Shown here one piece after another: positions 1 to 64,000 of a DNA stretch of 64,000 nucleotides. The notes under the pieces are model-generated. The model did no database searches. It was not told the origin of the DNA and was given only the letters and a program-made list of their open reading frames with translations. A program made the translations under genes and the position numbers. The first letter of the stretch is position 1. Every line of letters starts with the position of its first letter. The stretch comes from Kaistia algarum. Its GTDB lineage: Bacteria > Pseudomonadota > Alphaproteobacteria > Rhizobiales > Kaistiaceae. Location of the stretch: the NCBI RefSeq assembly GCF_026343945.1, contig NZ_JAPKNJ010000004.1:1-64000 (forward strand). Direction: 5' to 3'.

Positions 1-101
1 TGGACCACATAGCCCTTCGAAAGCAGAAGCTCCGAAAGATACGCCCCATCCTGTCCCGTCGCTCCCGTGATCAGGGCGGTTTTCTGGCTCTTCTGGCTCA
101 T
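1..101 (-). CDS. gmd: GDP-mannose 4,6-dehydratase, N-terminal fragment
   Basis: Only the first 33 codons lie in the window; the gene runs off the left edge. The frame reads [19 protein letters not shown], with the [10 protein letters not shown] form of the Rossmann NAD(P)-binding loop typical of Gmd rather than of generic epimerases. Gmd converts GDP-D-mannose to GDP-4-keto-6-deoxymannose in the cytoplasm, the first step to GDP-fucose, GDP-rhamnose and related surface-polysaccharide sugars. The ATG is at 99-101. The 90 bases up to the pleD stop hold nothing I recognise. The call rests on the N-terminal motif alone. Confidence 0.8.
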
Positions 102-192
102 GGTCACGGCTCCGGGCTGACAGGCATCGCGTTCTAGCCGCCCGGAAGGCGGCGGACAATGCGCAATCGGGGCGGAGGAACCGCGCGGGACG

Positions 193-1566
193 TCAGGCGA
201 CGGCGCTGCTGACGCGGTTGCGGCCTTCGCGCTTCGACCGGTAGAGCGCTTCGTCGGCGCGGCGCAGCATCGCTTCGGGACTGTCCGTGCCGTCGTCGCG
301 CCGGCTGGCGAGGCCGATGGAGACGGTCACGGAGATCGATTGCTCGCCGCCCTCGATCAGAAAGGACTGTCCCGAAATGCGCTGGCGGACGCGCTCGCCG
401 ATGATGCTCGCGATCGGCGAATCGGTATCCGGCATGGCGACGACGAATTCCTCGCCGCCCAGCCGGCAGACGAGATCAACGTTGCGCACAGTCCGGCGTA
501 CGCGGCGCGCAAATTCCCGCAGCACATCGTCGCCGGCGTCATGGCCATAGGTGTCGTTGACGGCCTTGAAGAAATCCACGTCGAGCATCAGCACGCTGAG
601 CGGCTTGCGGCGCGCCACCGACTGGTCGAACATTCCCGCGAGATGCCGCTCGAGATAGCGGCGATTATGCAGGCCGGTCAGCCCGTCGGTGATCGCCATC
701 TCCATCGTCGCATGCAGCGTCTCGCGCAGCCGCTCGGTGAAGCGGTGGCGGCGGATCTGCGTGCGCACGCGCGCCTGCAATTCGTCGCGGTCGATCGGAT
801 GGACGAGATAGTCGTTGATGCCGAGTTCCAACCCGCGTTCCAGGCGCCGCGTGTCGTCGGGATGGACGATGGCAAGCACGGGCAGCATGCGCGTGCGCTC
901 GATCGAACGGATCTGAGAGCAAAGGCGCAGGCCGTCGAAACCGACGAGGTCCAGCGACACGACGACGAGGTCGTAGCTCACATCCGCCAGGCGGAAATGC
1001 GCCTCCTGCGGATCGGGTTCGACATCGACCTGATGGCGCGATTCGAGCGCCTCGACGAGACGGCTGCGCGTCGAAGCGCTGTCGTCGACCAGCAGGATGC
1101 GCCCGCCCTCCCCCGAGACGATGGCGCCATCCAGAGGCTCGTCGATACCAAGGTCAGCCGCGGCCGAAGCGCGAAGGATCAGCTGATCGGTAAGCGCCTT
1201 CAAACGGACGAGGCTCTTCACCCGCGTGATCAGCGCGAGTTCGTTGATCGGCTTGGTCAGAAAATCGTCGGCGCCGGCATCCAGTCCCTTGATGCGGTCC
1301 GATGGCTGGTCGAGCGCGGTGATGATGATGACCGGCAGATGGGCGGTCAGAGGATTGTGCTTGATGCGGCGGCAGACCTCGAAGCCGTCGAGGCCGGGCA
1401 TCATGACGTCGAGCAGGACGATGTCGCACTGCCCGCCGGCGCAGATCTCCAGCGCGTCGATGCCGTTGCTAGCCGTCACGACATCGAAATACTCGGCCGA
1501 AAGTCGCGCTTCCAACAGCTTCACATTGGCGACAATGTCGTCGACGACGAGGACCCGCGCAGTCAT
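193..1566 (-). CDS. pleD: PleD-type response regulator diguanylate cyclase (REC-REC-GGDEF)
   Basis: The 457-residue protein has two receiver domains and a C-terminal GGDEF domain, the PleD order and length. The first receiver (about 1-120) has the acidic pocket and phospho-acceptor D53 in LLDVMMPG, with K105 in TKP. In the second (about 155-275) the acceptor position is Ser204, so it should be an adaptor that is not phosphorylated, as in Caulobacter PleD. The active site is GGEEF at 370-374, with the RxxD product-inhibition site (RNVD, 361-364) five residues before it, so feedback inhibition by c-di-GMP is expected. It makes c-di-GMP at the cell pole during development. The start codon overlaps the divK stop by one base (TGATG), so the two should be translationally coupled. 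Confidence 0.95.
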
Positions 1567-1937
1567 CAGGCGTCCCCGAGATAGGCCTTGACGGTTTCGA
1601 TGAACTTGGCCACCGAAATCGGCTTGGAAAGATAGGCCTCGCAGCCGCCCTGTCGGATGCGTTCCTCGTCGCCCTTCATCGCAAAGGCAGTGACCGCGAT
1701 GATCGGTATGGAGCGGAGGTCATCATCCTCCTTGATCCACTTCGTCACCTCGAGACCGGAGACCTCGGGAAGCTGGATATCCATCAGGATCAGATCCGGA
1801 TGATGGGTCCGCGCGAGTTCCAGCGCCTCCAGGCCATTGCGGGTCTGGACGATATTGTAGCCATGCGCCTCGAGAAGGTCGTGGAAGAGCTTCATATTGA
1901 GCTCGTTGTCTTCCACGACCAGAACGGTCTTCGCCAT
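1566..1937 (-). CDS. divK: Single-domain response regulator DivK
   Basis: A 123-residue stand-alone receiver domain with D53 in LMDIQLPE and the conserved K in LSKPIS. DivK is phosphorylated by DivJ/PleC-type kinases and, through DivL and CckA, lowers CtrA activity. The open frame extends 53 codons further upstream, but the ATG at 1935-1937 gives the usual DivK N-terminus ([14 protein letters not shown]) and length, so I chose it. It is the first gene of a divK-pleD operon and is divergent from the DUF3572 gene. Confidence 0.95.
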
Positions 1938-2040
1938 TTCTGCCCGCCACCGATTTCCGGTTCCGGCGCCAAGGGACGCCACCGTCTGGTTGCCGATCGG
2001 CTTTCGATTTAAAGAAGATTCGTTTCGGAAAGGAAAATGG
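1938..2040. promoter_or_regulatory. Divergent divK / DUF3572 promoter region
   Basis: These 103 bases separate two divergent starts and must hold both promoters. The region contains one GANTC site (2017-2021) beside an AT-rich TTTAAA (2008-2013). The plus-strand gene has an AGGA-type ribosome site at 2031-2034. No promoter elements can be assigned with confidence. Confidence 0.35.
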
Positions 2041-2331
2041 ATGATCCGCGACCGCAAGTTGCCGCTGTCGAGAGACGAGGCGGAAAGCCTCGCCATACGC
2101 GCCCTCGCCTATCTGGCCGAGGAGCCGGAAGAACTGGGCCGCTTCCTGGCGCTGGTCGGGCTCGGGCCGGAAAACCTCCGCGCCGCGGCCGCCGATGGCG
2201 GTTTCCTGGCCGGCGTGCTCGAATATTTCATGGCCAGCGAACCGCTTCTCCTGGTGTTCTGCGCAAGGGAGAACGTCCGGCCGACGCTTTTCGCCGCCGC
2301 CCGCTACCTTCTCGACGACGAGAGCCGCTGA
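2041..2331 (+). CDS. DUF3572 family protein
   Basis: A 96-residue soluble, mostly helical protein of the DUF3572 family, typically found beside divK in Rhizobiales. The conserved pattern is visible: [21 protein letters not shown], then a GxxPENLR-like turn and a C-terminal block around [12 protein letters not shown]. No function is established. The frame is open back to 1897, but that stretch overlaps divK and is not family-like; the ATG at 2041 follows GGAAAGGAAA and is preferred. Its stop shares one base with the start of the next gene (TGATG), so the two are coupled. Confidence 0.8.
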
Positions 2332-2948
2332 TGCCGACGATTGAACTCGACCTCGACGGCTACACAGACCTGCCGCCGGGCCATATCGCCAATGTGGTGA
2401 CCTATTTCGAGATGCGCTCGCCGGACGAAGCCGGGGGATATCCGCTTCCCGCGGATTTCTCCGTTCGCCGCATCGAGCGCCCGGACGTCGAGGCCTATCG
2501 CGCGCTCTATCGCCGCATTGGCCATGAATGGCTGTGGGTGTCGCGCATCGCCATGCCAGAGGCAGAACTCGCGGCCATTCTGCGCCGTCCGACCACGGAA
2601 CTCCTGTTCCTGATGCGCGGCGAGGAAGCGGTCGGGCTTTGCGAAATCCATCGCCTCGGCACGGATGTCGAGATCAAGATGTTCGGCATCGTGCCCGAGG
2701 TGCAGGGCACGGGCGCCGCCAAGGGGTTCCTGTCAGCCGCGCTGGACGCCGCGTGGCAGGCGCCGACCGAGCGGGTCTGGTTGCACACCTGCTCATTCGA
2801 TCACCCCGCCGCGGTGCATTTCTACCGCCGGATGGGCTTCACGCCGTTCAAATTCGCGATCGAAGTGACGCCCGATCCGCGACTCGAGGGTGTCCTGCCG
2901 GAGACTGCCGGCCCACATGTGGCTTTGATCCGTCCGAAGGCGGAATGA
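2331..2948 (+). CDS. GNAT family N-acetyltransferase
   Basis: A 205-residue protein whose C-terminal two thirds is a GNAT fold. The acetyl-CoA-binding motif A is seen in EIKMFGIVPEVQGTGAAKGF (V-x-x-x-x-Q-G-T-G-x-A/G), followed by HTCSFDHPAAVHFYRRMGF, the usual motif B with the Asn/Asp-P-A-A-x-x-F-Y-x-x-x-G-F signature. It should transfer an acetyl group from acetyl-CoA to an amine; the substrate is unknown. It is translationally coupled to the DUF3572 gene upstream and ends one base before the convergent fliJ stop. Confidence 0.8.
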   Translation: MPTIELDLDGYTDLPPGHIANVVTYFEMRSPDEAGGYPLPADFSVRRIERPDVEAYRALYRRIGHEWLWVSRIAMPEAELAAILRRPTTELLFLMRGEEAVGLCEIHRLGTDVEIKMFGIVPEVQGTGAAKGFLSAALDAAWQAPTERVWLHTCSFDHPAAVHFYRRMGFTPFKFAIEVTPDPRLEGVLPETAGPHVALIRPKAE

Positions 2949-2949
2949 G

Positions 2950-3363
2950 CTACCAGCGGCGTTCGCCGGCCAGATGTGACCGGGCCCGCGCGGGAGCCGG
3001 TTCCACCACCGCCTCGCCCTCGGGCGCCCCGGCACGGTCTCGCTCGGCCATAAGCTCGTATTTCTTCAGCTCATCAAGCGCGGCATGCAGCTCGTCCTGC
3101 GCCTGCTCGAGCTGGCCCTGCAGCTCCGCGGCCGAAGCGCGGAGATTGTCGCGGCGCTGGGTCGCCGCCTTGGCGAAGGTCGGATAGGCGAAATGCCCCG
3201 CGTCGCGGATGCCGCTGCGCTCCTGCTCGACAGCGATCTGCTCGTCGAGATCCCTGGCCATCTTCTCGAATTCGGCGATCATCACCTGAATCTGGTTGGC
3301 CTGCCGACGCTTCTCGTCGGCCTGGAACCGCTTCAGCCGGATGAGACTATCCCGCGACTTCAT
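2950..3363 (-). CDS. fliJ: Flagellar export protein FliJ
   Basis: A 137-residue, highly charged protein that is almost all coiled coil between about residues 5 and 110, as expected of FliJ. FliJ is the stalk-like subunit that works with the FliI ATPase at the base of the flagellar type III export gate. The N-terminus (MKSRDSLIRLKRFQADEKRRQ) is the usual FliJ start. It is divergent from ctrA, an arrangement known in Alphaproteobacteria that ties flagellar export to the cell-cycle regulator. A GANTC site lies 2 bases upstream of the start codon (3365-3369). The last 25 residues are Ala/Pro/Glu/Arg-rich and probably disordered. Confidence 0.8.
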   Translation of the reverse strand: MKSRDSLIRLKRFQADEKRRQANQIQVMIAEFEKMARDLDEQIAVEQERSGIRDAGHFAYPTFAKAATQRRDNLRASAAELQGQLEQAQDELHAALDELKKYELMAERDRAGAPEGEAVVEPAPARARSHLAGERRW

Positions 3364-3839
3364 TGACTCAATACTCCCTTCGCCCCAGACAGTTCACACC
3401 GCCCGCCCCCGAGCATCGTGACCTTCGGTTTCCGCATGGCAACCCGACTCCGGCGCGGCCGACGACCGTCCGCGTTGTCGAATCCTTAAAATCCTAGCCC
3501 GGCGATAACCTTTCGTTTACGCGTCCCGTTAATCATGGCGACCGAGGGCTTAAGGCCGGGTAAACCTCGTTGAAGGCTTGCCCATCCTAATTCCGCGAGT
3601 CCGACGAATTGGTTACCGAATTCCGTGCAATTGAGCGGATCGTCAGCGCTGGGATCGAAACGGTCGATTTTCCAAGGGGATCGAGCGTTATCCACCGCAA
3701 GTCGATCAAATCGCTTGGGTGCCGAATCAGAATTTGTTAACCATTATTCGTTAGCTTTCGAATCGGGGGTGAGCCGCGTTTAGTGCCGGTTCGAAAGGAT
3801 CGGCGCGCCAAGCCCGGGATAGGCAATGAGGGGATTGGT
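3364..3839. promoter_or_regulatory. ctrA/fliJ intergenic control region with GANTC cluster and CtrA-type half sites
   Basis: This 476-base gap is long for the window and has no convincing gene. It contains six GANTC sites, at 3365-3369, 3446-3450, 3480-3484, 3597-3601, 3724-3728 and 3760-3764. GANTC is methylated by CcrM in Alphaproteobacteria, and hemimethylation at such sites controls ctrA in Caulobacter. It also holds TTAACCAT (3737-3744), a known CtrA half-site form, and TTAATCAT (3529-3536) with TTAA at 3486-3489. These suggest that methylation state and CtrA autoregulation act here; this is inferred from other species. Confidence 0.6.
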
Positions 3840-4541
3840 ATGCGAGTTCTGCTGATCGAGGACGACAGCGCGACGGCGCAGAGCATCGAGCTGATGCTCA
3901 AGTCCGAGAATTTCAACGTCTACACGACGGATCTCGGCGAAGAGGGTGTCGATCTCGGCAAGCTCTACGACTACGACATCATTCTTCTCGACCTGAACCT
4001 GCCCGACATGTCGGGCTATGAGGTGCTGAGGGCGCTGCGCGTCTCCAAGGTGAAGACGCCCATCCTGATCCTTTCGGGCCTCGCCGGCATCGAGGACAAG
4101 GTGCGCGGCCTCGGGTTCGGCGCGGATGACTACATGACCAAGCCGTTCCACAAGGACGAGCTGGTCGCCCGTATCCACGCGATTGTCCGCCGGTCGAAGG
4201 GCCACGCTCAGTCGGTGATCAATACCGGCGATCTGACCGTCAATCTCGACACCAAGACCGTCGAAGTGAATGGCAGCCGCGTCCATCTGACCGGCAAGGA
4301 ATACCAGATGCTGGAGCTGCTATCGCTCCGCAAGGGAACGACCCTGACCAAGGAGATGTTCCTCAACCATCTCTATGGCGGCATGGACGAACCCGAGCTG
4401 AAGATCATCGACGTCTTCATCTGCAAGCTGCGCAAGAAACTCGCCACCGCCACCAGCGGCCACAATTATATCGAGACGGTCTGGGGCCGCGGCTATGTGC
4501 TGCGCGAGCCCGACGACAATGATCTGCGCGCCAGCGCCTAG
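3840..4541 (+). CDS. ctrA: Cell-cycle master response regulator CtrA
   Basis: A 233-residue OmpR-type regulator. The receiver domain (1-120) has the acidic pair E7/D8/D9 and phospho-acceptor D51 in LLDLNLPD, with [20 protein letters not shown] at its end. The winged-helix domain follows (about 128-228), with the recognition region [16 protein letters not shown] and WGRGYVL at the wing, as in CtrA. It controls DNA replication, division and flagellar genes and is phosphorylated through CckA and ChpT. The C-terminus ends in Ala-Ser-Ala, resembling the hydrophobic end used for ClpXP proteolysis. A GTG at 3783 would add 19 residues, but the ATG at 3840 gives the family start MRVLLIEDD and is preferred. 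Confidence 0.97.
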
Positions 4542-4558
4542 CGATTGATACGGACACC

Positions 4559-4629
4559 GGTTCGCGCGGTAGCAGCGCGAACCGACGACGAGATGGAGGC
4601 ATTCGGCGAAACTTCGATGCGCCGAATGC
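4559..4629 (+). repeat. Two tandem stem-loops in the ctrA 3' region
   Basis: Two perfect inverted repeats follow the ctrA stop. The first has 9-base arms, GGTTCGCGC (4559-4567) and GCGCGAACC (4575-4583), with a 7-base loop. The second has 10-base arms, GCATTCGGCG (4599-4608) and CGCCGAATGC (4620-4629). Neither has a T run, so they are not intrinsic terminators themselves. They may protect the 3' end of the ctrA mRNA. Confidence 0.55.
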
Positions 4630-4658
4630 GTCTCATTCGCCCTCCCGCGAGCGACTTC

Positions 4659-4687
4659 AAGCCCCGGCGTTCCGGGGCTTTTTCTTT
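4659..4687 (+). terminator. Rho-independent terminator of ctrA
   Basis: The arms AAGCCCCGG (4659-4667) and CCGGGGCTT (4672-4680) form a perfect 9-base-pair stem with a 4-base loop. A T-rich tail (TTTCTTT) follows on the plus strand. It lies between the convergent ctrA and chpT genes and is the third stem-loop after ctrA. Confidence 0.85.
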
Positions 4688-4712
4688 GGCGAAGTGACTG
4701 GAAAAGCGCCGC

Positions 4713-5363
4713 TCAGACGGGCGAACTGGTCGCCGTGATGACGACGTCCGCCCCGTCGAGTACGGCGGCGACGCTCATGCCGCAGGCCCGTGCCAGGAGG
4801 CCGGTATAATAGGGCTGCACGGCATGCGCATCCAGATGCACATCGGTGATATGGCCAGGCACGAGCTTTTCGAAGGCCGGGGGAATGCGAGCATTCGGCC
4901 CCGAGCAATGGAAGGTGAAGGACGGCTCGCTGGCCGATGGCGACACCATGACCTTGATCGAGCCGCCGCGCGGCACGGCCGACGTCGCCAGCAGAACGAG
5001 ATTCAGCAGCAGCTTGACCCGATTCTTGGCCATGAGCGCTACCGGTGCGGTCCAGGAGAACTGGGCCTTCTCGCCGTCCATCCAGCCGCGCGCGACCTTC
5101 TCGGCATCGCCGAGGTCGATTTCCGCGCCGGCGGAACCGGCGGCACCGAAGGCAAGCCGGGCGAATTGGAGCTTCGCCGAGGCCTGACGCGCGCTCTTGC
5201 GGATCAGATCGAAGGCAAAGGCCTTCATCTCCTCGCCATTCTCCTCGTCGAGAACCTCAAGGCCATTGTTGATCGCGCCAACAGGGGAAATGATGTCGTG
5301 ACAGACCCGGCTGCAGAGGAGAGCCGCGAGGTCCAGCGCTTCGATTTCGACCGCGTCGGTCAT
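4713..5363 (-). CDS. chpT: Histidine phosphotransferase ChpT
   Basis: A 216-residue protein with the ChpT phosphotransfer signature LLCSRVCHDIISPVGAINNG; the phosphorylated histidine is H22. The C-terminal half is a degenerate ATPase-like fold with no recognisable N, G1 or G2 boxes, as expected of ChpT, which dimerises and passes phosphate from CckA to CtrA and CpdR. The open frame runs upstream to 5525, but the ATG at 5361-5363 gives MTDAVEIEALDLAALL, the normal family start. It is convergent with ctrA, its own phosphorylation target, which strengthens both calls. Confidence 0.93.
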   Translation of the reverse strand: MTDAVEIEALDLAALLCSRVCHDIISPVGAINNGLEVLDEENGEEMKAFAFDLIRKSARQASAKLQFARLAFGAAGSAGAEIDLGDAEKVARGWMDGEKAQFSWTAPVALMAKNRVKLLLNLVLLATSAVPRGGSIKVMVSPSASEPSFTFHCSGPNARIPPAFEKLVPGHITDVHLDAHAVQPYYTGLLARACGMSVAAVLDGADVVITATSSPV

Positions 5364-5572
5364 GAGCCACTCCGATGAGGTACCGAATCGCCCGGATCCA
5401 GAAAAGGGCAGTTTCGGATACACCGCGCGGGCTTCCCTGCCAACCGGCACGACGCGGGGCACGCGTGCCGTGATCGCGCCGCTTTTGCCCGCCAACGTCT
5501 TGTTCCAGGCGAGTCGCTGCGTCAATCTTGCGGCTCGGCTTTCCGCCGATCGGCTGAGTGAAGGATCGACAC

Positions 5573-6148
5573 ATGGCGCGCCCGAACCGATTGACCGCCT
5601 GCCTTCTCATGCTGGTGTTGGCGCTTCCCCTCGCCTTTGCCGGCAGGGCGGAGGCGCAATCCTCGGAGAATTATTCCTCGGATGAGATCGTCAAGGCCGG
5701 AGGCAATTTCTTCGGCGAAGTTTCGGGAGGCCTGGCCTCGGTCGTCGAGCATGCCGTCTCGCAATATGGCCTTCCGAACGGCTATGTGCTGGGCGAACAG
5801 GGCAGCGGAGCGCTGATCGCCGGTGTGCGCTATGGCAATGGCACGCTCTACACGAAGAACGCCGGCCAGCATCCGGTCTTCTTCCAGGGCCCGTCCATCG
5901 GCTGGGACTTCGGCGGCGACGGGTCCCGCGTGATGATGCTGGTCTACAATCTGCCGTCCGTATCGGCGATCTATGACCGCTTCGTAGGCGTCAACGGCTC
6001 TGCCTTTCTCGTCGGTGGCGTCGGCATGACCGTGCTCTCGCGCAACAACATCTATGTAGTGCCGATCGTGTCCGGGATCGGGGCCCGGCTTGGCTTCAAT
6101 GTCGGATATCTCAAGTTCACCGACCGCCAGACCTGGAATCCCTTCTGA
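5573..6148 (+). CDS. eipA: EipA-type envelope integrity protein (DUF1134)
   Basis: A 191-residue exported protein. The signal peptide is clear: MARPNRL, a hydrophobic core to about residue 23 and a cleavage site after AEA at about 28. The mature part matches DUF1134 (EipA in Brucella) and contains GPSIGWDFGGDGSRVMMLVYNL and GGVGMTVL. EipA is periplasmic and needed for envelope integrity; its biochemical role is not known, and in Brucella it is tied to CtrA. A GTG at 5558 is in frame, but the ATG at 5573 follows AAGGA (5561-5565) at a good distance. It is divergent from chpT; the 209-base gap holds two GANTC sites (5385-5389 and 5511-5515). Confidence 0.88.
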   Translation: MARPNRLTACLLMLVLALPLAFAGRAEAQSSENYSSDEIVKAGGNFFGEVSGGLASVVEHAVSQYGLPNGYVLGEQGSGALIAGVRYGNGTLYTKNAGQHPVFFQGPSIGWDFGGDGSRVMMLVYNLPSVSAIYDRFVGVNGSAFLVGGVGMTVLSRNNIYVVPIVSGIGARLGFNVGYLKFTDRQTWNPF

Positions 6149-6369
6149 ACGGCAGGCTGAGCCAAAGCCGCAGCGGTGCCGATTTCCGCCCCAGCAGCCC
6201 CTCGTCGCCCGGCGAGTGCAAAAGGAACGAGCGTGAGCGGCTCTGTGTCCGTTTTCGGCGGCCAGCCGCTGGACTCGCGCGGGTGGACGGTGTCATTTGT
6301 CAGGGTTGATGCCCGCAACTGGTACCCGATGGCCCAGCCCGCGCCGGCGCGCGGGTCGACATACGGAGT

Positions 6370-7545
6370 GTGGCGTTGATCGAAGCCTTGATGTTCTACG
6401 CGCTCGGGGTGCTTTCCGCCGGCATCCTCGCGCTGATCGTCGCCCCGCCGCTCTGGCGCCGCGCGGTTCGGCTGACGCGCCGGCATATCGAACAGACGAT
6501 GCCGATGACGCGGGCCGAGATCCAGGCCGAGAAGGACCAGATCCGCGCCGCCTTCGCGGTTTCGGCCAGGCGGCTCGATTCGACCATCGAGCGGCTGGAA
6601 AGCCAGGTCACCGAGCAGCTGATCGACATCAACCGCAAGCGCGAGATCATTTCCCATCTGACGGCCGAGGGGTCCATGTCGGCCGAGGACATGATCGCCC
6701 TTGAGAAGCAGCGGGACGACCTTCTCATCCAGGTCGCGGCCCAGCAGCGCGAGAGCGGCGAGGCGGCGAAATTGCGTAGCTCGCTCGAGGCGCGGATCGT
6801 CGAGGTCGAAGCGAGCCTTGGAGAGGCGAAAGCCGCCTTCGACAAGCTGGTCAGCGAGCGCGAGACCCAGCGTCTCGAGATCGTCGCCCGCGATACCGAA
6901 CTCGATAATCTTCGCGACTCCGTCGCGGCCGTGAAGACGACGTCGACCGTCGAGGAGGTCGCGCGGGCCGGCATCGACACCGAAATGTCGGAGCTTCGGA
7001 CCAGCCTGACGATCGAACGCCGCAAGCTCGCGGAAGCGGATGCGCTCGTGGTGGCGACCGAGGCGAAGCATCTGGCGGCTTTCGCCGAGATCTCGGCGCG
7101 CGACGAGGAGCTTGCCAGGGTTCGCGGCGAGACGCAGGCGGCGAAGACCCGCATCGAGGAGCTCTCGTTCCGACTGGTCGAGGCCGAGACCGCCGGCATG
7201 AACCTCATCGCCATCGAGGAGAGCAAAGCCGAGCTCGAAGCCCGTCTATCCCATCTCGAAACCGTTAACCGTCGTCTGGAAGCCGAACTGGCGCAGGCGA
7301 AGACGGAGGCCGCTAATGCGAACGAGGATGAGACGACGCTGCTGCGCGCCAAGCTGATCGATATCGGCGCCGCCGTTGCCCGCCTTTCGGCGCGCACGGA
7401 AGGACCCACGCTCGTCCCCGCAATCGCAGAAGAGCCGGCAAAGCCCAAGCTCGACGACGAGTCCGGCCAGGGCGAGTCGACCCCGGCTGCCATCAGCCTC
7501 GCCGAACGCATCCGCGCGCTCCAGCATGCCAGCGGCAGTTTCTAA
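6370..7545 (+). CDS. Membrane-anchored coiled-coil protein of unknown function
   Basis: About 390 residues. An N-terminal transmembrane segment (about 5-26, LMFYALGVLSAGILALIVAP) is followed by a basic stretch (RRAVRLTRRH) and then roughly 300 residues of heptad-rich, Glu/Lys/Ala-rich coiled coil without prolines. A low-complexity tail ends in RIRALQHASGSF. I recognise no catalytic motif and no named family. By topology the coiled coil is cytoplasmic (positive-inside rule), so a scaffold or envelope-linked role is possible. Starts in frame are GTG 6370, TTG 6376 and ATG 6391. GGAG at 6365-6368 sits best for the TTG, so the first two residues are uncertain. It follows eipA by 221 bases with no other gene between. 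Confidence 0.7.
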   Translation: MALIEALMFYALGVLSAGILALIVAPPLWRRAVRLTRRHIEQTMPMTRAEIQAEKDQIRAAFAVSARRLDSTIERLESQVTEQLIDINRKREIISHLTAEGSMSAEDMIALEKQRDDLLIQVAAQQRESGEAAKLRSSLEARIVEVEASLGEAKAAFDKLVSERETQRLEIVARDTELDNLRDSVAAVKTTSTVEEVARAGIDTEMSELRTSLTIERRKLAEADALVVATEAKHLAAFAEISARDEELARVRGETQAAKTRIEELSFRLVEAETAGMNLIAIEESKAELEARLSHLETVNRRLEAELAQAKTEAANANEDETTLLRAKLIDIGAAVARLSARTEGPTLVPAIAEEPAKPKLDDESGQGESTPAAISLAERIRALQHASGSF

Positions 7546-7692
7546 GATCGCGGCGGCCGCGCTGCGGCGGGCCTCTCTCGGCTCGCTGCTGCCTTTCGGA
7601 AGATAATGTTTGGATCGATGTCGATTCCGTAGCCGCTCGTTCGTTGTTGAGGAGGATGGCCCGGAGGCCTCCGTCAACCCAGGGAGAATCCG

Positions 7693-8115
7693 ATGCGTGT
7701 CATGGTTCTGGTCAAGGCGACGAGCGACAGCGAAGCCGGCGTCATGCCCCCGACCGAGATGTTCGAGGCGATGGGGAAATTCAACGAAGAGCTCGTCAAT
7801 GCCGGCATCATGCTGGCCGGTGAAGGCCTCAAGCCCACCGTCGAGGCCAAGCGGATCGCCTTTGACGGCGCATCGCGAACCGTCATCGACGGACCTTTCG
7901 CGGAAACGCGCGAACTGGTGGCTGGCTTCTGGCTCTGGGAAGTCAAGGACATGGCCGAGGCCGTCGAGTGGGTGAAGCGTTGCCCCAATCCAATGCCGGG
8001 CCCGAGCGAGATCGAGATCCGTCCGTTGTATGAGGCTTCGGATTTCGGCGACGCGCTCACCCCGGAGGTCGCCGAACTGGAAAACCGGCTTCGGGAGCGA
8101 ATGAATAAAGGCTGA
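7693..8115 (+). CDS. YciI/DGPF-domain protein
   Basis: A 140-residue protein of the YCII-related family. The family motif is present as DGPFAETRELVAGFWLWEVK, where DGPF-(A/T)-E-T-(K/R)-E and the following glycine-aromatic block are diagnostic. The fold is a ferredoxin-like small barrel. Many members sit beside ECF sigma factors, but none is present here. The function is not known; some relatives act in chlorinated aromatic degradation. The ATG at 7693 follows AGGGAG (7681-7686). Confidence 0.8.
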   Translation: MRVMVLVKATSDSEAGVMPPTEMFEAMGKFNEELVNAGIMLAGEGLKPTVEAKRIAFDGASRTVIDGPFAETRELVAGFWLWEVKDMAEAVEWVKRCPNPMPGPSEIEIRPLYEASDFGDALTPEVAELENRLRERMNKG

Positions 8116-8169
8116 GGCAGATCGGCCGCCGTCAGCCAAGCCGGGTGCCTGGCTGATGGCCGCTGATCC

Positions 8170-9177
8170 TCAGGCACGCGCCGGGTCCAGCGGCTTCGTC
8201 GCGTCAGGCGCGCTCTCCAGGCAGCCGAGTCCCGCCAGCGTCGAGGTGATCGCCTGGTCCAGCGGCGTATGCGGCTCCTCGCCGAGAAAGGCAACGAGAC
8301 GGCGATTGTCGAGTTCGAGCCGCTCTTTCCAGAGATAGCGCATCTCCAGAACCTCCCGGAATGTCTCGACGAAGGGCGCTGCGAGATAGAACACCGGCCA
8401 TGGGAACCCGCGGATCGGCAGGGCTGGCCAGCCAACCACATCGCGGACAGCCTCGGCGATCTCCACGCCGCGCTCGAAGAAATGGCCACGGAAATGGAAA
8501 CGGGCGAAGGGCGGCAGTTCGTCGCCGCGCTCGATCAGCCGGGCGAAGGTTTCGGCCAGATCCGGCAGATAGGCCCAGTCATGGCCGATTTCGCGTCGTC
8601 CGGGATAGGTGAGCGATCGCACCGGCTTCCCCGGTTTGACGATGCCCTGGCCGAACCAGCTATTGCCAACGCTGGGGCCGAAGAAGTCGCCGGCCCGGAC
8701 GAGCAGCACCGGCGTTCCGGTCATGGCGGCACGTTCAAGCCGGGCTTCCATTTCGGTGCGAATCTTGCCCTTGCGCGTGAGCGGACGCTGGGGAGCATCC
8801 TCGCCGACCAGCGGGAACGTTTCGGGCCCGAAATTATAGACTGTGCCGGGAAAAACGATCCTGGCGCCCACAGCCTTCGCGGCGGCGATGGTGTTATCCA
8901 GCATTGGCAGAGCCAGGCCGGCCCAGTTGCGATAACCGGGCGGATTGGCGCCATGAAAGATCAGCGCCGCGCCGGCCGCCGCGCGCCGAACCGCCTCCGC
9001 GTCCATGGCGTCGCCGGCGACCCATTCGATCGCGGCATCGCCGCGCCGCCGCCGCGCCGCGTCCGGGTCTCGGTGAAGGCCACGAACCTTCCAGCCACGC
9101 GCCACCAGGACCCTGGCCACCTCCCCGCCGATACCGCCCGTGGCGCCAATGATCAGAGCTGTGCTTCCCTTGGTCAT
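8170..9177 (-). CDS. NAD(P)-dependent epimerase/dehydratase-like oxidoreductase
   Basis: A 335-residue extended short-chain dehydrogenase. The Rossmann loop GATGGIGG lies at 11-18, followed by GWKVRGLHRDP, suggesting NADP(H) preference. The catalytic Y-x-x-x-K of classical epimerases is not obvious, so the activity is open. The frame is open to 9528, but the ATG at 9175-9177 has GGAG seven to eight bases before it (AAGGAGACGATCATG) and starts the Rossmann fold properly. It is divergent from a LysR gene with 97 bases between, the classical layout for a LysR regulator and its target. Confidence 0.72.
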   Translation of the reverse strand: MTKGSTALIIGATGGIGGEVARVLVARGWKVRGLHRDPDAARRRRGDAAIEWVAGDAMDAEAVRRAAAGAALIFHGANPPGYRNWAGLALPMLDNTIAAAKAVGARIVFPGTVYNFGPETFPLVGEDAPQRPLTRKGKIRTEMEARLERAAMTGTPVLLVRAGDFFGPSVGNSWFGQGIVKPGKPVRSLTYPGRREIGHDWAYLPDLAETFARLIERGDELPPFARFHFRGHFFERGVEIAEAVRDVVGWPALPIRGFPWPVFYLAAPFVETFREVLEMRYLWKERLELDNRRLVAFLGEEPHTPLDQAITSTLAGLGCLESAPDATKPLDPARA

Positions 9178-9245
9178 GATCGTCTCCTTCGTTTCATCTG
9201 AAAGGGACAATGGGACCCAAGCGAGCGAAACGAAATTGTTGATCT

Positions 9246-9264
9246 TCGTATGATTATTATACGA
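9246..9264. promoter_or_regulatory. Candidate LysR operator
   Basis: The inverted repeat TCGTAT (9246-9251) and ATACGA (9259-9264) with a 7-base spacer lies in the gap between the divergent epimerase and LysR genes, 10 bases before the LysR start. It fits the interrupted-palindrome T-N11-A form bound by LysR proteins. It is the only clear palindrome in the gap. Confidence 0.5.
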
Positions 9265-9274
9265 TAATGTATCG

Positions 9275-10174
9275 ATGACACCATCATGGGACCACATCCG
9301 CTCGCTCCTCGCTGTACTGTCCGAGGGGAGCCTCTCCGCAGCGGCCCGGAAGCTGCGCCTGTCCCAGCCGACCATCGGGCGCCATATCGACGAACTGGAA
9401 CAGCAGCTTGGCGCCGCGCTCTTCACCCGCAGCCCATCCGGCCTCGACCCGACGGACACGGCGCTGGCGCTGCGCCCGCAGGCCGAGGCGATGGCGGCCG
9501 CCGCCGATTCGCTCCGACGCGTGGCCACGGGAGAGGCGAGCGGAGATCGGGGGACGGTACGATTGACGGCAAGCGAGGTGGTCGGCGTCGAGGTTCTGCC
9601 GTCGATTCTGGCGGAGTTCCGGGAGCTTCACCCCGACATCGCCGTCGAGCTGGTCGTCTCCAACCGGAACGAGGACCTGCTGCGCCGGAACAGCGACATC
9701 GCCGTCCGCATGGTTCCGCCAACCCAGGCCGCTCTGGTGCAGAAGCGAATCGGCACGATCGAGATCGGCTTCCATGCCCGAGCCGACTATCTCGAACGGC
9801 ACGGCACGCCGGAAATGCTGGAGGAATTACGGGACCATGCCCTGATCGGCTTCGACGAGGAAACGCCGGTGGTCCGGTCCCTGCAGCAAAGCGGGCTGAT
9901 TCCCGCGCGGGAACGGTTTTCGCTCCGCACCGACAGTGACCTTGCCCATTTGGCGGCGATTCGCGCCGGCTATGGCATCGGCATGTGTCAGGTGGGTATT
10001 GCGCGCCGCGATCCGGCGCTCCGGCGCGTGCTCGCCTCTGCCGTCAGCCTCCCGCTCGATGGCTGGCTGGCGATGCATGAGGATCTGCGCCGCGTCCGCC
10101 GCATGCGCCTCCTCTTCGACCACCTCGCCGAGGGCCTCGGCGTCTATATCGCGGGCCAACATCTACCAGCTTGA
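9275..10174 (+). CDS. LysR family transcriptional regulator
   Basis: A 299-residue LysR protein. The N-terminal winged helix-turn-helix is clear (LLAVLSEGSLSAAARKLRLS then QPTIGRHIDELEQQLGAALF), and the C-terminal effector-binding domain runs from about residue 90. There is no strong ribosome site before the ATG at 9275, so the transcript may be leaderless or nearly so. The likely target is the divergent epimerase gene and itself. The effector is unknown. Confidence 0.88.
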   Translation: MTPSWDHIRSLLAVLSEGSLSAAARKLRLSQPTIGRHIDELEQQLGAALFTRSPSGLDPTDTALALRPQAEAMAAAADSLRRVATGEASGDRGTVRLTASEVVGVEVLPSILAEFRELHPDIAVELVVSNRNEDLLRRNSDIAVRMVPPTQAALVQKRIGTIEIGFHARADYLERHGTPEMLEELRDHALIGFDEETPVVRSLQQSGLIPARERFSLRTDSDLAHLAAIRAGYGIGMCQVGIARRDPALRRVLASAVSLPLDGWLAMHEDLRRVRRMRLLFDHLAEGLGVYIAGQHLPA

Positions 10175-10215
10175 GAGAACGATGCTAGGATTCGGCGTCC
10201 ATGGGAGAACATGAC

Positions 10216-10521
10216 ATGCCGAACATTACCCTCCTCGTCGACTTCGAGATCATCGAGGGCAAGGACGAGGAACTGACGGCCCTCATCGCCGAGCATGCGC
10301 GGCTGACGCTCGCGGAAGAGCCGGGATGCCTTCGCTTCGACGTGGTGAAGCCGATCGAGCGCGACGGAACGCCGATTGCCGGAAGGCTGATGCTGACGGA
10401 GGTCTATGAAAACGAGGCTGCCGTCGCGATCCACGAGAAGAACCCGCGCATGCCGGGACTGGGAGCTGCGATGAAGCCGCTGCTCGTCTCGATGAATGTG
10501 AAGTTCGGCATGATCGCCTGA
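10216..10521 (+). CDS. Antibiotic-biosynthesis-monooxygenase (ABM) domain protein
   Basis: A 101-residue protein with the ABM fold pattern: a first strand TLLVDFEIIEGKDEEL, the cysteine-containing turn EEPGCLRFDV and a late block TEVYENEAAVAIHEKNP. Such small dimeric proteins (YgiN, LsrG relatives) act as cofactor-free monooxygenases or isomerases; the substrate cannot be told. The frame is open from 10201, but the ATG at 10216 has GGAG at 10204-10207 and gives the family-like N-terminus. It ends about 70 bases before the bidirectional terminator hairpin at 10588-10630. Confidence 0.75.
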   Translation: MPNITLLVDFEIIEGKDEELTALIAEHARLTLAEEPGCLRFDVVKPIERDGTPIAGRLMLTEVYENEAAVAIHEKNPRMPGLGAAMKPLLVSMNVKFGMIA

Positions 10522-10587
10522 CGTCGCCCGGAGGCCGCCCTCGGCGAAATCGGTCCGGAAGCGCGACGACGCGGCAAAATCCGGACA

Positions 10588-10630
10588 AAAGAAAACGCCC
10601 GTCGGGGAGGAGGTCGACGGGCGTTTCTTT
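10588..10630 (-). ncRNA. CcsR/cuckoo-type stem-loop 1, also the terminator
   Basis: On the minus strand this forms a 12-base-pair perfect stem (arms 10593-10604 and 10615-10626) closing the 10-base loop ACCUCCUCCC. The stem lengthens across a one-base bulge (10588-10591 with 10627-10630). The minus-strand tail is UUUUCUUUUG, so it works as a rho-independent terminator for the DUF1127 transcript. It can also terminate the ABM gene on the plus strand. The loop is the anti-Shine-Dalgarno CCUCCUCCC motif of the CcsR/cuckoo RNAs. Confidence 0.85.
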
Positions 10631-10634
10631 GAAA

Positions 10635-10668
10635 GGCGCTCAGCGAGGGAGGAGGTTCGCTTTGCGCC
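10635..10668 (-). ncRNA. CcsR/cuckoo-type stem-loop 2
   Basis: The loop at 10647-10656 reads ACCUCCUCCC on the minus strand, identical to loops 1 and 3. It is closed by AGCGA/UCGCU arms (10642-10646 and 10657-10661), then a 2x2 internal loop, then GGCGC/GCGCC arms (10635-10639 and 10664-10668). The stem bases differ from the neighbours while the loop is kept, so selection is on the loop and on pairing. Confidence 0.8.
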
Positions 10669-10671
10669 ATA

Positions 10672-10705
10672 TCGCGGGGACGAGGGAGGAGGTTCGTCCC
10701 GGCGA
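10672..10705 (-). ncRNA. CcsR/cuckoo-type stem-loop 3
   Basis: The loop at 10684-10693 again reads ACCUCCUCCC on the minus strand. Arms GGGACGA (10677-10683) and TCGTCCC (10694-10700) pair perfectly; after one mismatch TCGC/GCGA extend the stem to 10672 and 10705. It begins 12 bases after the DUF1127 stop, so the array is the 3' untranslated region of that mRNA. Confidence 0.8.
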
Positions 10706-10716
10706 ATTCGTAAAAC

Positions 10717-10869
10717 TCAGTATCCAACCGACTGGCGGGCGACCGAGACGATATCGACGCGGTTGATGCCGAGATCGGCCAGCTCGCGGTTCGTCAGACG
10801 GTTGAGCTCATTGCAAGTCTGGCGATACTTCATCCAGTTCTTGTAGGAAGCAACGAGGCCGTTTGCCAT
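10717..10869 (-). CDS. DUF1127 small basic protein, host gene of a CCUCCUCCC stem-loop array
   Basis: A 50-residue protein whose C-terminal part is the DUF1127 motif: NELNRLTNRELADLGINRVD followed by I-x-x-V-A-R. In Rhodobacter a DUF1127 protein (CcaF1) is an RNA-binding protein encoded just ahead of the CcsR sRNAs, which are processed from its 3' region. The same arrangement is seen here. The frame is open back to 11196, but only the ATG at 10867-10869, with AAGGA shortly before it on the minus strand, gives the family N-terminus. The 254 bases upstream to the next gene hold its promoter; I could not assign the sigma factor. Confidence 0.85.
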   Translation of the reverse strand: MANGLVASYKNWMKYRQTCNELNRLTNRELADLGINRVDIVSVARQSVGY

Positions 10870-11123
10870 GATAGTCAGTCCTTCAAATCTCATTCTCTGC
10901 GGCGCTGATTGCCTTGCGCCGTTTCGATGATTGAAAGATAGGGGAACTGATCGGATTTGAGCACCGCCAAAAATGGAATGGCAGCAATGCGTATGATGCA
11001 GAGCAACATGGCCGGACCAAACATTATTGCGCCGCACAAGCGCCATATTCCGACGGGGCGGACAGACGAGTTTCGGCGATGAGCCGGGGCCGCATTCCGC
11101 CATTCCCAAGGCTATAGAATCGC

Positions 11124-12056
11124 ATGGATCCGCAGCGCCTCGGCCTCGTTTCTCCGCGTCTCCATTATTTCCAGCTCGTGGCCCGGCTCGGCTCAATCCG
11201 GGAGGCGGCGCGGATGCTTAACATCGCGCCTTCCTCGATCAGCCGCGCGATCTCGCAATTCGAGGAAGAGCTCGGCGCGCCGCTGTTCGATCGCGCCGGA
11301 GGCAGGCTGAAGCTGACCAGCGCCGGCGAATTGATGCTCTACCATGCCCGCTCCAGCGGGACGGAACTGGCGCGCGCCGTGAAGGAGATCGGCGAATTGA
11401 AGGGCCTGCGCCGAGGCTCGTTCGCCATCGCCGTCATCGAGAGCGTGGCGCGGGGACCGATGCCGGACGTGCTCGCCACCTTCTGGCAGCGCCACCCCGA
11501 CATCGCGGTCGATGTGCGCATTGCCGATTCGCAGCATGCCTTCGAGGCGGTAGCGGAAGGCGATTGCGAGATCGGCGTCGCCTTCGATACGCGCACGCCC
11601 CGTCGGACCGAGCGCCTGGCCGGCGCGGAGATCGGCATCGGCGCCCTGGTCCGGCCCGACCATCGGCTGGCGCGACAGCCATCGCTCCGCCTCTATGAAC
11701 TGGCCGGCGAACGCGTGCTTCTTTCCGACCGCAGCCTGACTCTCGGCCTTTCGGTCGAGGAGGCCCTCGAAGGCTCGGTGGTGGGCTTCCTGAAACGCAC
11801 GCGCACCAATTCTATCGAACTGATGGTCGATCTGGCGCTGCGCGGCCTCGGCGTTGCGCTGCAGACCCGCGTCGGCGTCGAGCGCGAACTGGCACGGGGC
11901 GACCTCGTCTTCGTTCCGGTCCGCGACCCGCGCCTGAAGCCGCGCAAGCTGGTGCTGGTCACGGGCCGTAAGGCCGAGATCTCGGAAGCGGCCTTGGCGC
12001 TCGCCACCCTGCTGGTCCACCGCATCGAGGCGATGGACGAACGCGAAAGCGGATAG
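11124..12056 (+). CDS. LysR family regulator, probable controller of the downstream catabolic operon
   Basis: A 310-residue LysR protein. The winged helix lies at about 8-65 (YFQLVARLGSIREAARMLNI and ISQFEEELGAPLFDRAGG), and the effector domain from about 90. A gap of only 51 bases separates it from the cupin gene, which starts a same-strand nine-gene operon. Regulation of that operon by this protein is therefore likely, though LysR genes are more often divergent. The gap itself contains no clear terminator. Confidence 0.85.
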   Translation: MDPQRLGLVSPRLHYFQLVARLGSIREAARMLNIAPSSISRAISQFEEELGAPLFDRAGGRLKLTSAGELMLYHARSSGTELARAVKEIGELKGLRRGSFAIAVIESVARGPMPDVLATFWQRHPDIAVDVRIADSQHAFEAVAEGDCEIGVAFDTRTPRRTERLAGAEIGIGALVRPDHRLARQPSLRLYELAGERVLLSDRSLTLGLSVEEALEGSVVGFLKRTRTNSIELMVDLALRGLGVALQTRVGVERELARGDLVFVPVRDPRLKPRKLVLVTGRKAEISEAALALATLLVHRIEAMDERESG

Positions 12057-12107
12057 AACGAGTGGCCGGCCCAACCGCCGGACAGAACTAGAGACAGGGA
12101 GTGAACC

Positions 12108-12635
12108 ATGCCGCCGATGAAGATCGATCCGAACCCACGAATGCCCTACCAGTTGCCGATGCCGAAGGAGACGCTGCCGGACATCGTCATTCCAAAGGCC
12201 GTGCCGGAGGACGAGCGCATCTGGGTGCCGCAGGGCGAGCGCGTCTGGTTTCGTCCGCTCTGCCTCAACCGCTCGCAGGGCTATTGGATGAACCTCTTGC
12301 GGGTCCGCAAGTCCGGAGTCCTCAGCCGACATCGCCATCCCCAGGCGGTGCATGGCTATGTCATCAAGGGCCGCTGGCACTACCTTGAGCATGACTGGGT
12401 CGCCGAGGAAGGCGGCTATGTCTTCGAGCCCCCGGGCGAGACCCATACGCTCGTCGTCCCCGACGATGTCGAGGAGATGATCACGCTCTTCCAGGTCAAC
12501 GGCATTATGTATTACGTCGATGCCTATGGCGAACCGCTCGGCTTCGAGGACGTGTTCACCAAGATCGACATGTGCCGCGAGCATTACACCAAAGTTGGCC
12601 TCGGCGCCGATTACGTCGACCAGTTCATCCGGTAG
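12108..12635 (+). CDS. Cupin dioxygenase of the 2,4'-dihydroxyacetophenone dioxygenase (DAD) family
   Basis: A 175-residue single-domain cupin. Candidate metal ligands are visible: H75 and H77 in SRHRHPQAVHGYVIKG, H82, then E111 and H113 in PPGETHTLVV. DAD cleaves the side-chain carbon bond of 2,4'-dihydroxyacetophenone using non-haem iron and O2, giving 4-hydroxybenzoate and formate. The family similarity is good but the substrate may differ here. It is the first gene of the operon, preceded by AGGGAG and an ATG at 12108. The 131 bases to the next gene are the longest gap inside the operon. Confidence 0.72.
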   Translation: MPPMKIDPNPRMPYQLPMPKETLPDIVIPKAVPEDERIWVPQGERVWFRPLCLNRSQGYWMNLLRVRKSGVLSRHRHPQAVHGYVIKGRWHYLEHDWVAEEGGYVFEPPGETHTLVVPDDVEEMITLFQVNGIMYYVDAYGEPLGFEDVFTKIDMCREHYTKVGLGADYVDQFIR

Positions 12636-12766
12636 GCGGCTCGCCGGCGGCTGCAGCGCGCCACATTTGGCGCCTGTTGCTTCCTAAGCAACAACGCATT
12701 CGATTTTCTGGATCTATGCGCATCGCTGCCGCTTTGCGATGGTGCGTCCAGTCACGAGGGAATGCG

Positions 12767-13267
12767 ATGAAGCCAAGCGCCGTCGATGCGGTGATCCGGG
12801 GATTGAAGAAGGCCGGCGTCTCGATCGTCTGCTATCTGCCGGATTCGCTGTTCAAGCCACTCTATCCGGCGCTCGACGCCGATCCCGACATTCGCACCAT
12901 CCGCGTCACCAATGAGGGCGAGGGCGCGGCGATCTGCGGCGGCGTCTTCCTCTCCGGCAAGCGCGCCGCGCTGGTCATGGAGAATTCGGGCTTGCGCGCC
13001 TCCGTCGAACCGCTGGCCCGCATGGGGCTCGGAGCCGGCATCCCGGTCGTCATGCTGATGAGCTATCGCGGCGAGATGGGTGAGAATAATTGGTGGGCGA
13101 TCCCGCACGGCATCACCATGGAGCCGGTGCTGAACGCGCTGCGTATCCCCTACCGCGTCGTGCGCGAGGAGGACGAGATCGAGCGGGCGATCACGGACGC
13201 CTATGACTGGTCCTATGCGTCCTACTATCACAGCGCCGTGGCGCTCGGCGGGAGCGTCGTGCGATGA
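12767..13267 (+). CDS. TPP-dependent decarboxylase, alpha (PYR-domain) subunit
   Basis: A 166-residue protein matching the N-terminal domain of phosphonopyruvate and sulfopyruvate decarboxylases (ComD type). The conserved acidic residues that activate thiamine diphosphate lie in VTNEGEGAAICGGVFLSGK (E50/E52), followed by the MENSGL block typical of this family. The frame extends upstream to 12572, but that part overlaps the cupin gene. The ATG at 12767 follows GAGGG and is preferred. It overlaps the next gene by four bases (ATGA), so the two subunits should be made together. It would decarboxylate a 2-oxo acid. Confidence 0.78.
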   Translation: MKPSAVDAVIRGLKKAGVSIVCYLPDSLFKPLYPALDADPDIRTIRVTNEGEGAAICGGVFLSGKRAALVMENSGLRASVEPLARMGLGAGIPVVMLMSYRGEMGENNWWAIPHGITMEPVLNALRIPYRVVREEDEIERAITDAYDWSYASYYHSAVALGGSVVR

Positions 13268-13872
13268 AACGCTATGACTGCATGAAGGCCTTGGCCGCCC
13301 GCCTCAAGGGCGAGCTGGTCATCCTCTCGCTCGGCGCCAGCGTCGATGAATGGTACAACGCCGCGCCGCATATGCGCGAGGCGAGCCTCTTTCAGCAGCA
13401 GCTCGGCTGCGTCACCCCGGAAGCGTTCGGGCTGGCCGTCGGCCTGCCGCATCGGCGTATCGTCTCGCTCGATACCGACGGCGGCATGATGTTCAATCTC
13501 GGCATCCTGGCGACGCTCGGCAATGAGCAGCCGAAGAACCTCTTCATCGTCGTCTGGGACAATGAAATGTACCAGTCGATCGGCGGCCCGCCGACGCATA
13601 CGGCCTTCGGCCGCGTCGACATCGCGGCGATCGCCCGCGGCGCCGGCATCGAGAACGCGTTCACGGCGCTGACAATCGAGGAATTCGACGAGCATTGCGC
13701 CAAGGGACTCGCCGCCGAGGTGCCCTATGTCGTGGTCGCCAAGGTCTCCGGCACGGTGCAGCCCGACATCAAGCGCAAGCATTCGGACGGCCGCGAGGAC
13801 AAATATATCTTCGTGCGCCATGTCGAGGCGAGCGAGGGCATCACCATCATGGGCCCGAGCGAGCACAATTGA
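13264..13872 (+). CDS. TPP-dependent decarboxylase, beta (TPP-binding) subunit
   Basis: A 202-residue partner of the preceding subunit, matching the ComE or C-terminal domain of phosphonopyruvate decarboxylase. The diphosphate/Mg2+ motif G-D-G-x(26)-N appears as T71-D72-G73 with N100 in WDNEMYQS. The first glycine is replaced by threonine, but the Asp and Asn Mg2+ ligands are kept. The usual STGGQ block reads SIGGPPTH. Together with the alpha subunit it forms the split active site. It is followed after 13 bases by the GMC oxidoreductase. Confidence 0.78.
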   Translation: MKRYDCMKALAARLKGELVILSLGASVDEWYNAAPHMREASLFQQQLGCVTPEAFGLAVGLPHRRIVSLDTDGGMMFNLGILATLGNEQPKNLFIVVWDNEMYQSIGGPPTHTAFGRVDIAAIARGAGIENAFTALTIEEFDEHCAKGLAAEVPYVVVAKVSGTVQPDIKRKHSDGREDKYIFVRHVEASEGITIMGPSEHN

Positions 13873-13885
13873 TGGCCCTGAACTG

Positions 13886-15445
13886 ATGCCCTATGTCGGC
13901 GCAGCCTCCGAGCTTCTTCCCGCCTACGACTTCATTGTCGTCGGCGGCGGCTCGGGCGGCTCGGTCATGGCACGACGCCTTGCCGACGGGAGCGACGCCA
14001 CCGTCCTGCTGATCGAGGCGGGACCGCTCGATCTCGGCCTCGAGGCTATCGACGATCCGACGAAATGGGTCAGCCTGACGCGCGGACCCTATGATTGGGG
14101 CTATGATTATACGCCGACGCCCCATGTAAACGGCCGCACCATCGGCATACCGCGTGGGCGTGTGCTCGGCGGCTCCTCATCGATCAACGCGATGATGTGG
14201 TATCGCGGCCACCCGTCCGATTATGACGCCTGGGAAGCAGCGGGCGCGACCGGCTGGAACTTCGCGTCCTGCCTGCCCTATTTCAAGCGCTGCGAGGATT
14301 GGGTGGACGGCGAGACCGAATTTCGCGGCGTCGGCGGTCCGCTCAGGATCGAGCGCAGTGCCGATCCGCATCCGCTTGCGATCGCGCTCCGCGACGGTGC
14401 GATCGAGCTAGGCATGTCCCCGGTCGACGACCCGAACGGCCCGCTGAACGAGGGCGCGACACTCTCCAATTTCAACATCGCGGCGGGCGAGCGCTGGAGT
14501 TCCGCCCGCGGCTATCTGCGCCCCGTCGCGAACCGCGCCAACCTCACCATCCTGACCGGCTCGCTGGCGACGACGCTCGGCTTCGAAGGAACGCGCTGCG
14601 TTTCGGTCACCCATATCGTCGAAGGCGTCGCCGTCACGACGCGGGCGAGCCACGAGATCATCCTCGCCCTCGGGGCGATTGACACGCCGCGCCTGCTCTT
14701 GAATTCCGGCATCGGCGACCCGGCCGATTTGATGCGGCTCGGCATTTCGGTGCATACCGCGCTTCCCGGCGTGGGCCAGAACCTGCAGGACCATCCTTTG
14801 GTCCGCGCCGTGAATTTCCATTCGAAGCGCCCGATGGGGCCGATGCGCGACAATGGCGGCGGCTCGATGCTCAATTGGAAGAGCCGACCGGAACTCGCCA
14901 AGCCGGACCTGCACGCTTTCCCGATCCAGGGCCGCAGCGCCGTGCCGGAGATCGCCGGGACGCACGATCTATCGGGCGATGTGTTCGCGGTCGCCGCCGG
15001 TCTGATGGGCTCGACGAGCGTCGGCTATCTGAAGCTGCATGAAGCGGGACCTGACGGCCGCATCGAGATCCAGCCGAACTATCTGGCCGAAAAGGACGAT
15101 CTGGACGCGCTGGTCACCGGCGTCGAATTCGTCCTCGATCTCGCCGGCACGACCGCCTTTGCCGATCTTTTTGCCGGCTACGCCGCGCCCTCCGGCCGAC
15201 TTTGTCGGGCCAAGACGGTGGAATTCGTGCGCAACGCGTGCTCGACCTTCTTCCACACCTGCGGAACGGCCAAGATGGGCCTGGATGAGGAAGCCGTCGT
15301 CGACCCGGCGCTCAAGGTGCACGGCATCGAGGCGCTGCGCATCGCCGACGCCTCGGTGATCCCGCTCATCCCGACCTGCAACACCCATTCGGTGGTAACG
15401 ATGATCGCCGAGCGCGCGGCGGATCTCGTGTTGGCAGGATCCTAG
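13886..15445 (+). CDS. GMC family FAD-dependent alcohol oxidoreductase (choline dehydrogenase-like)
   Basis: A 519-residue GMC oxidoreductase. The FAD Rossmann motif is at about residues 17-22 (VVGGGSGGSVMARRLA). GMC signature 1 is seen in PRGRVLGGSSSINAMMWYRG and the second signature around LALGAIDTPRLLLNSGIG. The C-terminal catalytic block has the base H in TCGTAKMG and N/H in TCNTHS. It oxidises a primary or secondary alcohol to a carbonyl. The frame runs upstream into the decarboxylase gene; the ATG at 13886 gives MPYVGAASELLPAYDFIVVG, the normal distance to the FAD motif. In context it may feed the aldehyde dehydrogenase at the operon end. Confidence 0.85.
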   Translation: MPYVGAASELLPAYDFIVVGGGSGGSVMARRLADGSDATVLLIEAGPLDLGLEAIDDPTKWVSLTRGPYDWGYDYTPTPHVNGRTIGIPRGRVLGGSSSINAMMWYRGHPSDYDAWEAAGATGWNFASCLPYFKRCEDWVDGETEFRGVGGPLRIERSADPHPLAIALRDGAIELGMSPVDDPNGPLNEGATLSNFNIAAGERWSSARGYLRPVANRANLTILTGSLATTLGFEGTRCVSVTHIVEGVAVTTRASHEIILALGAIDTPRLLLNSGIGDPADLMRLGISVHTALPGVGQNLQDHPLVRAVNFHSKRPMGPMRDNGGGSMLNWKSRPELAKPDLHAFPIQGRSAVPEIAGTHDLSGDVFAVAAGLMGSTSVGYLKLHEAGPDGRIEIQPNYLAEKDDLDALVTGVEFVLDLAGTTAFADLFAGYAAPSGRLCRAKTVEFVRNACSTFFHTCGTAKMGLDEEAVVDPALKVHGIEALRIADASVIPLIPTCNTHSVVTMIAERAADLVLAGS

Positions 15446-15475
15446 CATGTCGACGGCAGCCACAAGGAATTGCAC

Positions 15476-16849
15476 ATGACCGACACCATCTATGCCGCCG
15501 ATTTCCTCCTCACCATGGATGCCGACAACCGGACGATTCCGGACGGCGCGATCCTCGTCTCCGGCAATGCCATCATCGCGGTGGGGACAGCCTCGGAGCT
15601 GACCAAGGCGCATCCGAAGGCGAAGCTCGTCCGCCTCAAGGACCGCCTCATCATGCCGGGACTGATCAACGCCCACATGCATTCGGGCTTCCTGCGCGGC
15701 ACGGCCGAGCATCTGCCGGTGTGGGACTGGCTAACGCTGCATATCAACCCGATGCACCGCATGCTGCAGCCGCACGAGGCCGAGGCGGCGTCGTTCCTCT
15801 GCTATGCCGAGAGCGTCCTTTCCGGCACGACGACCTTGGTCGACATGTGGCGCTTCATGGATGGCAGCGCCCGGGCCGCAAGCGCGATCGGCAATCGCCT
15901 CGTCGCCGTGCCCTATGTCGGCGAGCATCCCGACTATGATTATTTCGACACGCTCGACGACAATGAACGGATGATCCAGGAATGGCGCGGCAAGGCGGAT
16001 GGCCGCATCGACGTCTGGGTCGGGCTTGAGCATCTCTTCTACGCCGATGAGGCCGGCCAGCGCCGCGCCATCGACATGGCGAAGCAATACGATACTGGCT
16101 TCCATACCCATTGCTCGGAATCGAACATTGAGGCGGCCGAGTTCCAGAAGCGCTATGGCAAGAAGGCGATGTTCGTTCTCGACGATCTCGGCTTCTTCGA
16201 AACGCCCAAGGCGATGATGGCCCATGCCGTCTGGCTCGAAGAGGACGAGGTCGATCTGATCGCGCGGCGCGGCGTCTCGGTCGCGCATAATCCGGTCTCC
16301 AACATGAAGCTTGCCAGCGGCATCGCGCCGATCGATGCGATGCTGGCGGCCGGTGTCGCGGTAGGCGTCGGTACGGATGGCGAGAAGGAGAACAACAATC
16401 TCGACGTCTTCGAGGAGATGAAGGTCGCCTCGCTGCTAGGCAAGCTGAAGAGCCTCGACGCCGCGGCTCTCGATAGCTGGCGGGCCTTGGAGATGGGCAC
16501 GATTCGCGGCGCCCGCGCCATCGGCAAGGCCAACGAAATCGGCTCCCTGGAAGTCGGCAAGAAGGCCGATTTCATCGCGGTCCGCACCGACACGCCGCGC
16601 ATGACGCCGCTCTTCGGCGAGGGCGAATATTTCAATTTGCAGCACAATCTCGTCCATGCCGTGCGCGGCGGCGATGTCGACATGACGGTGATCGACGGCA
16701 AGGTCGTGGTCGAGAACGGTGAGCTCAAGACCGGGGACATGAAGGAGCTGATCGCCCGCATCCACGACGTCGCGCCCGCCCTGTTCGCACGGAGGAAGGC
16801 CTGGCTGGCGGAGAACAATCAGGGGACCAAGCAATGGACGAAGGGGTGA
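15476..16849 (+). CDS. Amidohydrolase of the AtzA/TrzA/SsnA deaminase group
   Basis: A 457-residue TIM-barrel metal hydrolase. The first metal ligands are H67 and H69 in INAHMHSGFLRG. Further ligands lie in THCSES (about residue 211), the HNPVSNMKLASG block (about 270) and the Asp of VGTDGEKENNNLDVFEEMK (about 298). This set matches mononuclear deaminases and dechlorinases acting on triazines, guanine, cytosine and similar N-heterocycles. It probably removes an amino or other leaving group from a nitrogen ring. An upstream TTG (15470) is in frame, but the ATG at 15476 has AAGGA at 15464-15468 at good spacing. Confidence 0.82.
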   Translation: MTDTIYAADFLLTMDADNRTIPDGAILVSGNAIIAVGTASELTKAHPKAKLVRLKDRLIMPGLINAHMHSGFLRGTAEHLPVWDWLTLHINPMHRMLQPHEAEAASFLCYAESVLSGTTTLVDMWRFMDGSARAASAIGNRLVAVPYVGEHPDYDYFDTLDDNERMIQEWRGKADGRIDVWVGLEHLFYADEAGQRRAIDMAKQYDTGFHTHCSESNIEAAEFQKRYGKKAMFVLDDLGFFETPKAMMAHAVWLEEDEVDLIARRGVSVAHNPVSNMKLASGIAPIDAMLAAGVAVGVGTDGEKENNNLDVFEEMKVASLLGKLKSLDAAALDSWRALEMGTIRGARAIGKANEIGSLEVGKKADFIAVRTDTPRMTPLFGEGEYFNLQHNLVHAVRGGDVDMTVIDGKVVVENGELKTGDMKELIARIHDVAPALFARRKAWLAENNQGTKQWTKG

Positions 16850-16859
16850 GGATGGGCGG

Positions 16860-17729
16860 ATGACCAAGACCACCGATCCCGTCGCGCTCGATGCCTGGTA
16901 TGCCATCGAAACCTCGACCGACCTGACCGCCGCGCCGATCCGCCAGCGGCTGCTGGGCCAGGACCTGACGCTGCGGCGGCTGGAGGATGGCACGGCCGAC
17001 GTGCGCGAAATCCGGGAAGGCGGTGCGCTCGGCCCCGCCCTGCCAGTCCAGGAGCGCTATGGCTGCGTCTGGACGACGTTGGGCTATCCCACGCGCGACA
17101 TCTGCGACATTCCGGAATCGCGCGAGGACGACCGGCGCTTCGTCCCCTGCGGCTGGGTGATGCTCCGTGCCTCGGGCCTGCGCATCGTCGAGAACTTCCT
17201 CGACATGGCGCATTTCCCGTTCGTCCACACCGATATCCTCGGCGCCGAACCCTATACCGAGGTGCCGCACTATCATTCCGAGATCCGCCGCGACGTCGAC
17301 GAGGTCTGGGCGACGAACTGCACCTTCTTCCAGCCCCGCATCGCCGCGACGGAGGACAAGGGCGATTTCGTCCATCTGACCTACCGCGTCCCCTCCCCCT
17401 TCATCGTGATGCTGTACCGCATCTGCCCGACCTCGCCGAACCGACTCGATGCCATCGCCCTGTTCATCCAGCCAATCGAGGAGGATCTCTGCCGCTGCCA
17501 GCCGATCATGTATCTGGTCGACGACCGCTCGAAGCACATCGACCTCTTGAATTTCGAGCAGGTCATCTTCCTGCAGGACAAGATCATCGTCGAGAACCAG
17601 CGCCCGCTGCTGTTGCCGCTGGAGCCCCGCGCCGAAATCCCGACCCGCGCCGACAGTTCCTCCGTCGCCTATCGCCGCTGGCTGAAGGAAAAGGGCATCG
17701 TCTACGGCACCACCGGAAAGGCTGCCTGA
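16860..17729 (+). CDS. Rieske-oxygenase-like catalytic protein lacking the Rieske [2Fe-2S] domain
   Basis: A 289-residue protein that aligns by motif with the C-terminal catalytic half of Rieske non-haem iron oxygenase alpha subunits. The mononuclear iron motif is intact: ENFLDMAHFPFVHTDILG with D115, H118 and H123, corresponding to the bridging Asp and two His ligands of naphthalene dioxygenase. The N-terminal Rieske cluster motif (C-x-H...C-x-x-H) is absent; no C-x-H exists anywhere in the protein and only about 110 residues precede the iron motif. The upstream gene ends 10 bases before the ATG, so no hidden Rieske domain fits. How it would receive electrons is unknown; the FeS subunit encoded two genes later is one possibility. 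The third iron ligand cannot be placed by eye. Confidence 0.75.
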   Translation: MTKTTDPVALDAWYAIETSTDLTAAPIRQRLLGQDLTLRRLEDGTADVREIREGGALGPALPVQERYGCVWTTLGYPTRDICDIPESREDDRRFVPCGWVMLRASGLRIVENFLDMAHFPFVHTDILGAEPYTEVPHYHSEIRRDVDEVWATNCTFFQPRIAATEDKGDFVHLTYRVPSPFIVMLYRICPTSPNRLDAIALFIQPIEEDLCRCQPIMYLVDDRSKHIDLLNFEQVIFLQDKIIVENQRPLLLPLEPRAEIPTRADSSSVAYRRWLKEKGIVYGTTGKAA

Positions 17730-17733
17730 CGGT

Positions 17734-20700
17734 ATGGATACCGCTCCCCTCCGCGTCCTCCGCCCCGCTACGCTGGCCGAAGCCTCGGCGCTGGTGGCCG
17801 ACGGCGCGGTGCCGGTGGCGGGTGGGACGCTGATCCAGCTCGTCTGGGCGCGCGGCGAGGCGCAGCCAGCGCTGCTCTGCGATCTGTCGCGCCTTCCGAT
17901 CTCCGGCATCACGGAGACGCAATGCAGGCTGCGCATCGGCGCGCTGACAAGGCTTTCGGCGATTGAAGCCAGCGCTGAGGTCTCGCTGCGCCTGCCGCTG
18001 CTGGCCAAGGCCGTGCTCGCCGTCGCCGCACAACCGGTGCGCCGGCTGGCGACTCTCGGCGGCAATCTCGCGGGCAAGATCGGTTGTCTCTATCCGGCGC
18101 TTCTCGCCCTCGACGCCACCATCGAGATCTTCGCCGACGGCGCCATCGCCGAGCGTCCGCTGCTCGATGCACTCGCTTTGCCGAACGGCGCCATCCTCAC
18201 CGCCATCCTTGTCCCGGTCCAAGGCGATGCCGAGCGTTGGTCCCATCGCAAGACCGGGCTGCGCGCCGCCTTCACGCCGAGCGTCATCGGCGCCGCCGGC
18301 CGCCTCGTTCTCGATGGCGGGCGGATCGCTGCGGCCCGCCTCGCCGTCGGAGGTGGCATCACGACGCCGCAGCGCCTCGTCGAGGCGGAGGCGCTGCTGG
18401 TCGGCTCGCCTGTCGATGCCGTCGACTGGCCGGCCGTTCATGCGACGCTGCTGGCGTCGATCGACACGGCAGGCGACCCATTCCGCAGCGCCGCCTATCG
18501 CCGCCGCGTCGCCGCCAATGCTCTCCTCGCCGGTCTGGGTGGAGCCGTACTGCGTCGCTCTGTGCGCAAGCACGCCTCCCCCGCGCCGCATGACCGGCCC
18601 GACGATGCCGTCGAGGTCTCGCATGCGGCGCTGGCGAGCCGCTGGGCCGTGCGCCCCGACATCGATGCGAAGGTGCGCGGCGGTCTCGAATATCTCACCG
18701 ACCATCGCGAACCCGGCATGCTGGTCGGGCGCATTCTCCGGGCCGGCGTGCCGCATGCACGGATCCTGGCGATCGACACATCCGCCGCCGAGGTGCTGCC
18801 GGGCGTCGTCGCCGTGGTCACCGCCGCCGATATCCGGGGCGACAACGCCTTCGGCATCATGGAAGCCGACCAGCCGGCACTCTGCTTTGACAAGGTTCGC
18901 CATCGCGGCGATCCGGTGGCGGCCGTCGCCGCGATCGATGCCGAGACGGCCGAGAAAGCCCTCGCGCTGGTCCGCGTCGACTATGAACCGCTGCCGACCG
19001 TCACCGACATGGAAGCGGCGCTGGAGCCGGACGCGCCGGCGATCCACGACAAAGGCAATCTCCGCGCCGAGTTCCGCCACCATCGCGGCAACATCGCGTC
19101 TGCCTTTGCGCGCGCCGCCCATATCGTCGAGGCGACTTATGTGACGCCGCGCCAGATGCACGGCTTCATGGAAACCGAGGGCGGCTATGTCGTGCCCGGC
19201 GTAGACGGCTCGCTCCTCGTCTGCGTCGGCGGACAGCACGGCACGCGCGACCGGAATCAGCTTGCGAAGATCCTCGGCTATCCCGAGGAAAAGATTCGCG
19301 TCGTGACTTCACCCACCGGTGGAGCGTTCGGCGGCAAGGACGAACTGACGGTACAGCCGGCTCTGGCCCTGCTGGCGTTGAAATCCGGCAAGCCGGTCCG
19401 CCTGCACCTCGATCGCTATGAATCGGTACTGGCCGGGATCCGCCGCAATCCGATGCGGATCCGCATGAAGACCGCGTGCGACGCGGATGGCATGCTGCTG
19501 GCGCAGGAGGTCGATGTCCTCTCCGAATGCGGCGCCTATGCCTCGCTCAGCCCCGCCGTGCTGGAAACGGCGCTGGAGCATGTCGCCGGCCCCTATGTCA
19601 TCGCCAATATCGTGAGCCGGGGCCGCCTCGCCTATACGAATAACGGCCTTTGCGGCGCGTTCCGCGGCTTTGGCGCCAACCAGATGGTCTTTGCGATCGA
19701 GAGCCAGATGGGGCGCCTCGCTGACCTTTGCGGGCTCGATCCGGCCGAGATGCGGCGGCGGAACCTACGCGAGCCCGGCTCGCCCGGCTTTTTCGGCCAT
19801 GAGGTGGCGCCGACCGATCGGCTGGACGAGGTGCTGGACGCGGCGAGTACGAACCGTCTCTGGGCGATGTCTCGCGGTCCCCTCCCCGATGGACGCATCG
19901 CCGGCGTCGGCATGGCGCTGCATCATCAGGGCACCGGCCTCGGCTCGCTGCCGCATGATCCGGGCGGCGGCAGGCTGACCTTCCGTTCGGACGGCAAAAT
20001 AGAAGCCGCCTTCGGCCTCGATGAGATGGGCCAGGGCGTGATGACGGCGATCCAGGCCTCGGTCGCGAAGGCTCTCGGCTGCGGTCGGGACGATGTCGTG
20101 CCGGTGGTCGGTGATACCGCCCGCACGCCGGAATCGGGCTCGACCACGGCGGCGCGTGCGACCTATGTCGTCTGGCGCGCCTCGGGGGAGAGTTCCGCCA
20201 TTCTCGGTCCCAAGCTCAAGGCCGAAGCGGCCGAACGGCTCGGCGTTTCGGCGGAGGATCTCGCGATCGTGCCGGGCGGCTTTGCCGATGCGCGCTCCAA
20301 TAGCGGCGAGGTACTGCTCTCCTTCGCCGATCTGGCAGCCAGACTGGATCCGGAAGCGCTGCCGACCGCGTCGAGCGAGTTTCACTTTCCGGCGGCCGAC
20401 TACAAACATGGCAATTCGCGCTACGTCTTCTGCTTCGGCGCGGCCGTGGCGCGCGTCGCCGTCGATCCGATCAGCGGCGAAATCCGCGTCCTCGATCTCG
20501 ACCAGCACATCGCCGCGGGGCCGATCGTCGATCCGGCCGCCTATCTCGGCCAGATCGAGGGCGGCGGCGGCCAGGGCCTCGGCTTCACGCTGACCGAGGA
20601 TGCGGTGATGCAGGACGCCGCCTATGTCACGCGAAACTTCGATAGCTACATGATGCCCTCCATCCGCGACGCGCCGCTCACGAGCCGCACCACGGCGCTT

Positions 20701-20874
20701 GAATCCCTCGACGAAGGCGATCCGCACGGGCCTCGCGGCGTCGGGGAGATCGGCATCGGCGCGGTGACGCCGGCCATCGCGGCGGCGATCGCCGATGCGA
20801 TCGGCTTCTGGCCGGAGGTGACGCCGATTGCGCCCGAGGCGATCCTCGATGCTCTGCAACGGGTGAACCGATGA
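17734..20874 (+). CDS. Molybdenum hydroxylase: fused FAD (CoxM-like) and Mo-cofactor (CoxL-like) subunits
   Basis: A 1046-residue xanthine-dehydrogenase-family protein. Residues 1 to about 275 are the FAD-binding medium subunit, with the AGGT loop (VPVAGGTLIQ) and LATLGGNLAG. From about 300 it is the molybdopterin subunit: SPTGGAFGGKDE, GAFRGFGANQM, GGGQGLGFTL and the C-terminal active-site loop GVGEIGIG with the catalytic Glu. The usual M and L subunits are separate genes, so the fusion is unusual. Together with the next gene it should hydroxylate an N-heterocycle or aldehyde using water, passing electrons Mo to FeS to FAD. No XdhC-type maturation gene is present in the window. Confidence 0.87.
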   Translation: MDTAPLRVLRPATLAEASALVADGAVPVAGGTLIQLVWARGEAQPALLCDLSRLPISGITETQCRLRIGALTRLSAIEASAEVSLRLPLLAKAVLAVAAQPVRRLATLGGNLAGKIGCLYPALLALDATIEIFADGAIAERPLLDALALPNGAILTAILVPVQGDAERWSHRKTGLRAAFTPSVIGAAGRLVLDGGRIAAARLAVGGGITTPQRLVEAEALLVGSPVDAVDWPAVHATLLASIDTAGDPFRSAAYRRRVAANALLAGLGGAVLRRSVRKHASPAPHDRPDDAVEVSHAALASRWAVRPDIDAKVRGGLEYLTDHREPGMLVGRILRAGVPHARILAIDTSAAEVLPGVVAVVTAADIRGDNAFGIMEADQPALCFDKVRHRGDPVAAVAAIDAETAEKALALVRVDYEPLPTVTDMEAALEPDAPAIHDKGNLRAEFRHHRGNIASAFARAAHIVEATYVTPRQMHGFMETEGGYVVPGVDGSLLVCVGGQHGTRDRNQLAKILGYPEEKIRVVTSPTGGAFGGKDELTVQPALALLALKSGKPVRLHLDRYESVLAGIRRNPMRIRMKTACDADGMLLAQEVDVLSECGAYASLSPAVLETALEHVAGPYVIANIVSRGRLAYTNNGLCGAFRGFGANQMVFAIESQMGRLADLCGLDPAEMRRRNLREPGSPGFFGHEVAPTDRLDEVLDAASTNRLWAMSRGPLPDGRIAGVGMALHHQGTGLGSLPHDPGGGRLTFRSDGKIEAAFGLDEMGQGVMTAIQASVAKALGCGRDDVVPVVGDTARTPESGSTTAARATYVVWRASGESSAILGPKLKAEAAERLGVSAEDLAIVPGGFADARSNSGEVLLSFADLAARLDPEALPTASSEFHFPAADYKHGNSRYVFCFGAAVARVAVDPISGEIRVLDLDQHIAAGPIVDPAAYLGQIEGGGGQGLGFTLTEDAVMQDAAYVTRNFDSYMMPSIRDAPLTSRTTALESLDEGDPHGPRGVGEIGIGAVTPAIAAAIADAIGFWPEVTPIAPEAILDALQRVNR

Positions 20875-21371
20875 GCGAGACCATCGCCTTCCGTTTGAAC
20901 GGCACGGAGGTCGCCTTCACGGCGGCGCCGGATACTCGCCTGATCGACCTGATCCGCGAGGAGGCCGGCGCGACCGCGACCAAGGCCGCCTGCCGGATCG
21001 GCCGGTGCGGCTCCTGCTTGGTGCTGAAGGATGGCGAGGCGGTGAATTCCTGCCTCGTAATGGCGTATCAGTTGGAAGGCACGACAATCGTCTCGGCCGA
21101 GGGCCTCGCCGCCGTGCCCGCGGCGGAAATCGTGCGCGCAGCGTTGATCGCCGACGTCTCGTTCCAGTGCGGCTATTGCGCCCCCGGCTTCACCATCGCG
21201 CTCACCGCGCTCCTCTCCCAGAACCCGGCGCCCGACGACGAGGCGATCCACACAGCGCTCGAAGGCAATATCTGCCGCTGCACCGGCTATCTCTCGATCC
21301 TGCGTGGTGCGAAGGCGGCGGTCGCAGCGCTGGCGGGCAGAAGCGCATCCGAACAGGACAATCCCTCATGA
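20871..21371 (+). CDS. Molybdenum hydroxylase [2Fe-2S] subunit (CoxS-like)
   Basis: A 166-residue iron-sulfur subunit. The plant-ferredoxin-type cluster uses C41, C46, C49 and C61 (ACRIGRCGSC ... NSC). The second, helical cluster has CGYCAPGF and CRCTGY. It passes electrons between the Mo centre and FAD of the fused subunit encoded upstream, whose stop it overlaps by four bases (ATGA). It also overlaps the aldehyde dehydrogenase start by four bases. The first Cys is preceded by Ala where Gly is usual; all ligands are present. Confidence 0.9.
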   Translation: MSETIAFRLNGTEVAFTAAPDTRLIDLIREEAGATATKAACRIGRCGSCLVLKDGEAVNSCLVMAYQLEGTTIVSAEGLAAVPAAEIVRAALIADVSFQCGYCAPGFTIALTALLSQNPAPDDEAIHTALEGNICRCTGYLSILRGAKAAVAALAGRSASEQDNPS

Positions 21372-22882
21372 CCCTCCACATCGCTCCCGTCGCGCCGAAG
21401 ACCGAAAGCGCCCGCGCCTTCCTCGCCACAGGACCGAAGCGCCTACTCATCGACGGCGAATGGATCCTCCCCGCCTCCGGCCGCCACTTTGCCAGCATCG
21501 ACCCGGCCACGGGCGCGACGCTCGCGATGATCGGCGAGGGCGACGCCGCCGATGTCGATGCGGCGGTGGCGAGCGCGCGGCGCGCCTTCACGAGCGACGC
21601 ATGGCGCGGCATGACGCCGACCAACCGGGGCCGGCTGCTCGGCAAGATCGCCGACCTGATCGAGGCGCATGCGGACGAACTCTCCGAGATCGAGACGCTC
21701 GATCAGGGCAAGTCGCTGAAAACGGCACGCTTCGGCGAGATTCCCGGCGCGATCGCCCAATTCCGCTATTATGCCGGCTTCGCCAACAAAATCCTCGGCG
21801 AGACGATCCCGACCTCGATCGGCTACCAGCCTCCCGGCAAGAAGATCTTCGCCTATACGACCCGCGAGCCAGTTGGCGTCGTCGCCGCGATCACGCCGTG
21901 GAACTCGCCGCTGCTGATGGCGTCGATGAAGCTTGCCCCGGCGCTGGCTGCCGGCTGCACCGTGATCCTCAAGCCGGCAGAAGACACCTCGCTCACCGCG
22001 CTGCGGCTCGGCGAACTGATGATCGAGGCCGGATTGCCGAAGGGTGTCGTCAACATCGTCACCGGCTATGGACGGACGGTCGGCGCGGCGCTCGCGGCCC
22101 ATGACGGCGTCGACAAGATCGGCTTCACCGGCTCGACGGCCACCGGCAAGGCGCTGCTCGGTGCGGCGCAGGGCAATCTGAAGCGGCTGACGCTGGAACT
22201 TGGCGGCAAGTCGCCTGCGATCGTGCTCGCCGATGCGGACCTGAAGCTCGCCGTTCCCGGCGTTGCACGCGGCATCTTCGCTAATGGCGGCCAGGTCTGC
22301 GTCGCCGGATCGCGCGTCTATGCACATCGGTCCATCTATGACGCGCTGGTCGAGGGGCTGGCCTCGGAAGCCACGAAACTGAAGCTCGGCCACGGCCTCG
22401 CACCGGATACCGACCTCGGCCCGCTGGTCTCAAGACGCCAGGCCGACCGCGTCGCTTCCTATGTCGAGGGCGGCCGCGCGGATGGCGCCGAGATCGTTGC
22501 GGGTGGCCGGCAGGATGGCGAGTTCGGAACCTTCTTTGAGCCGACCATCGTCACCAACACCCGGCCTGACATGGCGCTGATGCGCGAGGAGATCTTCGGC
22601 CCGGTCGTCGCCGTCACACCCTTCGACGAGACCGACGAGGTTCTGGCGCTCGCTAATGACAGCCGCTACGGCCTCGCCGCCAGCCTCTGGACCGAAAGCC
22701 TGTCGTCGGCCCACCGCATGGCGGCCGAGATCCGCGCCGGCACGGTCTGGATCAACTGCCACTCCTATTTCTCGCCCGAGCTGCCCAAGGGCGGCCATAA
22801 GGAATCCGGCTGGGGTTATGAGAACGGCGCGCAGGGGCTGGAGAATTATCTGGAGACGAAGACGGTCTGCGCGGTGATTTGA
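21368..22882 (+). CDS. NAD(P)+-dependent aldehyde dehydrogenase
   Basis: A 504-residue aldehyde dehydrogenase. The oxyanion-hole Asn is in ITPWNSPL, the cofactor loop in GFTGSTATGK, the general base Glu in LELGGKSP and the catalytic Cys in GGQVCVAGSRVY. EEIFGPV and the C-terminal GGHKESGWG are present, as in betaine-aldehyde and semialdehyde dehydrogenases. It oxidises an aldehyde to the acid, probably the last step of the operon pathway. The ATG at 21368 overlaps the FeS-subunit stop by four bases; longer upstream frames are shadows of that gene. Confidence 0.9.
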   Translation: MTLHIAPVAPKTESARAFLATGPKRLLIDGEWILPASGRHFASIDPATGATLAMIGEGDAADVDAAVASARRAFTSDAWRGMTPTNRGRLLGKIADLIEAHADELSEIETLDQGKSLKTARFGEIPGAIAQFRYYAGFANKILGETIPTSIGYQPPGKKIFAYTTREPVGVVAAITPWNSPLLMASMKLAPALAAGCTVILKPAEDTSLTALRLGELMIEAGLPKGVVNIVTGYGRTVGAALAAHDGVDKIGFTGSTATGKALLGAAQGNLKRLTLELGGKSPAIVLADADLKLAVPGVARGIFANGGQVCVAGSRVYAHRSIYDALVEGLASEATKLKLGHGLAPDTDLGPLVSRRQADRVASYVEGGRADGAEIVAGGRQDGEFGTFFEPTIVTNTRPDMALMREEIFGPVVAVTPFDETDEVLALANDSRYGLAASLWTESLSSAHRMAAEIRAGTVWINCHSYFSPELPKGGHKESGWGYENGAQGLENYLETKTVCAVI

Positions 22883-22957
22883 GACGCGGCGTCCATGGCC
22901 GCCCCCTTGAGCCACGCCCCATTCTCTCCTCCAATGCCCCGACAACGGAGGGATTCC

Positions 22958-23878
22958 ATGCGGTTGAGATTGATCCTGCACGGCAAGGCGGCGGGCGATG
23001 CGCGGGTGCGCGGCGCGATCGAGGCCGTGCGCGGCGATGGCCACGAGGTCGAGGTGCGCGTCACCTTTGAAGCGGGCGATGCCAGCCATTTCGCCCGCGA
23101 GGCGGTAGAGGATGAGAGCCTCGACGCGATCATTGCCGGCGGAGGCGATGGGACGGTCAACGAGGTGTTCGCGGCGGCGTTCCTGGCCAATCCGCCGCCG
23201 AGCCTTTCCTTCGGCGTCCTGCCGCTCGGCACCGCCAATGATTTCGCCCATTCAACCGGAATCCCCGTCGATGACCTGACGGCAGCTCTGCGCCTCGTCA
23301 CGACACGCCCTGCCGTTCCGATCGACGTCGGCCTGCTGAATGGCCGGCCCTTCATCAATCTTGTCTCGGGCGGCTTCGGCTCGCGCGTCACCGTCGAAAC
23401 CGATCCGGATCTGAAGCGCCGGCTGGGCGGCCTTGCCTATGTCGTGACCGGCGTTGCCCGGTTCGCCGAGATCGGCTCCAGCCGGGGCGTGTTCAAGGCC
23501 GAGAATTTCGAATGGGAAGGCTCGTTCCTGGCGCTCGCCATCGGCAATGGCCGGCAGGCGGGTGGCGGCATCCCCCTCTGCCCGACGGCCCTCCTCGATG
23601 ACGGCGCGCTCGATCTGATGATTCTGCCCGATGTGCCGCCCGAGGCGCGGCTCGATACGCTCTCGCTCCTGCTGAAGCAGGGCGCGGCCGCGATCGATAC
23701 GCTGAAAGTCACCGTCCGCAGTCCGTGGATCGAATATCATTCGGACGAGGATCTTTACGTCAATCTCGACGGCGAGCCGATTCGCACCCGCCATTTCCGA
23801 GCCGAATGCCGACCGAAGGCGCTGCGCGTCCATCTGGGGGCGACGGAGCTTCTTTCCACCCCAACCCCGACCGGATAG
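22958..23878 (+). CDS. Diacylglycerol/lipid kinase of the YegS type
   Basis: A 306-residue lipid kinase. The nucleotide-binding signature GGGDGTVNEVFAAAF is followed by LPLGTANDFAHSTGIP, both diagnostic of the DAGK catalytic domain. The C-terminal domain contains NLVSGGFGSR and the late NLDGEPI turn seen in YegS. It phosphorylates a diacylglycerol-like or phosphatidylglycerol-like lipid at the inner membrane face. The ATG at 22958 follows GGAGG at 22948-22952. It starts 75 bases after the catabolic operon and could be read through from it, but it has a housekeeping look. Confidence 0.85.
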   Translation: MRLRLILHGKAAGDARVRGAIEAVRGDGHEVEVRVTFEAGDASHFAREAVEDESLDAIIAGGGDGTVNEVFAAAFLANPPPSLSFGVLPLGTANDFAHSTGIPVDDLTAALRLVTTRPAVPIDVGLLNGRPFINLVSGGFGSRVTVETDPDLKRRLGGLAYVVTGVARFAEIGSSRGVFKAENFEWEGSFLALAIGNGRQAGGGIPLCPTALLDDGALDLMILPDVPPEARLDTLSLLLKQGAAAIDTLKVTVRSPWIEYHSDEDLYVNLDGEPIRTRHFRAECRPKALRVHLGATELLSTPTPTG

Positions 23879-23887
23879 AGGTCTGCG

Positions 23888-24421
23888 ATGAGCGTGAATA
23901 TACCGGCGCTGAAGCGCAACCTCATCGTCATGGGCGTGTCCGGCTCCGGCAAGACCACGGCCGGCGAGACGCTGGCGAAGCATTTCGGCGCGCCGTTCAT
24001 CGAGGGCGACGCGCTGCATCCGCCTGCGAACGTCGCCAAGATGGCGGCCGGCACGCCGCTGACCGATGCGGATCGCCTGCCGTGGCTGGAAACGATCGCC
24101 GAACGCCTTGCCGCGGCCGATGACGGTCCGAGCGGTGTTGTCGCGGCCTGCTCCTCGCTGAAGCGCGCTTATCGCCGCATCCTGACGGCGAAGACGAAGC
24201 GGCGGACGAGCTTCGTCTTCCTCGACGGCTCCCACGCCCTGCTCGCCGCGCGCATGGCGACGCGCAAGGGCCATTTCATGCCAGCCTCGCTGCTCGACAG
24301 CCAGCTCGCGACGCTGGAGCGCCCGGGCCCCGACGAGGACGTGATCCGCATCGACTTGGACGGCGACATCGACGCGGAACTTGCCGCGGCGATCGCGCAG
24401 ATCGAGGCAGAAGACCGCTAA
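23888..24421 (+). CDS. gntK: Gluconokinase
   Basis: A 177-residue P-loop kinase of the gluconokinase family. The Walker A motif is GVSGSGKTT (about residues 16-24), followed by FIEGDALHPPANVAKMAAGTPL, which is diagnostic of gluconokinase, and by CSSLKRAYR. It phosphorylates D-gluconate to 6-phosphogluconate for the Entner-Doudoroff or pentose phosphate route. It starts 9 bases after the lipid kinase, so the two form an operon. It overlaps the convergent SnoaL-like gene by four bases. A link with the minus-strand sugar operon is suggested by position but not by direction. Confidence 0.9.
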   Translation: MSVNIPALKRNLIVMGVSGSGKTTAGETLAKHFGAPFIEGDALHPPANVAKMAAGTPLTDADRLPWLETIAERLAAADDGPSGVVAACSSLKRAYRRILTAKTKRRTSFVFLDGSHALLAARMATRKGHFMPASLLDSQLATLERPGPDEDVIRIDLDGDIDAELAAAIAQIEAEDR

Positions 24422-24786
24422 GCCCCGGTCCGCGGCGAGCCGTGGTGCTGGGCGATGCGCCAATTGCCGGCCTTGCGAACCAGCAGCCATGTCATTCGGT
24501 AGGGCATCGGCGCGTCGCCGTCGGCAAACTCGACATGACCCGCCGTCGACGCCACATCGGGCGTGACCATAGCGACGCGCGGCATCGGATAGGCGGCGAC
24601 CCGCACGCCGGGCGGGCGGCCGGAGAAATAGGCGCGGATGCGCGCGCGGCCGATCTGCAGTTCATCGACCGAGCCGAACAGCACGGCGTCCTCAAGATAG
24701 AGCGCCATGTGGCGATCGAGATCGCGGCTGTTGAAGGCGCCGATCCAAGTTTCCAGCAGGCTTTCGATGGTTGGCGTCTCGGGCAT
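24418..24786 (-). CDS. SnoaL/NTF2-like small protein
   Basis: A 122-residue NTF2-fold protein. The pattern ETWIGAFNSRDLDRHMALYLEDAVLFGSV near the N-terminus and TWLLVRKAGNWRIAQHH at the end match the SgcJ/DUF4440-type ketosteroid-isomerase-like group. The precise activity is not known. It is the last gene of the minus-strand operon that begins with the binding protein at 30144 and lies 59 bases after the GntR gene. Confidence 0.7.
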   Translation of the reverse strand: MPETPTIESLLETWIGAFNSRDLDRHMALYLEDAVLFGSVDELQIGRARIRAYFSGRPPGVRVAAYPMPRVAMVTPDVASTAGHVEFADGDAPMPYRMTWLLVRKAGNWRIAQHHGSPRTGA

Positions 24787-24845
24787 GGTTTCCTCCCTGT
24801 TTTGGGGAAGCCTGCCCGCGTTCGACCGCCACGACAAGCCCGGGG

Positions 24846-25598
24846 TCAAAGACCGAGGCGGCGCGAGGAATTCCGCAGATGCGACCGCATCGCGTCGGCG
24901 GCGGCGCCGGGATCGCGCGCGCGGATCGCCTCGAAGATCGCACGATGCTCGCGCTCGGAAATCGCTCGCGTTTGCGCGAAATCGAGCGAGCGCAGGGCGA
25001 CATAGATGCTCTCCTTGAGCTTCACATCGACGAAGGCGATGAACAGCGCAACGAAAGGGTTCTTCGTCGCCGCGGCGACGGCGCGGTGGAAAGAGATATC
25101 CGTCTCGACATAGTCGCGGTGCAGTTCGTCCACCTTCGCCATGTCGTCGATGCAGCGTTCGATGTCGGCGAGATCCTCGCCCGTGCAATGCTCGGCCGCC
25201 ATGGCCGCGGCACCGCTCTCAAGGATCAGGCGCAGATCATAGAGATGACGGTAGTCCTCGGGGTCGGCGAGGCTGTTGGGCTCCAGCGTCAGCGAATTGG
25301 CCGCGTCCGGCGAGGCGACGAAAACGCCCAGCCCCTGGCGCGACACGACCAGCCCCTCATGGCGCAGCTTGGCGATCGCCTCGCGGATCACGGCCCGGCT
25401 GACGCCATGCTCGGCCGCGAACTCCTGTTCGGTCGGCAGCCGGTCACCCGGCTTCAGCGCCCCGCGTACGACCTGCTCCCGGATGAAGCCGGCAACCTGG
25501 GCTGGCAGGCCGAGCCGCATGACCTTGTTCGGGGGCTTCTCCAAATGTCCTGCCCTTCCTGCCGGCGCGACGGCCTCGCCGTCGCGCATTCGTTCCAT
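24846..25598 (-). CDS. GntR family regulator, FadR/FCD subfamily
   Basis: About 250 residues. The N-terminal winged helix is seen in AGFIREQVVRGALKPGDRLP and EFAAEHGVSRAVIREAIAKL. The C-terminal FCD helical domain has a metal- and ligand-binding set of Asp/His residues, including YDLRLILESGAAAMAA, DISFHRAVAAATKN and SEREHRAIFEAI. Such regulators usually sense a sugar acid, lactate or amino acid. The start is uncertain: TTG 25616 overlaps the SDR stop, and ATG 25598 or 25589 are alternatives; I used 25598. It most likely controls its own operon and the divergent lldD-type gene through the motifs at 30193-30203 and 30580-30608. Confidence 0.87.
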   Translation of the reverse strand: MERMRDGEAVAPAGRAGHLEKPPNKVMRLGLPAQVAGFIREQVVRGALKPGDRLPTEQEFAAEHGVSRAVIREAIAKLRHEGLVVSRQGLGVFVASPDAANSLTLEPNSLADPEDYRHLYDLRLILESGAAAMAAEHCTGEDLADIERCIDDMAKVDELHRDYVETDISFHRAVAAATKNPFVALFIAFVDVKLKESIYVALRSLDFAQTRAISEREHRAIFEAIRARDPGAAADAMRSHLRNSSRRLGL

Positions 25599-25612
25599 CG
25601 ACCCGCGAATCC

Positions 25613-26383
25613 TCAAACGCCGAGCGCTGCCCGGAGCCCGCCATCGACAGCATAGTCGGAACCGGTCGAAAAGCTCGAGCGCGGGCCGGCGAGGTAGGCG
25701 ATGAGTTCGGCGACTTCCGCGATGGTGCCGACGCGGCCGATCGGATGGCCGGCGCCGAAGCCCTTCAGCGTTTCCTCCGGATCACCGCCCGCCGGCGTCA
25801 TCTCGCGTGCAGCGAATTCGAGCATCGGCGTGCGGATCGAGCCCGGCGAAATCGAATTGACGCGGATATTGTCCTTGGCGCAATCGACCGCCATCGCCCG
25901 TGTCAGCGCATGCACGGCGCCCTTCGAGGTCGCATAGGCCAGCACGTTGCGCTGGTTCATATGCCCCTGCACCGAGGCGAGATGAATGATCGAGCCGCCG
26001 CCGCGCGCCTTCATCAGCGGATAGAGCGCATGCGACATCAGATAGCAGGAGCGAAGATTGACGTTCATCACCTGGTCCCAGGCGTCGGGCGTCGTCGTCT
26101 CGATCGTGCCATAAGGCTGGATCGCCGCCGTATTGACGAGGATATCGACGCCGGCATGCTTGAGCTTCTCGGCGAGCGCGAAGACCTCGTCGTCCTTGGA
26201 TACGTCGAGCGTCTCGACGGTGATGTGCCGTCCGGCCGTGATCGAGGCGGCATTGCGGTTATGCGTCTCGTCGATACCGCAGAGGTGCACCTTGGCGCCA
26301 AGTTCGGCGAGCTTCAGCGCCGCGCCGAGCCCAATGCCGCTGCTGCCGGTGACGACCGCGATCTTTCCCGAAAGTTCGCTCAT
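25613..26383 (-). CDS. Short-chain dehydrogenase/reductase
   Basis: A 256-residue classical SDR. The cofactor loop is TGSSGIGLG (12-20), followed by NTAAIQPYG, the catalytic Ser in ASVQG, and Tyr-x-x-x-Lys in AYATSKGA. The C-terminal GSDYAVDGGL is typical. It resembles gluconate 5-dehydrogenase and other sugar or polyol dehydrogenases. In the operon with a sugar ABC transporter it probably oxidises the imported sugar or sugar acid. The exact substrate cannot be told. Confidence 0.83.
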   Translation of the reverse strand: MSELSGKIAVVTGSSGIGLGAALKLAELGAKVHLCGIDETHNRNAASITAGRHITVETLDVSKDDEVFALAEKLKHAGVDILVNTAAIQPYGTIETTTPDAWDQVMNVNLRSCYLMSHALYPLMKARGGGSIIHLASVQGHMNQRNVLAYATSKGAVHALTRAMAVDCAKDNIRVNSISPGSIRTPMLEFAAREMTPAGGDPEETLKGFGAGHPIGRVGTIAEVAELIAYLAGPRSSFSTGSDYAVDGGLRAALGV

Positions 26384-26408
26384 GGATTGTTCTTCCTCCC
26401 TTTCCGCC

Positions 26409-27392
26409 TCATGCCCGCGCGCCCATCCTGAGCACGCCCTCGTTCACGCGCTTGTCGACCACGACAGCGGTGATCAGCACAAGCCCCTGCGCCACATATT
26501 GCCAGAATGGTTCGACGCCGGAGAGGTTTAGTCCATTGGAAAGCACGCCGACGATCACAGCGCCGATCACCGTGCCGAAAATGCGCCCCTCGCCGCCGGA
26601 CAGGCTGGTGCCACCGATGATCACCGCCGCGATCACCTCCAGCTCGAAGCCGACGCCGATATTCGGGTCACCCGAGCCGACGCGCGTCGAGAGCACGAGC
26701 CCGGCCAGCGCCGCCATGACGCCCGAGAGCACATAGAGCGTGATCAGCGTGCGCTCGACATTGACGCCGGAAAGCCGGGCCGCCTCCTCATTGCCGCCGA
26801 CGGCGTAGATGTGCTTGCCGAACTTGGTCGCCCGGCTGACCCAGGCATAGACGGCGACGACGATCGCGGCGAGCACGATCGGCACCGGCAGCGGCCCGAG
26901 GCTCGACGTGCCAATCGAGCCCCAATTGCGCGGCAGGCCGACGAGGATCGCGCTCGGCGTGATCAGATAGGCGATACCGCGGGCGATGTTGAGCGCGCCG
27001 AGCGTCACGATAATCGGCGACACCCGCATCTTGACGATGATGGCGCCATTGGCGAAGCCGATGACGGCGCCGAGCGCCAGCGCCCCGGCAAAGGCGATCG
27101 GCAGCGGCACACCATGGACGGCTAGCGTCGCGGCGACCACGGAAGCCGCCGCCAGCACGCTGCCGACGGAAAGATCGAGCCCGCGCGCGATCATCACCAT
27201 CGTCATGGCGCTGGCCGAGATGATCAGCGGCGCGGTGTTGCGGGCGACGTTCTGGAAATTGGCGAGCGTCAGGAAGCGCTGGTTGAAGAAGCTGAAGACG
27301 ATGATCATCGTGATCAGCACCAGCAGCGTTACGACGGTCTGCAGGCGCTGGCGATCGGCGATGATCCAGCGGATGGCCGGGTTGGTATTCAT
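26409..27392 (-). CDS. Sugar ABC transporter permease (RbsC type)
   Basis: A 327-residue, highly hydrophobic permease of the CUT2 (ribose-type) group. It carries the hallmark blocks GLDLSVGSVLA, VGGNEEAARLSGVNV and GGTSLSGGEGRIFGTVIGA. About eight to ten membrane segments are expected. It pairs with itself and the RbsA-type ATPase encoded just upstream. The start could be the ATG at 27392 or one at 27443, which overlaps the ATPase gene by 17 bases; I chose the former because it matches family length. Confidence 0.88.
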   Translation of the reverse strand: MNTNPAIRWIIADRQRLQTVVTLLVLITMIIVFSFFNQRFLTLANFQNVARNTAPLIISASAMTMVMIARGLDLSVGSVLAAASVVAATLAVHGVPLPIAFAGALALGAVIGFANGAIIVKMRVSPIIVTLGALNIARGIAYLITPSAILVGLPRNWGSIGTSSLGPLPVPIVLAAIVVAVYAWVSRATKFGKHIYAVGGNEEAARLSGVNVERTLITLYVLSGVMAALAGLVLSTRVGSGDPNIGVGFELEVIAAVIIGGTSLSGGEGRIFGTVIGAVIVGVLSNGLNLSGVEPFWQYVAQGLVLITAVVVDKRVNEGVLRMGARA

Positions 27393-27426
27393 GATGTCGG
27401 TCGGCTCGTGGAGGGAACGGGACGGG

Positions 27427-28941
27427 TCATGCGGCGGGCTCATGCAGCATCGAAAGCTCCATGACTTCCGATTCCGAGGCGGTGCCGGGCAATTCGCCCA
27501 CCACGCGGCCTTGGTTGAGCACGATGATGCGGTCGGCGAGCCCGATCACTTCGGGCAGTTCCGACGAGACGAGCAGGATGGCGAGGCCCTGCCGAGCCAG
27601 TTCGTCGATGATACGGTAGATCTCGCGCTTGGCGCCGATGTCGACGCCGCGTGTCGGCTCGTCGAGCAGCAGTACCTTGGTGTTCATCGTCAGCCACTTG
27701 CCGACGACGACCTTCTGCTGGTTGCCGCCGGAGAGCAGGCTGATGCGCTGGGCTAGCGAGGGCGTGCGCACATCCATGGTCTCGGCGGTACGCTGCGCGA
27801 CCGCCTGCGGCGCGCCGGTCTCGCGGCGGCTGGCGGGGAATTCGTTCCAGGGCAGCAGCAGATTGTCGAAGACGCTGAGCACGCCGACAATGCCCTGCGC
27901 CCGGCGCTCCTCCGGCACTAGACCGAGGCCGGAGCGGATCGCGCCGCGGATGGAGTTGGCGCCGAGCGGCGCACCGTCGACGGTGACGCTGCCGGAAACG
28001 ACGGTGTCGGCGCCGAAGATCGAGCGCATCAATTCCGTTCGCCCGGCCCCGACGAGGCCGGCGATGCCGACGATCTCGCCGGCCCGGACGGTCAGGCTCA
28101 CATCGCGGATGCGCGCGCCGGAGAGCTTCTCGGCCGCCAGCACCACGCGGCCGGGCCGGCGCCCCTTGGCCGGAAAGATGTCGCCGAGGTCACGCCCGAC
28201 CATCAGGCGGACCAGTTCGCGCGGCTCCGCCTCGCCGCGCGCCAGCGTCGCGACCTTGCGTCCGTCCTTGAAGATGGTAACGCGGTCGCCGATCTCGTCG
28301 ATCTCGCGCATCTTGTGCGAGACATAGACGATGCCCTTGCCGGCCGCCTTCAGCCTGGCGATGATCTCGAACAGGCGGCGGACCTCCTGCTCCTCGAGCG
28401 GCGAGGTCGGTTCGTCCATGACGATGATGTCGGCATTGGCGCACAGCGCCTTGGCGATCATCACCGCCTGTTTCTCGGCCGTCGAAAGCCGCCCGACGCG
28501 CGTCGCCGGATCGAGCTGGCCGAAGCCGATGCCGGCGAGCAGATCCGCGGCGATAGCCTCGGCCGCGCGCCGGTCGAAGCGCACGCCCCGCCCCGGCTCG
28601 TCGCCTAGCACGATGTTTTCGGCAACGGTCAGCCCGTCGACGACGCTGAGTTCCTGGAAGATGAAAGCGAGGCCAAGCGCCTTGGCATCGCGCGGGCCGT
28701 TCAGCGTCACACTGTCGCCGCGCACATGGATCGTGCCGGCATCGGGACGCTGGGCGCCGGCGATGATCTTGACGAAGGTCGATTTGCCAGCGCCGTTCTC
28801 GCCGATCAGGCAATGAACCTCACCGGGGCGGAGATCGAACGAGACATCCGTCAGCGCCTTGACGCCGGGAAAATGCTTGGAAAGGCCGGCGACGCTCAAG
28901 AGGGGCACGGCCGCGTCCGGTGACGGAGCATGGGTCGGCAT
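27427..28941 (-). CDS. Sugar ABC transporter ATP-binding protein (RbsA type, two ABC domains)
   Basis: A 504-residue fused double ATPase. Domain 1 has Walker A GENGAGKST and Walker B IIVMDEPTSPLEEQE, with the weak signature LSTAEKQAVMIAKAL usual for RbsA. Domain 2 has the RbsA-type modified Walker A region GLVGAGRTELMR, signature LLSGGNQQKVVVGKWL and Walker B LLLDEPTRGVDIGAK. It powers import with the RbsC-type permease downstream. No Shine-Dalgarno sequence is obvious before the ATG at 28941; a strong hairpin sits in the leader instead. Confidence 0.9.
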   Translation of the reverse strand: MPTHAPSPDAAVPLLSVAGLSKHFPGVKALTDVSFDLRPGEVHCLIGENGAGKSTFVKIIAGAQRPDAGTIHVRGDSVTLNGPRDAKALGLAFIFQELSVVDGLTVAENIVLGDEPGRGVRFDRRAAEAIAADLLAGIGFGQLDPATRVGRLSTAEKQAVMIAKALCANADIIVMDEPTSPLEEQEVRRLFEIIARLKAAGKGIVYVSHKMREIDEIGDRVTIFKDGRKVATLARGEAEPRELVRLMVGRDLGDIFPAKGRRPGRVVLAAEKLSGARIRDVSLTVRAGEIVGIAGLVGAGRTELMRSIFGADTVVSGSVTVDGAPLGANSIRGAIRSGLGLVPEERRAQGIVGVLSVFDNLLLPWNEFPASRRETGAPQAVAQRTAETMDVRTPSLAQRISLLSGGNQQKVVVGKWLTMNTKVLLLDEPTRGVDIGAKREIYRIIDELARQGLAILLVSSELPEVIGLADRIIVLNQGRVVGELPGTASESEVMELSMLHEPAA

Positions 28942-28967
28942 GAGGAGATTCCGAAGCGGGAAGGAAT

Positions 28968-29002
28968 GCGGCGGCGTCCGCGCGAAAGGCGGGCGCCGCC
29001 GC
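28968..29002 (-). repeat. Intercistronic hairpin after the binding-protein gene
   Basis: Arms at 28968-28979 and 28991-29002 form a 12-base-pair, very GC-rich stem (one G-U pair on one strand) with an 11-base loop. It starts 8 bases after the stop of the sugar-binding protein and lies before the ATPase gene. Such hairpins let the binding protein be made in excess, by protecting the upstream mRNA or by partial termination. There is no T run. Confidence 0.65.
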
Positions 29003-29010
29003 GGATCACA

Positions 29011-30144
29011 TCAGCGAGGGTACTGGCGGCTGAGCCAGGCCGCGATGCCTTCGGCGGTCGGCTTGATCGGCGGGTAGCCGACGACGACCTGCGTGTCCTT
29101 CGTGGTCTTGCCGTCCAGCGTGGCGCCCAGCAGGTTGAAGGTCGCGACGCTGAAATCATAAGGCGGATAACCGCTCTCGGCCTTCAGCGGCGACTCGTCG
29201 CTGCCGAGTTCAGCCATGACCGGCTCCGATCCGTCGACCGAGGACACGACGCCCCAGTCCGGCGAATAGAGGTTCGCCGCCTTCATCGCCGCGATGGCGC
29301 CGAGGGAAGAGTCGTTGTTGATGCCGAAGATCACATTGATGTCCGGATGGCCCTGCAGCAGATCGGCCGCCGCCGGATTGGCCTTGTCGATGACGCCGCC
29401 GCCATCGACGGCCTGCGCCACGGTCGCCGTCGGGATCAGCGACTTGAAGCCGTAGAGGAAGCCGTTCTTGCGATCCTGCACCTGCGGCAGGCTCGGCAGG
29501 TCGACGATGCCGAGGATCGCCTTCTTGTCCCCGAACTTCTCGATGAAGTAGCGGGCCGTGTTGCAGCCGACGAGCTGCGAGCCGGCGAAGTCATTGGCGA
29601 AGACACGCGGCGCCACGACCTGGGTCGGCTGGACGTTGTAGGTAACGACCTTCAGGCCGGCGTCGAGCATGCGCTGGACCTGTGGCACGGCAGCGCCGCT
29701 GTCGAGCGGAGCGAAGGCGACCGCGTCGGGCGCGTCGGCGATGATGTCGTCGACGAGCTTCTGCACGGTGCCGGCGTCGAAGCGGCCGTCATAGACCTTG
29801 AGCTCGAAGCCATATTTGGCGGCGAGCATTTCCCACTGCTTCTTAATCGCCAGGAAGAAGGGTTGCCCGAGGCCCATCACCGAGAGCGCGACGCGCTTGC
29901 CCTTGAGCGGGCTTGATTCCGGTGTGGCAAGCCAGTCGCCGGGAGCCTGTTCATAGCCGGTGAAACCCGACACGGCCTTCGGGATATCGGCGACGGCCGC
30001 CATGTCCTTCGGCTGGCAGAGCTCCTCCGAAAACGACTTGGCGGCGATGGCGACGGGCCCGTCAGCGGCGCTCGCGGCACTGGCCGCGACTGCGAGAAGA
30101 GCGCCGACGATGACGGCACGTCCGTTGGTGCGAAGTGATGTCAA
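29011..30144 (-). CDS. Sugar ABC transporter periplasmic substrate-binding protein (RbsB type)
   Basis: A 377-residue exported protein with a signal peptide (hydrophobic core VIVGALLAVAASAASA, cleavage after ASA near residue 29). The mature part has the type I periplasmic-binding fold of the ribose/galactose group, with KGKRVALSVMGLGQPFF, APLDSGAAVPQVQRMLDAG and FGINNDSSLGAIAAMKAA. The frame is open to 30330, but no ATG gives a good signal peptide. A TTG at 30142-30144 has GGGAGG five bases before it, so I take TTG as the start. It is the first gene of the operon running to 24418. The ligand is unknown. Confidence 0.85.
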   Translation of the reverse strand: MTSLRTNGRAVIVGALLAVAASAASAADGPVAIAAKSFSEELCQPKDMAAVADIPKAVSGFTGYEQAPGDWLATPESSPLKGKRVALSVMGLGQPFFLAIKKQWEMLAAKYGFELKVYDGRFDAGTVQKLVDDIIADAPDAVAFAPLDSGAAVPQVQRMLDAGLKVVTYNVQPTQVVAPRVFANDFAGSQLVGCNTARYFIEKFGDKKAILGIVDLPSLPQVQDRKNGFLYGFKSLIPTATVAQAVDGGGVIDKANPAAADLLQGHPDINVIFGINNDSSLGAIAAMKAANLYSPDWGVVSSVDGSEPVMAELGSDESPLKAESGYPPYDFSVATFNLLGATLDGKTTKDTQVVVGYPPIKPTAEGIAAWLSRQYPR

Positions 30145-30618
30145 AGGATCCTCCCTTGGATTGACACGACAGCCGAGTACCAGATATTCGGTCATCCGAC
30201 AAGTTGGTCGCAGAGAATGTTGCAGACGAGGCGTGCCGATGTTGGGGAGAGAGTTGGAGACGGGGAAAGGGACGCTGCGTGCGTCGGCGCGCGGGTCTCG
30301 CACGCATGGCCTCCAGAAATTCGCTGGCAAGGCTCTCTTCTGGAACCTTCCCCTTGAGGGAGGCTCAAAACCCCGACAACGGTCGTGGACAAGGGTCTGG
30401 TTGTCGGCCCATTGTGACGATGCCGACGGCTTTTATCCGCTGGATCCGCCGCGCCCCTTCCACGAGAACGCCGGAGCGTTTTCGACCCTCCCTCAAGGGG
30501 ATGGATCAAGACCGAAGGCGACGTTTGCTAGGCTATCCTCGGCAAAAGGTGAAGAAACGCCCCGACACAACTCGCCTCTCTTGTCCGATGTCCAAATGAC
30601 TTTGTCGGGAATCCGTCG
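30145..30618. promoter_or_regulatory. Divergent promoter region with repeated TTGTCSG motifs
   Basis: A 474-base gap between the divergent binding-protein and lldD-type genes. The 11-mers CATCCGACAAG (30193-30203) and CTTGTCCGATG (30580-30590) are inverted copies with one mismatch, one near each promoter. A further TTGTCGG lies at 30602-30608, and CCCGACACAA at 30561-30570. FadR/FCD regulators bind sites of this kind, so this may be the operator of the GntR protein at 24846-25598. The middle holds the inverted repeat listed separately. I see no gene here. Confidence 0.45.
30350..30500. repeat. Inverted-repeat-bounded intergenic element
   Basis: CCCCTTGAGGGAGG (30350-30363) and its exact complement CCTCCCTCAAGGGG (30487-30500) bound a 151-base segment; the similarity extends inward for several bases to AAAA/TTTT. 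The segment codes for nothing convincing. It resembles a small repeated extragenic element. A genome-wide copy count would be needed to confirm that. Confidence 0.5.
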
Positions 30619-31770
30619 ATGAAGCCTGTTGCCTGCATCGCGGATCTGAAGGCGATCGCCCGGCGGCGCGTGCCGCGCATGTTCTATGATTATGTCGATG
30701 GCGGCTCGTGGACCGAACAGACCTACCGCGCCAACAGCATGGATTTCGATACGATCCGCCTGCGCCAGCGCGTCGCCGTCAATGTGTCGGCGCGCGATCT
30801 ATCCACCGCCATGGTCGGCATGGCGGCGTCGATGCCGGTCGCGATAGCCCCGACGGGACTGACCGGCATGGTCCATGCCGACGGCGAGATCCTCGCCGCG
30901 CGCGCCGCCGAGCGGTTCGGCATTCCCTTCACGCTCTCGACGGTCAGCATCTGCTCGCTGGAGGACGTGGCCCGCAGCGTCTCGTCGCCGATCTGGTTCC
31001 AGCTCTATGTCATGCGCGATCGCGGCTTCGTCGAGAAGCTGATTGCGCGGGCGCGCGCGGCCGAATGTTCGGCCCTTGTCGTAACGCTCGATCTGCAGAT
31101 GGTCGGGCAGCGCCATAAGGACATCTATAACGGCCTGTCCTCACCGCCCAAGCCGACGCTGCGCAACCTCGCCAATCTCGCCACCAAGCCGCGCTGGTGC
31201 CTCGGCATGCTGGGCACGAAGCGACGCGGCTTCGGCAATCTGATCGGCCATGTCGAAGGCCTCGGCGATACGGTCTCGCTCGCCAAATGGACGGATTCGC
31301 AGTTCGATCCGAGTCTCGACTGGGACGATATTCGCCGCATCCGCGACCTCTGGCCCGGCAAGCTGATCCTGAAGGGCGTGCTCGACCCGGAGGACGCGGC
31401 GTTCGCGGTCCAGTGCGGCGCCGATGCGATCATCGTCTCCAACCATGGCGGACGCCAGCTCGACGGCGCCCTCTCCTCGATTGCCGCGCTGCCGGACATC
31501 GTCGCTGCCGTGGGTCAGAAAACGGAAGTTCATCTCGATGGCGGCATCCGCTCGGGCCAGGACGTGTTCAAGGCCGTCGCTCTCGGCGCCCAAGGAACCT
31601 ATATCGGCCGGAGCATGCTCTATGGCCTCGGCGCCTTCGGTGAAGCCGGCGTGACCAAGGCGCTCGAGATCATCCGCAAGGAACTGTTCACGACCATGGG
31701 CCTCTGCGGCGTCACCCGCATCGACGATATCGGCCGCGACCATCTGATCTTTCCGAAGCCGATCGGATAG
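30619..31770 (+). CDS. lldD: FMN-dependent alpha-hydroxy-acid dehydrogenase (L-lactate dehydrogenase type)
   Basis: A 383-residue FMN enzyme. The N-terminus PRMFYDYVDGGSWTEQTYRAN, then PTGLTGMVHADGE, and the active-site signature SNHGGRQLDGA with the catalytic His are diagnostic. HLDGGIRSGQDVFKAVALGA gives the phosphate-binding loop. It oxidises a 2-hydroxy acid such as L-lactate to the 2-oxo acid at the membrane, feeding the respiratory chain. It is divergent from the sugar ABC operon and probably shares its regulator. Related enzymes use glycolate or mandelate, so the substrate is not certain. Confidence 0.85.
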   Translation: MKPVACIADLKAIARRRVPRMFYDYVDGGSWTEQTYRANSMDFDTIRLRQRVAVNVSARDLSTAMVGMAASMPVAIAPTGLTGMVHADGEILAARAAERFGIPFTLSTVSICSLEDVARSVSSPIWFQLYVMRDRGFVEKLIARARAAECSALVVTLDLQMVGQRHKDIYNGLSSPPKPTLRNLANLATKPRWCLGMLGTKRRGFGNLIGHVEGLGDTVSLAKWTDSQFDPSLDWDDIRRIRDLWPGKLILKGVLDPEDAAFAVQCGADAIIVSNHGGRQLDGALSSIAALPDIVAAVGQKTEVHLDGGIRSGQDVFKAVALGAQGTYIGRSMLYGLGAFGEAGVTKALEIIRKELFTTMGLCGVTRIDDIGRDHLIFPKPIG

Positions 31771-31779
31771 GGCGAGGGC

Positions 31780-33111
31780 TCAGGCGCTTGCCGACCAGCC
31801 GGAGGACGACGCGGCGACCTGCAGGCTGTTGCGTCCACCCCGCTTCGCCGCATAGAGAGCATCGTCGGCCCGTTGGAGCAACGCATCGGCGGTTTCGCCG
31901 GGCTCCAGCGTCGCGACGCCGATGCTCACCGTCAGCCTCCCGAACGGGCTATCCGGATGCGGTTCTCCCAGCCGTTCGATCGTCGCCATGACGCGGCCGG
32001 CATAGGCCTCCGCGACCGCCGGACCGGCCCCACCGAGCAGCACAGCAAATTCCTCGCCGCCATAGCGACAGACGAAATCTCCCGGATCGGACGACCGCGC
32101 CAGCACCGCGGCGACGCGGCGCAGGCACTGGTCGCCGGCGACGTGCCCCATGCGATCATTGTATTGCTTGAAATAATCGACGTCGATCATCAGCAGAGAC
32201 AGGGCATCCGGCCGTTCGGCTGCCATCCCGACTTGACGGCGCCACTCGCGCTCGAAGGCACGGCGATTGGCAAGGCTCGTCAGGCCGTCACGGTCGGAAA
32301 GCTCGGTGAGCTGGCTGTTGAGTTCGGCGAGGCGGCGGCTGATCTCGGCGCTTTCAGCCATTGCCTGGGTGAGTTGCGCCTCGGTCTCCTTCTGGCGATG
32401 CACGTCGATTGTCGTGGCGAGCAGCCGCTCGGGCCGCCCCTCGGCGTCCCGCGCCACGATGCGGCCGCGGCTCAGGAACCACCGCCAGCTGCCATCGCGA
32501 TGGCGAAGCCGATACGTCGCCTCGAACATCGCCGCCTCGCCGGAGACGAGCTTTTCGACGGCGCCCTCGGCGGTAGACCGGTCTTCTGGATGGACGATGC
32601 TCCATGGCTCGGCATCATCGGCGGAGTCCACCTCGCCAAAGCCAAGCGCGCGCTGCCAGCCCGGCGAGCGCCAGACCATATCGCTGACGAGATCGAGCTC
32701 CCAGACCCATTGGCCGGCGCTCTCCATGGCGAAGCTCGCACGCCGCTCCTGAGCGGCGAACTGCATCGCACTGGCGGGGAGGATCAGGATGACGAGCCCC
32801 GCCGGCCGGCCTTCACGATCCCGCGCCACCGACAAAATCGCCTCGCGGCCAGCCCATCGGCCCAAACAAGAAAGGGGTTCGGCGGACGGCGATACTCCGC
32901 TCGCCAGCGCCTCTAGCGCGAAGCGAAAGACATCCGACCCCACCAGACCCAGCGCCTCCATCGGCCGGCCCGCCATCCCAGCCGCATCTGCGCCCACCAG
33001 CACCGCGAACCCCTCATTCACCTCGACGATATGCCCCCGAAGATCGGTGAGGCAGAGCGGCAACGGAATGGCGGAGGGGGTAAACAGCGGCTTGGGCGTG
33101 TCTTCTACCAT
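31780..33111 (-). CDS. PAS-PAS-GGDEF diguanylate cyclase
   Basis: A 443-residue soluble signalling protein. A PAS domain (about 12-120, CLTDLRGHIVEVNEGFAVLV) is followed by a second PAS/PAC (about 140-255, with YRHRDGSWRWFLSRG-type PAC). A coiled coil (about 258-290) and a GGDEF domain with the active GGEEF motif (RYGGEEFAVLLGG) complete it. It makes c-di-GMP in response to an unknown cytosolic signal. The I-site RxxD five residues before GGEEF is not intact (DPGD), so product inhibition may be weak. An in-frame extension to 33237 exists; the ATG at 33111 is preferred. No transmembrane segment is seen. Confidence 0.87.
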   Translation of the reverse strand: MVEDTPKPLFTPSAIPLPLCLTDLRGHIVEVNEGFAVLVGADAAGMAGRPMEALGLVGSDVFRFALEALASGVSPSAEPLSCLGRWAGREAILSVARDREGRPAGLVILILPASAMQFAAQERRASFAMESAGQWVWELDLVSDMVWRSPGWQRALGFGEVDSADDAEPWSIVHPEDRSTAEGAVEKLVSGEAAMFEATYRLRHRDGSWRWFLSRGRIVARDAEGRPERLLATTIDVHRQKETEAQLTQAMAESAEISRRLAELNSQLTELSDRDGLTSLANRRAFEREWRRQVGMAAERPDALSLLMIDVDYFKQYNDRMGHVAGDQCLRRVAAVLARSSDPGDFVCRYGGEEFAVLLGGAGPAVAEAYAGRVMATIERLGEPHPDSPFGRLTVSIGVATLEPGETADALLQRADDALYAAKRGGRNSLQVAASSSGWSASA

Positions 33112-33309
33112 CGATCGGTGTGAGCCTGTTTGTATCACGCTAGCATGAGACGCGCGGACGACGCGTGTACCGTCTAGCCCGGAAGCCTTAGCACGAGAAG
33201 AATACAGGGCTGGATGTAGGCGTAAGAACCCGATCAAGGCCGCAGCCAGGGACGCGGATCGGCGCTATGATGAGGCCGTGATGATCCGCCGCGGCCTGTC
33301 GGAGATGCC

Positions 33310-36123
33310 ATGCGGTTTTTTCCAACCATCCTTCTCTTCGGAACGATCACGCTCTCGGCCGCCTCAGCGTCCGCCGCCGGCCTGCCCGCCATGTCCCCAG
33401 TTGCCCCGCCGAGCCTCGTCATGCTGGTGCGGGCGTCGAGCAACGAGGTCAAGGACCTGCTCACGCAGGCGACGCTGCTCATCGACGCGGGCCGACTGCA
33501 GGAGGCGAACGAGGAAGTCGACAAGGCGATCGAGCTCAACAGGACCGTCCGCGGCCCGAACGGAACCGCCATCGACCAGTTCGCGCGCGGAATGAAAGCG
33601 CGCATCCTGATGCAATCCGGTCAATATGATGCGGCCGAAACGCTGCTGAAGCAGCTCATCTTCGAGGCCGAATCGACGACCAGAAAGAGCCGCGATCCAA
33701 GTTCGATCCCGTTTTCGACGCTCGCCCAACTCTACATGCTGCAAGGTCGCTATGCCGAGGCCGAGCCACTGCTTCTGCGCGCGCGCGACATCATCCAGCG
33801 CGATGCGGGCAAGAACCATCCGGCGACGGCCGAGGCGATGAACGCGCTCGCGGCCTTCTATCTGCGAACCGGCCAAACAGCCAAGGCACAGACGATCCTG
33901 GAAGGCGTTCTGAAGATCTTCCAGCGCGGCAAGACCAAGGCCGACCGGCAATCCACGGCGGACGTCATGGTCAATCTCGGCAACGCCTACCAGTTCTCCG
34001 GCAATTACGAAAAGGCGCTCGATTATTTCAGCCAAGCCTACGAGCTCGATCTCGAATATCAGGGCGCTGACCACCCCAACACCAATCTCGCGCTGGGCAA
34101 TTACGGCGTCCTGCTCGGCATCATGGGCCGGTATGATGAGGCGGCCGTCGCGCTGGAGACCGTGCTCGAACAGACCCGGCTACGCTATGGCGACGACAAT
34201 CCGCTGACGGCCCATGTTGGCAACAATATCGGCTGGGTGGAGCTGTCGCGGAAGAACTATCCAAAGGCGATGGCGTATCTGCGCCCGGCGCTCGCCACCT
34301 ATCTGAACCATCGCGAACTGCAGAAAATTGGACCCAATGCCCGGGGCGCAGCCGTCAGCGAGCGCGAGGTGGCGCGCACCATCCTCGGCTTCCTGACGAC
34401 CGCCAACGCGCTTTCCCTCGCCGATCCAGCCGCGGCGCCAGGGCTGATGGACGAGGCCTTCCAGGCGGCGCAGCAGGTGCATCGCGGCAAGGCGGCAGAG
34501 GCGCTGGCGCTGACGACGGCGCGCTTTGCCGTCGGCGACACGCCGCTGGCGAACTTGATCCGCGAAAGGCAGGACCTTGCCGAACAGCACCGTACGCTGG
34601 AGGACCGCCTGACGGCGGCCTTCGGCATGCCGGAGGCGAAGCGGGACCTGAAGCAGGAGACGGCGGCGCGCGAACAGCTCGCCGCTACCGCTGATCGGAT
34701 CACGGCGATCAGCGCGGACATAGAGAAGGGATTCCCCGACTATGCCCGCCTCGCCGACCCGAAGCCGCTCAGCGTCACCGAGGCGCAGTCCCTGCTTGGC
34801 GAAAAGGAAGCGATAGCCTTGTTCGCACCCTTCGGCGGATCGAATGGCGAAGGCAGCTTTACCTTCGTGATCACCCGCGAAGGCGCGAAATGGCGCTCCG
34901 GCACCATCGGCCAGACGCAGATGACCGGCGCGGTGCAGGCGCTGCGCTGCGGCCTCGACATCGGCCAATGGAGCACGAAGGAAGGCAAGGCGAACTGTAT
35001 CCAGCTCGTCAATGCCGAGCCGCAAGGCAATGAACTCCCCTTCAATGCCGATCTTGCCTGGCATCTTTATACCGAATTGTTCGGCGAGCTGGCGCCCATG
35101 CTCTCCGGCAAGACGCTGCTCGTCGTCGCGCCCGATCCGCTAGCGAGCCTGCCCTTCCAGATCCTCGTCACAGCCCAGCCGGAAAAACCGTTTCCGCAAG
35201 GCGGCGACTATCGCCGCGTCGCTTTCCTAGCTCGCTCCAACGCCGTCGCCGTGCTGCCCTCGGCCGCATCGCTGCGCGGCGGAAGGGCCGGGGCAGCGAG
35301 CGACGCACCGAACCCCTATATCGGCTTCGGCGACCCGACACTGGTCGGCGGGCTTGATTGCCCGGAAACGCAGGTGCCCTCGACCTGCCCAAGCCTCACC
35401 GCGCCGCCCGAGGCGGGAGCGAGCCTCGTCGCGGTTGGCGAGGCGCGGATCGACAGCGTTTTGCGCGGCGGCGGCGAACTCGCCGATGTCGAGGCCGTGC
35501 GTGCACTCTGCCCGCTCCCGGAGACGGCTCTGGAACTCCAATGCGTCGCCGGCAGCGTCGATGCGGGGGCAAATGCCGTTCATGTCGGCGACCACGCCAC
35601 GGTTCCGGATGTGCTTGGCGCCCATCTCGACCAGTTCCGCATCGTGCATTTCGCCACCCACGGTTTGCTGGCCGGCGAGATGGCCAGCGACGATGGCACC
35701 GTATCGGAGCCGGCCCTCGTCATGACGCCGCCGCCGACGCCGACACCGGATAATGACGGCCTGCTACGCGCCAGCACGATCGCGACGCTGAAGCTCAACG
35801 CCGATTGGGTGGTGCTATCGGCCTGCAACACGGCGGCTGGATCGAGCCTTGGCGGCGAGGCCATGTCGGGATTGGCCAGCGCCTTCCTCTATGCCGGCGC
35901 CCGCGCGCTGCTCGTCTCGCACTGGCCGGTGCGCACCGATGCGGCGGTGCTGATCACAACCTCGGCCTTCTCGCATATGAAGGCGGATCCGAAGCTCGGA
36001 CGCGCCGAAGCGATCCGCGAGGCGATGACCGAATTGCTCGACGAGCCGTCCGGCGCCTATGCCCATCCGGCAATCTGGGCTCCCTTCGCGGTCGTCGGCG
36101 AGAGCGGCCCGGCGCGGCTTTGA
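33310..36123 (+). CDS. Exported TPR-CHAT (caspase-like) protein
   Basis: A 937-residue protein. A signal peptide (hydrophobic core FPTILLFGTITLSAASA, cleavage near residue 22) suggests the periplasm or beyond. Residues about 45-330 hold several tetratricopeptide repeats (for example ATAEAMNALAAFYLRTGQTA and QSTADVMVNLGNAYQFSGNY). The CHAT domain fills about 590-935, with the caspase-type dyad His784 in IVHFATHGLL and Cys839 in VVLSACNTAAG. CHAT proteins are separase/caspase-clan proteases or pseudoproteases. The protein lies tail to tail with the FecR-like gene, three bases apart. No CRISPR genes or gasdermin-like neighbour are present. The target is unknown. Confidence 0.88.
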   Translation: MRFFPTILLFGTITLSAASASAAGLPAMSPVAPPSLVMLVRASSNEVKDLLTQATLLIDAGRLQEANEEVDKAIELNRTVRGPNGTAIDQFARGMKARILMQSGQYDAAETLLKQLIFEAESTTRKSRDPSSIPFSTLAQLYMLQGRYAEAEPLLLRARDIIQRDAGKNHPATAEAMNALAAFYLRTGQTAKAQTILEGVLKIFQRGKTKADRQSTADVMVNLGNAYQFSGNYEKALDYFSQAYELDLEYQGADHPNTNLALGNYGVLLGIMGRYDEAAVALETVLEQTRLRYGDDNPLTAHVGNNIGWVELSRKNYPKAMAYLRPALATYLNHRELQKIGPNARGAAVSEREVARTILGFLTTANALSLADPAAAPGLMDEAFQAAQQVHRGKAAEALALTTARFAVGDTPLANLIRERQDLAEQHRTLEDRLTAAFGMPEAKRDLKQETAAREQLAATADRITAISADIEKGFPDYARLADPKPLSVTEAQSLLGEKEAIALFAPFGGSNGEGSFTFVITREGAKWRSGTIGQTQMTGAVQALRCGLDIGQWSTKEGKANCIQLVNAEPQGNELPFNADLAWHLYTELFGELAPMLSGKTLLVVAPDPLASLPFQILVTAQPEKPFPQGGDYRRVAFLARSNAVAVLPSAASLRGGRAGAASDAPNPYIGFGDPTLVGGLDCPETQVPSTCPSLTAPPEAGASLVAVGEARIDSVLRGGGELADVEAVRALCPLPETALELQCVAGSVDAGANAVHVGDHATVPDVLGAHLDQFRIVHFATHGLLAGEMASDDGTVSEPALVMTPPPTPTPDNDGLLRASTIATLKLNADWVVLSACNTAAGSSLGGEAMSGLASAFLYAGARALLVSHWPVRTDAAVLITTSAFSHMKADPKLGRAEAIREAMTELLDEPSGAYAHPAIWAPFAVVGESGPARL

Positions 36124-36126
36124 GTC

Positions 36127-37008
36127 TTACGGCATTGCGGGCGGGGGTGGCGGGCGCTTGCCGTCAATGAAAGCGAGGGTAAGCAGTTTCGCCGGCCGCG
36201 AAGTTCTGGCGTCGGGCGCTACATATTGCAGCGCCTCAAGGAGATAGGCCGGGTCCTTCGCCGCATACCAGGCCGCCGACGCCACGGCGCGGAGCGGCGC
36301 TGGGACGGCGGGGTCCGAGAACTCGGCCGGCAGGGGAGGCGCCTTTTTCGGCGCCACGAAAGTCAAGGTCTGACGAACGACGTCGGCGCCGGAGGCGATC
36401 TCGATTCGGTAGGTGCCTGCCTTCCAGTCGATTTCCGGGGTGGCCCACAATCCGCCCGACGCGCGGCCCTCCGCTACCCGCTTTGCGCCCTTCGCGAGAA
36501 TCTGGATGTCGACGGTTCGCGGCGTAGACCAGCCGATCGAAAGCTTGCGACGACCGGCGACCAGCGTCTGCGGCGTGGCAAACAGCGGCGCGATGAGCTC
36601 CTTGCCGTCGTCGCCGCGGATCGAAGCCGTGACCTGCTGGCGCTGTTCGTCGTCGAAGACCGCGACCGAGCCGCTGGTCCAGCTGAACAGCCCTGACCAG
36701 AACCCCTTCTCCGGCACTTCGGCGGTGATCGGAACGCTCTGGTTGGCCTGCGAGATCACCACCGGGTCATCGCGGCCGACGAGGCGCAGCGTAATGCTGC
36801 CCGTGGGGTCCCTTACCTGGATCAGGTCTCCGTTCAGGATCGGCTCGAGGATCGCGACCTTTTTCGGCACGCCGTCGCTGACGATCGAATATCCGTCGGC
36901 GCCGCGTTCGAAACTCTCCACATAGCCGATCTCGACGGCCTTGCCGCTCGCCAGTGCCGTTCCAGCCGAAAGGACGACCAGCGCCAGAGCCACGATCCAA
37001 CGGATCAT
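36127..37008 (-). CDS. FecR-like periplasmic protein
   Basis: A 293-residue exported protein with a signal peptide (IVALALVVLSAGTALA). Residues about 25-100 resemble the FecR domain: EPILNGDLIQVRDPTGSITLRL is the typical strand-turn-strand with a D-x-G-S-x-x-x-L-pattern. The middle (about 110-230) looks like a beta-rich, Ig-like domain, and the C-terminus is proline-rich. The remainder is not recognised. The start overlaps the CHASE2 gene stop by four bases (ATGA), so the two are made together and probably interact. Confidence 0.6.
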   Translation of the reverse strand: MIRWIVALALVVLSAGTALASGKAVEIGYVESFERGADGYSIVSDGVPKKVAILEPILNGDLIQVRDPTGSITLRLVGRDDPVVISQANQSVPITAEVPEKGFWSGLFSWTSGSVAVFDDEQRQQVTASIRGDDGKELIAPLFATPQTLVAGRRKLSIGWSTPRTVDIQILAKGAKRVAEGRASGGLWATPEIDWKAGTYRIEIASGADVVRQTLTFVAPKKAPPLPAEFSDPAVPAPLRAVASAAWYAAKDPAYLLEALQYVAPDARTSRPAKLLTLAFIDGKRPPPPPAMP

Positions 37009-38507
37009 TTCGTACCCCCCTCCCCGATGGACGGAACGTCATGCTGCATATCATCACGGTCGTGGCCGGACGCAATGGGCCGCGCGTGACCATGTGACTT
37101 CAGGATCCAGCGCCAGCCCTGGGCGCGAATGTCGCGCGCCATGGCGATCAGCGATTCCCCGATATCGTGCATCACCGCACCGACCGCTGGTACGGCGAGA
37201 TCGAGCATGACGCCGGATTTGAAGCGTCCGATCGACACGATCATCAGGAGCACGATGCCGAAGGCGAGCGCCCAGGCAGCAACGGTGGGACGCAGGAACG
37301 AGGTCAGAAGCGAGGCAGCGACGATGATCATCAGGCTGATTGCGAGCCGCTCGGCCGCCGATGGCTCGCGCGGCGTGCCGTTCTGCGTCAGCGCTTCGAC
37401 GGCATTGACCAGCAGCAACGAACCCGGCATGCGCCCGATCGGCGTGTCGTGCCAGTCTCCGCTGCCGGAGAAGCTGCCGCCGATGATCACGATGCGGCCG
37501 GCGATACCCGGCAGCGGCGCCCCCGGATCAGCTGCCAGCGCCAGACGGGCCGGTCGCACCGCGACGAGCTGCGTCTCGCCGCCAGCGGGGCTGTCGACCA
37601 GCGGTCCGAGGCCGACCGTGCCCTTCTCCCAGCCGACGCGGTAGATCACGCGCTTGCTGACATCCTCCGGCGCGACGGCGATCGGGATCGAGGCCGGCCA
37701 ATCGTCGAGTTCGCCTTCGCGCTCGACCGCGCGTGCGGCGCAATTCGCCGGGACGAAAGCAGCGAGGTTCCGGTCCATACGCTGCAGCGCCGGGGCGGGA
37801 ACGCCAGGCGGCGGCCCATGGATCGCCTGCCTCGCGATCATGGCTCCGGCAAGATGCATGGACGGCACGACCATGGGCCTGTTGCCCTCGCAGGCCTCGG
37901 CGAGAAGTCGCCAGCGCCGGATCTTGCCGTCGCCATCGCGTTCGAAGAGCGGCGAGGCAAAGACGATATTCGCCTTGCCCGCCACAGCGTCGTCATAGTC
38001 GGTCGGGCGCAACAGCGGCAGCTTCCCACTCGGCGTGTCGATCATCGAGCGGACGAGCACCAATGGGGGCGAGGTCGGCGCATAGGCGGCGAGAAAATCG
38101 TGGAGCGAGGCCTCCTCGTCCTTGTCGCCTGGAAAGGCGAGGTCGACATCGAGGAGGATCGCCAGCGGCCCGGACCCGGCCACGCGTTCGAGAAGCGCCT
38201 CGATCTTGCCGCGCGGAGTGACCAGAGGCCAGCCCCACTCCGCCCATGTCGCGTCATCGATGTCGAGAAAGGTGAAGGCCGGCGACGCGGCAATGCGGTC
38301 GGTTGTGCGTTCGGCAAGGCGGATCATCCGGTCTGCGGTATCGTCAGCGACGCGGCGGACGATCAGCAGGGTCGGCGGCTGGAAGGCGAGCAGTGCGATC
38401 TCGATCAGGATGCCGAGCAGGATCGATATCGACAGCTCGAAGAGCACCGGATGGCGCGTCTTCCAGGACCCGAGCTGATTCCAGGCTCCGAGCGCCGCAA
38501 TCCGCAT
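37005..38507 (-). CDS. CHASE2 sensor membrane protein without output domain
   Basis: A 500-residue membrane protein. One transmembrane segment (about 22-42) is followed by a large periplasmic CHASE2 domain (about 50-380), recognised by AFTFLDIDDATWAEWGWPL near its start, ILLDVDLAFPG and GRIVIIGGSFSGSGDWHDTPIGRMPGSLL near its end. Two to three more membrane segments follow (about 388-447). The last 60 residues are short and polar, with no kinase, cyclase or GGDEF domain. CHASE2 normally feeds such an output. The ATG at 38507 has GGAG before it; the 19-codon extension to 38564 is unlikely. It is operonic with the FecR-like gene. Confidence 0.82.
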   Translation of the reverse strand: MRIAALGAWNQLGSWKTRHPVLFELSISILLGILIEIALLAFQPPTLLIVRRVADDTADRMIRLAERTTDRIAASPAFTFLDIDDATWAEWGWPLVTPRGKIEALLERVAGSGPLAILLDVDLAFPGDKDEEASLHDFLAAYAPTSPPLVLVRSMIDTPSGKLPLLRPTDYDDAVAGKANIVFASPLFERDGDGKIRRWRLLAEACEGNRPMVVPSMHLAGAMIARQAIHGPPPGVPAPALQRMDRNLAAFVPANCAARAVEREGELDDWPASIPIAVAPEDVSKRVIYRVGWEKGTVGLGPLVDSPAGGETQLVAVRPARLALAADPGAPLPGIAGRIVIIGGSFSGSGDWHDTPIGRMPGSLLLVNAVEALTQNGTPREPSAAERLAISLMIIVAASLLTSFLRPTVAAWALAFGIVLLMIVSIGRFKSGVMLDLAVPAVGAVMHDIGESLIAMARDIRAQGWRWILKSHGHARPIASGHDRDDMQHDVPSIGEGGTK

Positions 38508-38610
38508 CCGACGTCTCCCCCATTCCGGCGGATCAACGCTGCGACAGCTTCGCGCTGACTTCAAGCACGAAGGTAGATCGCCGCGCCGTCACCGCCGGGG
38601 AGACTAAGAC

Positions 38611-38769
38611 TCAGAGGCGGACGCCGCCAAAGAGCCAGACCAGAATGAGGATGATCAGAATGAGCCCGAGGACACCGCCCAGTCCGCGTCCGCCATGGCG
38701 GCTATAGCCATAATAGCCGCCGCCGCCGAATAGCAGGATCAACACTATGACCAGCAGAATCATCGACAT
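38611..38769 (-). CDS. DUF3309 small membrane protein
   Basis: A 52-residue protein read directly from the sequence: MSMILLVIVLILLFGGGGYY, then GYSRHGGRGLGGV, then a second hydrophobic stretch ending VWLFGGVRL. The glycine-tyrosine-rich turn between two hydrophobic segments is the DUF3309 pattern. Members are small membrane proteins with no known function, often linked to envelope stress. It starts at 38769 after GAGGG and ends 104 bases before the CHASE2 start. Confidence 0.8.
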   Translation of the reverse strand: MSMILLVIVLILLFGGGGYYGYSRHGGRGLGGVLGLILIILILVWLFGGVRL

Positions 38770-38907
38770 ACCAAGCCCTCCTTGGGCATTCCCTCGCGCC
38801 GGGGTTCCGGCATGAGGATGAGACGGGTTGTGGCGCGGGCGTCAGGACTGAGGCCCTGGATCGCGTTGCTCGCATGCGCGGCGCTCGACAGAACGGGCGC
38901 GCAGTCC

Positions 38908-39159
38908 CTAGGCGGAAAAATGGGTCGCGGCATAGGCTGCGGCCGCGACCACCGCGAAGACCGCGGAAAACCTCATGCACAACATACCGTAACGCAGCGC
39001 GAACTGACGCCGGCTGACGCCCGTCGGCGGCGCGGCTGCATCCGCCAGGACCAGCTTGTCCTCGCGCCGGAAATGCTCGGCGGCAACCGCCGCGACCGTC
39101 GCGCAGATCGCGCCGGCAACAGCCATGGCTACCGCGCCATAGAAGATGTTCATCAACAT
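38908..39159 (-). CDS. Small two-helix membrane protein, unknown
   Basis: An 83-residue protein with two hydrophobic segments, MNIFYGAVAMAVAGAICATVAAVA at the N-terminus and FSAVFAVVAAAAYAATHF at the C-terminus, joined by a charged loop. No family is recognised. The ATG at 39159 or 39153 could be the start, and the ribosome site is poor. Codon usage looks normal. It stands alone between the DUF3309 gene and the sugar operon. Confidence 0.45.
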   Translation of the reverse strand: MLMNIFYGAVAMAVAGAICATVAAVAAEHFRREDKLVLADAAAPPTGVSRRQFALRYGMLCMRFSAVFAVVAAAAYAATHFSA

Positions 39160-39281
39160 TGTGGGGAATTCCGATGGGGCATTGGCCGCTACAAGCGACC
39201 GCCCCCGACCTGCCTGCCCAAACAACGCGGCAATGGCCCCCTGGTTCCAACCTCAGCCATCAGAGGACGAAGTTCTTCCCG

Positions 39282-40268
39282 TCAGCGGTCCTCGACGATC
39301 CGCAGATAGGCGGCCGTCACGAGCAGCACGATCAGGCCGAACAGGATCCGGCGCGCCCCTTCGGGCATTTGCAGGATGGTGAGCAACGTCGTCAGCACGG
39401 TCAGGATCAGGGCGCCGATGATGGTGCCGGTATAGCCGCCGCGCCCGCCGAAGATCGAGGTGCCGCCGATCACAGCCGCGGCGACGGAGGGCAGAACCAG
39501 CGGATCGGCGAGCGACAGCGACGGCGCCTTGATCAGTCCGACATAGAGCAGCCCGGCGATACCGGCCAGAAGCGATGAGCCGACATAGAGCGTCAAAATG
39601 ACCTGCCAGTAGACGACGCCTGAGAGCCGCGCCGCGCGCTCATTGTCGCCGACTGCATAGAGCAGCCGGCCGAAGCCGGTGCGGTTCAGCACGAAGAGGA
39701 TCAGCGCCGCGACGGGAATAAACAGCAGGAGGGCGTTCGGGAAACCGCCCGTAGTCCCAGTGCCGAGCCAGGCGAGGCCGGGCGGCACCTTGGTTCCGGT
39801 GGCGATGACTGTGCGCTGGTAGACCTGCAAGCATCCAATTCCGACGAGGCTGGTGCCGAGCGTCATGATCAGCGGGTGAACGCGGAAGATGCCGACGCCG
39901 ATGCCATTGGCAAGGCCGATCAAGAGAGCTGGGACAAGTGCGATCGCGATACCGATGACCGGGCCATGCTCGGCCGCCTGGGTGGAGACGATGAAGGCCG
40001 CCATAGTCGCGACCGTGCCGACCGAAAGATCAATGCCACCGGTGAGCATCGCCATGGTCTGGCAGCCGGCGAGAATCGCGAGCGGAATCGCGAACTTCAC
40101 CGTATTGGCGATCCAGCGCTCATTGACGATGCCGGGCCGCAGGATCTGCAGCACGACGACCAGCAGGACGAGCAGAATGACGAGCGGAACCAGCGGCCGG
40201 TCGCTCATGAAGCGGCGGACGCGTTTGCCAAGGGGCACGGTCTCGGCTGGGACGGATGTCGCGCTCAT
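39282..40268 (-). CDS. Sugar ABC transporter permease 2 (RbsC type)
   Basis: A 328-residue CUT2 permease. It shows GGIDLSVGTVATMAAF, AVGDNERAARLSGVVYWQ and GGTSIFGGRGGYTGTIIGA, the diagnostic blocks. It is the last gene of the RpiR-linked operon and has a paralogous permease just upstream, so the transporter probably uses a permease heterodimer, less usual for CUT2 systems, which are often homodimeric. Confidence 0.88.
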   Translation of the reverse strand: MSATSVPAETVPLGKRVRRFMSDRPLVPLVILLVLLVVVLQILRPGIVNERWIANTVKFAIPLAILAGCQTMAMLTGGIDLSVGTVATMAAFIVSTQAAEHGPVIGIAIALVPALLIGLANGIGVGIFRVHPLIMTLGTSLVGIGCLQVYQRTVIATGTKVPPGLAWLGTGTTGGFPNALLLFIPVAALILFVLNRTGFGRLLYAVGDNERAARLSGVVYWQVILTLYVGSSLLAGIAGLLYVGLIKAPSLSLADPLVLPSVAAAVIGGTSIFGGRGGYTGTIIGALILTVLTTLLTILQMPEGARRILFGLIVLLVTAAYLRIVEDR

Positions 40269-40281
40269 GAAAGACCTCCCC

Positions 40282-41256
40282 TCATCTCGCCTTGCTGCGC
40301 ATCGCGATGAACGCGCCGAACATCACCACCACCACCATGATGAGCCCCTCGATGATGGAGGTCGCGTTCGGATCGACCGCCAGCAGTGTCAGGTCGGTGC
40401 GGACCAGGCGCAGCACGATCACCGCGATGATCGGACCGAGCAGACCGCCCCGCCCGCCGCCAAGCGTGACCCCGCCGAGCACGACGGCCGCGACGGATGC
40501 AAGCAGATAGGGTCCGGGGATCGGCGCGCCGATGCCGGTCGAGAGCGTCAGGGACAATCCGCCCATGGCGGCGAAGAGGCCGCCAAAGGCATAGGCGGCG
40601 ATCTTGGTCCGCGCCACGGAGACGCCGCTGCGGAACGCGGCGAGTTCGCTGGAGCCGATGGCGTACATGGAAAGGCCAAGCTGCGAGCGGCGCAAGGGAA
40701 CCCAGACGACGACCAGGCAGACAACGAGCACAATCAGGGCCTTCGGAACCCAGGCTGTGACGCTCTCGGGCAGGAAGGGGATCGGCACGGTTCCAACGAT
40801 CATCGCCTTCAGCCATTCGGCCGCCGCGCCGCCGGGCGCGCCTAGAATGAGCAGCGCCACGCCTTGGAAAACGAACAAGGTCGAGAGCGTCACGACAATG
40901 TCCGGCACGCGCGTGACGACAATCAGGACGCCGTTCAGGGCGCCGAGGCCGAGCCCGAGCAACAGCACGAAGGGCACGACGAAGAGCGCATAGGATTCGC
41001 TGGCGCCATTCATCATCGCCGCCGCCGTGACCGAGGTCACGGCCATCATCGCCGCTACGGAAAGGTCGATGCCGCCGGCGATCACCACGACGGTCTGCGC
41101 GGCAACCGCGAACGCATAGGGAAGCACGGCGCGCATCAGCGAGCCGAAATCACCCGCGCCATAATCCGGCTGGATCAGCCGGGTCGTGACAGCCAGCGCC
41201 AGGAAAAGAAAGATGAGGCCGGCGACCCAGCCATTGCGGCGGATGAGGCGGGTCAT
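40282..41256 (-). CDS. Sugar ABC transporter permease 1 (RbsC type)
   Basis: A 324-residue CUT2 permease with GGIDLSVAAMMAVTSV, AIGSSELAAFRSGVSV and LGGVTLGGGRGGLLGPIIAV. About eight to ten membrane segments. Its start overlaps the ATPase stop by four bases (ATGA), and its stop lies 13 bases before the next permease gene, so the three are co-translated. Confidence 0.88.
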   Translation of the reverse strand: MTRLIRRNGWVAGLIFLFLALAVTTRLIQPDYGAGDFGSLMRAVLPYAFAVAAQTVVVIAGGIDLSVAAMMAVTSVTAAAMMNGASESYALFVVPFVLLLGLGLGALNGVLIVVTRVPDIVVTLSTLFVFQGVALLILGAPGGAAAEWLKAMIVGTVPIPFLPESVTAWVPKALIVLVVCLVVVWVPLRRSQLGLSMYAIGSSELAAFRSGVSVARTKIAAYAFGGLFAAMGGLSLTLSTGIGAPIPGPYLLASVAAVVLGGVTLGGGRGGLLGPIIAVIVLRLVRTDLTLLAVDPNATSIIEGLIMVVVVMFGAFIAMRSKAR

Positions 41257-42743
41257 GACGCCGCCCTGCTCTGGCGCGGCAATCCATAGGCGGCACGTGT
41301 CAGTGCCGCCTCGTCCGCGATCTCGATCGGCAGGATATCGACCACGCGGCCGCCGAAGATGACGATGGCGCGATCGCAGACGCGCTGCACCTCCTCCAGT
41401 TCGGAGGTGTAGTAGAGGACGGAAAAACCCTGATCCGCGAGTTCGCGCATCAACCGGTAGATCTCACGCTTGGTGCGCACGTCGATGCCCCGCGTCGGGT
41501 CGAAGCACAGGATGGTGCGCGTCCCCGCGGCGATCCAGCGGGCAATGGTCACCTTCTGCTGGTTGCCGCCGGAGAGGCGCTGGACCTCGCGTTGCGCCCG
41601 CGTGTCGATCTGCAGCCGCGCGATCGCGGCGCTGACGGTCTCGCGCTCGCGCTTGAGCGGGATCGGGCCCCAGCGACGAAAGGGCGCGCTGAAGGGCAGC
41701 GCGATATTCTCCCGCACCGAGCGGTGCATCAGCAGCGCCTCGGAGCGATCGCCGGGCACGAGCGCGAGGCCGGCGCGGATCGCATCGGCGGGATGGGCGA
41801 AGCGCATGCCTACCCCGTCAACCTCGATCGTTCCGCCCGAGGGAAGGCGGGCGCCGGCCAACGCTTCGAACAACTCGTCCTGACCCTGCCCTTCCAGCGC
41901 CACGACACCCGCCACCTCGCCATGGGCCAGATCGAAGGAGACATCCTCCAGCTTGCCGACGGACAGGTTGCGCACGACGAGGCGGGGCGTACCGGAGGGC
42001 GCGGCATGACGTATTTCCGAAGGCGCGAAGGTCTTGGTCTTCTCGATTTTTCCACCGAGCATCAAGTCGACGATGCGTTCCTCGACGCCCGGCTCGATCT
42101 GGACGACGCCGACGGTCTCGCCATCGCGCAGCACGGTGGCGCGGTCGCACATCGCCGCGATCTCGACGAAGCGGTGCGAGATGAAGATCACCGACCGACC
42201 AGTCTCGCTCTGACGACGGACGACGTCGATGACACGCTCGGCCAGATCGGCCGGCAGCGCCGCCGTCATCTCGTCGAGCAGCAGTACGTCAGGTTCGACG
42301 GCGAGCGCACGGGCGAGATCCAGCACCCGCTGGATCGCGAGCGGCACGTCGCGCGCCACGACGGACAGATCGAGGTCAGGCACGCCGAGTTCGCGCACCC
42401 ACTGCGCGAAGGGCTCGACCGGCGTGCGCGTCAGCCGGAGATTGGAGGCGATGTCGAGATCGGGGATCAGCGAGGGTTCCTGATAGACCGGAACCAGCCC
42501 GGCCCGGCGCGCGGCGGCCGGCGAATGAAAGTCGCGCGCCTCGCCGCGGATCAGGATACGGCCGCCATTCGGCCGGACGGCACCGGTCAGGATCTTGACC
42601 AGCGTCGATTTGCCGGCGCCGTTCGCCCCCATGAGCGCATGTACCTCGCCTGGCAGCACCGAGAGCGAGGCATTGCGCAGCGCGGCGACGGCGCCGTAGT
42701 TCTTCGCGACGCCGGTGGCGTCCAGGAGGGGATTGGATGTCAC
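41253..42743 (-). CDS. Sugar ABC transporter double ATPase (RbsA type) with one degenerate site
   Basis: A 496-residue fused double ATPase. Domain 1 has Walker A GANGAGKST and a full Walker B with Glu (LLLDEMTAAL), but its signature is degraded to VPLAIQRVLDLARAL. Domain 2 has a normal signature (LSGGNQQKVTIARWI) but its Walker B reads ILCFDPTRGIDV, with the catalytic Glu missing. In the assembled pair, domain 1 Walker motifs face the good domain 2 signature and make one competent site; the other site should be inactive. The GTG at 42743 is the best start (VTSNPLLDATGVAKNYG follows); the 56-codon extension is a shadow. Confidence 0.88.
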   Translation of the reverse strand: MTSNPLLDATGVAKNYGAVAALRNASLSVLPGEVHALMGANGAGKSTLVKILTGAVRPNGGRILIRGEARDFHSPAAARRAGLVPVYQEPSLIPDLDIASNLRLTRTPVEPFAQWVRELGVPDLDLSVVARDVPLAIQRVLDLARALAVEPDVLLLDEMTAALPADLAERVIDVVRRQSETGRSVIFISHRFVEIAAMCDRATVLRDGETVGVVQIEPGVEERIVDLMLGGKIEKTKTFAPSEIRHAAPSGTPRLVVRNLSVGKLEDVSFDLAHGEVAGVVALEGQGQDELFEALAGARLPSGGTIEVDGVGMRFAHPADAIRAGLALVPGDRSEALLMHRSVRENIALPFSAPFRRWGPIPLKRERETVSAAIARLQIDTRAQREVQRLSGGNQQKVTIARWIAAGTRTILCFDPTRGIDVRTKREIYRLMRELADQGFSVLYYTSELEEVQRVCDRAIVIFGGRVVDILPIEIADEAALTRAAYGLPRQSRAAS

Positions 42744-42772
42744 GGGCCGTTCCGCGCCGGTCGATTTTGAGG

Positions 42773-42830
42773 CCGGGAGCGAGCGAGGCCCCCTCCCGGA
42801 AAGACTATGCTGGGGGCTGCTCGCCAGCCC
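42773..42830 (-). repeat. Intercistronic hairpins after the second binding-protein gene
   Basis: Two hairpins lie between the binding protein and the ATPase. Arms GGGCTG (42814-42819) and CAGCCC (42825-42830) touch the binding-protein stop. Arms CCGGGAG (42773-42779) and CTCCCGG (42793-42799) follow. Neither has a T run. They match in position the hairpins in the other two sugar operons. Confidence 0.55.
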
Positions 42831-43858
42831 TATTCGCCCGGACCCTTGCAGGCGACGATCTGGTCCTTGGTGTAGTGGGTCCAGTCGGGGATCGAGATCG
42901 AGACCGGCCATTCGGGCGAGAGCGACGGATCGGCAGCGGCCTTCAGCTTGGCCTTGCCTGCATCCGTGGCGTTTTCCCAGATCTCGGGATTGACGAGCAC
43001 GATCTGTTGATCCGGCTTCTTGCCGTCGAGGATCTGCAGCGCCAGCGCGACGCCGGCACCGCCGATCGAGCCAGGATTGGTCACCGCTGCGCCGACGAGG
43101 CCGTTGACCGAGGAGAGCTGCCCGACAAAGCCGGCATTGTCGGCACCGACGACGGGCACCATCGTCGCCTGCGATTCCACCAGCGCGTCGACGATCACAT
43201 TGTCGATGCCCGACGTCCAGATGCCCTGGAACGGCGTGCCGGTGGCGATGAAGTCGAGGATCTGCTGCTTGCCCTGGTCCTGCTGCCAGCCGGTGAAGAC
43301 CTCATGCACGACCTTGACGTCTGGGAACTCGGCTAGCGCCCGCTTGAAGCCCTTGTCGCGGTCGCTGTCGGCCGATGCGCCCGCCGCGCCGCGCATATAG
43401 ACGACGCCGCCCTTGCCGCCGATCTGGTTGAACAGCCATTTGGCGCCGAGATAAGCGTATTCTTCCTGGTTGTTGGAGATGACATAGGCGGAAGGCTCGG
43501 TCACGGCCTGGTCGACGGCGACGACGACGATGCCCTTGGCAGTCGCTTCCTTCAGCGCGGCATTGATGCCCGCCGGATCGGCTGGATTGACGACGATGGC
43601 GTCGACGCCCGCGCTGATCAGATTGCGGACATCCTCAAGCTGGCCGGCGGCATCGGTATTGCGGTGCGCGATGTTGAGCTTGGCAACCTTGCCCGAGGCG
43701 AGCGCCTCGGCCTTCATCGCGCAGATCATTTCCTCGCGCCAGCCATTGCCCTGCACCGTATTCGAGATGCCGATCGTGTATTCCTTGGCTGCGGCGACCC
43801 CGGCCGACGCCAGCAGCGCGGCGGCGACGAGCGGCAATACGAAACTCGACTTCTTCAT
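42830..43858 (-). CDS. Sugar ABC transporter periplasmic substrate-binding protein (RbsB type)
   Basis: A 342-residue exported protein with a signal peptide (KKSSFVLPLVAAALLASAGVAAA, cleaved after AAA near 24). The mature domain begins KEYTIGISNTVQGNGWREEM, typical of the ribose/autoinducer-2 type binding proteins. DAIVVNPADPAGINAALKEA and GIVVVAVDQAVTEPSAYVIS follow the family order. The ATG at 43858 follows AGGGAGGAAAG. The sugar is unknown; the neighbouring dehydrogenases suggest a polyol or sugar acid. Confidence 0.88.
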   Translation of the reverse strand: MKKSSFVLPLVAAALLASAGVAAAKEYTIGISNTVQGNGWREEMICAMKAEALASGKVAKLNIAHRNTDAAGQLEDVRNLISAGVDAIVVNPADPAGINAALKEATAKGIVVVAVDQAVTEPSAYVISNNQEEYAYLGAKWLFNQIGGKGGVVYMRGAAGASADSDRDKGFKRALAEFPDVKVVHEVFTGWQQDQGKQQILDFIATGTPFQGIWTSGIDNVIVDALVESQATMVPVVGADNAGFVGQLSSVNGLVGAAVTNPGSIGGAGVALALQILDGKKPDQQIVLVNPEIWENATDAGKAKLKAAADPSLSPEWPVSISIPDWTHYTKDQIVACKGPGE

Positions 43859-43949
43859 GGTCTTTCCTCCCTTTGAGACGTCTTCTGATCTTGCCGGGGC
43901 CACCTCCTCGCGGCGCCGACAAGCGTTTCACTCTGCGTGTGATTTCAAC

Positions 43950-44864
43950 TCACTTTACATAGGGCTGCAACACGTCCCGCGCGATCTGGAAGCCGCGCTT
44001 GACCTTGTCGTCGCTCCCCTCGAACTGGCGGTCCTCATGCTCGATCACCACCGGCCCGTCATAGCCGGCACGATAGAGGCCTGAGAAAAACACCCGCCAG
44101 TCGACCTCGCCGAGCCCCGGCATGCGCGGCACCTGCCAGCCGATGCCGGCCGAGAGAATGCCGTGTTCATAGAGCCCGTCGCGGTCGATCATCAGGTCCT
44201 TGGCATGGACATGCAACATATGCGGGCCGAACTCGCGGATGAAGCGCTCCATGTCGATCATCTGCCAGATGAGATGCGAGGGATCGAAATTCATGCCCAC
44301 CTCGCCGCTGAACGCATCAAGGATGCGCCGCCAGACATTCGGGGAATAGGCAATGTTGTGCCCGCCCGGCCACTCGTCGCGGCTGAAGATCATCGGGCAG
44401 TTCTCGAATGCCAGCCGGACGCCGTGGTCCCGGGCATGGGCGACGATATCCGGCCAGATCTTCAGCGCCTCGGCCCAGTTCTGGTCGACGTTCTTCGAGG
44501 CATCGCCGCCGCAGAAGGTGTTGACGACGGAGACTCCCATGCGTCCCGCCGCGATGATGACCTCTTTCAGATGGCCAATCACCGCCTCGCGATGCGCCGG
44601 ATCGGGATGGAGCGGATTGGGATAGTAGCCGAGCGCCGAGATCGCGATGTTCTTCTCGGCAAGAGCGGCGACAATCTCTTGTCCCTGCGTCACCGATAGT
44701 CCGGCCACGTCGATATGGCTCGTCCCGGCATAGCGGCGGCTCGGACCAGCGCTATGCGGCCAGCAGGCGACTTCGAGCACGTCAAACCCGACCGAATTCG
44801 CCCAGTCCGCGACATCCAGCAGCGACAAATCTGGAAACGGCGCGGTCAGCAGACCCAGTTTCAT
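43950..44864 (-). CDS. Sugar phosphate isomerase/epimerase-type TIM barrel protein
   Basis: A 304-residue AP-endonuclease-2-like (xylose-isomerase-like) barrel. Metal ligands are expected around ALENCP (Glu), NFDPSHLIWQ (Asp, His), LHVHAKDL (His) and VIEHEDRQ (Glu), and all these blocks are seen. Members are inosose dehydratases, epimerases or isomerases of sugars. The start overlaps the mannitol-dehydrogenase-like gene by four bases, linking it to that enzyme. The 91-base gap to the binding-protein gene has no clear terminator. Confidence 0.83.
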   Translation of the reverse strand: MKLGLLTAPFPDLSLLDVADWANSVGFDVLEVACWPHSAGPSRRYAGTSHIDVAGLSVTQGQEIVAALAEKNIAISALGYYPNPLHPDPAHREAVIGHLKEVIIAAGRMGVSVVNTFCGGDASKNVDQNWAEALKIWPDIVAHARDHGVRLAFENCPMIFSRDEWPGGHNIAYSPNVWRRILDAFSGEVGMNFDPSHLIWQMIDMERFIREFGPHMLHVHAKDLMIDRDGLYEHGILSAGIGWQVPRMPGLGEVDWRVFFSGLYRAGYDGPVVIEHEDRQFEGSDDKVKRGFQIARDVLQPYVK

Positions 44865-46387
44865 CCCTTCCTCCCTATTGTCTCTTGCGCCTCGCAGATC
44901 GTCCGCAGATAGCCGATTGGATCCGCCGAAAGCAGACCCGCCAGCCGCTCAGCGACCGACGCGCGGAACACCGGGTTCTCCGAGAGTTCCGGAACGAAAA
45001 TCGCGTCGATGGCAAGAACCGCCTCCGACAGCGCCTTTGGATCGTTGCCGATCCGGTCGGCGATCGCCGCGATCCGCGCGGCATAGGGATCCTCCACCCG
45101 CCACGCCCTGCCGAAGCGTTCGGAGGCGCGGATCAGATAGGTCATCCATGCGGCGACCGGCACGGAAAGCAGCGCGATGCCGTGCCCGCGCGCCAGCCGT
45201 TCGCGGATCGGGCTCAGGATGCGCTGGACGATCTTCTGCGAGCCATCGGTCGCGATCTGGTGGTTCCGGTGCCGGATCGCGGTGTTGGTAAGCCGGCTAA
45301 GGCTCTGCTCGACATAGGCCTCCGGCGAGACGCCCGGGATCGGCTGCAAGGTCGGCAGGCTCTCCTCGACCAGCATGCGGCGGATGAAGCTGGCCAGCAG
45401 CGGGTCGGCCATGTCGTCGAAGCTATACTCATGTCCCGCCAGGACACCGAGATAGGAAAGCGTCGTCTGCGCGCCGTTCAGGATGCGCATCTTCAGATGC
45501 TCGAACGCCTCAACATCGTCCACGATCGAAGCACCGACGCGGTCATAAGCCGGGAACCGCCCGGCGAAGCGGTTCTCGATCACCCATTGCCGGAACGGCT
45601 CGCCGACGACGACGCCATCATCGCGATAGCCAAGATTCTGCTCGACGAAGTCGATATCGGCGGCAGACGTCGCCGGAACGATGCGGTCGACCATGGTCGA
45701 GGGGAAGGCGGCGTTGCGGGCGATCCAGTCGGCGATGCCGCCACCCCGGCGCTCGGCGAGCGTCGTGACGACCCGTTCGAGGATCGCCCCATTCGACGGG
45801 ATGTTGTCGCAGCTCATGACCGTCACGGGCCGGTCATGCGAGCACCGGCGCAGTTCCATCGCCCTGAGGATGAGGCCCGGCACGCTGCGCGGAGTTTCGG
45901 GATAAGCGAGGTCGTGCAGGATATCGGGATGGGCCTCGTCGAGTTCCCCGCTCGCCGGCCGGTGGCAATAACCCTTCTCCGTCACCGTCAGCGAGATCAG
46001 GTCTATCTCTGGCGACGCCAGCACGGCGAGCGCCGGTTCGGCACGATCCTGGCTGTCGACTACGCGCAGGAGGCTGCCGATCACCCGCGCTTCGACCCGC
46101 TCGTTCTCGCGCAGCAGCCGCGTATAGAGCCCATTCTGCCGGCCGAGCGTGCCGATGATCAGCGGCGGGCGGATGTTGATGCCGACGATGCCCCAGCGGC
46201 CGAATTCCACGGCGAGAAGATCCTCCGTGAACTCGGCCTGATGCGCACGATGAAACGCGCCGACGCCGATATGGGCGATGCCGGGACGAAGCGCCGAGCG
46301 GTCATAGGCCGGGCCAGCGACGCCGGCCGGCAGGCGGCCGAGTAGCGCGCTCCCGAGGGCCTCGCCTGTCTGCAAGGCGGCGCTCAA
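44861..46387 (-). CDS. Mannitol dehydrogenase family oxidoreductase
   Basis: About 508 residues. The N-terminal cofactor region has GIAHIGVGAFHRAHQAEFTE, followed by ISLTVTEKGYCHRPASGELD and the VMSCDNIPSNGAILE block, all diagnostic of mannitol 2-dehydrogenase, fructuronate reductase and altronate oxidoreductase. The catalytic K-x4-N-x2-H motif reads KMRILNGAQ, so the family His is replaced by Gln. It converts between a ketose and a polyol or hexonate with NAD(P)H. The start is not certain: no ATG is available. TTG 46387, six bases after GGGAGG, looks best; TTG 46408 is the frame limit. Confidence 0.8.
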   Translation of the reverse strand: MSAALQTGEALGSALLGRLPAGVAGPAYDRSALRPGIAHIGVGAFHRAHQAEFTEDLLAVEFGRWGIVGINIRPPLIIGTLGRQNGLYTRLLRENERVEARVIGSLLRVVDSQDRAEPALAVLASPEIDLISLTVTEKGYCHRPASGELDEAHPDILHDLAYPETPRSVPGLILRAMELRRCSHDRPVTVMSCDNIPSNGAILERVVTTLAERRGGGIADWIARNAAFPSTMVDRIVPATSAADIDFVEQNLGYRDDGVVVGEPFRQWVIENRFAGRFPAYDRVGASIVDDVEAFEHLKMRILNGAQTTLSYLGVLAGHEYSFDDMADPLLASFIRRMLVEESLPTLQPIPGVSPEAYVEQSLSRLTNTAIRHRNHQIATDGSQKIVQRILSPIRERLARGHGIALLSVPVAAWMTYLIRASERFGRAWRVEDPYAARIAAIADRIGNDPKALSEAVLAIDAIFVPELSENPVFRASVAERLAGLLSADPIGYLRTICEAQETIGRKG

Positions 46388-46451
46388 CGCCGCCCTCCCA
46401 CAAGCCAATGACCGTGGCCCATCCGCGCTTCCCGTCCCGTTTCGGAATTAC

Positions 46452-46464
46452 GTTTCTATTTTTT
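46452..46464 (-). promoter_or_regulatory. Promoter motif shared with the divergent gene at 47527
   Basis: On the minus strand, upstream of the mannitol-dehydrogenase-family gene, AAAAAATAGAAAC is found and is followed by GTAATTCCGAAACGG. The same 13-mer occurs upstream of the Gfo/Idh/MocA gene in the same orientation relative to its gene. It is a candidate operator of the RpiR regulator encoded between. Confidence 0.5.
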
Positions 46465-46510
46465 TCATCATGGAACGACACTTCCCGTTCGTCAACGGGG
46501 GTTGTCGTCC

Positions 46511-47386
46511 TTACCCTGCCCGGCGAGCGACGACGCCATGGACGAGGGCCATGCCGGCAGCAAGCGAGGCGGCAAGCGAGCGGAAGCCGCCGAATTCGGA
46601 CTCGACCACCTCCACCCAGGCATCGGAGAGCGGCACCAGCGGGCTGAAGGTGCTGTCGGTGATGGTGACGATCCGCGCGTTGCGCTCATGGGCGATGGCG
46701 ACGAGGTCAGGCGTGATCGAATTGTAAGGGCTGAAGCTTACGGCCAGCACCGCGTCGCCCGTGCCGATACAGCCGATCTGGTCGAGCGCGGCCGAGCCGA
46801 CATTGTCGACGAGAACGTTGCGCACGCCCTGCTGCGACAGCGTCAGCGACAGATAGGCGGTCACCGGAAAGGCGCGCTTGCTGCCGACGAGATAGACCAG
46901 GTCGGCGCCGGCGAGGATGTCGATCATCGCCGCGAAACGATCGGCGTCGAAGCTCTCGCCGATCCGGGCCAGCGAGGCCTGCGACGCAGCGACCAACCCT
47001 TTGAGGAAATGAAGGTCGGGATTCGAATCGTCCATAATCGGACGCCCTCCCCCCTCGCCGCCGGGCGCATCCGGCCAGGAGGCCTTCACATGCGCCTTGA
47101 ACAGCGCCTGGAAATCCGAGAAGCCGGCATAGCCGAAGATCTGCGCGAAGCGCACCAGCGTCGAGGGCTGGACGCCGGCCTTCTCCGCCACCTGCACGAT
47201 CGTGCCGAGCGCGACCTCGCCGGGATGCTGCCACAGGAAAATCGCGACCTGCCGCAAGCGCTTCGGGAAATGTAACGTGCCCGAGGCGAGCACGGCGCGC
47301 AGTTCTTCGTAGCTGTTCGGCTTGGCATAGCCGAGCGCGACCCGCCCGCTCGCCTTTTTCGCCGCCTTCGGCTCGCTTTCCACCAT
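46511..47386 (-). CDS. RpiR family transcriptional regulator
   Basis: A 291-residue RpiR regulator. The N-terminal helix-turn-helix (HTH_6, about 25-100) is seen in FPKRLRQVAIFLWQHPGEVA and EKAGVQPSTLVRFAQIFGYAGFSDFQ. The SIS sugar-phosphate-binding domain follows (about 130-270), with YLVGSKRAFPVTAYLS and AVSFSPYNSITPDLVAIAHE. It should sense a phosphorylated sugar and control the operon downstream on the same strand and the divergent Gfo/Idh/MocA gene. The ATG at 47386 is preferred to the 47446 frame limit. Confidence 0.88.
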   Translation of the reverse strand: MVESEPKAAKKASGRVALGYAKPNSYEELRAVLASGTLHFPKRLRQVAIFLWQHPGEVALGTIVQVAEKAGVQPSTLVRFAQIFGYAGFSDFQALFKAHVKASWPDAPGGEGGGRPIMDDSNPDLHFLKGLVAASQASLARIGESFDADRFAAMIDILAGADLVYLVGSKRAFPVTAYLSLTLSQQGVRNVLVDNVGSAALDQIGCIGTGDAVLAVSFSPYNSITPDLVAIAHERNARIVTITDSTFSPLVPLSDAWVEVVESEFGGFRSLAASLAAGMALVHGVVARRAG

Positions 47387-47404
47387 GGCGCCCAAACCTT
47401 CGCC

Positions 47405-47464
47405 GAAACGCTCCCGGCGTATTGTCACGTGGCGGAAGCGTTTCACAATCCAAAAAATAGAAAC
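47405..47464. promoter_or_regulatory. Divergent RpiR / Gfo-Idh-MocA control region
   Basis: Two signals lie in the 140-base gap. GAAACGCT (47405-47412) and AGCGTTTC (47437-47444) form a perfect 8-base inverted repeat with CACGTG between. AAAAAATAGAAAC (47452-47464) repeats the motif found upstream of the mannitol-dehydrogenase-family gene. GAAACG also recurs in that promoter. They are likely RpiR binding sites; this is inference from shared sequence only. Confidence 0.5.
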
Positions 47465-47526
47465 CCTCTTCGAAATATCGCCGTGCCGCGCTATCGTCGC
47501 CGCGTTCTGGAGAGGGAGTTGCTTCG

Positions 47527-48711
47527 ATGGTCTATGCGACAGCCGATGGGTCCGCGGGCTCGCGCCTGCGTGTTGGCATGGTCGGCGGCGGGCGGAACGC
47601 CTTTATCGGCGCCGTGCACCGCTTCGCGATCCGGCTCGATGACCAGATCATGCTCGTCGCCGGCGCGCTATCGTCCGACCCGGCCAATGCCGCAGCCTCG
47701 GCCTCCGATCTCGGGTTGGCGCCCGATCGCAGCTATACGGATTATCGCGAGATGGCCCGCGCCGAGGCGGCTCGGCCGGACGGGATCGAGGCGGTCGTGA
47801 TCGTCACGCCGAACCATCTGCATGCGCCCATCGCCACCGCCTTCCTAGAAGCCGGCATCGACGTCATCTGCGACAAGCCGCTGTCGACGACGCTGGAAGA
47901 AGCCCGAGCCCTCGTCGCGCTCAGCCGGGCAAGAGACCGCAAGCTCCTCGTGACGCTCAACAATACTGGCTACGCCATGGTCCGTCAGGCCCGCGAGATG
48001 GTTGCCGCCGGCGAACTTGGCCGGATCGTCGCGATCCATGCCGCCTATATCCAGGACTGGCTGACCCAGCCGATCGATGCCGACGGGCAGAAGCAGGCCG
48101 AATGGCGCACCGACCCGGCCCGTGCCGGCCAATCGGCGGTGCTGGCCGATATCGGCGTCCACGCCTTCAACCTCGCCTGCTTCGTCTCCGGCGAGCAGGC
48201 GGAGAGTGTCGCGGCCGATCTGTTCACCGCCGTGCCTGGCCGGAGGCTCGATGACAACGCCAATGTGATGGTGCGCTGGACAGGCGGGGCGCGGGGAACG
48301 CTCCTCGCCAGCCAGACCTCGCCAGGGCATTATAACGACCTCTCCCTGCGCATCTATGGCGAGAAGGCCGGACTCGAATGGCGCGGCGCCGATCCGGAGA
48401 CGCTGCGCTTTTCGCCCTTCGGCGAGGACAGCCGCACCATTATCCGTGGCGGCCATGGCTCGACGGCGGAGGCTCGCCGCGTCTCGCGCATGCCAGCCGC
48501 CCATCCCGAGGGCTATATCGAAGCCTTTGCCAATCTCTATCGCGACGCCGCCGAGATCATTCTATCGCACCGGGCGGGGGGGACACCCGACGCGGCGCTA
48601 CTGGCGCGCGTCCCCGACGTCGTCGACGGTGCGCGCGGCGTGCAGTTCGTGGCGGCCGCCGTCGAATCGAACGCCGCCGGAGGCAGCTGGACCGACGCCC
48701 GCTTCGACTAG
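47527..48711 (+). CDS. Gfo/Idh/MocA family sugar dehydrogenase
   Basis: A 394-residue NAD(P)-dependent oxidoreductase. The Rossmann motif is VGMVGGGRNAFIGAVHR, followed by VVIVTPNHLHAPIA and the EKP-type motif as CDKPLSTTLEEA. DIGVHAFNLACFVSG supplies the catalytic D-x-x-x-H. It oxidises a sugar or inositol-like ring, probably the imported one. It is divergent from the RpiR gene and shares motifs with the ABC operon promoter, suggesting a common regulon. Confidence 0.87.
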   Translation: MVYATADGSAGSRLRVGMVGGGRNAFIGAVHRFAIRLDDQIMLVAGALSSDPANAAASASDLGLAPDRSYTDYREMARAEAARPDGIEAVVIVTPNHLHAPIATAFLEAGIDVICDKPLSTTLEEARALVALSRARDRKLLVTLNNTGYAMVRQAREMVAAGELGRIVAIHAAYIQDWLTQPIDADGQKQAEWRTDPARAGQSAVLADIGVHAFNLACFVSGEQAESVAADLFTAVPGRRLDDNANVMVRWTGGARGTLLASQTSPGHYNDLSLRIYGEKAGLEWRGADPETLRFSPFGEDSRTIIRGGHGSTAEARRVSRMPAAHPEGYIEAFANLYRDAAEIILSHRAGGTPDAALLARVPDVVDGARGVQFVAAAVESNAAGGSWTDARFD

Positions 48712-48824
48712 CCGGTCGCGACCCCTCCCGGAGACCTTGGCGCAGAAACGCTTCGGCCATTCTCAAATGGCTGCGAAGATGCGACACGGTCGGGAAACCG
48801 GGACCGCAGGAGACGCAAACCGCC

Positions 48825-49778
48825 ATGGCATCGCCCGCAGCGTTCTTCGACTGGAGCAGCGAGCGCGGCGCGCTTAGGACCTCCATCGCCGTGACGCTCT
48901 GCGTCGCGGCGATCGGCATCGTCTTCGGCCTTTTGTCCGGATCCTTCTCGATCATGTTCGACGGCTTCTATTCGCTCGTCGATGCCAGCATGAGCGCGCT
49001 GGCGCTCACCGTCGTGAACCTGATCGCCTTCACGGCGACGTCCGAACCCCATTCCGCGCGCCTGCGCGAGCGCTTCAACATGGGCTTCTGGCACCTGGAA
49101 CCGATCGTGCTCGGCCTCAACGGCGTGCTTTTGATCGGCGTCGCCTTCTATGCTCTGATCAACGCGATCAGCAGCCTGCTGGAAGGCGGTCGCGATCTCG
49201 AATTCGGCTACGCGATCCTCTATGGCGTGGTCACGGTCATCGCCTGCTTTGGCGCAGCGTGGATCGAGGCCCGCGCCAACCGGAAGATCCGCTCCGACTT
49301 CATCCGTCTCGACGTCCGCTCCTGGATCATGTCCGGCAGCATCACCGCGGCGCTGCTTGTCGCCTTCTGCGTCGGCTATGCCGTACAGGGAACTCGCTGG
49401 GAGTGGATATCGCCCTATATCGACCCCGCCGTGCTGGCGTTGGTCTGCGTGATCATCATTCCCATGCCGATCTCGACCGTCCGCCAAGCGCTGTCCGACA
49501 TCCTGCTGATGACGCCGCCTGACCTCAAGCTGCATGTCGACGCGGTCGCCAAGGCCTTCGTGGCAAAGCACAACTTCCAGTCCTACCGCGTCTACGCCGC
49601 CAAGGTCGGCCGCGCCAAGCAGATCGAACTCTATTTCATCGTGCCACCCGATTCGCCGGCACGGACGATCGGCGAATGGGATGCGCTCCGCGACGAGGTC
49701 GGCGAGGCCATCGGGGGCGAAAGCTCCGACCGCTGGCTCACTGTCGTCTTCACCGGCGACCGGGAATGGGCGGAGTAA
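48825..49778 (+). CDS. Cation diffusion facilitator family transporter
   Basis: A 317-residue inner-membrane protein with about five to six membrane segments in the first 210 residues and a cytosolic C-terminal domain of about 100 residues. The CDF block MFDGFYSLVDASMSALAL is in the second membrane segment; the first Asp of the classical D-x-x-x-D zinc site is Tyr here. FWHLEPIVLGLNG and the HTH-like SDFIRLDVRSWIMSG follow the pattern of the COG3965 group. It probably exports a divalent metal with proton exchange. GGAG lies before the ATG at 48825; upstream frames are shadows of the dehydrogenase. Confidence 0.8.
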   Translation: MASPAAFFDWSSERGALRTSIAVTLCVAAIGIVFGLLSGSFSIMFDGFYSLVDASMSALALTVVNLIAFTATSEPHSARLRERFNMGFWHLEPIVLGLNGVLLIGVAFYALINAISSLLEGGRDLEFGYAILYGVVTVIACFGAAWIEARANRKIRSDFIRLDVRSWIMSGSITAALLVAFCVGYAVQGTRWEWISPYIDPAVLALVCVIIIPMPISTVRQALSDILLMTPPDLKLHVDAVAKAFVAKHNFQSYRVYAAKVGRAKQIELYFIVPPDSPARTIGEWDALRDEVGEAIGGESSDRWLTVVFTGDREWAE

Positions 49779-49791
49779 CGTTCAACCGCAA

Positions 49792-51744
49792 TCAGATCAC
49801 CCGGTCATTGCCGCCGTCCACGGGGATCTGCGCCCCGGTCGTGCGGGAGAACGTGCCGTCGACGAGTGCGGCCACGGCGCGGGCCACGTCGGTCGATTTC
49901 ACTTCCGCCCGCATCAGGTTGCGCGACTTGTATTCGGCGACCGTGATCCCGTATCGCCGCGCCGAGGTTTCGAGGGCCTCTTCGGTCCACAAGCGCGTAT
50001 CGAACACAGCATCGGGATGGACCGCATTGACCGTGACCCCTGCCGGCGCCAGTTCCAGCGCGGCGACGCGCATGAGCTGCGTGAGCCCCGCCTTCGACAC
50101 GGAATAGGCGGCGGCGCCTGCCCCCGGCGCCGCGACGTTGCGCGAGCCGATGAAGACGACGGAAGGATCGATGCCGAGCCGTAGGAAGCGCACGGCATGC
50201 TTCAGAAGCTTCCAATGCGAGGTGAGATTGACCTCCAGCGTGTCGTCCCAGTCCACGTCGCTCAACGCCTCGATCGGCGCCCCGGCGCGGAAAATGCCGG
50301 CGTTGGAGACGAGGATATCAACGCCGCCATAGTGGCGCACGATATCGTCCAGCGCCGGCGTGACGGCCTCGTCGCTTCTCAGGTCGGCGACGACGCCGTC
50401 ATAGCCAGGCCGGTTCATGTGATCGCGGATGGACGGATCGAGGTCGATGCCCACGACGACCGCGCCGCGGTCGCGCAATAGCTCCGCACAAGCGCGGCCT
50501 ATGCCGGCGGCCGCTCCGGTCACGACCGCGATCTTTCCGGCGAGGGGCGGCGGCGTGCCCTGCGCCTTCAGCTTGGCTTGCTCCAGTTCCCAATATTCGA
50601 GATCGCGCAGCTCGGATTCGGAGAGACCCTGCCAATGGCCGAGCCGGCCGGCGGTGCGCAGCGCGCGGACAGTCGCCCGCGCCACATCGGCCGAAACACG
50701 CGCCCGTGCCAGCGTGGGCCCGAAGCTGCGTACAGCGCCGTCCGAAAGGAGCGCCCAGTGCGGATGCGGGCTCAATGGTACCAGGTCCGGATTGCCGGCG
50801 CGGCCGACATAGGCCCTGTAGGCCTCGGCGAAATGCTGCAGCCCCGGCAGCGGATCGTCGTTCACGACGGCCGGGAACGGCTTGTTGTGGATGACGTGCT
50901 CGGGTGTGAGCGTGCCATGCAGCGCCCGCTCGGCGACGCCCGCGATCTCCTCCGGCGGCAACGCCGTCGCGGGAAGCGAGATCATCGCCCGCCCTGCCAA
51001 CCGGCTGACGGCGCCGCGCAGGGTGGCAACGACCACCGGATCGGTCTCCGGCGGGGTCGATGGGGTCGGCAACGCCCCATGCGCGGCGAGCCAGTCCTCC
51101 GCCTCGGCGCAGATCGCCACCATGCGGTCGTAGCTCTCCCTGGCCGTCGAACCCCAGGTGAAGACGCCGTGATGTTCGAGAAGTATCGCCTCGAACGCCG
51201 ACAGGTCGTGGCTCAGGAGAGCGGCGCGGATCTGCCGGGCAAGATCGAAGCCGGGCTTCACATAGGCCAGGATCAGGACGCGCTGGCCATAGACACGCTC
51301 GAGCAATGCTCGTCCGCCGCCATTCGACAGCGTCAGGACGCCATCGGCATGCGAATGATCCACATAGACGAAGGGGATCAGCGCATGGACGATCGCCTCG
51401 ATCGAGGCAGCCGCGGCGGACGGATCGAATCGCGCCCGCTTCAGTTCGCTCACCATGTCGGTGTCGGATAGTTGCTCCAGTTCCGCCAGACGGAGCACGG
51501 TGGGAAGATCGAGAGCCGTGAACCCCTCCCGCCCCATCGCGCCGAGATCGAAACCGCTGGCCTTGACCCAGATGGCCTCATGCGTATCGCCGAAGCGGTC
51601 GGTGACGCGCCCCTTGAGCGACGTGTTGCCGCCGCCATGCAGCACCAAAGCTGGATCGCTGCCGATCAGGCGCGAGGAATAGACGCGTCGATCGAGTTCC
51701 GATCCGGCCTTCGCCGCCTCGACCTGATCCCAGAGATTGCGCAT
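49792..51744 (-). CDS. Bifunctional class II aldolase / short-chain dehydrogenase
   Basis: A 650-residue fusion. The N-terminal part (about 1-400) is a class II aldolase of the rhamnulose-1-phosphate type, with the zinc ligands in VDHSHADG and LEHHGVFTWG and the phosphate region LHGGGNTSLKG. The C-terminal part (about 405-650) is an SDR with TGAAAGIGRA, SNAGIF and the Y-x-x-x-K of AYSVSKAG. Similar fusions are annotated as rhamnulose-1-phosphate aldolase/alcohol dehydrogenase, which cleave a ketose phosphate and oxidise the aldehyde formed. AGGAGGAAACCG precedes the ATG at 51744. It ends the operon with DhaK/DhaL. The sugar cannot be named. Confidence 0.87.
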   Translation of the reverse strand: MRNLWDQVEAAKAGSELDRRVYSSRLIGSDPALVLHGGGNTSLKGRVTDRFGDTHEAIWVKASGFDLGAMGREGFTALDLPTVLRLAELEQLSDTDMVSELKRARFDPSAAAASIEAIVHALIPFVYVDHSHADGVLTLSNGGGRALLERVYGQRVLILAYVKPGFDLARQIRAALLSHDLSAFEAILLEHHGVFTWGSTARESYDRMVAICAEAEDWLAAHGALPTPSTPPETDPVVVATLRGAVSRLAGRAMISLPATALPPEEIAGVAERALHGTLTPEHVIHNKPFPAVVNDDPLPGLQHFAEAYRAYVGRAGNPDLVPLSPHPHWALLSDGAVRSFGPTLARARVSADVARATVRALRTAGRLGHWQGLSESELRDLEYWELEQAKLKAQGTPPPLAGKIAVVTGAAAGIGRACAELLRDRGAVVVGIDLDPSIRDHMNRPGYDGVVADLRSDEAVTPALDDIVRHYGGVDILVSNAGIFRAGAPIEALSDVDWDDTLEVNLTSHWKLLKHAVRFLRLGIDPSVVFIGSRNVAAPGAGAAAYSVSKAGLTQLMRVAALELAPAGVTVNAVHPDAVFDTRLWTEEALETSARRYGITVAEYKSRNLMRAEVKSTDVARAVAALVDGTFSRTTGAQIPVDGGNDRVI

Positions 51745-51828
51745 CGGTTTCCTCCTTCTGCGCGGACACAGCCGCACGATCGGGCCGCCGCAAGCGGCGG
51801 ACCGTCTTTCGTCTGGTCAGTAAGCCGC

Positions 51829-52455
51829 TCAGGCGGACACAAATTCCTGCATCGCGCCCAGGATGACCGAGACCGAAATCGCCCCCGGGTCGGGATGTCC
51901 AAGGCTACGCTCGCCGAGGCTGCGGGCCTTGCCGGTGGTGGCGATCATGTCCTTGGTCGCCTCGACGCCCGCCAGCGCGCCAGCGGCCGCTGCATGCACG
52001 GCGGCAGTGAGGTCGTCCGTCCCCTCGGCAGCGCGGGCGGCATAGGCCAGCGCATCGAACATCGTCTTTTGACCCTCGCCGACGCCGCCCCGCCGCGCCA
52101 CCGACGCCTGCGCCTCCGCAAGGAAGCGGCGAAAGCTCTCGGCGGATATCTGCGGCTCGCCGGCAAAGGCCTTTGCCCCAGCGGTGAAGACCGTACCGAA
52201 GACGGCACCGGCCGCCCCGCCGGTCGTTGCCATGATCGCCATGCCGGTGGCACGGAACGCGCCATCGATACCAGGCTGCGGCGCTTCGAGCGCAGTGAGC
52301 GCCGCCTCGAAGCCGCGCCGCATGCCGATGCCATGATCGCCGTCGCCGATGGCAAGGTCGGCATCGGTCAGCCGGTCGGTATTGGCGATCACCGCGCGCG
52401 ACACGGCCCGCAGCATCTCGGTCGCCCCAGCCGCGTCGAGAACCCTTGCGCCCAT
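51829..52455 (-). CDS. dhaL: Dihydroxyacetone-kinase-like subunit DhaL
   Basis: A 208-residue all-helical ADP-binding subunit. The Mg2+-ADP aspartates are in LAIGDGDHGIGMRRGFEAAL (D-x-D-x-G), and the GGAAGAVFGTVF and HPDPGAISVSVIL blocks are present. DhaL carries the nucleotide for phosphorylation of dihydroxyacetone or of a longer ketose bound on DhaK. The ATG at 52455 shares one base with the dhaK stop. It is followed after 84 bases by the aldolase-SDR gene. No PTS DhaM gene is present, so the kinase is probably ATP-dependent. Confidence 0.88.
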   Translation of the reverse strand: MGARVLDAAGATEMLRAVSRAVIANTDRLTDADLAIGDGDHGIGMRRGFEAALTALEAPQPGIDGAFRATGMAIMATTGGAAGAVFGTVFTAGAKAFAGEPQISAESFRRFLAEAQASVARRGGVGEGQKTMFDALAYAARAAEGTDDLTAAVHAAAAGALAGVEATKDMIATTGKARSLGERSLGHPDPGAISVSVILGAMQEFVSA

Positions 52456-53471
52456 CAGAGTCCTCCCCAATTGGTGAACCCGACCGAGCGGCAGGGCGCG
52501 TCGAGATAGTGCTTCAGTTCCTCGTCCAGCTTCATCAGCGTGACCGAGAAGCCGGCCATCTCCTGGACCGTCAGCCAAGTGCCGACATCGGTGCGGTGAA
52601 CGCGGATGCCGCGCTCGTCGAGCGTCTTACGGATCCGCCGGTTGATCACCAGCATTTCCATCATGGTGGTAGCACCGAGATTGTTCAGCAGCAGCGCGAC
52701 TTCATCGCCCGCCCCGAAAGGCAGGTCCGGCAGGATGCGCGCCATCAGCTGGTCGGCCACCTGGTCGGCCGGCGCGAGCTTCTGGCGGGCAATGCCGGCT
52801 TCGCCATGCGCGCCCATGCCGACCTCGATCTCGTCGTCGGCCAGTTCAAAGGTCGCCCGGCCGGTCTCGGGGATCGATCCGGCCGAGACCGCGACGCCCA
52901 TCGAGCAGACGTTCGCCGCCGCCTTGCGCGCGATGCGCTCGACCTCGTCGAGGTTATCCAGCGCCGCGGCGGCGGCACCGGCGATCTTGATCATCAGCAC
53001 GTCGCCGGCGATGCCGCGGCGGTCCTCGACCCGCTCTCGCGGCGCAGCGGCCACGTCGTCGCGGACCCGCACGGTGCGCACATCGATCCCCTCGTCGATG
53101 AGCATTTCAGCGGCGATGTCGAAGTTCATATTGTCGCCGGCATAGTTGCCATAGAGGAAGAGGATGCCCTTCCCCCGATGCACCGCCTTCGCCGCGGCAC
53201 AGATGATGTGCGGCGCGGGCGCCGCGAAGAACTGGCCGCAGGCGGCGCCATCGCCGAGATTGTCGCCGACGAAACCGTGAAAGATCGGCTCGTGACCGGA
53301 ACCGCCGCCGATCAGCAGCGCCACCTTCCCATCGGGAATCTCGGTCTTCACGATGGCGTCAAGACCATCCAGCCGCCGCGTGCGGCCACCGCTGGCCAAC
53401 ACCAGGCCATCGATCATCTCGCTCACGGCGTGACGCGGATCGTTCAGGATCTTCTTCATTACTTTAGCCAC
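52455..53471 (-). CDS. dhaK: Dihydroxyacetone-kinase-like subunit DhaK
   Basis: A 338-residue substrate-binding subunit. GGGSGHEPIFHGFVG is the DhaK signature, and the covalent-binding His is in VGMGAHGEAGI. YGNYAGDNMNFDIAAEM also matches. Proteins of this family phosphorylate dihydroxyacetone, erythrulose or apulose; with a class II aldolase fusion downstream a C4-C5 ketose is plausible. The start is GTG 53471, eight bases after GGGGG; ATG 53459 is an alternative. It overlaps the small membrane protein gene by eight bases. Confidence 0.88.
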   Translation of the reverse strand: MAKVMKKILNDPRHAVSEMIDGLVLASGGRTRRLDGLDAIVKTEIPDGKVALLIGGGSGHEPIFHGFVGDNLGDGAACGQFFAAPAPHIICAAAKAVHRGKGILFLYGNYAGDNMNFDIAAEMLIDEGIDVRTVRVRDDVAAAPRERVEDRRGIAGDVLMIKIAGAAAAALDNLDEVERIARKAAANVCSMGVAVSAGSIPETGRATFELADDEIEVGMGAHGEAGIARQKLAPADQVADQLMARILPDLPFGAGDEVALLLNNLGATTMMEMLVINRRIRKTLDERGIRVHRTDVGTWLTVQEMAGFSVTLMKLDEELKHYLDAPCRSVGFTNWGGL

Positions 53472-53649
53472 GGCTTTCCCCCTCTTCCCTCGGACGGCGG
53501 TCCGGTATGTGATCCAGGATCATGAACAGGATCACCCCACAAAGCAGCACCGGAAATCCCCAGACGAACAGATCATGCGCCAGTGGCTGGCAGAGCATCA
53601 CGAAGCCCAGGATGATGAGCGCGCTGGCAACGCGATAGGCGTGGGTCAT
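53464..53649 (-). CDS. Small two-helix membrane protein inside the sugar transporter operon
   Basis: A 61-residue protein with two hydrophobic segments, VASALIILGFVMLCQPLA and LFVWGFPVLLCGVILFMILDH, and a charged C-terminus (RRPREEGESRG). It overlaps genes on both sides by four and eight bases, so it is clearly part of the operon. Two-ATPase ABC systems such as the Rhizobium glycerol transporter (GlpSTPQV) also have a small membrane protein, so it may be an accessory subunit. No named family can be assigned. Confidence 0.68.
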   Translation of the reverse strand: MTHAYRVASALIILGFVMLCQPLAHDLFVWGFPVLLCGVILFMILDHIPDRRPREEGESRG

Positions 53650-54734
53650 GCTCCGTCTCCCTGATGCGAGACCAGCGCGCCCGTCGTGGGGTCGAACAGG
53701 AATCCCACACCCTCCTTGAGAGCGAAGCGGATCGTGTCGCCCTGACGGACCGGTGTACGGCTCTCCAGGACCTTGCGGAACGATCCGGCGGGTGTGTCGA
53801 CCTGGAGCGCCGCCTCGTAGCCGCGATTGTCGAGGGCATAGACCCGGCCCGCCTCGCCGGTCTCGCCGAGTGCGATGTCCTCCGGCCAGACGCCGAGCGA
53901 GATCGGGCCCGGCTGAGCCGAGACAGTGCCGAAACGCCCCAGGGGCAGGACGGCGTCCCAGCCCTTGACGCGGACAGCGCCGTCCCGAAGTTCGGCCTCG
54001 AAGAACGCCATGGACGGACTGCCGATCAGCCGGCCGACAAAGGCATTGGCGGGACGGGCATAGAATGTCTCGATGCGGCCAGTCTGCAGGATCCGCCCCT
54101 CATTGATGACGGCGATGCGGTCGGCGATGGCGATCGCGCCGTGATAGTCGTGCGTCGCATAAAGCATCGTCGTGCCATGCTCGCGGTGGATCTGCCGCAG
54201 CTCCGCCCTAAGCCCCTCCCTCAGCTTCAGATCGAGCGCCGAGAGCGGCTCGTCGAGCAGATAGAGCATGGGGCGGCGGACGAGCGCGCGGGCGATCGAC
54301 ACGCGCTGTCTCTCTCCGCCTGACAGCGTGCCCGTGTCCCTGTCCAGCAGGTGCGAGATGCGCAGAAGTTCGGCGGTGCGACCGACGCGCCGGGAAATCT
54401 CGTCCTCCGCCTCGCGATATTTCGGCGAGCGCAGAGCGAAGGCAATATTGTCGCGCACATTGAGGACGGGCAGCAGATTGAAGCCCTCGAACACGATCGA
54501 GACGTCCCGGCTCGACGCTTCGGCGCCGGTCACGTCGCGGCCGCCAAGATGGATCGCGCCCGCATCGGGAACGATCAACCCGGCGGTGGCGAGGAGGGTC
54601 GAACTCTTCCCCGCGCCCGTCGGCCCGAGCAGGGCAAGGATCTCGTGTTCTTCCACGGTGAGGTCGATGCCCCGCAGCGCCGTCCTGCCGCGATAGGCCT
54701 TGCGCAGCCCGTGGATCTCCAGCATCGGGCTCAT
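53646..54734 (-). CDS. Sugar ABC transporter ATPase A (canonical signature, altered Q-loop)
   Basis: A 362-residue CUT1-type ATPase. Walker A is GPTGAGKSS, the signature LSGGERQRVSIARAL is canonical, Walker B is LLDEPLSAL and the H-loop is ATHD. The Q-loop Gln is replaced by Glu (IVFEGFNLLP). The C-terminal TOBE/MalK-like domain begins near 235. It pairs with ATPase B. The ATG at 54734 overlaps the ATPase B stop by four bases; the 25-codon extension is a shadow. Confidence 0.87.
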   Translation of the reverse strand: MSPMLEIHGLRKAYRGRTALRGIDLTVEEHEILALLGPTGAGKSSTLLATAGLIVPDAGAIHLGGRDVTGAEASSRDVSIVFEGFNLLPVLNVRDNIAFALRSPKYREAEDEISRRVGRTAELLRISHLLDRDTGTLSGGERQRVSIARALVRRPMLYLLDEPLSALDLKLREGLRAELRQIHREHGTTMLYATHDYHGAIAIADRIAVINEGRILQTGRIETFYARPANAFVGRLIGSPSMAFFEAELRDGAVRVKGWDAVLPLGRFGTVSAQPGPISLGVWPEDIALGETGEAGRVYALDNRGYEAALQVDTPAGSFRKVLESRTPVRQGDTIRFALKEGVGFLFDPTTGALVSHQGDGA

Positions 54735-55804
54735 GCCGCCACCCTCTCGCCGTCGATACGCAGCCCGGTCTCGGCGTCGAAGAACATCAGCCCCTCCGGC
54801 ACAAACCACACGCGGCCGCTGCCCGAGCCATCGCGATGGTCGGTGCCCTGCATCAGCGTCTCACCGACCCGGAAGGTGAAGAACCGCTCGCGTCCGACAG
54901 AGAATACATCTTCCACCGCGAGTTCATGGCCCGGACCATCGACCAGCCGCAGATCGCGGGGCCTGACGCCGAGCTTCACTTTCCGGCTCGACGCGGCAAG
55001 GCCGCGCGGCAGGTCCGCCTCGCTCAGCACCACGGGACCCTCCGCCAGTCGAAGCCCGCCCGCGACCGGGACGAGATCCAGGAGGTTCATCGACGGCGAG
55101 CCGATGAACTGTCCTGCGAAGATGCTGGCCGGTTCGAAGAACATGCGATCGGGCTCGGCCACCTGCACGATTTTCGAATGGTTCATCAGCACGATGCGAT
55201 CGGCGAGCGACATCGCCTCGCGCTGGTCATGCGTGACGTAGATGGTTGTGACGCCCAGTTCGCGCTGGAGATGGCCGAGTTCCCAGCGCATCTCCTCGCG
55301 GAACTGCTCGTCGATCGCCGAGAGCGGCTCGTCGAGCAGCAGCACGGCGGGATCGCGGATGACGGCCCGCGCCAGCGCCACCTTCTGCCGCGCACCCGGC
55401 GGTAGCGCCGACGGATAGCGCCGCAATTCGTCGCCAAGCTTGAATACGCCCGTCACCCAGTCGAGTTTGCGGGCGATCTCGGCCCTCGCGACGCTCCGGG
55501 CGCGCAGGGGGAAAACGATGTTCTCGGCCACGGAGAGGTTCGGATAGAGCGAGACGAACTGGAAAACCATCGCGATGTTGCGCTCGCTCGGCTTCAGTTC
55601 GTTGACGCGCTTTCCGTCGAAGAGGATGTCGCCCGAGGTCGCTTGAACGAGGCCCGCGACCGCACGTAGCGTCGTCGTCTTGCCGCAGCCCGACGGGCCG
55701 AGATAGACGACGAACTCGCCGTCATTAACAGTCAGGTTGACATCGTCCACGGCCCGGAAGGCACCATACTCGATGGAGAGGTGTCGAAGCTCGATCTTAG
55801 CCAT
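54731..55804 (-). CDS. Sugar ABC transporter ATPase B (degenerate signature)
   Basis: A 357-residue CUT1-type ATPase. Walker A is GPSGCGKTT, the Q-loop is normal (MVFQFVSLYP), Walker B is LLLDEPLSAID and the H-loop is VTHDQREAM. The ABC signature is altered to LPPGARQKVALARAV. Combined with ATPase A, the site using B's Walker motifs and A's LSGGE signature should work, and the other should be degenerate. The C-terminal TOBE domain is present. The start ATG 55804 shares one base with the permease stop. Confidence 0.87.
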   Translation of the reverse strand: MAKIELRHLSIEYGAFRAVDDVNLTVNDGEFVVYLGPSGCGKTTTLRAVAGLVQATSGDILFDGKRVNELKPSERNIAMVFQFVSLYPNLSVAENIVFPLRARSVARAEIARKLDWVTGVFKLGDELRRYPSALPPGARQKVALARAVIRDPAVLLLDEPLSAIDEQFREEMRWELGHLQRELGVTTIYVTHDQREAMSLADRIVLMNHSKIVQVAEPDRMFFEPASIFAGQFIGSPSMNLLDLVPVAGGLRLAEGPVVLSEADLPRGLAASSRKVKLGVRPRDLRLVDGPGHELAVEDVFSVGRERFFTFRVGETLMQGTDHRDGSGSGRVWFVPEGLMFFDAETGLRIDGERVAA

Positions 55805-56700
55805 CAGTGCCGCGCTCCCATCTGCGAGAGGTGGCGCACCAGGATCATCGCTAGCCCCATGATGATGCACAGCAGGATGACGGCGAGCGCCGAGGCCTCG
55901 CCCGTGTAGAAGTAGCTGAAGGCGGTCTTGGCGACGGCGAAGGACACCGTCTCCGTCGAGGAGCCGGGGCCGCCGCCGGTCAGCGCGACGAACAGGTCAT
56001 ATTGCTTGAAGCTGTCGATGAGCCGCAGGATCAGCGCGATGAACAGAACCGGTGCCGACATCGGCAGCGTGACACGAAAGAAGACATAGGCAGCGCTCGC
56101 GCCGTCCACTTCCGCTGCCTCATAGATCGTCTCGGGGATGCCTCGAAACGCCGCCGTGGCGAGCAGGACGATGAAGGGCGTCCACATCCAGGTATCGACA
56201 ACCGCCGCGGCCCAGAGCGCCGGCCCGGCCTGCCCCAGCCAGTCGATTTTTCCGAACCCGAACAGGGTGACGATATAGTTCACCACGCCCCATTCCGAAT
56301 TCAACATGTAACGCCACAGAAAGCCGGCCACGACCGGCGACAGCATCATCGGGAGCATCAGCGCCGTGAACAGGACATCGCGGCCGCGGAAGGTTTTCTG
56401 CAATTGATAGCCGACGAAGACGCCGAGGATCATCTGCATGGTCACGCAGAGGAAGACGAATTTTCCCGTGAAGACGAAGCGCTTCCAGATCCCGGTATCC
56501 GAGAGCAGATAGATGTAGTTGTCCAGTCCTATCCAGTTCATGCCCTTGTCTGGCTGGAGGGCCGAGAAATCGTGGAAAGAGTAATAGGCCAGCGAGAAGA
56601 TCGGATAGGCGACCATGAACAGGAGCAGGATCACCGTCGGCGACAGGAAGCCGATGATCATGCCCGTGCCGGTCGACCGGGGTTCGAGACGGGTATCCAT
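55804..56700 (-). CDS. Sugar ABC transporter permease (MalF/UgpA type)
   Basis: A 298-residue CUT1 permease with about six membrane segments. The EAA loop for ATPase docking is canonical, YEAAEVDGASAAYVFFRVTL followed by Pro. NAYP-like DFSALQPDKG and FVGLDNY-like WIGLDNY blocks are present near the N-terminus. Its stop shares one base with ATPase B. It forms a heterodimer with the next permease. Confidence 0.87.
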   Translation of the reverse strand: MDTRLEPRSTGTGMIIGFLSPTVILLLFMVAYPIFSLAYYSFHDFSALQPDKGMNWIGLDNYIYLLSDTGIWKRFVFTGKFVFLCVTMQMILGVFVGYQLQKTFRGRDVLFTALMLPMMLSPVVAGFLWRYMLNSEWGVVNYIVTLFGFGKIDWLGQAGPALWAAAVVDTWMWTPFIVLLATAAFRGIPETIYEAAEVDGASAAYVFFRVTLPMSAPVLFIALILRLIDSFKQYDLFVALTGGGPGSSTETVSFAVAKTAFSYFYTGEASALAVILLCIIMGLAMILVRHLSQMGARH

Positions 56701-56703
56701 GGC

Positions 56704-57576
56704 TCACCTCCGCCCCAGAACGCCGAAGGTCATGCCCATCAGCAGGTGGCGCCGGATCAGGTAGAAGAAGACCAGCACCGGCAGGATCAGCACCACGCCC
56801 GCGGCGCAGATCTGGGTCCATTCGATCCCCGTCGCGCCTGACGCGGTCGAGATCTTGACCGGCAGCGTCTTGGCCTGGGTCGTCGTCAGGATCGAGGCGA
56901 AGGCGAATTCATTCCAAGCGAAGATGAAGCAAAAGCCAGCGGTTGCCGCGATGCCGCCCTTGACCATCGGCAGCACCAGCCGGCGAAAGGCATAGTTGCG
57001 GCTATACCCATTCACGAAGGCGATCTGCTCGACCTCCTTCGGCACGCCGTCGAAGAAGCCCTTCATGATCCAGGTCGCGAGGCCGACATTGATGAAGACG
57101 GCGATCAGTACCAGCCCGATGCGGGTGTCGGCCAGGCCGAGGCGGGCAAACATCATGTGGTAGAAAACGAGCACCGCCACCGGCGGCAGCATGCGGGTCG
57201 ACAGGACGAAGAACATGAAATCGCCCTTGCCGCGGAAGTCGAAGCGTGAGCAGACGTAGCCGGCAAGCGTCCCCAGAAAGACGGCGACCGCGGTGCCGAC
57301 CGTCGAAACGATGACGCTGGTCACGAGGGAGTCGAACACACCGACCGAAGAGGCGCTGTCCCGCGCGGCACCGACACCGAACACGCTCTGGTAGCCCGAA
57401 AAATCGGGCGAGAAGACGAGCTTTGGCGGCATGGCGAATAGATCGGCGCGGCTCTTCAGCGACGAGATCATCAACCACAGGATCGGGCCGAGATTGTAGA
57501 TCGTGTACAGGACGAGCATCAGGAGCAGGGTCCACCGGCTCAGCAGTGCAAGGGCCTGATTGCGGGATTGCGGCAT
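56704..57576 (-). CDS. Sugar ABC transporter permease (MalG/UgpE type)
   Basis: A 290-residue CUT1 permease with about six membrane segments. The EAA loop reads VEQIAFVNGYSRNYAFRRLV then LP, with Gln-Ile-Ala in place of the usual Glu-Ala-Ala. N-terminal LGPILWLMISSLKSRADLF is the typical MalG start. It lies three bases before the other permease gene and 62 bases after the binding-protein gene. Confidence 0.87.
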   Translation of the reverse strand: MPQSRNQALALLSRWTLLLMLVLYTIYNLGPILWLMISSLKSRADLFAMPPKLVFSPDFSGYQSVFGVGAARDSASSVGVFDSLVTSVIVSTVGTAVAVFLGTLAGYVCSRFDFRGKGDFMFFVLSTRMLPPVAVLVFYHMMFARLGLADTRIGLVLIAVFINVGLATWIMKGFFDGVPKEVEQIAFVNGYSRNYAFRRLVLPMVKGGIAATAGFCFIFAWNEFAFASILTTTQAKTLPVKISTASGATGIEWTQICAAGVVLILPVLVFFYLIRRHLLMGMTFGVLGRR

Positions 57577-57598
57577 GGCTTCCTCGGGAGGGCGACGG

Positions 57599-57624
57599 GC
57601 CGGGGCTGGTAAAACAGCCCCGGC
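57599..57624 (-). repeat. Intercistronic hairpin after the third binding-protein gene
   Basis: A perfect 10-base-pair stem: GCCGGGGCTG (57599-57608) and CAGCCCCGGC (57615-57624), with a six-base loop. It begins 14 bases after the binding-protein stop and precedes the permease gene. There is no T run. It probably sets the excess of binding protein over membrane subunits. Confidence 0.7.
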
Positions 57625-57638
57625 GATTGTCGTCAGGA

Positions 57639-59048
57639 TCAGTTGTTGACCGGAACCACGGCGTCCTTGCCGACCGGCGAGATGGCCGTATCGGGGACCT
57701 CGGGCGCGTTGCCCTTGTGGTCGATCTTGTAGCCGGCCCGTTCCAGCGTCTTCTCATGCCGCGCGGCCGCGTCGTTCAGCGCCTCCTCGACCGTCTTCGA
57801 GCCGGAGATCGCGTTGGACACTTCCTCCTGCAGGATGTCGAGCATCACCGGATATTCCGGCAGGTGCCAGTAATCGTTCAGATATTGCAGGGCATTGGCG
57901 AACTGGGCGTTGTAGCTGTTGAGGCTCTGCCAGTCCGGGCTTTCCAGCACCGCCTTCAGGCCGGTCTGGCAGACCGCCGCATAACGCTTCTGCTGCTCGG
58001 GCTGGAAATACCATTCCATGAACTTCACGAGCTCGGGAAGTTTCTTGGAATATTTGTTGATGCCCATGCCCTGGCCGCCGACCGAGAACTGGCGGCGGAA
58101 CTTGCCGTCGCGCCCCAACGCGCCCGGCAGGATGCCGAATCCCGTCTCCTTGGCGAACTTGTTCACCTTGGGGTCGGCATTCGAACCGTTGAAGTAGAAC
58201 CACTGCATCGCCATGGCGAGCTGGCCCTGCTGGAACGAGGCGTTGACCTCGTCGAAGCCCCAATTGCCGCTGCCGGGCGGGCCAAACTTGAACATGTCGA
58301 CATAGGCCTGAACGCCGTCGATCGAGGCCGGCGAGTTCAGATAGCCCTTCACCTCCATGGTCTGCGGATTGTAGAGCTCGCCGCCGAAGGACCAGAGGAA
58401 GCTGTTGGAGGCCGTCGTGGCGAAGTCATAGTCGCGCCCGCCCATCTGACCCCAGCCATAGAGGCCCTGGTCTGGACGGGTGAAGAACTCGGCGACCTCC
58501 TTGGCCTCCTGATAGGTCTCCGGCACGCGCAGGTCGCGGCCATATTTGGCCTTGAAATTGGCCTGTTCGGTTGGGTTGTCGAAGAGATCCTTGCGATACA
58601 TCAGGCCATAGGCGTCCTGGTTCGCCGGCAGGCCGTAGAACTGGCCCGAGCCGTCCGGATATTCGCCATATTGCGACAGCGATGCCGCCGGGAACAGATC
58701 GGCCTTCAGGTAGCTCGACTTGTCGAAGATGTCGTTCATCTTCACGACATGGCCGCCGCCGGCGAATTCCGCCGTCGACTGGCTGTCCCACATGGCGAAG
58801 TCGAATGCGTCACCCTTGATCGCGAATTCCGACGCGATCTTGTTGTGCCATTCCGGCCCGTACGGGACCAGCGCCGGCACGATCTTCACGTTCTTGTCGG
58901 GATAGTCCTTGGCAATGGCCATCAGCGCGTCGGCGCAGGTGCCAGCGTGCCAGACGAATGTCAGCGTAGTCTCGGCTGAGGCAGCCGAGGCGGCGCCCAG
59001 AAAGCCCGCAAGGGCCGCCGACGCCAGAAGCGTGCTCCGATAAATCAT
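57639..59048 (-). CDS. Sugar ABC transporter periplasmic substrate-binding protein (family 1)
   Basis: A 469-residue exported solute-binding protein with a signal peptide (YRSTLLASAALAGFLGAASAASA, cleaved near 26). The mature part starts ETTLTFVWHAGTCADALMAI and contains AMWDSQSTAEFAGGGHVVKM and GINKYSKKLPELVKFMEWYF, typical of the large MalE-like extracellular solute-binding group. GGGAGGAATGAG precedes the ATG. It is the first gene of a nine-gene operon to 49792 and is divergent from the DeoR gene. Confidence 0.88.
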   Translation of the reverse strand: MIYRSTLLASAALAGFLGAASAASAETTLTFVWHAGTCADALMAIAKDYPDKNVKIVPALVPYGPEWHNKIASEFAIKGDAFDFAMWDSQSTAEFAGGGHVVKMNDIFDKSSYLKADLFPAASLSQYGEYPDGSGQFYGLPANQDAYGLMYRKDLFDNPTEQANFKAKYGRDLRVPETYQEAKEVAEFFTRPDQGLYGWGQMGGRDYDFATTASNSFLWSFGGELYNPQTMEVKGYLNSPASIDGVQAYVDMFKFGPPGSGNWGFDEVNASFQQGQLAMAMQWFYFNGSNADPKVNKFAKETGFGILPGALGRDGKFRRQFSVGGQGMGINKYSKKLPELVKFMEWYFQPEQQKRYAAVCQTGLKAVLESPDWQSLNSYNAQFANALQYLNDYWHLPEYPVMLDILQEEVSNAISGSKTVEEALNDAAARHEKTLERAGYKIDHKGNAPEVPDTAISPVGKDAVVPVNN

Positions 59049-59375
59049 CTCATTCCTCCCTGATCAAGGGCACCGCGGCCCCCTCACCGGCCCGCAACCC
59101 TCATCGCCAACTTAACGACACGAAACCAAATCAATCAAGAAAAATGATACAAACACCATAATTTTCAGTCTTATCCTCTCAGTGCGATCGAATCCGATTC
59201 AGTGCATCGCAGCATAAAATCAACCAATTTTCCGATAAAATTCTTGCAATTACAGTAAGATAACGGAATATGCTGCAGAACGGAAATGGCGGAATGGCGG
59301 CCGTAAGTCGCTGTAGACTTATCATTCTGGATCGTGCTTCAATGGAAAAATGTTACGTATCCCATCGAGCCTGCC
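59049..59375. promoter_or_regulatory. AT-rich divergent promoter of the third sugar locus
   Basis: This 327-base gap is markedly more AT-rich than the rest of the window. It holds a direct repeat CAGTGC (59180-59185 and 59200-59205, exactly 20 bases apart). An inverted repeat TGCGAT (59183-59188) and ATCGCA (59206-59211) brackets the palindrome GAATCCGATTC (59190-59200). The palindrome contains two GANTC sites. This cluster is the best candidate for the DeoR operator. No gene is seen here. Confidence 0.55.
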
Positions 59376-60170
59376 ATGAACGCTAACGAGCTAGAGACCA
59401 GCGAAGCGCTTTCGAAGTCCGAGCGGCGGCGTGCGCGCATCCTCCAGATCCTGATGAGCGGCGCGACATCGCAAATTCGCGATCTCGCCGAGGCCCTCGG
59501 CGTCAGCCTGATGACGGTGCATCGCGATCTCGCCGAGCTGGAAAAGGAAGGACTGGTCCGCCGGCTCCGCGGCGCCGTGTCGGCGGAGAAGTCGCTGCTG
59601 TTCGAGAGCAGCTACAATTATCGCGGACGCAAGCAGGTGGAGGAGAAGAGACGGCTCGCCCGCGCGGCCGTGTCCAAGCTCCAGCCCGGCAATGCCATCG
59701 TCTGCGACGACAGCACGACGACCTACCACATCTGCGACTTCATCGAGGAGATGACCCCGCTCACCGTCATCACCAATGCGGTCCCAATCCTCGACCGGCT
59801 GCGGACCATGCCGGACATCGACCTCATCGCCGCCGGAGGGCGCTACCACGCCGGCTATAATGGCTATTTCGGCGCGATCTGCGAGCGGGCGATCCGCTCC
59901 TTCCATGTCGACGTGGCGATCCTGTCGACGACGACGATCCAGGGCCTGTCGCTCTTCACCCCGGATGAGACGGTCGTTCGCGCCAAGCAGGCGATGATGG
60001 AAATCGCGCGCCGCAAGATCCTGCTGGCCGACGCGACGAAGTTCCGTTTCACCGCGCTGAACTATGTCGCGGAGATCACCGATTTCGACCTCGTACTGCT
60101 GACCGGCGACGTGCCGCCGGCCAATCTCGAAATGCTGCGCAAGGCCGGAGTGACATTTGAACTGGTCTGA
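59376..60170 (+). CDS. DeoR family transcriptional regulator
   Basis: A 264-residue DeoR repressor. The N-terminal helix-turn-helix reads RRRARILQILMSGATSQIRD then LAEALGVSLMTVHRDLAELE, followed by the GLVRRLRGAV wing. The C-terminal sugar-phosphate sensor has AIVCDDSTTTYHICDFIEEM and ILLADATKF, with the conserved D-x-T/S and the late D-x-x-K/T-F pattern. A GTG at 59334 would add 14 residues; the ATG at 59376 is preferred by family length. It should repress the divergent operon until a phosphorylated intermediate appears. Confidence 0.87.
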   Translation: MNANELETSEALSKSERRRARILQILMSGATSQIRDLAEALGVSLMTVHRDLAELEKEGLVRRLRGAVSAEKSLLFESSYNYRGRKQVEEKRRLARAAVSKLQPGNAIVCDDSTTTYHICDFIEEMTPLTVITNAVPILDRLRTMPDIDLIAAGGRYHAGYNGYFGAICERAIRSFHVDVAILSTTTIQGLSLFTPDETVVRAKQAMMEIARRKILLADATKFRFTALNYVAEITDFDLVLLTGDVPPANLEMLRKAGVTFELV

Positions 60171-60205
60171 CACCGACGGCGTCGGGCCGCACAGGGAGGG
60201 ATATA

Positions 60206-60991
60206 ATGATGGCAATCGGCAAGGCACGCCGCATGGCGCGGCTGTTTCGCAAATCCTCGGGGCGCATGCTCTGCCTGCCCCTCGACCATGGGATGATGGT
60301 CGGCCCAATCCCGGGCATTGCTGATCCGGGCCCGGTTCTGGATGCGGTCGAGGCGGCGGGTGTCGACGCGGTGATCGTCAATCCAGGCATGCTGATGCGC
60401 CACCACAAGCGCTTCGAGGGTGGCCCGGCGGTGATCCTGCGCGTCGACCAGACGACGATGTGGCGGACCGGCTCGCCTACCGGCTATCCCGACACCCATA
60501 CCCGCCAGGTCGTGGCGGTCGAGGAGGCGGTCCAGCTCGGCGCGGAGGCCGTGATCACCTATCTGTTCACCTGCAACAACGACCCGGCGCAGGAGACGGC
60601 CTGCTTCCGGATCTGCGCCGATGTCGGGCGCGATGCACGTCGCTTCGGACTGGTTCATTTCATCGAGGCGATGGCCGCCAAGGGCGGCTTCGCCAAGGCC
60701 GAGGATCCGGAAATCGTCGGCCTCAACTGCCGCATGGCCGGTGAGCTGGGCGCCGATGTCATCAAGACGGACTGGTGCGGCGCCGATGGATTTGCCCGCG
60801 TTGCGACGCAATCGCTCGCGCCCGTCGCCGTGGCGGGAGGCGCAAGTTCCGGCGACGAGGCGGCACTCTACGCCTTCGCCGGCGAAGCGATAGCCGCAGG
60901 AGCCGCTGGCCTCATGTTCGGCCGGAACGTCTTCCAGCGCCAAGACATCAGACAGACGCTGAAGGAGTTGGTCTCCATCGTGCACCGCTGA
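60206..60991 (+). CDS. Class I aldolase of the DeoC/LacD (DhnA, LsrF-like) superfamily
   Basis: A 261-residue TIM-barrel aldolase. CLPLDHGMMVGPIPGI near the start, the Schiff-base Lys in GADVIKTDWCGA and the phosphate loop VAVAGGASS then GLMFGRNVFQR are diagnostic of the DhnA/LsrF group. Such enzymes cleave or transfer C3 units from ketose phosphates; LsrF handles the autoinducer-2 derived sugar phosphate. Here it follows the DeoR gene by 35 bases with GGGAGGG before the ATG, so it belongs to the third sugar locus. Quorum-signal genes are absent, so a sugar role is more likely. Confidence 0.82.
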   Translation: MMAIGKARRMARLFRKSSGRMLCLPLDHGMMVGPIPGIADPGPVLDAVEAAGVDAVIVNPGMLMRHHKRFEGGPAVILRVDQTTMWRTGSPTGYPDTHTRQVVAVEEAVQLGAEAVITYLFTCNNDPAQETACFRICADVGRDARRFGLVHFIEAMAAKGGFAKAEDPEIVGLNCRMAGELGADVIKTDWCGADGFARVATQSLAPVAVAGGASSGDEAALYAFAGEAIAAGAAGLMFGRNVFQRQDIRQTLKELVSIVHR

Positions 60992-61437
60992 GGCCGGCAT
61001 CCGGACCGCGGCGCGATCCCAAGCCCGCGCTATCGTATCCAGAACGGCCTCGCCATGACGGAAGCGGTAGCGCCAGTCGCTCGTGAGCAACAAATCCTAG
61101 CTGATGCCGATATTCGCCGCATCATTGCGGCAGCCAGGACAGTTGACGCAGCAGAAAACGGGAAAGGGGACCTCGTTCCCGATCGCTTGAAACCGCCGCA
61201 GCATGAGGCTGGGAAATGCCTGCCAAACCAAGGGCAGCCCACACCCCAGATCAGCTTCCAAGGATCGGACAGCAGGCGAGAGCACGCCGGTCAGCTCCGA
61301 AACCAACAGGCCTCCCAGCGAAGCTGGAAGATCGGAGCCATGAGGGAACTTGACGGACCGTTGTGCAATCCACCCAGCGCCGAAGACCGACCAACCAGAC
61401 GAGGTTCTTTCGACGTTTGAGAGAGCTCGGCGCTTCG
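60992..61437. other. 446-base intergenic stretch, nothing convincing
   Basis: Open frames of 60 to 120 codons exist on both strands, but none looks like a protein family, and no good ribosome site is seen. Codon choice lacks the strong third-position G/C bias of the neighbours. It may be a decayed gene or spacer between the sugar locus and the sulfonate-related genes. Confidence 0.4.
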
Positions 61438-62826
61438 CTACCGCCCCAGCGCCTCTGCGACGCGTTTGGCATAGGCGGCGACCTCCGGGAGGCCCATCAG
61501 TTCTCCGAAGGTTCCGCGGGCGAGCGGACCGCCGATGAAGAGCGTGTCGACAGGGGTGCCATCGGCGCCGATGGCGTGGCCCTGCTCGTCCGTCGCGATG
61601 CCAAGGCCCACTGGATCCGCTTTGACGAGGCCCTGACGGGCCAGATCGATAAGCAGAGGCGCGGTTTCCAGGATAGCGCCATGGGCCGGGCCTGTCGCAA
61701 CCAGCACGCTATCAAAATGGTGGGAGACGACTTCGGACAAACGGCGTCGGCGCAGCGCGACTTCAAAAACGTCGTCTTGCAGTTCGGCTCCGGCAATCGA
61801 GGCGGCGAAAAGATCGAGACCGCCCGCCGCGATGCGCCGATCCAGCGCCGCCTCGACCTGCGGCGCGACGCGGAAGCGGTGCACGTCCCAATAGGCGCGC
61901 AGATGCCGGACGAGCCGCCGCCGTTCGGCAAGCGGCAGCGCAGCCCAGATCGCGGGTCCCTGCGTGCGCACCGCGTCCAGCACGGCATGCCAGGTCAGTC
62001 CCCTCGCCTCGACGGCGGCAACCTCGGCGCGTATGCATTTCAGCAATTGAAGCGTCGTCGTCGCCGGCTTGGTGGTGAAGTCGCCGGTCTGCTCCTGAGC
62101 GAAGGGGGCGTGCCCCTTGGAGCGCAGGCCGCGGCGCGCGATCGCCGTGATCGGGCCGCGATGTCCGCGCCGGTCGAGCGAGGCGATGACGTCGGCCCCC
62201 GTCAGGCCCGTGCCCACCACGAGCACGCGGTCGTCGGGATGAACAACGGCTAGCGCACCAGGCGTCGTCGTGTCGGCGACGAATTTCGGATGGCCGGAGA
62301 AGGCGAACCGGAGCCGTTCAGGCGGCTGCGGCGGCGGATGGCTGACAGCCAGAACGAGACGGTCGACGTCGAGCGCAGTGCCGTCGTCGAGCTCGACGCG
62401 GAACCCGCCCTCCGTCCGCTTCGCGCCGAGCGCGCTCGCGCGGCGATGCTCGACGACCCCGTTCGCCAGGAACGGCAAGAGGCGCTCGGCGACATAGCGC
62501 CCGAATTCGGAGCGCTGGGGGAAAACGCGCCCATCGTCGAGCCGCGCCGCCGCATCATCATCGACCGCTCCCACGGTCTCGACCCAGCGCGCGAAATCCT
62601 CGATGTCGTCGGGATCGAGGCTCATCTTCGCGGCCGGAACATTGATGCGAAATGCGGGATCTCGCGACGAATAGGCGAGCCCGCCGCCGAGACGTTCGCG
62701 CGGTTCGACGACGATGATGCGAGCCGCCACACCGCTTTCGCGGGCCAAATTCCAGGCGATCGCCGCTCCGGTGAAGCCGCCGCCGATGATGCCGATCGCG
62801 GGCGGGCGTCGGCCGGCCTTGCTCAC
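61438..62826 (-). CDS. FAD/NAD(P)-binding oxidoreductase
   Basis: A 462-residue two-dinucleotide-fold flavoprotein of the NAD_binding_9 type. The FAD loop is [18 protein letters not shown] and is followed by [15 protein letters not shown] and [12 protein letters not shown]. The second Rossmann site is [16 protein letters not shown]. The C-terminus has [20 protein letters not shown]. Genes of this group are often found with sulfonate-use genes. Its start overlaps the stop of the ssuD remnant by four bases, so it was once coupled to it. The specific reaction is not known. Confidence 0.82.
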
Positions 62827-63603
62827 GATGCCCCAGGAACGATGGGCCGGTGATCGCCCGCGATCGTTTCGCCGAAAGGTCCCATACTCACAGAGGAACT
62901 GGCCTTGGGGCCAGGATGGGCGAGCGGCAGGCGCGACAGCACCAGTTCGCCAAAGCGATAGGCTTCTTCAAGGTGCGGGTAGCCGGACAGGATGAAGCTG
63001 TCGATGCCGAGGCGTCGATATTCGTCGATGCGGGCCGCGACCGTCTCCGCGTCGCCCACCGGCGCCGTGCCCGCGCCGCCACGCACCAACCCGACGCCCG
63101 TCCAGAGGTTGGGGCTGATCTCCAGCTTATCGCGCCGGCCGCCGCGCAGCCGGGACATGCGGTTCTGACTGACGGAGTCCATGCGGGCGAACACCTCCTG
63201 AGCCGAGGCGATTGTCGCATCGTCGAGCCGGCTGATCAATTCATCCGCCGCTGCCCAGGCCGCTTCGTTGGTCTCGCGCACGATGACGTGCAGGCGTATG
63301 CCGTAGGAAAGCGTCCGCGCACGCTTCGGCACGGGCGCGGATGATGGCTAGCTTCTCCGCAACCTGCTCAGGCGGCTCGCCCCAGGTCAGAGGTGTGTCG
63401 ACCGTCTCGGCCGCGACATCGATGCCAATGTCGGACGAGCCGCCGAAATAGAGCGGCGGATGCGTCTCTACCGGCGCGAATAGCAGCCGCTGCATTGCCG
63501 GCATCAGCTCCGATGCGATCACGCAACTATCCTCGCAACTGCGGCCAGTCTCAGCAGTGACCCGTATAGACCCGACGAATCGGCCGCTTGGGTGATGACC
63601 GTG
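62823..63603 (-). pseudogene. ssuD: Decayed alkanesulfonate monooxygenase (ssuD)
   Basis: Three pieces in different frames match SsuD in order. [15 protein letters not shown] (about 63555-63603) is the N-terminal helix and strand. After a frame change come [22 protein letters not shown] and, at about 63480-63490, an abrupt join to [18 protein letters not shown], skipping roughly 110-130 residues of the normal protein. A second frame change near 63315-63330 follows AIIRARAEA; the last 169-codon frame carries [16 protein letters not shown] to the stop with [15 protein letters not shown] intact. The start codon and the first residues are missing. SsuD releases sulfite from alkanesulfonates with FMNH2. 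Confidence 0.82.
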
Positions 63604-63702
63604 CTGGCTGCATGCTCGAAGAGGCAATCACGCGCCATTCTCATTCCATCCGGATCGGCAGCGTCCAAGCCGTCGCGATACGGCCGAGACCAAGCCGCTG
63701 CT

Positions 63703-63743
63703 CTATTGACACGGTGCCTATCGACACCTGTCCGATCGGACAG
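63703..63743. repeat. Direct repeat and perfect palindrome upstream of the Rrf2 gene
   Basis: CTATTGACAC (63703-63712) and CTATCGACAC (63718-63727) form a direct repeat at a 15-base period. A perfect 16-base palindrome CTGTCCGATCGGACAG (63728-63743) follows at once. They lie about 180 bases before the Rrf2 start, between it and the ssuD remnant. They could be operators or a remnant of the ssu promoter. Confidence 0.5.
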
Positions 63744-63919
63744 CGTAGCCGCCCATCAAACCTGTCGATCTCGATTGGCCCTGGGAGCTTCCGTTATTAT
63801 CTATTGAGACGATAGAAATTATGTCTAATGCTCGCGTCCAGACAGGATTCTCCTTCCTGGGCCCGCCGCCCCACGCGAATGCGCCACCCCAGCGCGTCCG
63901 AGATCGCGAGTCGAGCGCC

Positions 63920-64000
63920 ATGTTGACCCGAAAAGGCAAATACGGCCTCAAGGCGCTGGTCCATCTCGCGCGCGTCCCGACCGGCGAACTCGCGCTCGTC
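63920..64000 (+). CDS. Rrf2 family transcriptional regulator, N-terminal fragment
   Basis: The 27 codons in the window read MLTRKGKYGLKALVHLARVP then TGELALV, the start of the Rrf2 winged helix (M-L-T-x-K-G-x-Y-G-L-K-A). The gene runs off the right edge. Rrf2 members (CymR, IscR, RirA) sense cysteine, FeS status or iron. Its place next to a sulfonate gene remnant fits a CymR-like sulfur regulator, but the cysteine-ligand region is outside the window. Confidence 0.75.
   Translation, partial: MLTRKGKYGLKALVHLARVPTGELALV

Follow-up and report, generated by a model that had tools for sequence, protein, structure and literature searches.

We propose that an operon in the window (the whole stretch of Kaistia algarum DNA that was analysed, 64,000 nucleotides) supplies half of a catabolic system that is encoded in two modules and breaks down a modified purine-type base or the corresponding nucleoside, a reading to which we give a probability of about 60%. 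The operon encodes ox1, which looks, from its domains and motifs, like the iron-bearing half of a split Rieske oxygenase; a stand-alone Rieske protein and a GST-like protein are encoded elsewhere on the same contig (C4). What was computed directly is that the oxygenase is split, that the motifs of its two parts complement each other, that the genes co-occur in a conserved neighbourhood and that purine deaminases are present. We favour a modified purine-type substrate because purine deaminases surround ox2, a second Rieske-less oxygenase in the partner module. Together, ox1 and the stand-alone Rieske protein suggest a widespread, unfused form of split oxygenase, which opens subunit swapping, electron transfer and GST scaffolding to direct testing in environmental bacteria. 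In addition, the system suggests a purine-type pathway of which our literature search gave no description, together with a ThDP clade that evolves slowly and has no assigned function.

Operon layout and conservation

The original prediction described a catabolic operon of nine plus-strand genes with several four-base overlaps. All nine ORFs (12108-22882) are indeed open, their families are backed by Pfam (Table 1), and three such overlaps are found (TPPa/TPPb, XdhM/XdhS and XdhS/ALDH). Gaps taken from the coordinates are 131 bp between the cupin gene and TPPa, 13 bp between TPPb and GMC, 30 bp between GMC and AH, 10 bp between AH and ox1, and 4 bp between ox1 and XdhM. For TPPa, the start at 12767 is more likely than the longest-ORF start at 12572, and the LysR-type protein is the likely regulator of the operon.

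Table 1. Features of the operon (window positions) and of the partner module (positions on contig C4)
Feature	Position	Strand	Pfam domains and remarks
LysR-type regulator	11124-12056	+	HTH_1 + LysR_substrate; upstream of the nine genes
Cupin_7 protein	12108-12635	+	Cupin_7
TPPa, N-terminal half of two-subunit ThDP enzyme, sulfopyruvate-decarboxylase-alpha-like	12767-13267	+	TPP_enzyme_N
TPPb, C-terminal half of the ThDP enzyme begun by TPPa	13264-13872	+	TPP_enzyme_C
GMC flavoprotein alcohol oxidase/dehydrogenase	13886-15445	+	GMC_oxred_N/C
AH, amidohydrolase of aminohydrolase (deaminase) type	15476-16849	+	Amidohydro_1
ox1, candidate Rieske-less mononuclear-iron subunit of split Rieske oxygenase	16860-17729	+	VanA_C alone
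XdhM, fused FAD + molybdopterin subunit, xanthine-dehydrogenase-family hydroxylase	17734-20874	+	FAD_binding_5 + CO_deh_flav_C + Ald_Xan_dh_C + MoCoBD_1/2
XdhS, 2x[2Fe-2S] subunit of molybdenum hydroxylase	20871-21371	+	Fer2 + Fer2_2
ALDH, NAD(P)-dependent-type aldehyde dehydrogenase	21368-22882	+	Aldedh
GST-like protein	C4:299354-299974		34-45% identity to four NdmE-type proteins
Stand-alone Rieske subunit	C4:299977-300672		Rieske as sole domain; 231 aa; 52% to R. tumorigenes protein

Homologues of the operon genes recur across 43 ox1 loci (the window included, each reaching ~10 kb to either side): GMC in 42, TPPa, TPPb, AH, XdhM and XdhS in 40 each, ALDH in 36, and LysR in 36 at >= 45% identity, the identity thresholds behind these counts being our own choice. 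Since the set recurs in relatives, it is beyond chance, and eight genes, without the cupin gene, are conserved as an operon in Alphaproteobacteria. The genome loci compared are not independent, because they are the best 80 of 526 and several pairs lie on one contig. Scattering of the genes in close relatives, a check set by the original prediction, was not seen: the starts of TPPb and ox1 lie within ~4.1 kb of each other in 6/6 TPPb-bearing genomes, our own among them. Among 397 genomes of the order, six have TPPb, as do two among 385 genomes of the class (own genome counted in both), and the median identity of TPPa across 38 loci is 91%. TPPa/TPPb are present without ox1 in Hyphomicrobiales UR115 (20.6 kb examined), and L152, whose coordinates are identical to those of G436, is a TPPb context without ox1. 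Among all loci compared, a TadA/guanine-deaminase-fold deaminase precedes TPPa only in L021 (= L113) and L152 (= L153), with a 40% match in L147, and is therefore not a core gene.

A probable split Rieske oxygenase and its partner module

As a rule, a single chain of a Rieske oxygenase carries its two metal sites. By Pfam, ox1 has no Rieske domain, its [2Fe-2S] subdomain being absent, and it keeps the iron motif N112..D115..H118....H123 and D240. The mononuclear-iron motif is present in 89/89 members of the oxygenase family (matches > 150 bits, window copy included) and the Rieske motif in none of them, while the Rieske motif is found in 80/80 partner proteins (matches > 60 bits). VanA_C thus occurs only in ox1 and the Rieske domain only in the partner, unlike in a canonical Rieske oxygenase alpha subunit, where one chain has both. 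An AlphaFold2 model of ox1 (pLDDT 86) has SxtT/GxtA as its top Foldseek matches, followed by dicamba monooxygenase and NdmA, and a model of one Rieske partner (that of a relative, L063) predicts a complete Rieske-oxygenase fold in which the catalytic domain has shrunk. To judge by their motifs, the two proteins are probably complementary halves that have lost opposite metal sites. The oxygenase had been predicted as Rieske-less, and the absence of the domain bears this out, but the other half of the enzyme, encoded elsewhere, had been missed.

In 38/43 ox1 loci, genes for a separate Rieske protein and for a GST-like protein are found no more than 10 kb from ox1; in our own genome the two genes are ~280 kb from the operon. 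A Rieske partner is present in 6/6 ox1-bearing genomes and the GST in 4/4 of these that were checked. For L021 and L022 the Rieske partner was sought inside the 20-kb locus, and G293, apparently of the same species as L021, has one. The own partner module also encodes ox2, a BMP-family ABC transporter, an adenosine deaminase and an adenine-deaminase-like (AdeC-like) protein. The observation that the cluster has no transporter is therefore correct locally, but not for the system as a whole. One electron-delivering half appears to be common to the two catalytic subunits, ox1 and ox2. No reductase gene is linked to the system. With an NdmD-type protein as query, the own genome yielded no Rieske-reductase fusion of the NdmD kind and, outside the Rieske parts, only weak matches on contigs C8 and C2; the best of these, on C8, looks like an unremarkable ferredoxin-reductase-like protein.

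The architecture resembles that of NdmC/NdmD/NdmE, the 7-methylxanthine N7-demethylase of caffeine-degrading Pseudomonas, in its Rieske-less subunit, separate Rieske protein and GST-like protein. In PMC4408171, NdmCDE is reported as the first Rieske oxygenase with its Rieske domain split off, with a Rieske-less catalytic subunit, a Rieske cluster on another protein and a GST-like third protein, and homologues, mostly from Sinorhizobium and Mesorhizobium, are left without a function. Unlike NdmD, however, the Rieske subunit of the ox1 system is not fused to a reductase, the genes lie in two unlinked modules in our own genome, and the operon adds genes for ThDP, GMC, ALDH, molybdenum hydroxylase and AH proteins. 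NdmC-type proteins are the nearest functionally characterised relatives of ox1 (three proteins, 41-44% identity), but in a tree of 88 rows, thinned of near-copies (78/89 oxygenases retained), ox1 falls in its own clade of 39 rows (support 100/99), separate from an NdmC-type clade of three rows (99/99), and on this tree we rejected ox1 as a true NdmC. The four full-length outgroup rows sit on very long branches, and the tree therefore does not establish that the Rieske-less group arose only once. SxtT and SxtDIOX (GxtA) of saxitoxin biosynthesis are the top solved relatives of ox1 by both sequence and fold; their substrate is a guanidine-rich fused N-heterocycle, but they are biosynthetic and combine the Rieske domain with the catalytic one in a single chain. 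HpxD, a Rieske-family subunit of a molybdenum-independent xanthine hydroxylase annotated for purine, is 26-27% identical by tblastn; ox1, in contrast, lacks the Rieske domain and shares its operon with a molybdenum hydroxylase.

A proposed purine-type pathway and its alternatives

We infer complex formation, the direction of electron flow, each reaction and the substrate as follows. The substrate would be taken up by the BMP-family transporter, and electrons would flow from a reductase by way of the stand-alone Rieske subunit to the mononuclear iron in ox1; the GST-like protein would keep the halves joined, the role proposed for NdmE with NdmC and NdmD. The substrate would be oxygenated by ox1, most likely by hydroxylation at N or in the side chain, with dealkylation as the outcome; AH would deaminate the ring, XdhM/XdhS would hydroxylate a ring carbon, GMC and ALDH would oxidise a side-chain alcohol and aldehyde, and TPPa/TPPb would decarboxylate (or ligate) a 2-oxo acid from the side chain. 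Breakdown of a plain purine or methylxanthine would not be expected to need GMC, ALDH or TPPa/TPPb. The original prediction knew of no described pathway with this gene set, and our search of the literature, mostly of papers available without subscription, likewise found no description of it. We tentatively suggest, while holding it somewhat doubtful, that one Rieske subunit with a withered catalytic domain and one GST-like scaffold form a plug-in platform serving at least two interchangeable Rieske-less subunits (ox1 and ox2) encoded in trans, for an undescribed side-chain-bearing purine pathway that ends in a new two-subunit ThDP clade.

One objection to the purine reading is that its deaminases are found around ox2 rather than around ox1. 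The own adenosine deaminase exceeds the cut-off of TIGR01430 (287 versus 216.55 bits) without reaching the narrower PRK09358 models, and the AdeC-like protein is under its cut-off (346.3 versus 472.5). In the partner locus L059, a guanine deaminase (392 versus 375.4) and an 8-oxoguanine deaminase (596.8 versus 532) both pass; the former cut-off was tried on L059, the latter on L059 and L092, and the remainder were counted at >= 40% identity. At that identity, and within ~10 kb on each side of ox1, guanine, 8-oxoguanine and adenosine deaminases occur in 1, 3 and 4 of the 43 loci, respectively.

Against the purine reading, AH, XdhM and XdhS of the ox1 operon are under the curated purine cut-offs. 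The best NCBIfam models for AH, N-ethylammeline chlorohydrolase and 5'-deoxyadenosine deaminase (323 versus 522 bits), are both below cut-off, as is MTA/SAH deaminase (210.3 versus 779), and its top PDB match is an MTA/SAH deaminase (4f0r). The models of xanthine dehydrogenase PucCDE score best for the molybdenum, FAD and FeS parts of the operon, but XdhM has FAD and molybdenum domains fused, and all three cut-offs are missed (XdhM on pucD, 691.8 versus 783.65 bits; pucC, 153 versus 306.05; XdhS on pucE, 165.4 versus 254.3). For ALDH the best NCBIfam model is StyD, again under its cut-off (600.5 versus 850). TPPa and TPPb share with the two-subunit sulfopyruvate decarboxylase ComDE and with phosphonopyruvate decarboxylase the split into subunits of ~166 and 202 aa, matched by TIGR03845 and TIGR03846, but are below both cut-offs (105.9 versus 147.95 and 90.1 versus 221.5 bits) and are set apart from other plasmid-borne relatives by a wide identity gap: of 67 TPPb matches in plasmid records, six are at 80-91% identity and 61 below 60%, none of the 34 listed among these 61 exceeding 36%. 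TPPa/TPPb would represent a rare, slowly evolving two-subunit ThDP clade.

The adenine-deaminase-like and adenosine deaminase genes of the own partner module would also suit a side-chain-bearing adenine such as a zeatin-type cytokinin, where ox1 would cut the N6-CH2 bond to give adenine, AdeC and AH would deaminate, and GMC and ALDH, which are suited to a primary allylic alcohol, would oxidise the hydroxylated C5 fragment. Many carriers among the matches listed belong to Rhizobium or to other genera commonly associated with plants, but others are the marine genera Celeribacter, Pacificibacter and Roseibium; moreover, TPPa/TPPb would be left without a role, and none of the few papers listed by the literature search dealt with Rieske enzymes that act on cytokinins, making this substrate unlikely. 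We consider it similarly improbable that ox1 demethylates a plain N-methylpurine (methylxanthine, 7-methylguanine or methyladenine) in the manner of NdmCDE, with GMC, ALDH and TPPa/TPPb handling the released formaldehyde. The kinship with NdmC-type proteins argues for this, as does a caffeine-type cluster (L102) in which formaldehyde genes lie next to ndmCDE-type genes, but the ox1 clade is distinct, the annotated stretch of one ox1 locus (L007) holds no formaldehyde gene, and GMC and two-subunit ThDP enzymes are, to our knowledge, not known as formaldehyde-removal genes.

Among the PDB relatives of GMC (alcohol oxidase 8rpg, choline oxidase), pyridoxine 4-oxidase is consistent with an amino-pyrimidine or pterin substrate such as hydroxymethylpyrimidine, whose hydroxymethyl group GMC and ALDH would oxidise while AH took the ring amino group and the molybdenum enzyme hydroxylated the ring. 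The TadA/guanine-deaminase-fold deaminase of L021 and L152 and an NMT1/THI5-type transporter in L152 point the same way; we nevertheless regard it as quite unlikely, given that the partner modules hold guanine, 8-oxoguanine, adenine-like and adenosine deaminases. The missing Rieske domain could alternatively mark ox1 as a decayed or regulatory paralogue, the pathway running on the molybdenum hydroxylase, AH and the ThDP enzyme alone, but the iron motif retained in every relative and the partner genes found in all ox1 genomes checked make this highly improbable.

The cupin gene

The cupin gene had been taken for a dioxygenase belonging to the pathway, but it falls outside the conserved gene set: it is present in 1/43 ox1 loci, the window itself, and is probably a local addition outside the core pathway. 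It has no NCBIfam match, and it is read as a dioxygenase from its fold only. Without the cupin, none of the operon's genes stands out as coding for a ring-cleavage enzyme. The substrate had been predicted as an N-heterocycle or a substituted aromatic; the former stands, but degradation of an aromatic or hydroxyacetophenone finds no support in the purine-type partner neighbourhood, and we dropped it because its basis was the cupin gene, whose place in the operon is not conserved. Of the five other TPPb-bearing genomes, four have a cupin copy (87-94% identical) on a contig other than that of TPPb, and the fifth has none. In the three genomes examined, a conserved gene comes after the cupin copy, of SDR type in the one scanned.

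Conservation of the operon and of its ThDP enzyme

ORF and Pfam checks placed nine plus-strand genes where the original prediction had claimed them, on a contig of 344,656 bp (genome size 5.26 Mb); their order is cupin, TPPa, TPPb (the halves of a two-subunit ThDP enzyme), GMC oxidoreductase, amidohydrolase (AH), ox1 (the Rieske-less oxygenase), the molybdenum hydroxylase subunits XdhM (fused FAD/Mo) and XdhS ([2Fe-2S]), and ALDH. The claimed upstream LysR gene (Pfam) and four-base overlaps (TPPa/TPPb, XdhM/XdhS, XdhS/ALDH) are likewise present, and, as predicted, no description of a pathway with this gene set was found in the literature searched.

Named genomes were scanned with a profile of this oxygenase type, and the best 80 of 526 loci, together with L005, L007-L012 and the window, were compared by tblastn (88 loci). 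Within this set, ox1 loci carry GMC (42/43), TPPa, TPPb, AH, XdhM and XdhS (40/43 each), and ALDH and LysR (36/43 each); a cupin gene is found in the window alone (1/43). We conclude that the operon is real and conserved, and that the cupin gene is a passenger in it. By record title, carriers among the best 80 of 526 loci include Rhizobiales, Rhodobacterales, Methylorubrum, Telmatospirillum, Komagataeibacter and Rhodococcus. In L057 (Komagataeibacter) and L092 (Rhodococcus), the oxygenase, Rieske, GST, ThDP, GMC, ALDH and BMP-type genes form one cluster, with ox2, a second Rieske-less oxygenase, not seen within ~20.8 kb; the molybdenum hydroxylase and amidohydrolase of L092 are more distant paralogues. 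The tree tool assigned a cyanobacterial lineage to L097, titled Rhodococcus sp. JCM 9791; its taxonomy or label is doubtful.

The ThDP enzyme is the most constrained part of the pathway: across 38-40 loci, a count that omits the window, L092 and L097, median identities to the window genes are 91% for TPPa, 87% for TPPb, 74% for ox1 and 57% for XdhM. TPPb is rare (6/397 genomes of the order and 2/385 of the class, own genome counted in both), and in all six TPPb-bearing genomes of the order ox1 starts at most ~4.1 kb from it. A plasmid of Hyphomicrobiales bacterium UR115 (L152) provides a second context for this enzyme, with no ox1, GMC or AH match within the 20.6-kb locus. A guanine/adenosine-deaminase-fold deaminase precedes TPPa in L152 and L021 (Kaistia dalseonensis) and was not found in this place in any other locus examined; the 163-aa deaminase before TPPa in G293, a genome of the same genus, is identical to that of L021, which makes Kaistia the most likely genus of the window.

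A split oxygenase and its probable partners

VanA_C is the sole Pfam domain of ox1. The motif NxxDxxHxxxxH and a later QD, which from naphthalene dioxygenase we take to be the iron ligands and bridging Asp, occur in 89/89 family members, and a Rieske motif in 0/89. The AF2 model of ox1 (38 rows, pLDDT 86) most closely matches SxtT/GxtA, then dicamba monooxygenase and NdmA. In sequence alignments ox1 lacks, relative to SxtT, the cluster-binding part and seems to retain the Rieske domain's N-terminal strands; judged by its sequence, ox1 is half an enzyme.

Separate Rieske and GST genes lie within 38/43 ox1 loci and 41/44 ox2 loci of the 88-locus set (best 80 of 526). Among the ox1 loci without them, the window, L021 and L022 have no such partner within 10 kb of ox1, L046 begins at a contig end 2.6 kb before ox1, and the contig of L097 is only 6.9 kb. 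Across 13 genomes (six TPPb-bearing and seven of the same genus without TPPb), ox2 and the Rieske gene are both present in ten and both missing in three, and ox1 is always accompanied by both (6/6). Four genomes of the same genus have ox1; the operon and this partner module lie ~280 kb apart in the own genome and on different contigs in the other three. In G334 and G237 the two modules are adjacent and divergent, forming one locus; that of G237 (L154) reads guaD-like, amidohydrolase, ox2, 8-oxoguanine-deaminase-like, and ABC transporter with BMP protein in one direction, and small protein, Rieske, GST, AdeC-like, LysR, TPPa, TPPb, GMC, AH and ox1 in the other. Therefore, the window operon is one arm of a locus that is undivided in other genera.

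A ~79-aa protein of L007 has homologues at 33/43 ox1 and 40/44 ox2 loci (same set, best 80 of 526); its L009 counterpart resembles acylphosphatase, below cut-off. An ORF on contig C8 (8.1 kb) of the own genome, ferredoxin and flavin reductase-like by sequence and a weak NdmD match, is a possible electron donor.

PMC4408171 describes a comparable system, the 7-methylxanthine N7-demethylase of caffeine-degrading Pseudomonas, in which NdmC is without a Rieske cluster, NdmD is a reductase with an additional one, and the GST-like NdmE is needed for solubility and activity; it also reports that another 18 organisms have ndmCDE homologues with no known function, those outside the closest three being mainly Sinorhizobium and Mesorhizobium. 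Plasmid loci of Pseudomonas putida, Klebsiella and Paraburkholderia caffeinilytica encode proteins that we labelled NdmC-type from layout and identity; ox1 shares 41-44% identity with these, and the own GST-like protein shares 34-45% with four NdmE-type proteins. Among NdmD-type proteins, those of L101 and L103 align with the own Rieske protein at 41-43% over 111-116 aa and that of L105 at 28% over 205 aa, with no real match to that of L102 as annotated. In the tree, ox1 (39 rows), ox2 (37) and NdmC (3) fall in separate clades. The split oxygenase is of the NdmCDE kind in a new form, with ox1 predicted to work like NdmC yet not classed as NdmC.

The NdmC-type gene of L102 probably has too late an annotated start, because the family match is open from further upstream. 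DIOX_N-type 2-oxoglutarate/Fe(II) oxygenases adjoin three clusters (table), and the caffeine-type clusters L101, L102 and L105 are also flanked by annotated 2-oxoglutarate- or isopenicillin-synthase-type oxygenase genes.

Substrate and proposed pathway

The BMP transporter of the partner module is of the PnrA-like type, a family associated with purine nucleosides. In the same module, the adenosine deaminase passes its cut-off (287 vs 216.55, TIGR01430) and the adenine-deaminase-like gene falls below (346.3 vs 472.5); at L059, both guanine deaminase (392 vs 375.4) and 8-oxoguanine deaminase (596.8 vs 532) exceed theirs. Homologues (at least 40%) of the former occur at 31/44 ox2 and 1/43 ox1 loci, and of the latter at 15/44 and 3/43 (88-locus set, best 80 of 526). 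PDB sequences matching the oxygenase profile at E<=1e-8 are saxitoxin and methylxanthine enzymes only; both groups of compounds are N-heterocycles. Against a purine, AH and the molybdenum hydroxylase of the ox1 operon score under curated purine cut-offs. Based on the transporter, the deaminases and the PDB relatives, we judge, with a probability of about two in three, that the substrate is a modified purine-type compound; the operon belongs to a larger pathway, probably of the purine type.

From computed gene content, motifs, folds and linkage, we infer every reaction of this pathway. The substrate would be taken up by the ABC transporter and oxygenated by ox1, which would receive its electrons via the stand-alone Rieske subunit, itself kept in place by the GST-like protein. 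AH would take off a ring amino group, XdhM/XdhS would hydroxylate a ring carbon, GMC and ALDH would convert a side-chain alcohol to an acid, and TPPa/TPPb may catalyze cleavage or joining at a 2-oxo acid.

Elsewhere in the window, the minus-strand genes at 24846-28941 look like a catabolic locus apart from the nine-gene operon.

Coordinates of features in the window and compared loci
Locus	Position	Strand	Feature
Window	16860-17729	+	ox1
Window	24846-28941	-	GntR/FCD regulator, short-chain dehydrogenase, BPD_transp_2 permease, ABC ATPase
Window	30619-31770		FMN-dependent dehydrogenase, near the preceding genes
Window	33310-36123		TPR-CHAT protein, 937 aa
Window	37005-38564	opposite to TPR-CHAT	CHASE2-domain protein, near TPR-CHAT
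L007	5270-5509		small conserved protein, ~79 aa, upstream of Rieske gene
L046	8539-9606		DIOX_N-type oxygenase
L062	7553-8533		DIOX_N-type oxygenase
L092	12321-13313		DIOX_N-type oxygenase
L102	10001-10843		NdmC-type gene, P. caffeinilytica; annotated start 10160, match open from 10001
L142 (G000, C8)	570-1580		reductase-like ORF
L152	5125-10609		TPPa/TPPb, operon's LysR type, NMT1/THI5-type ABC transporter, deaminase
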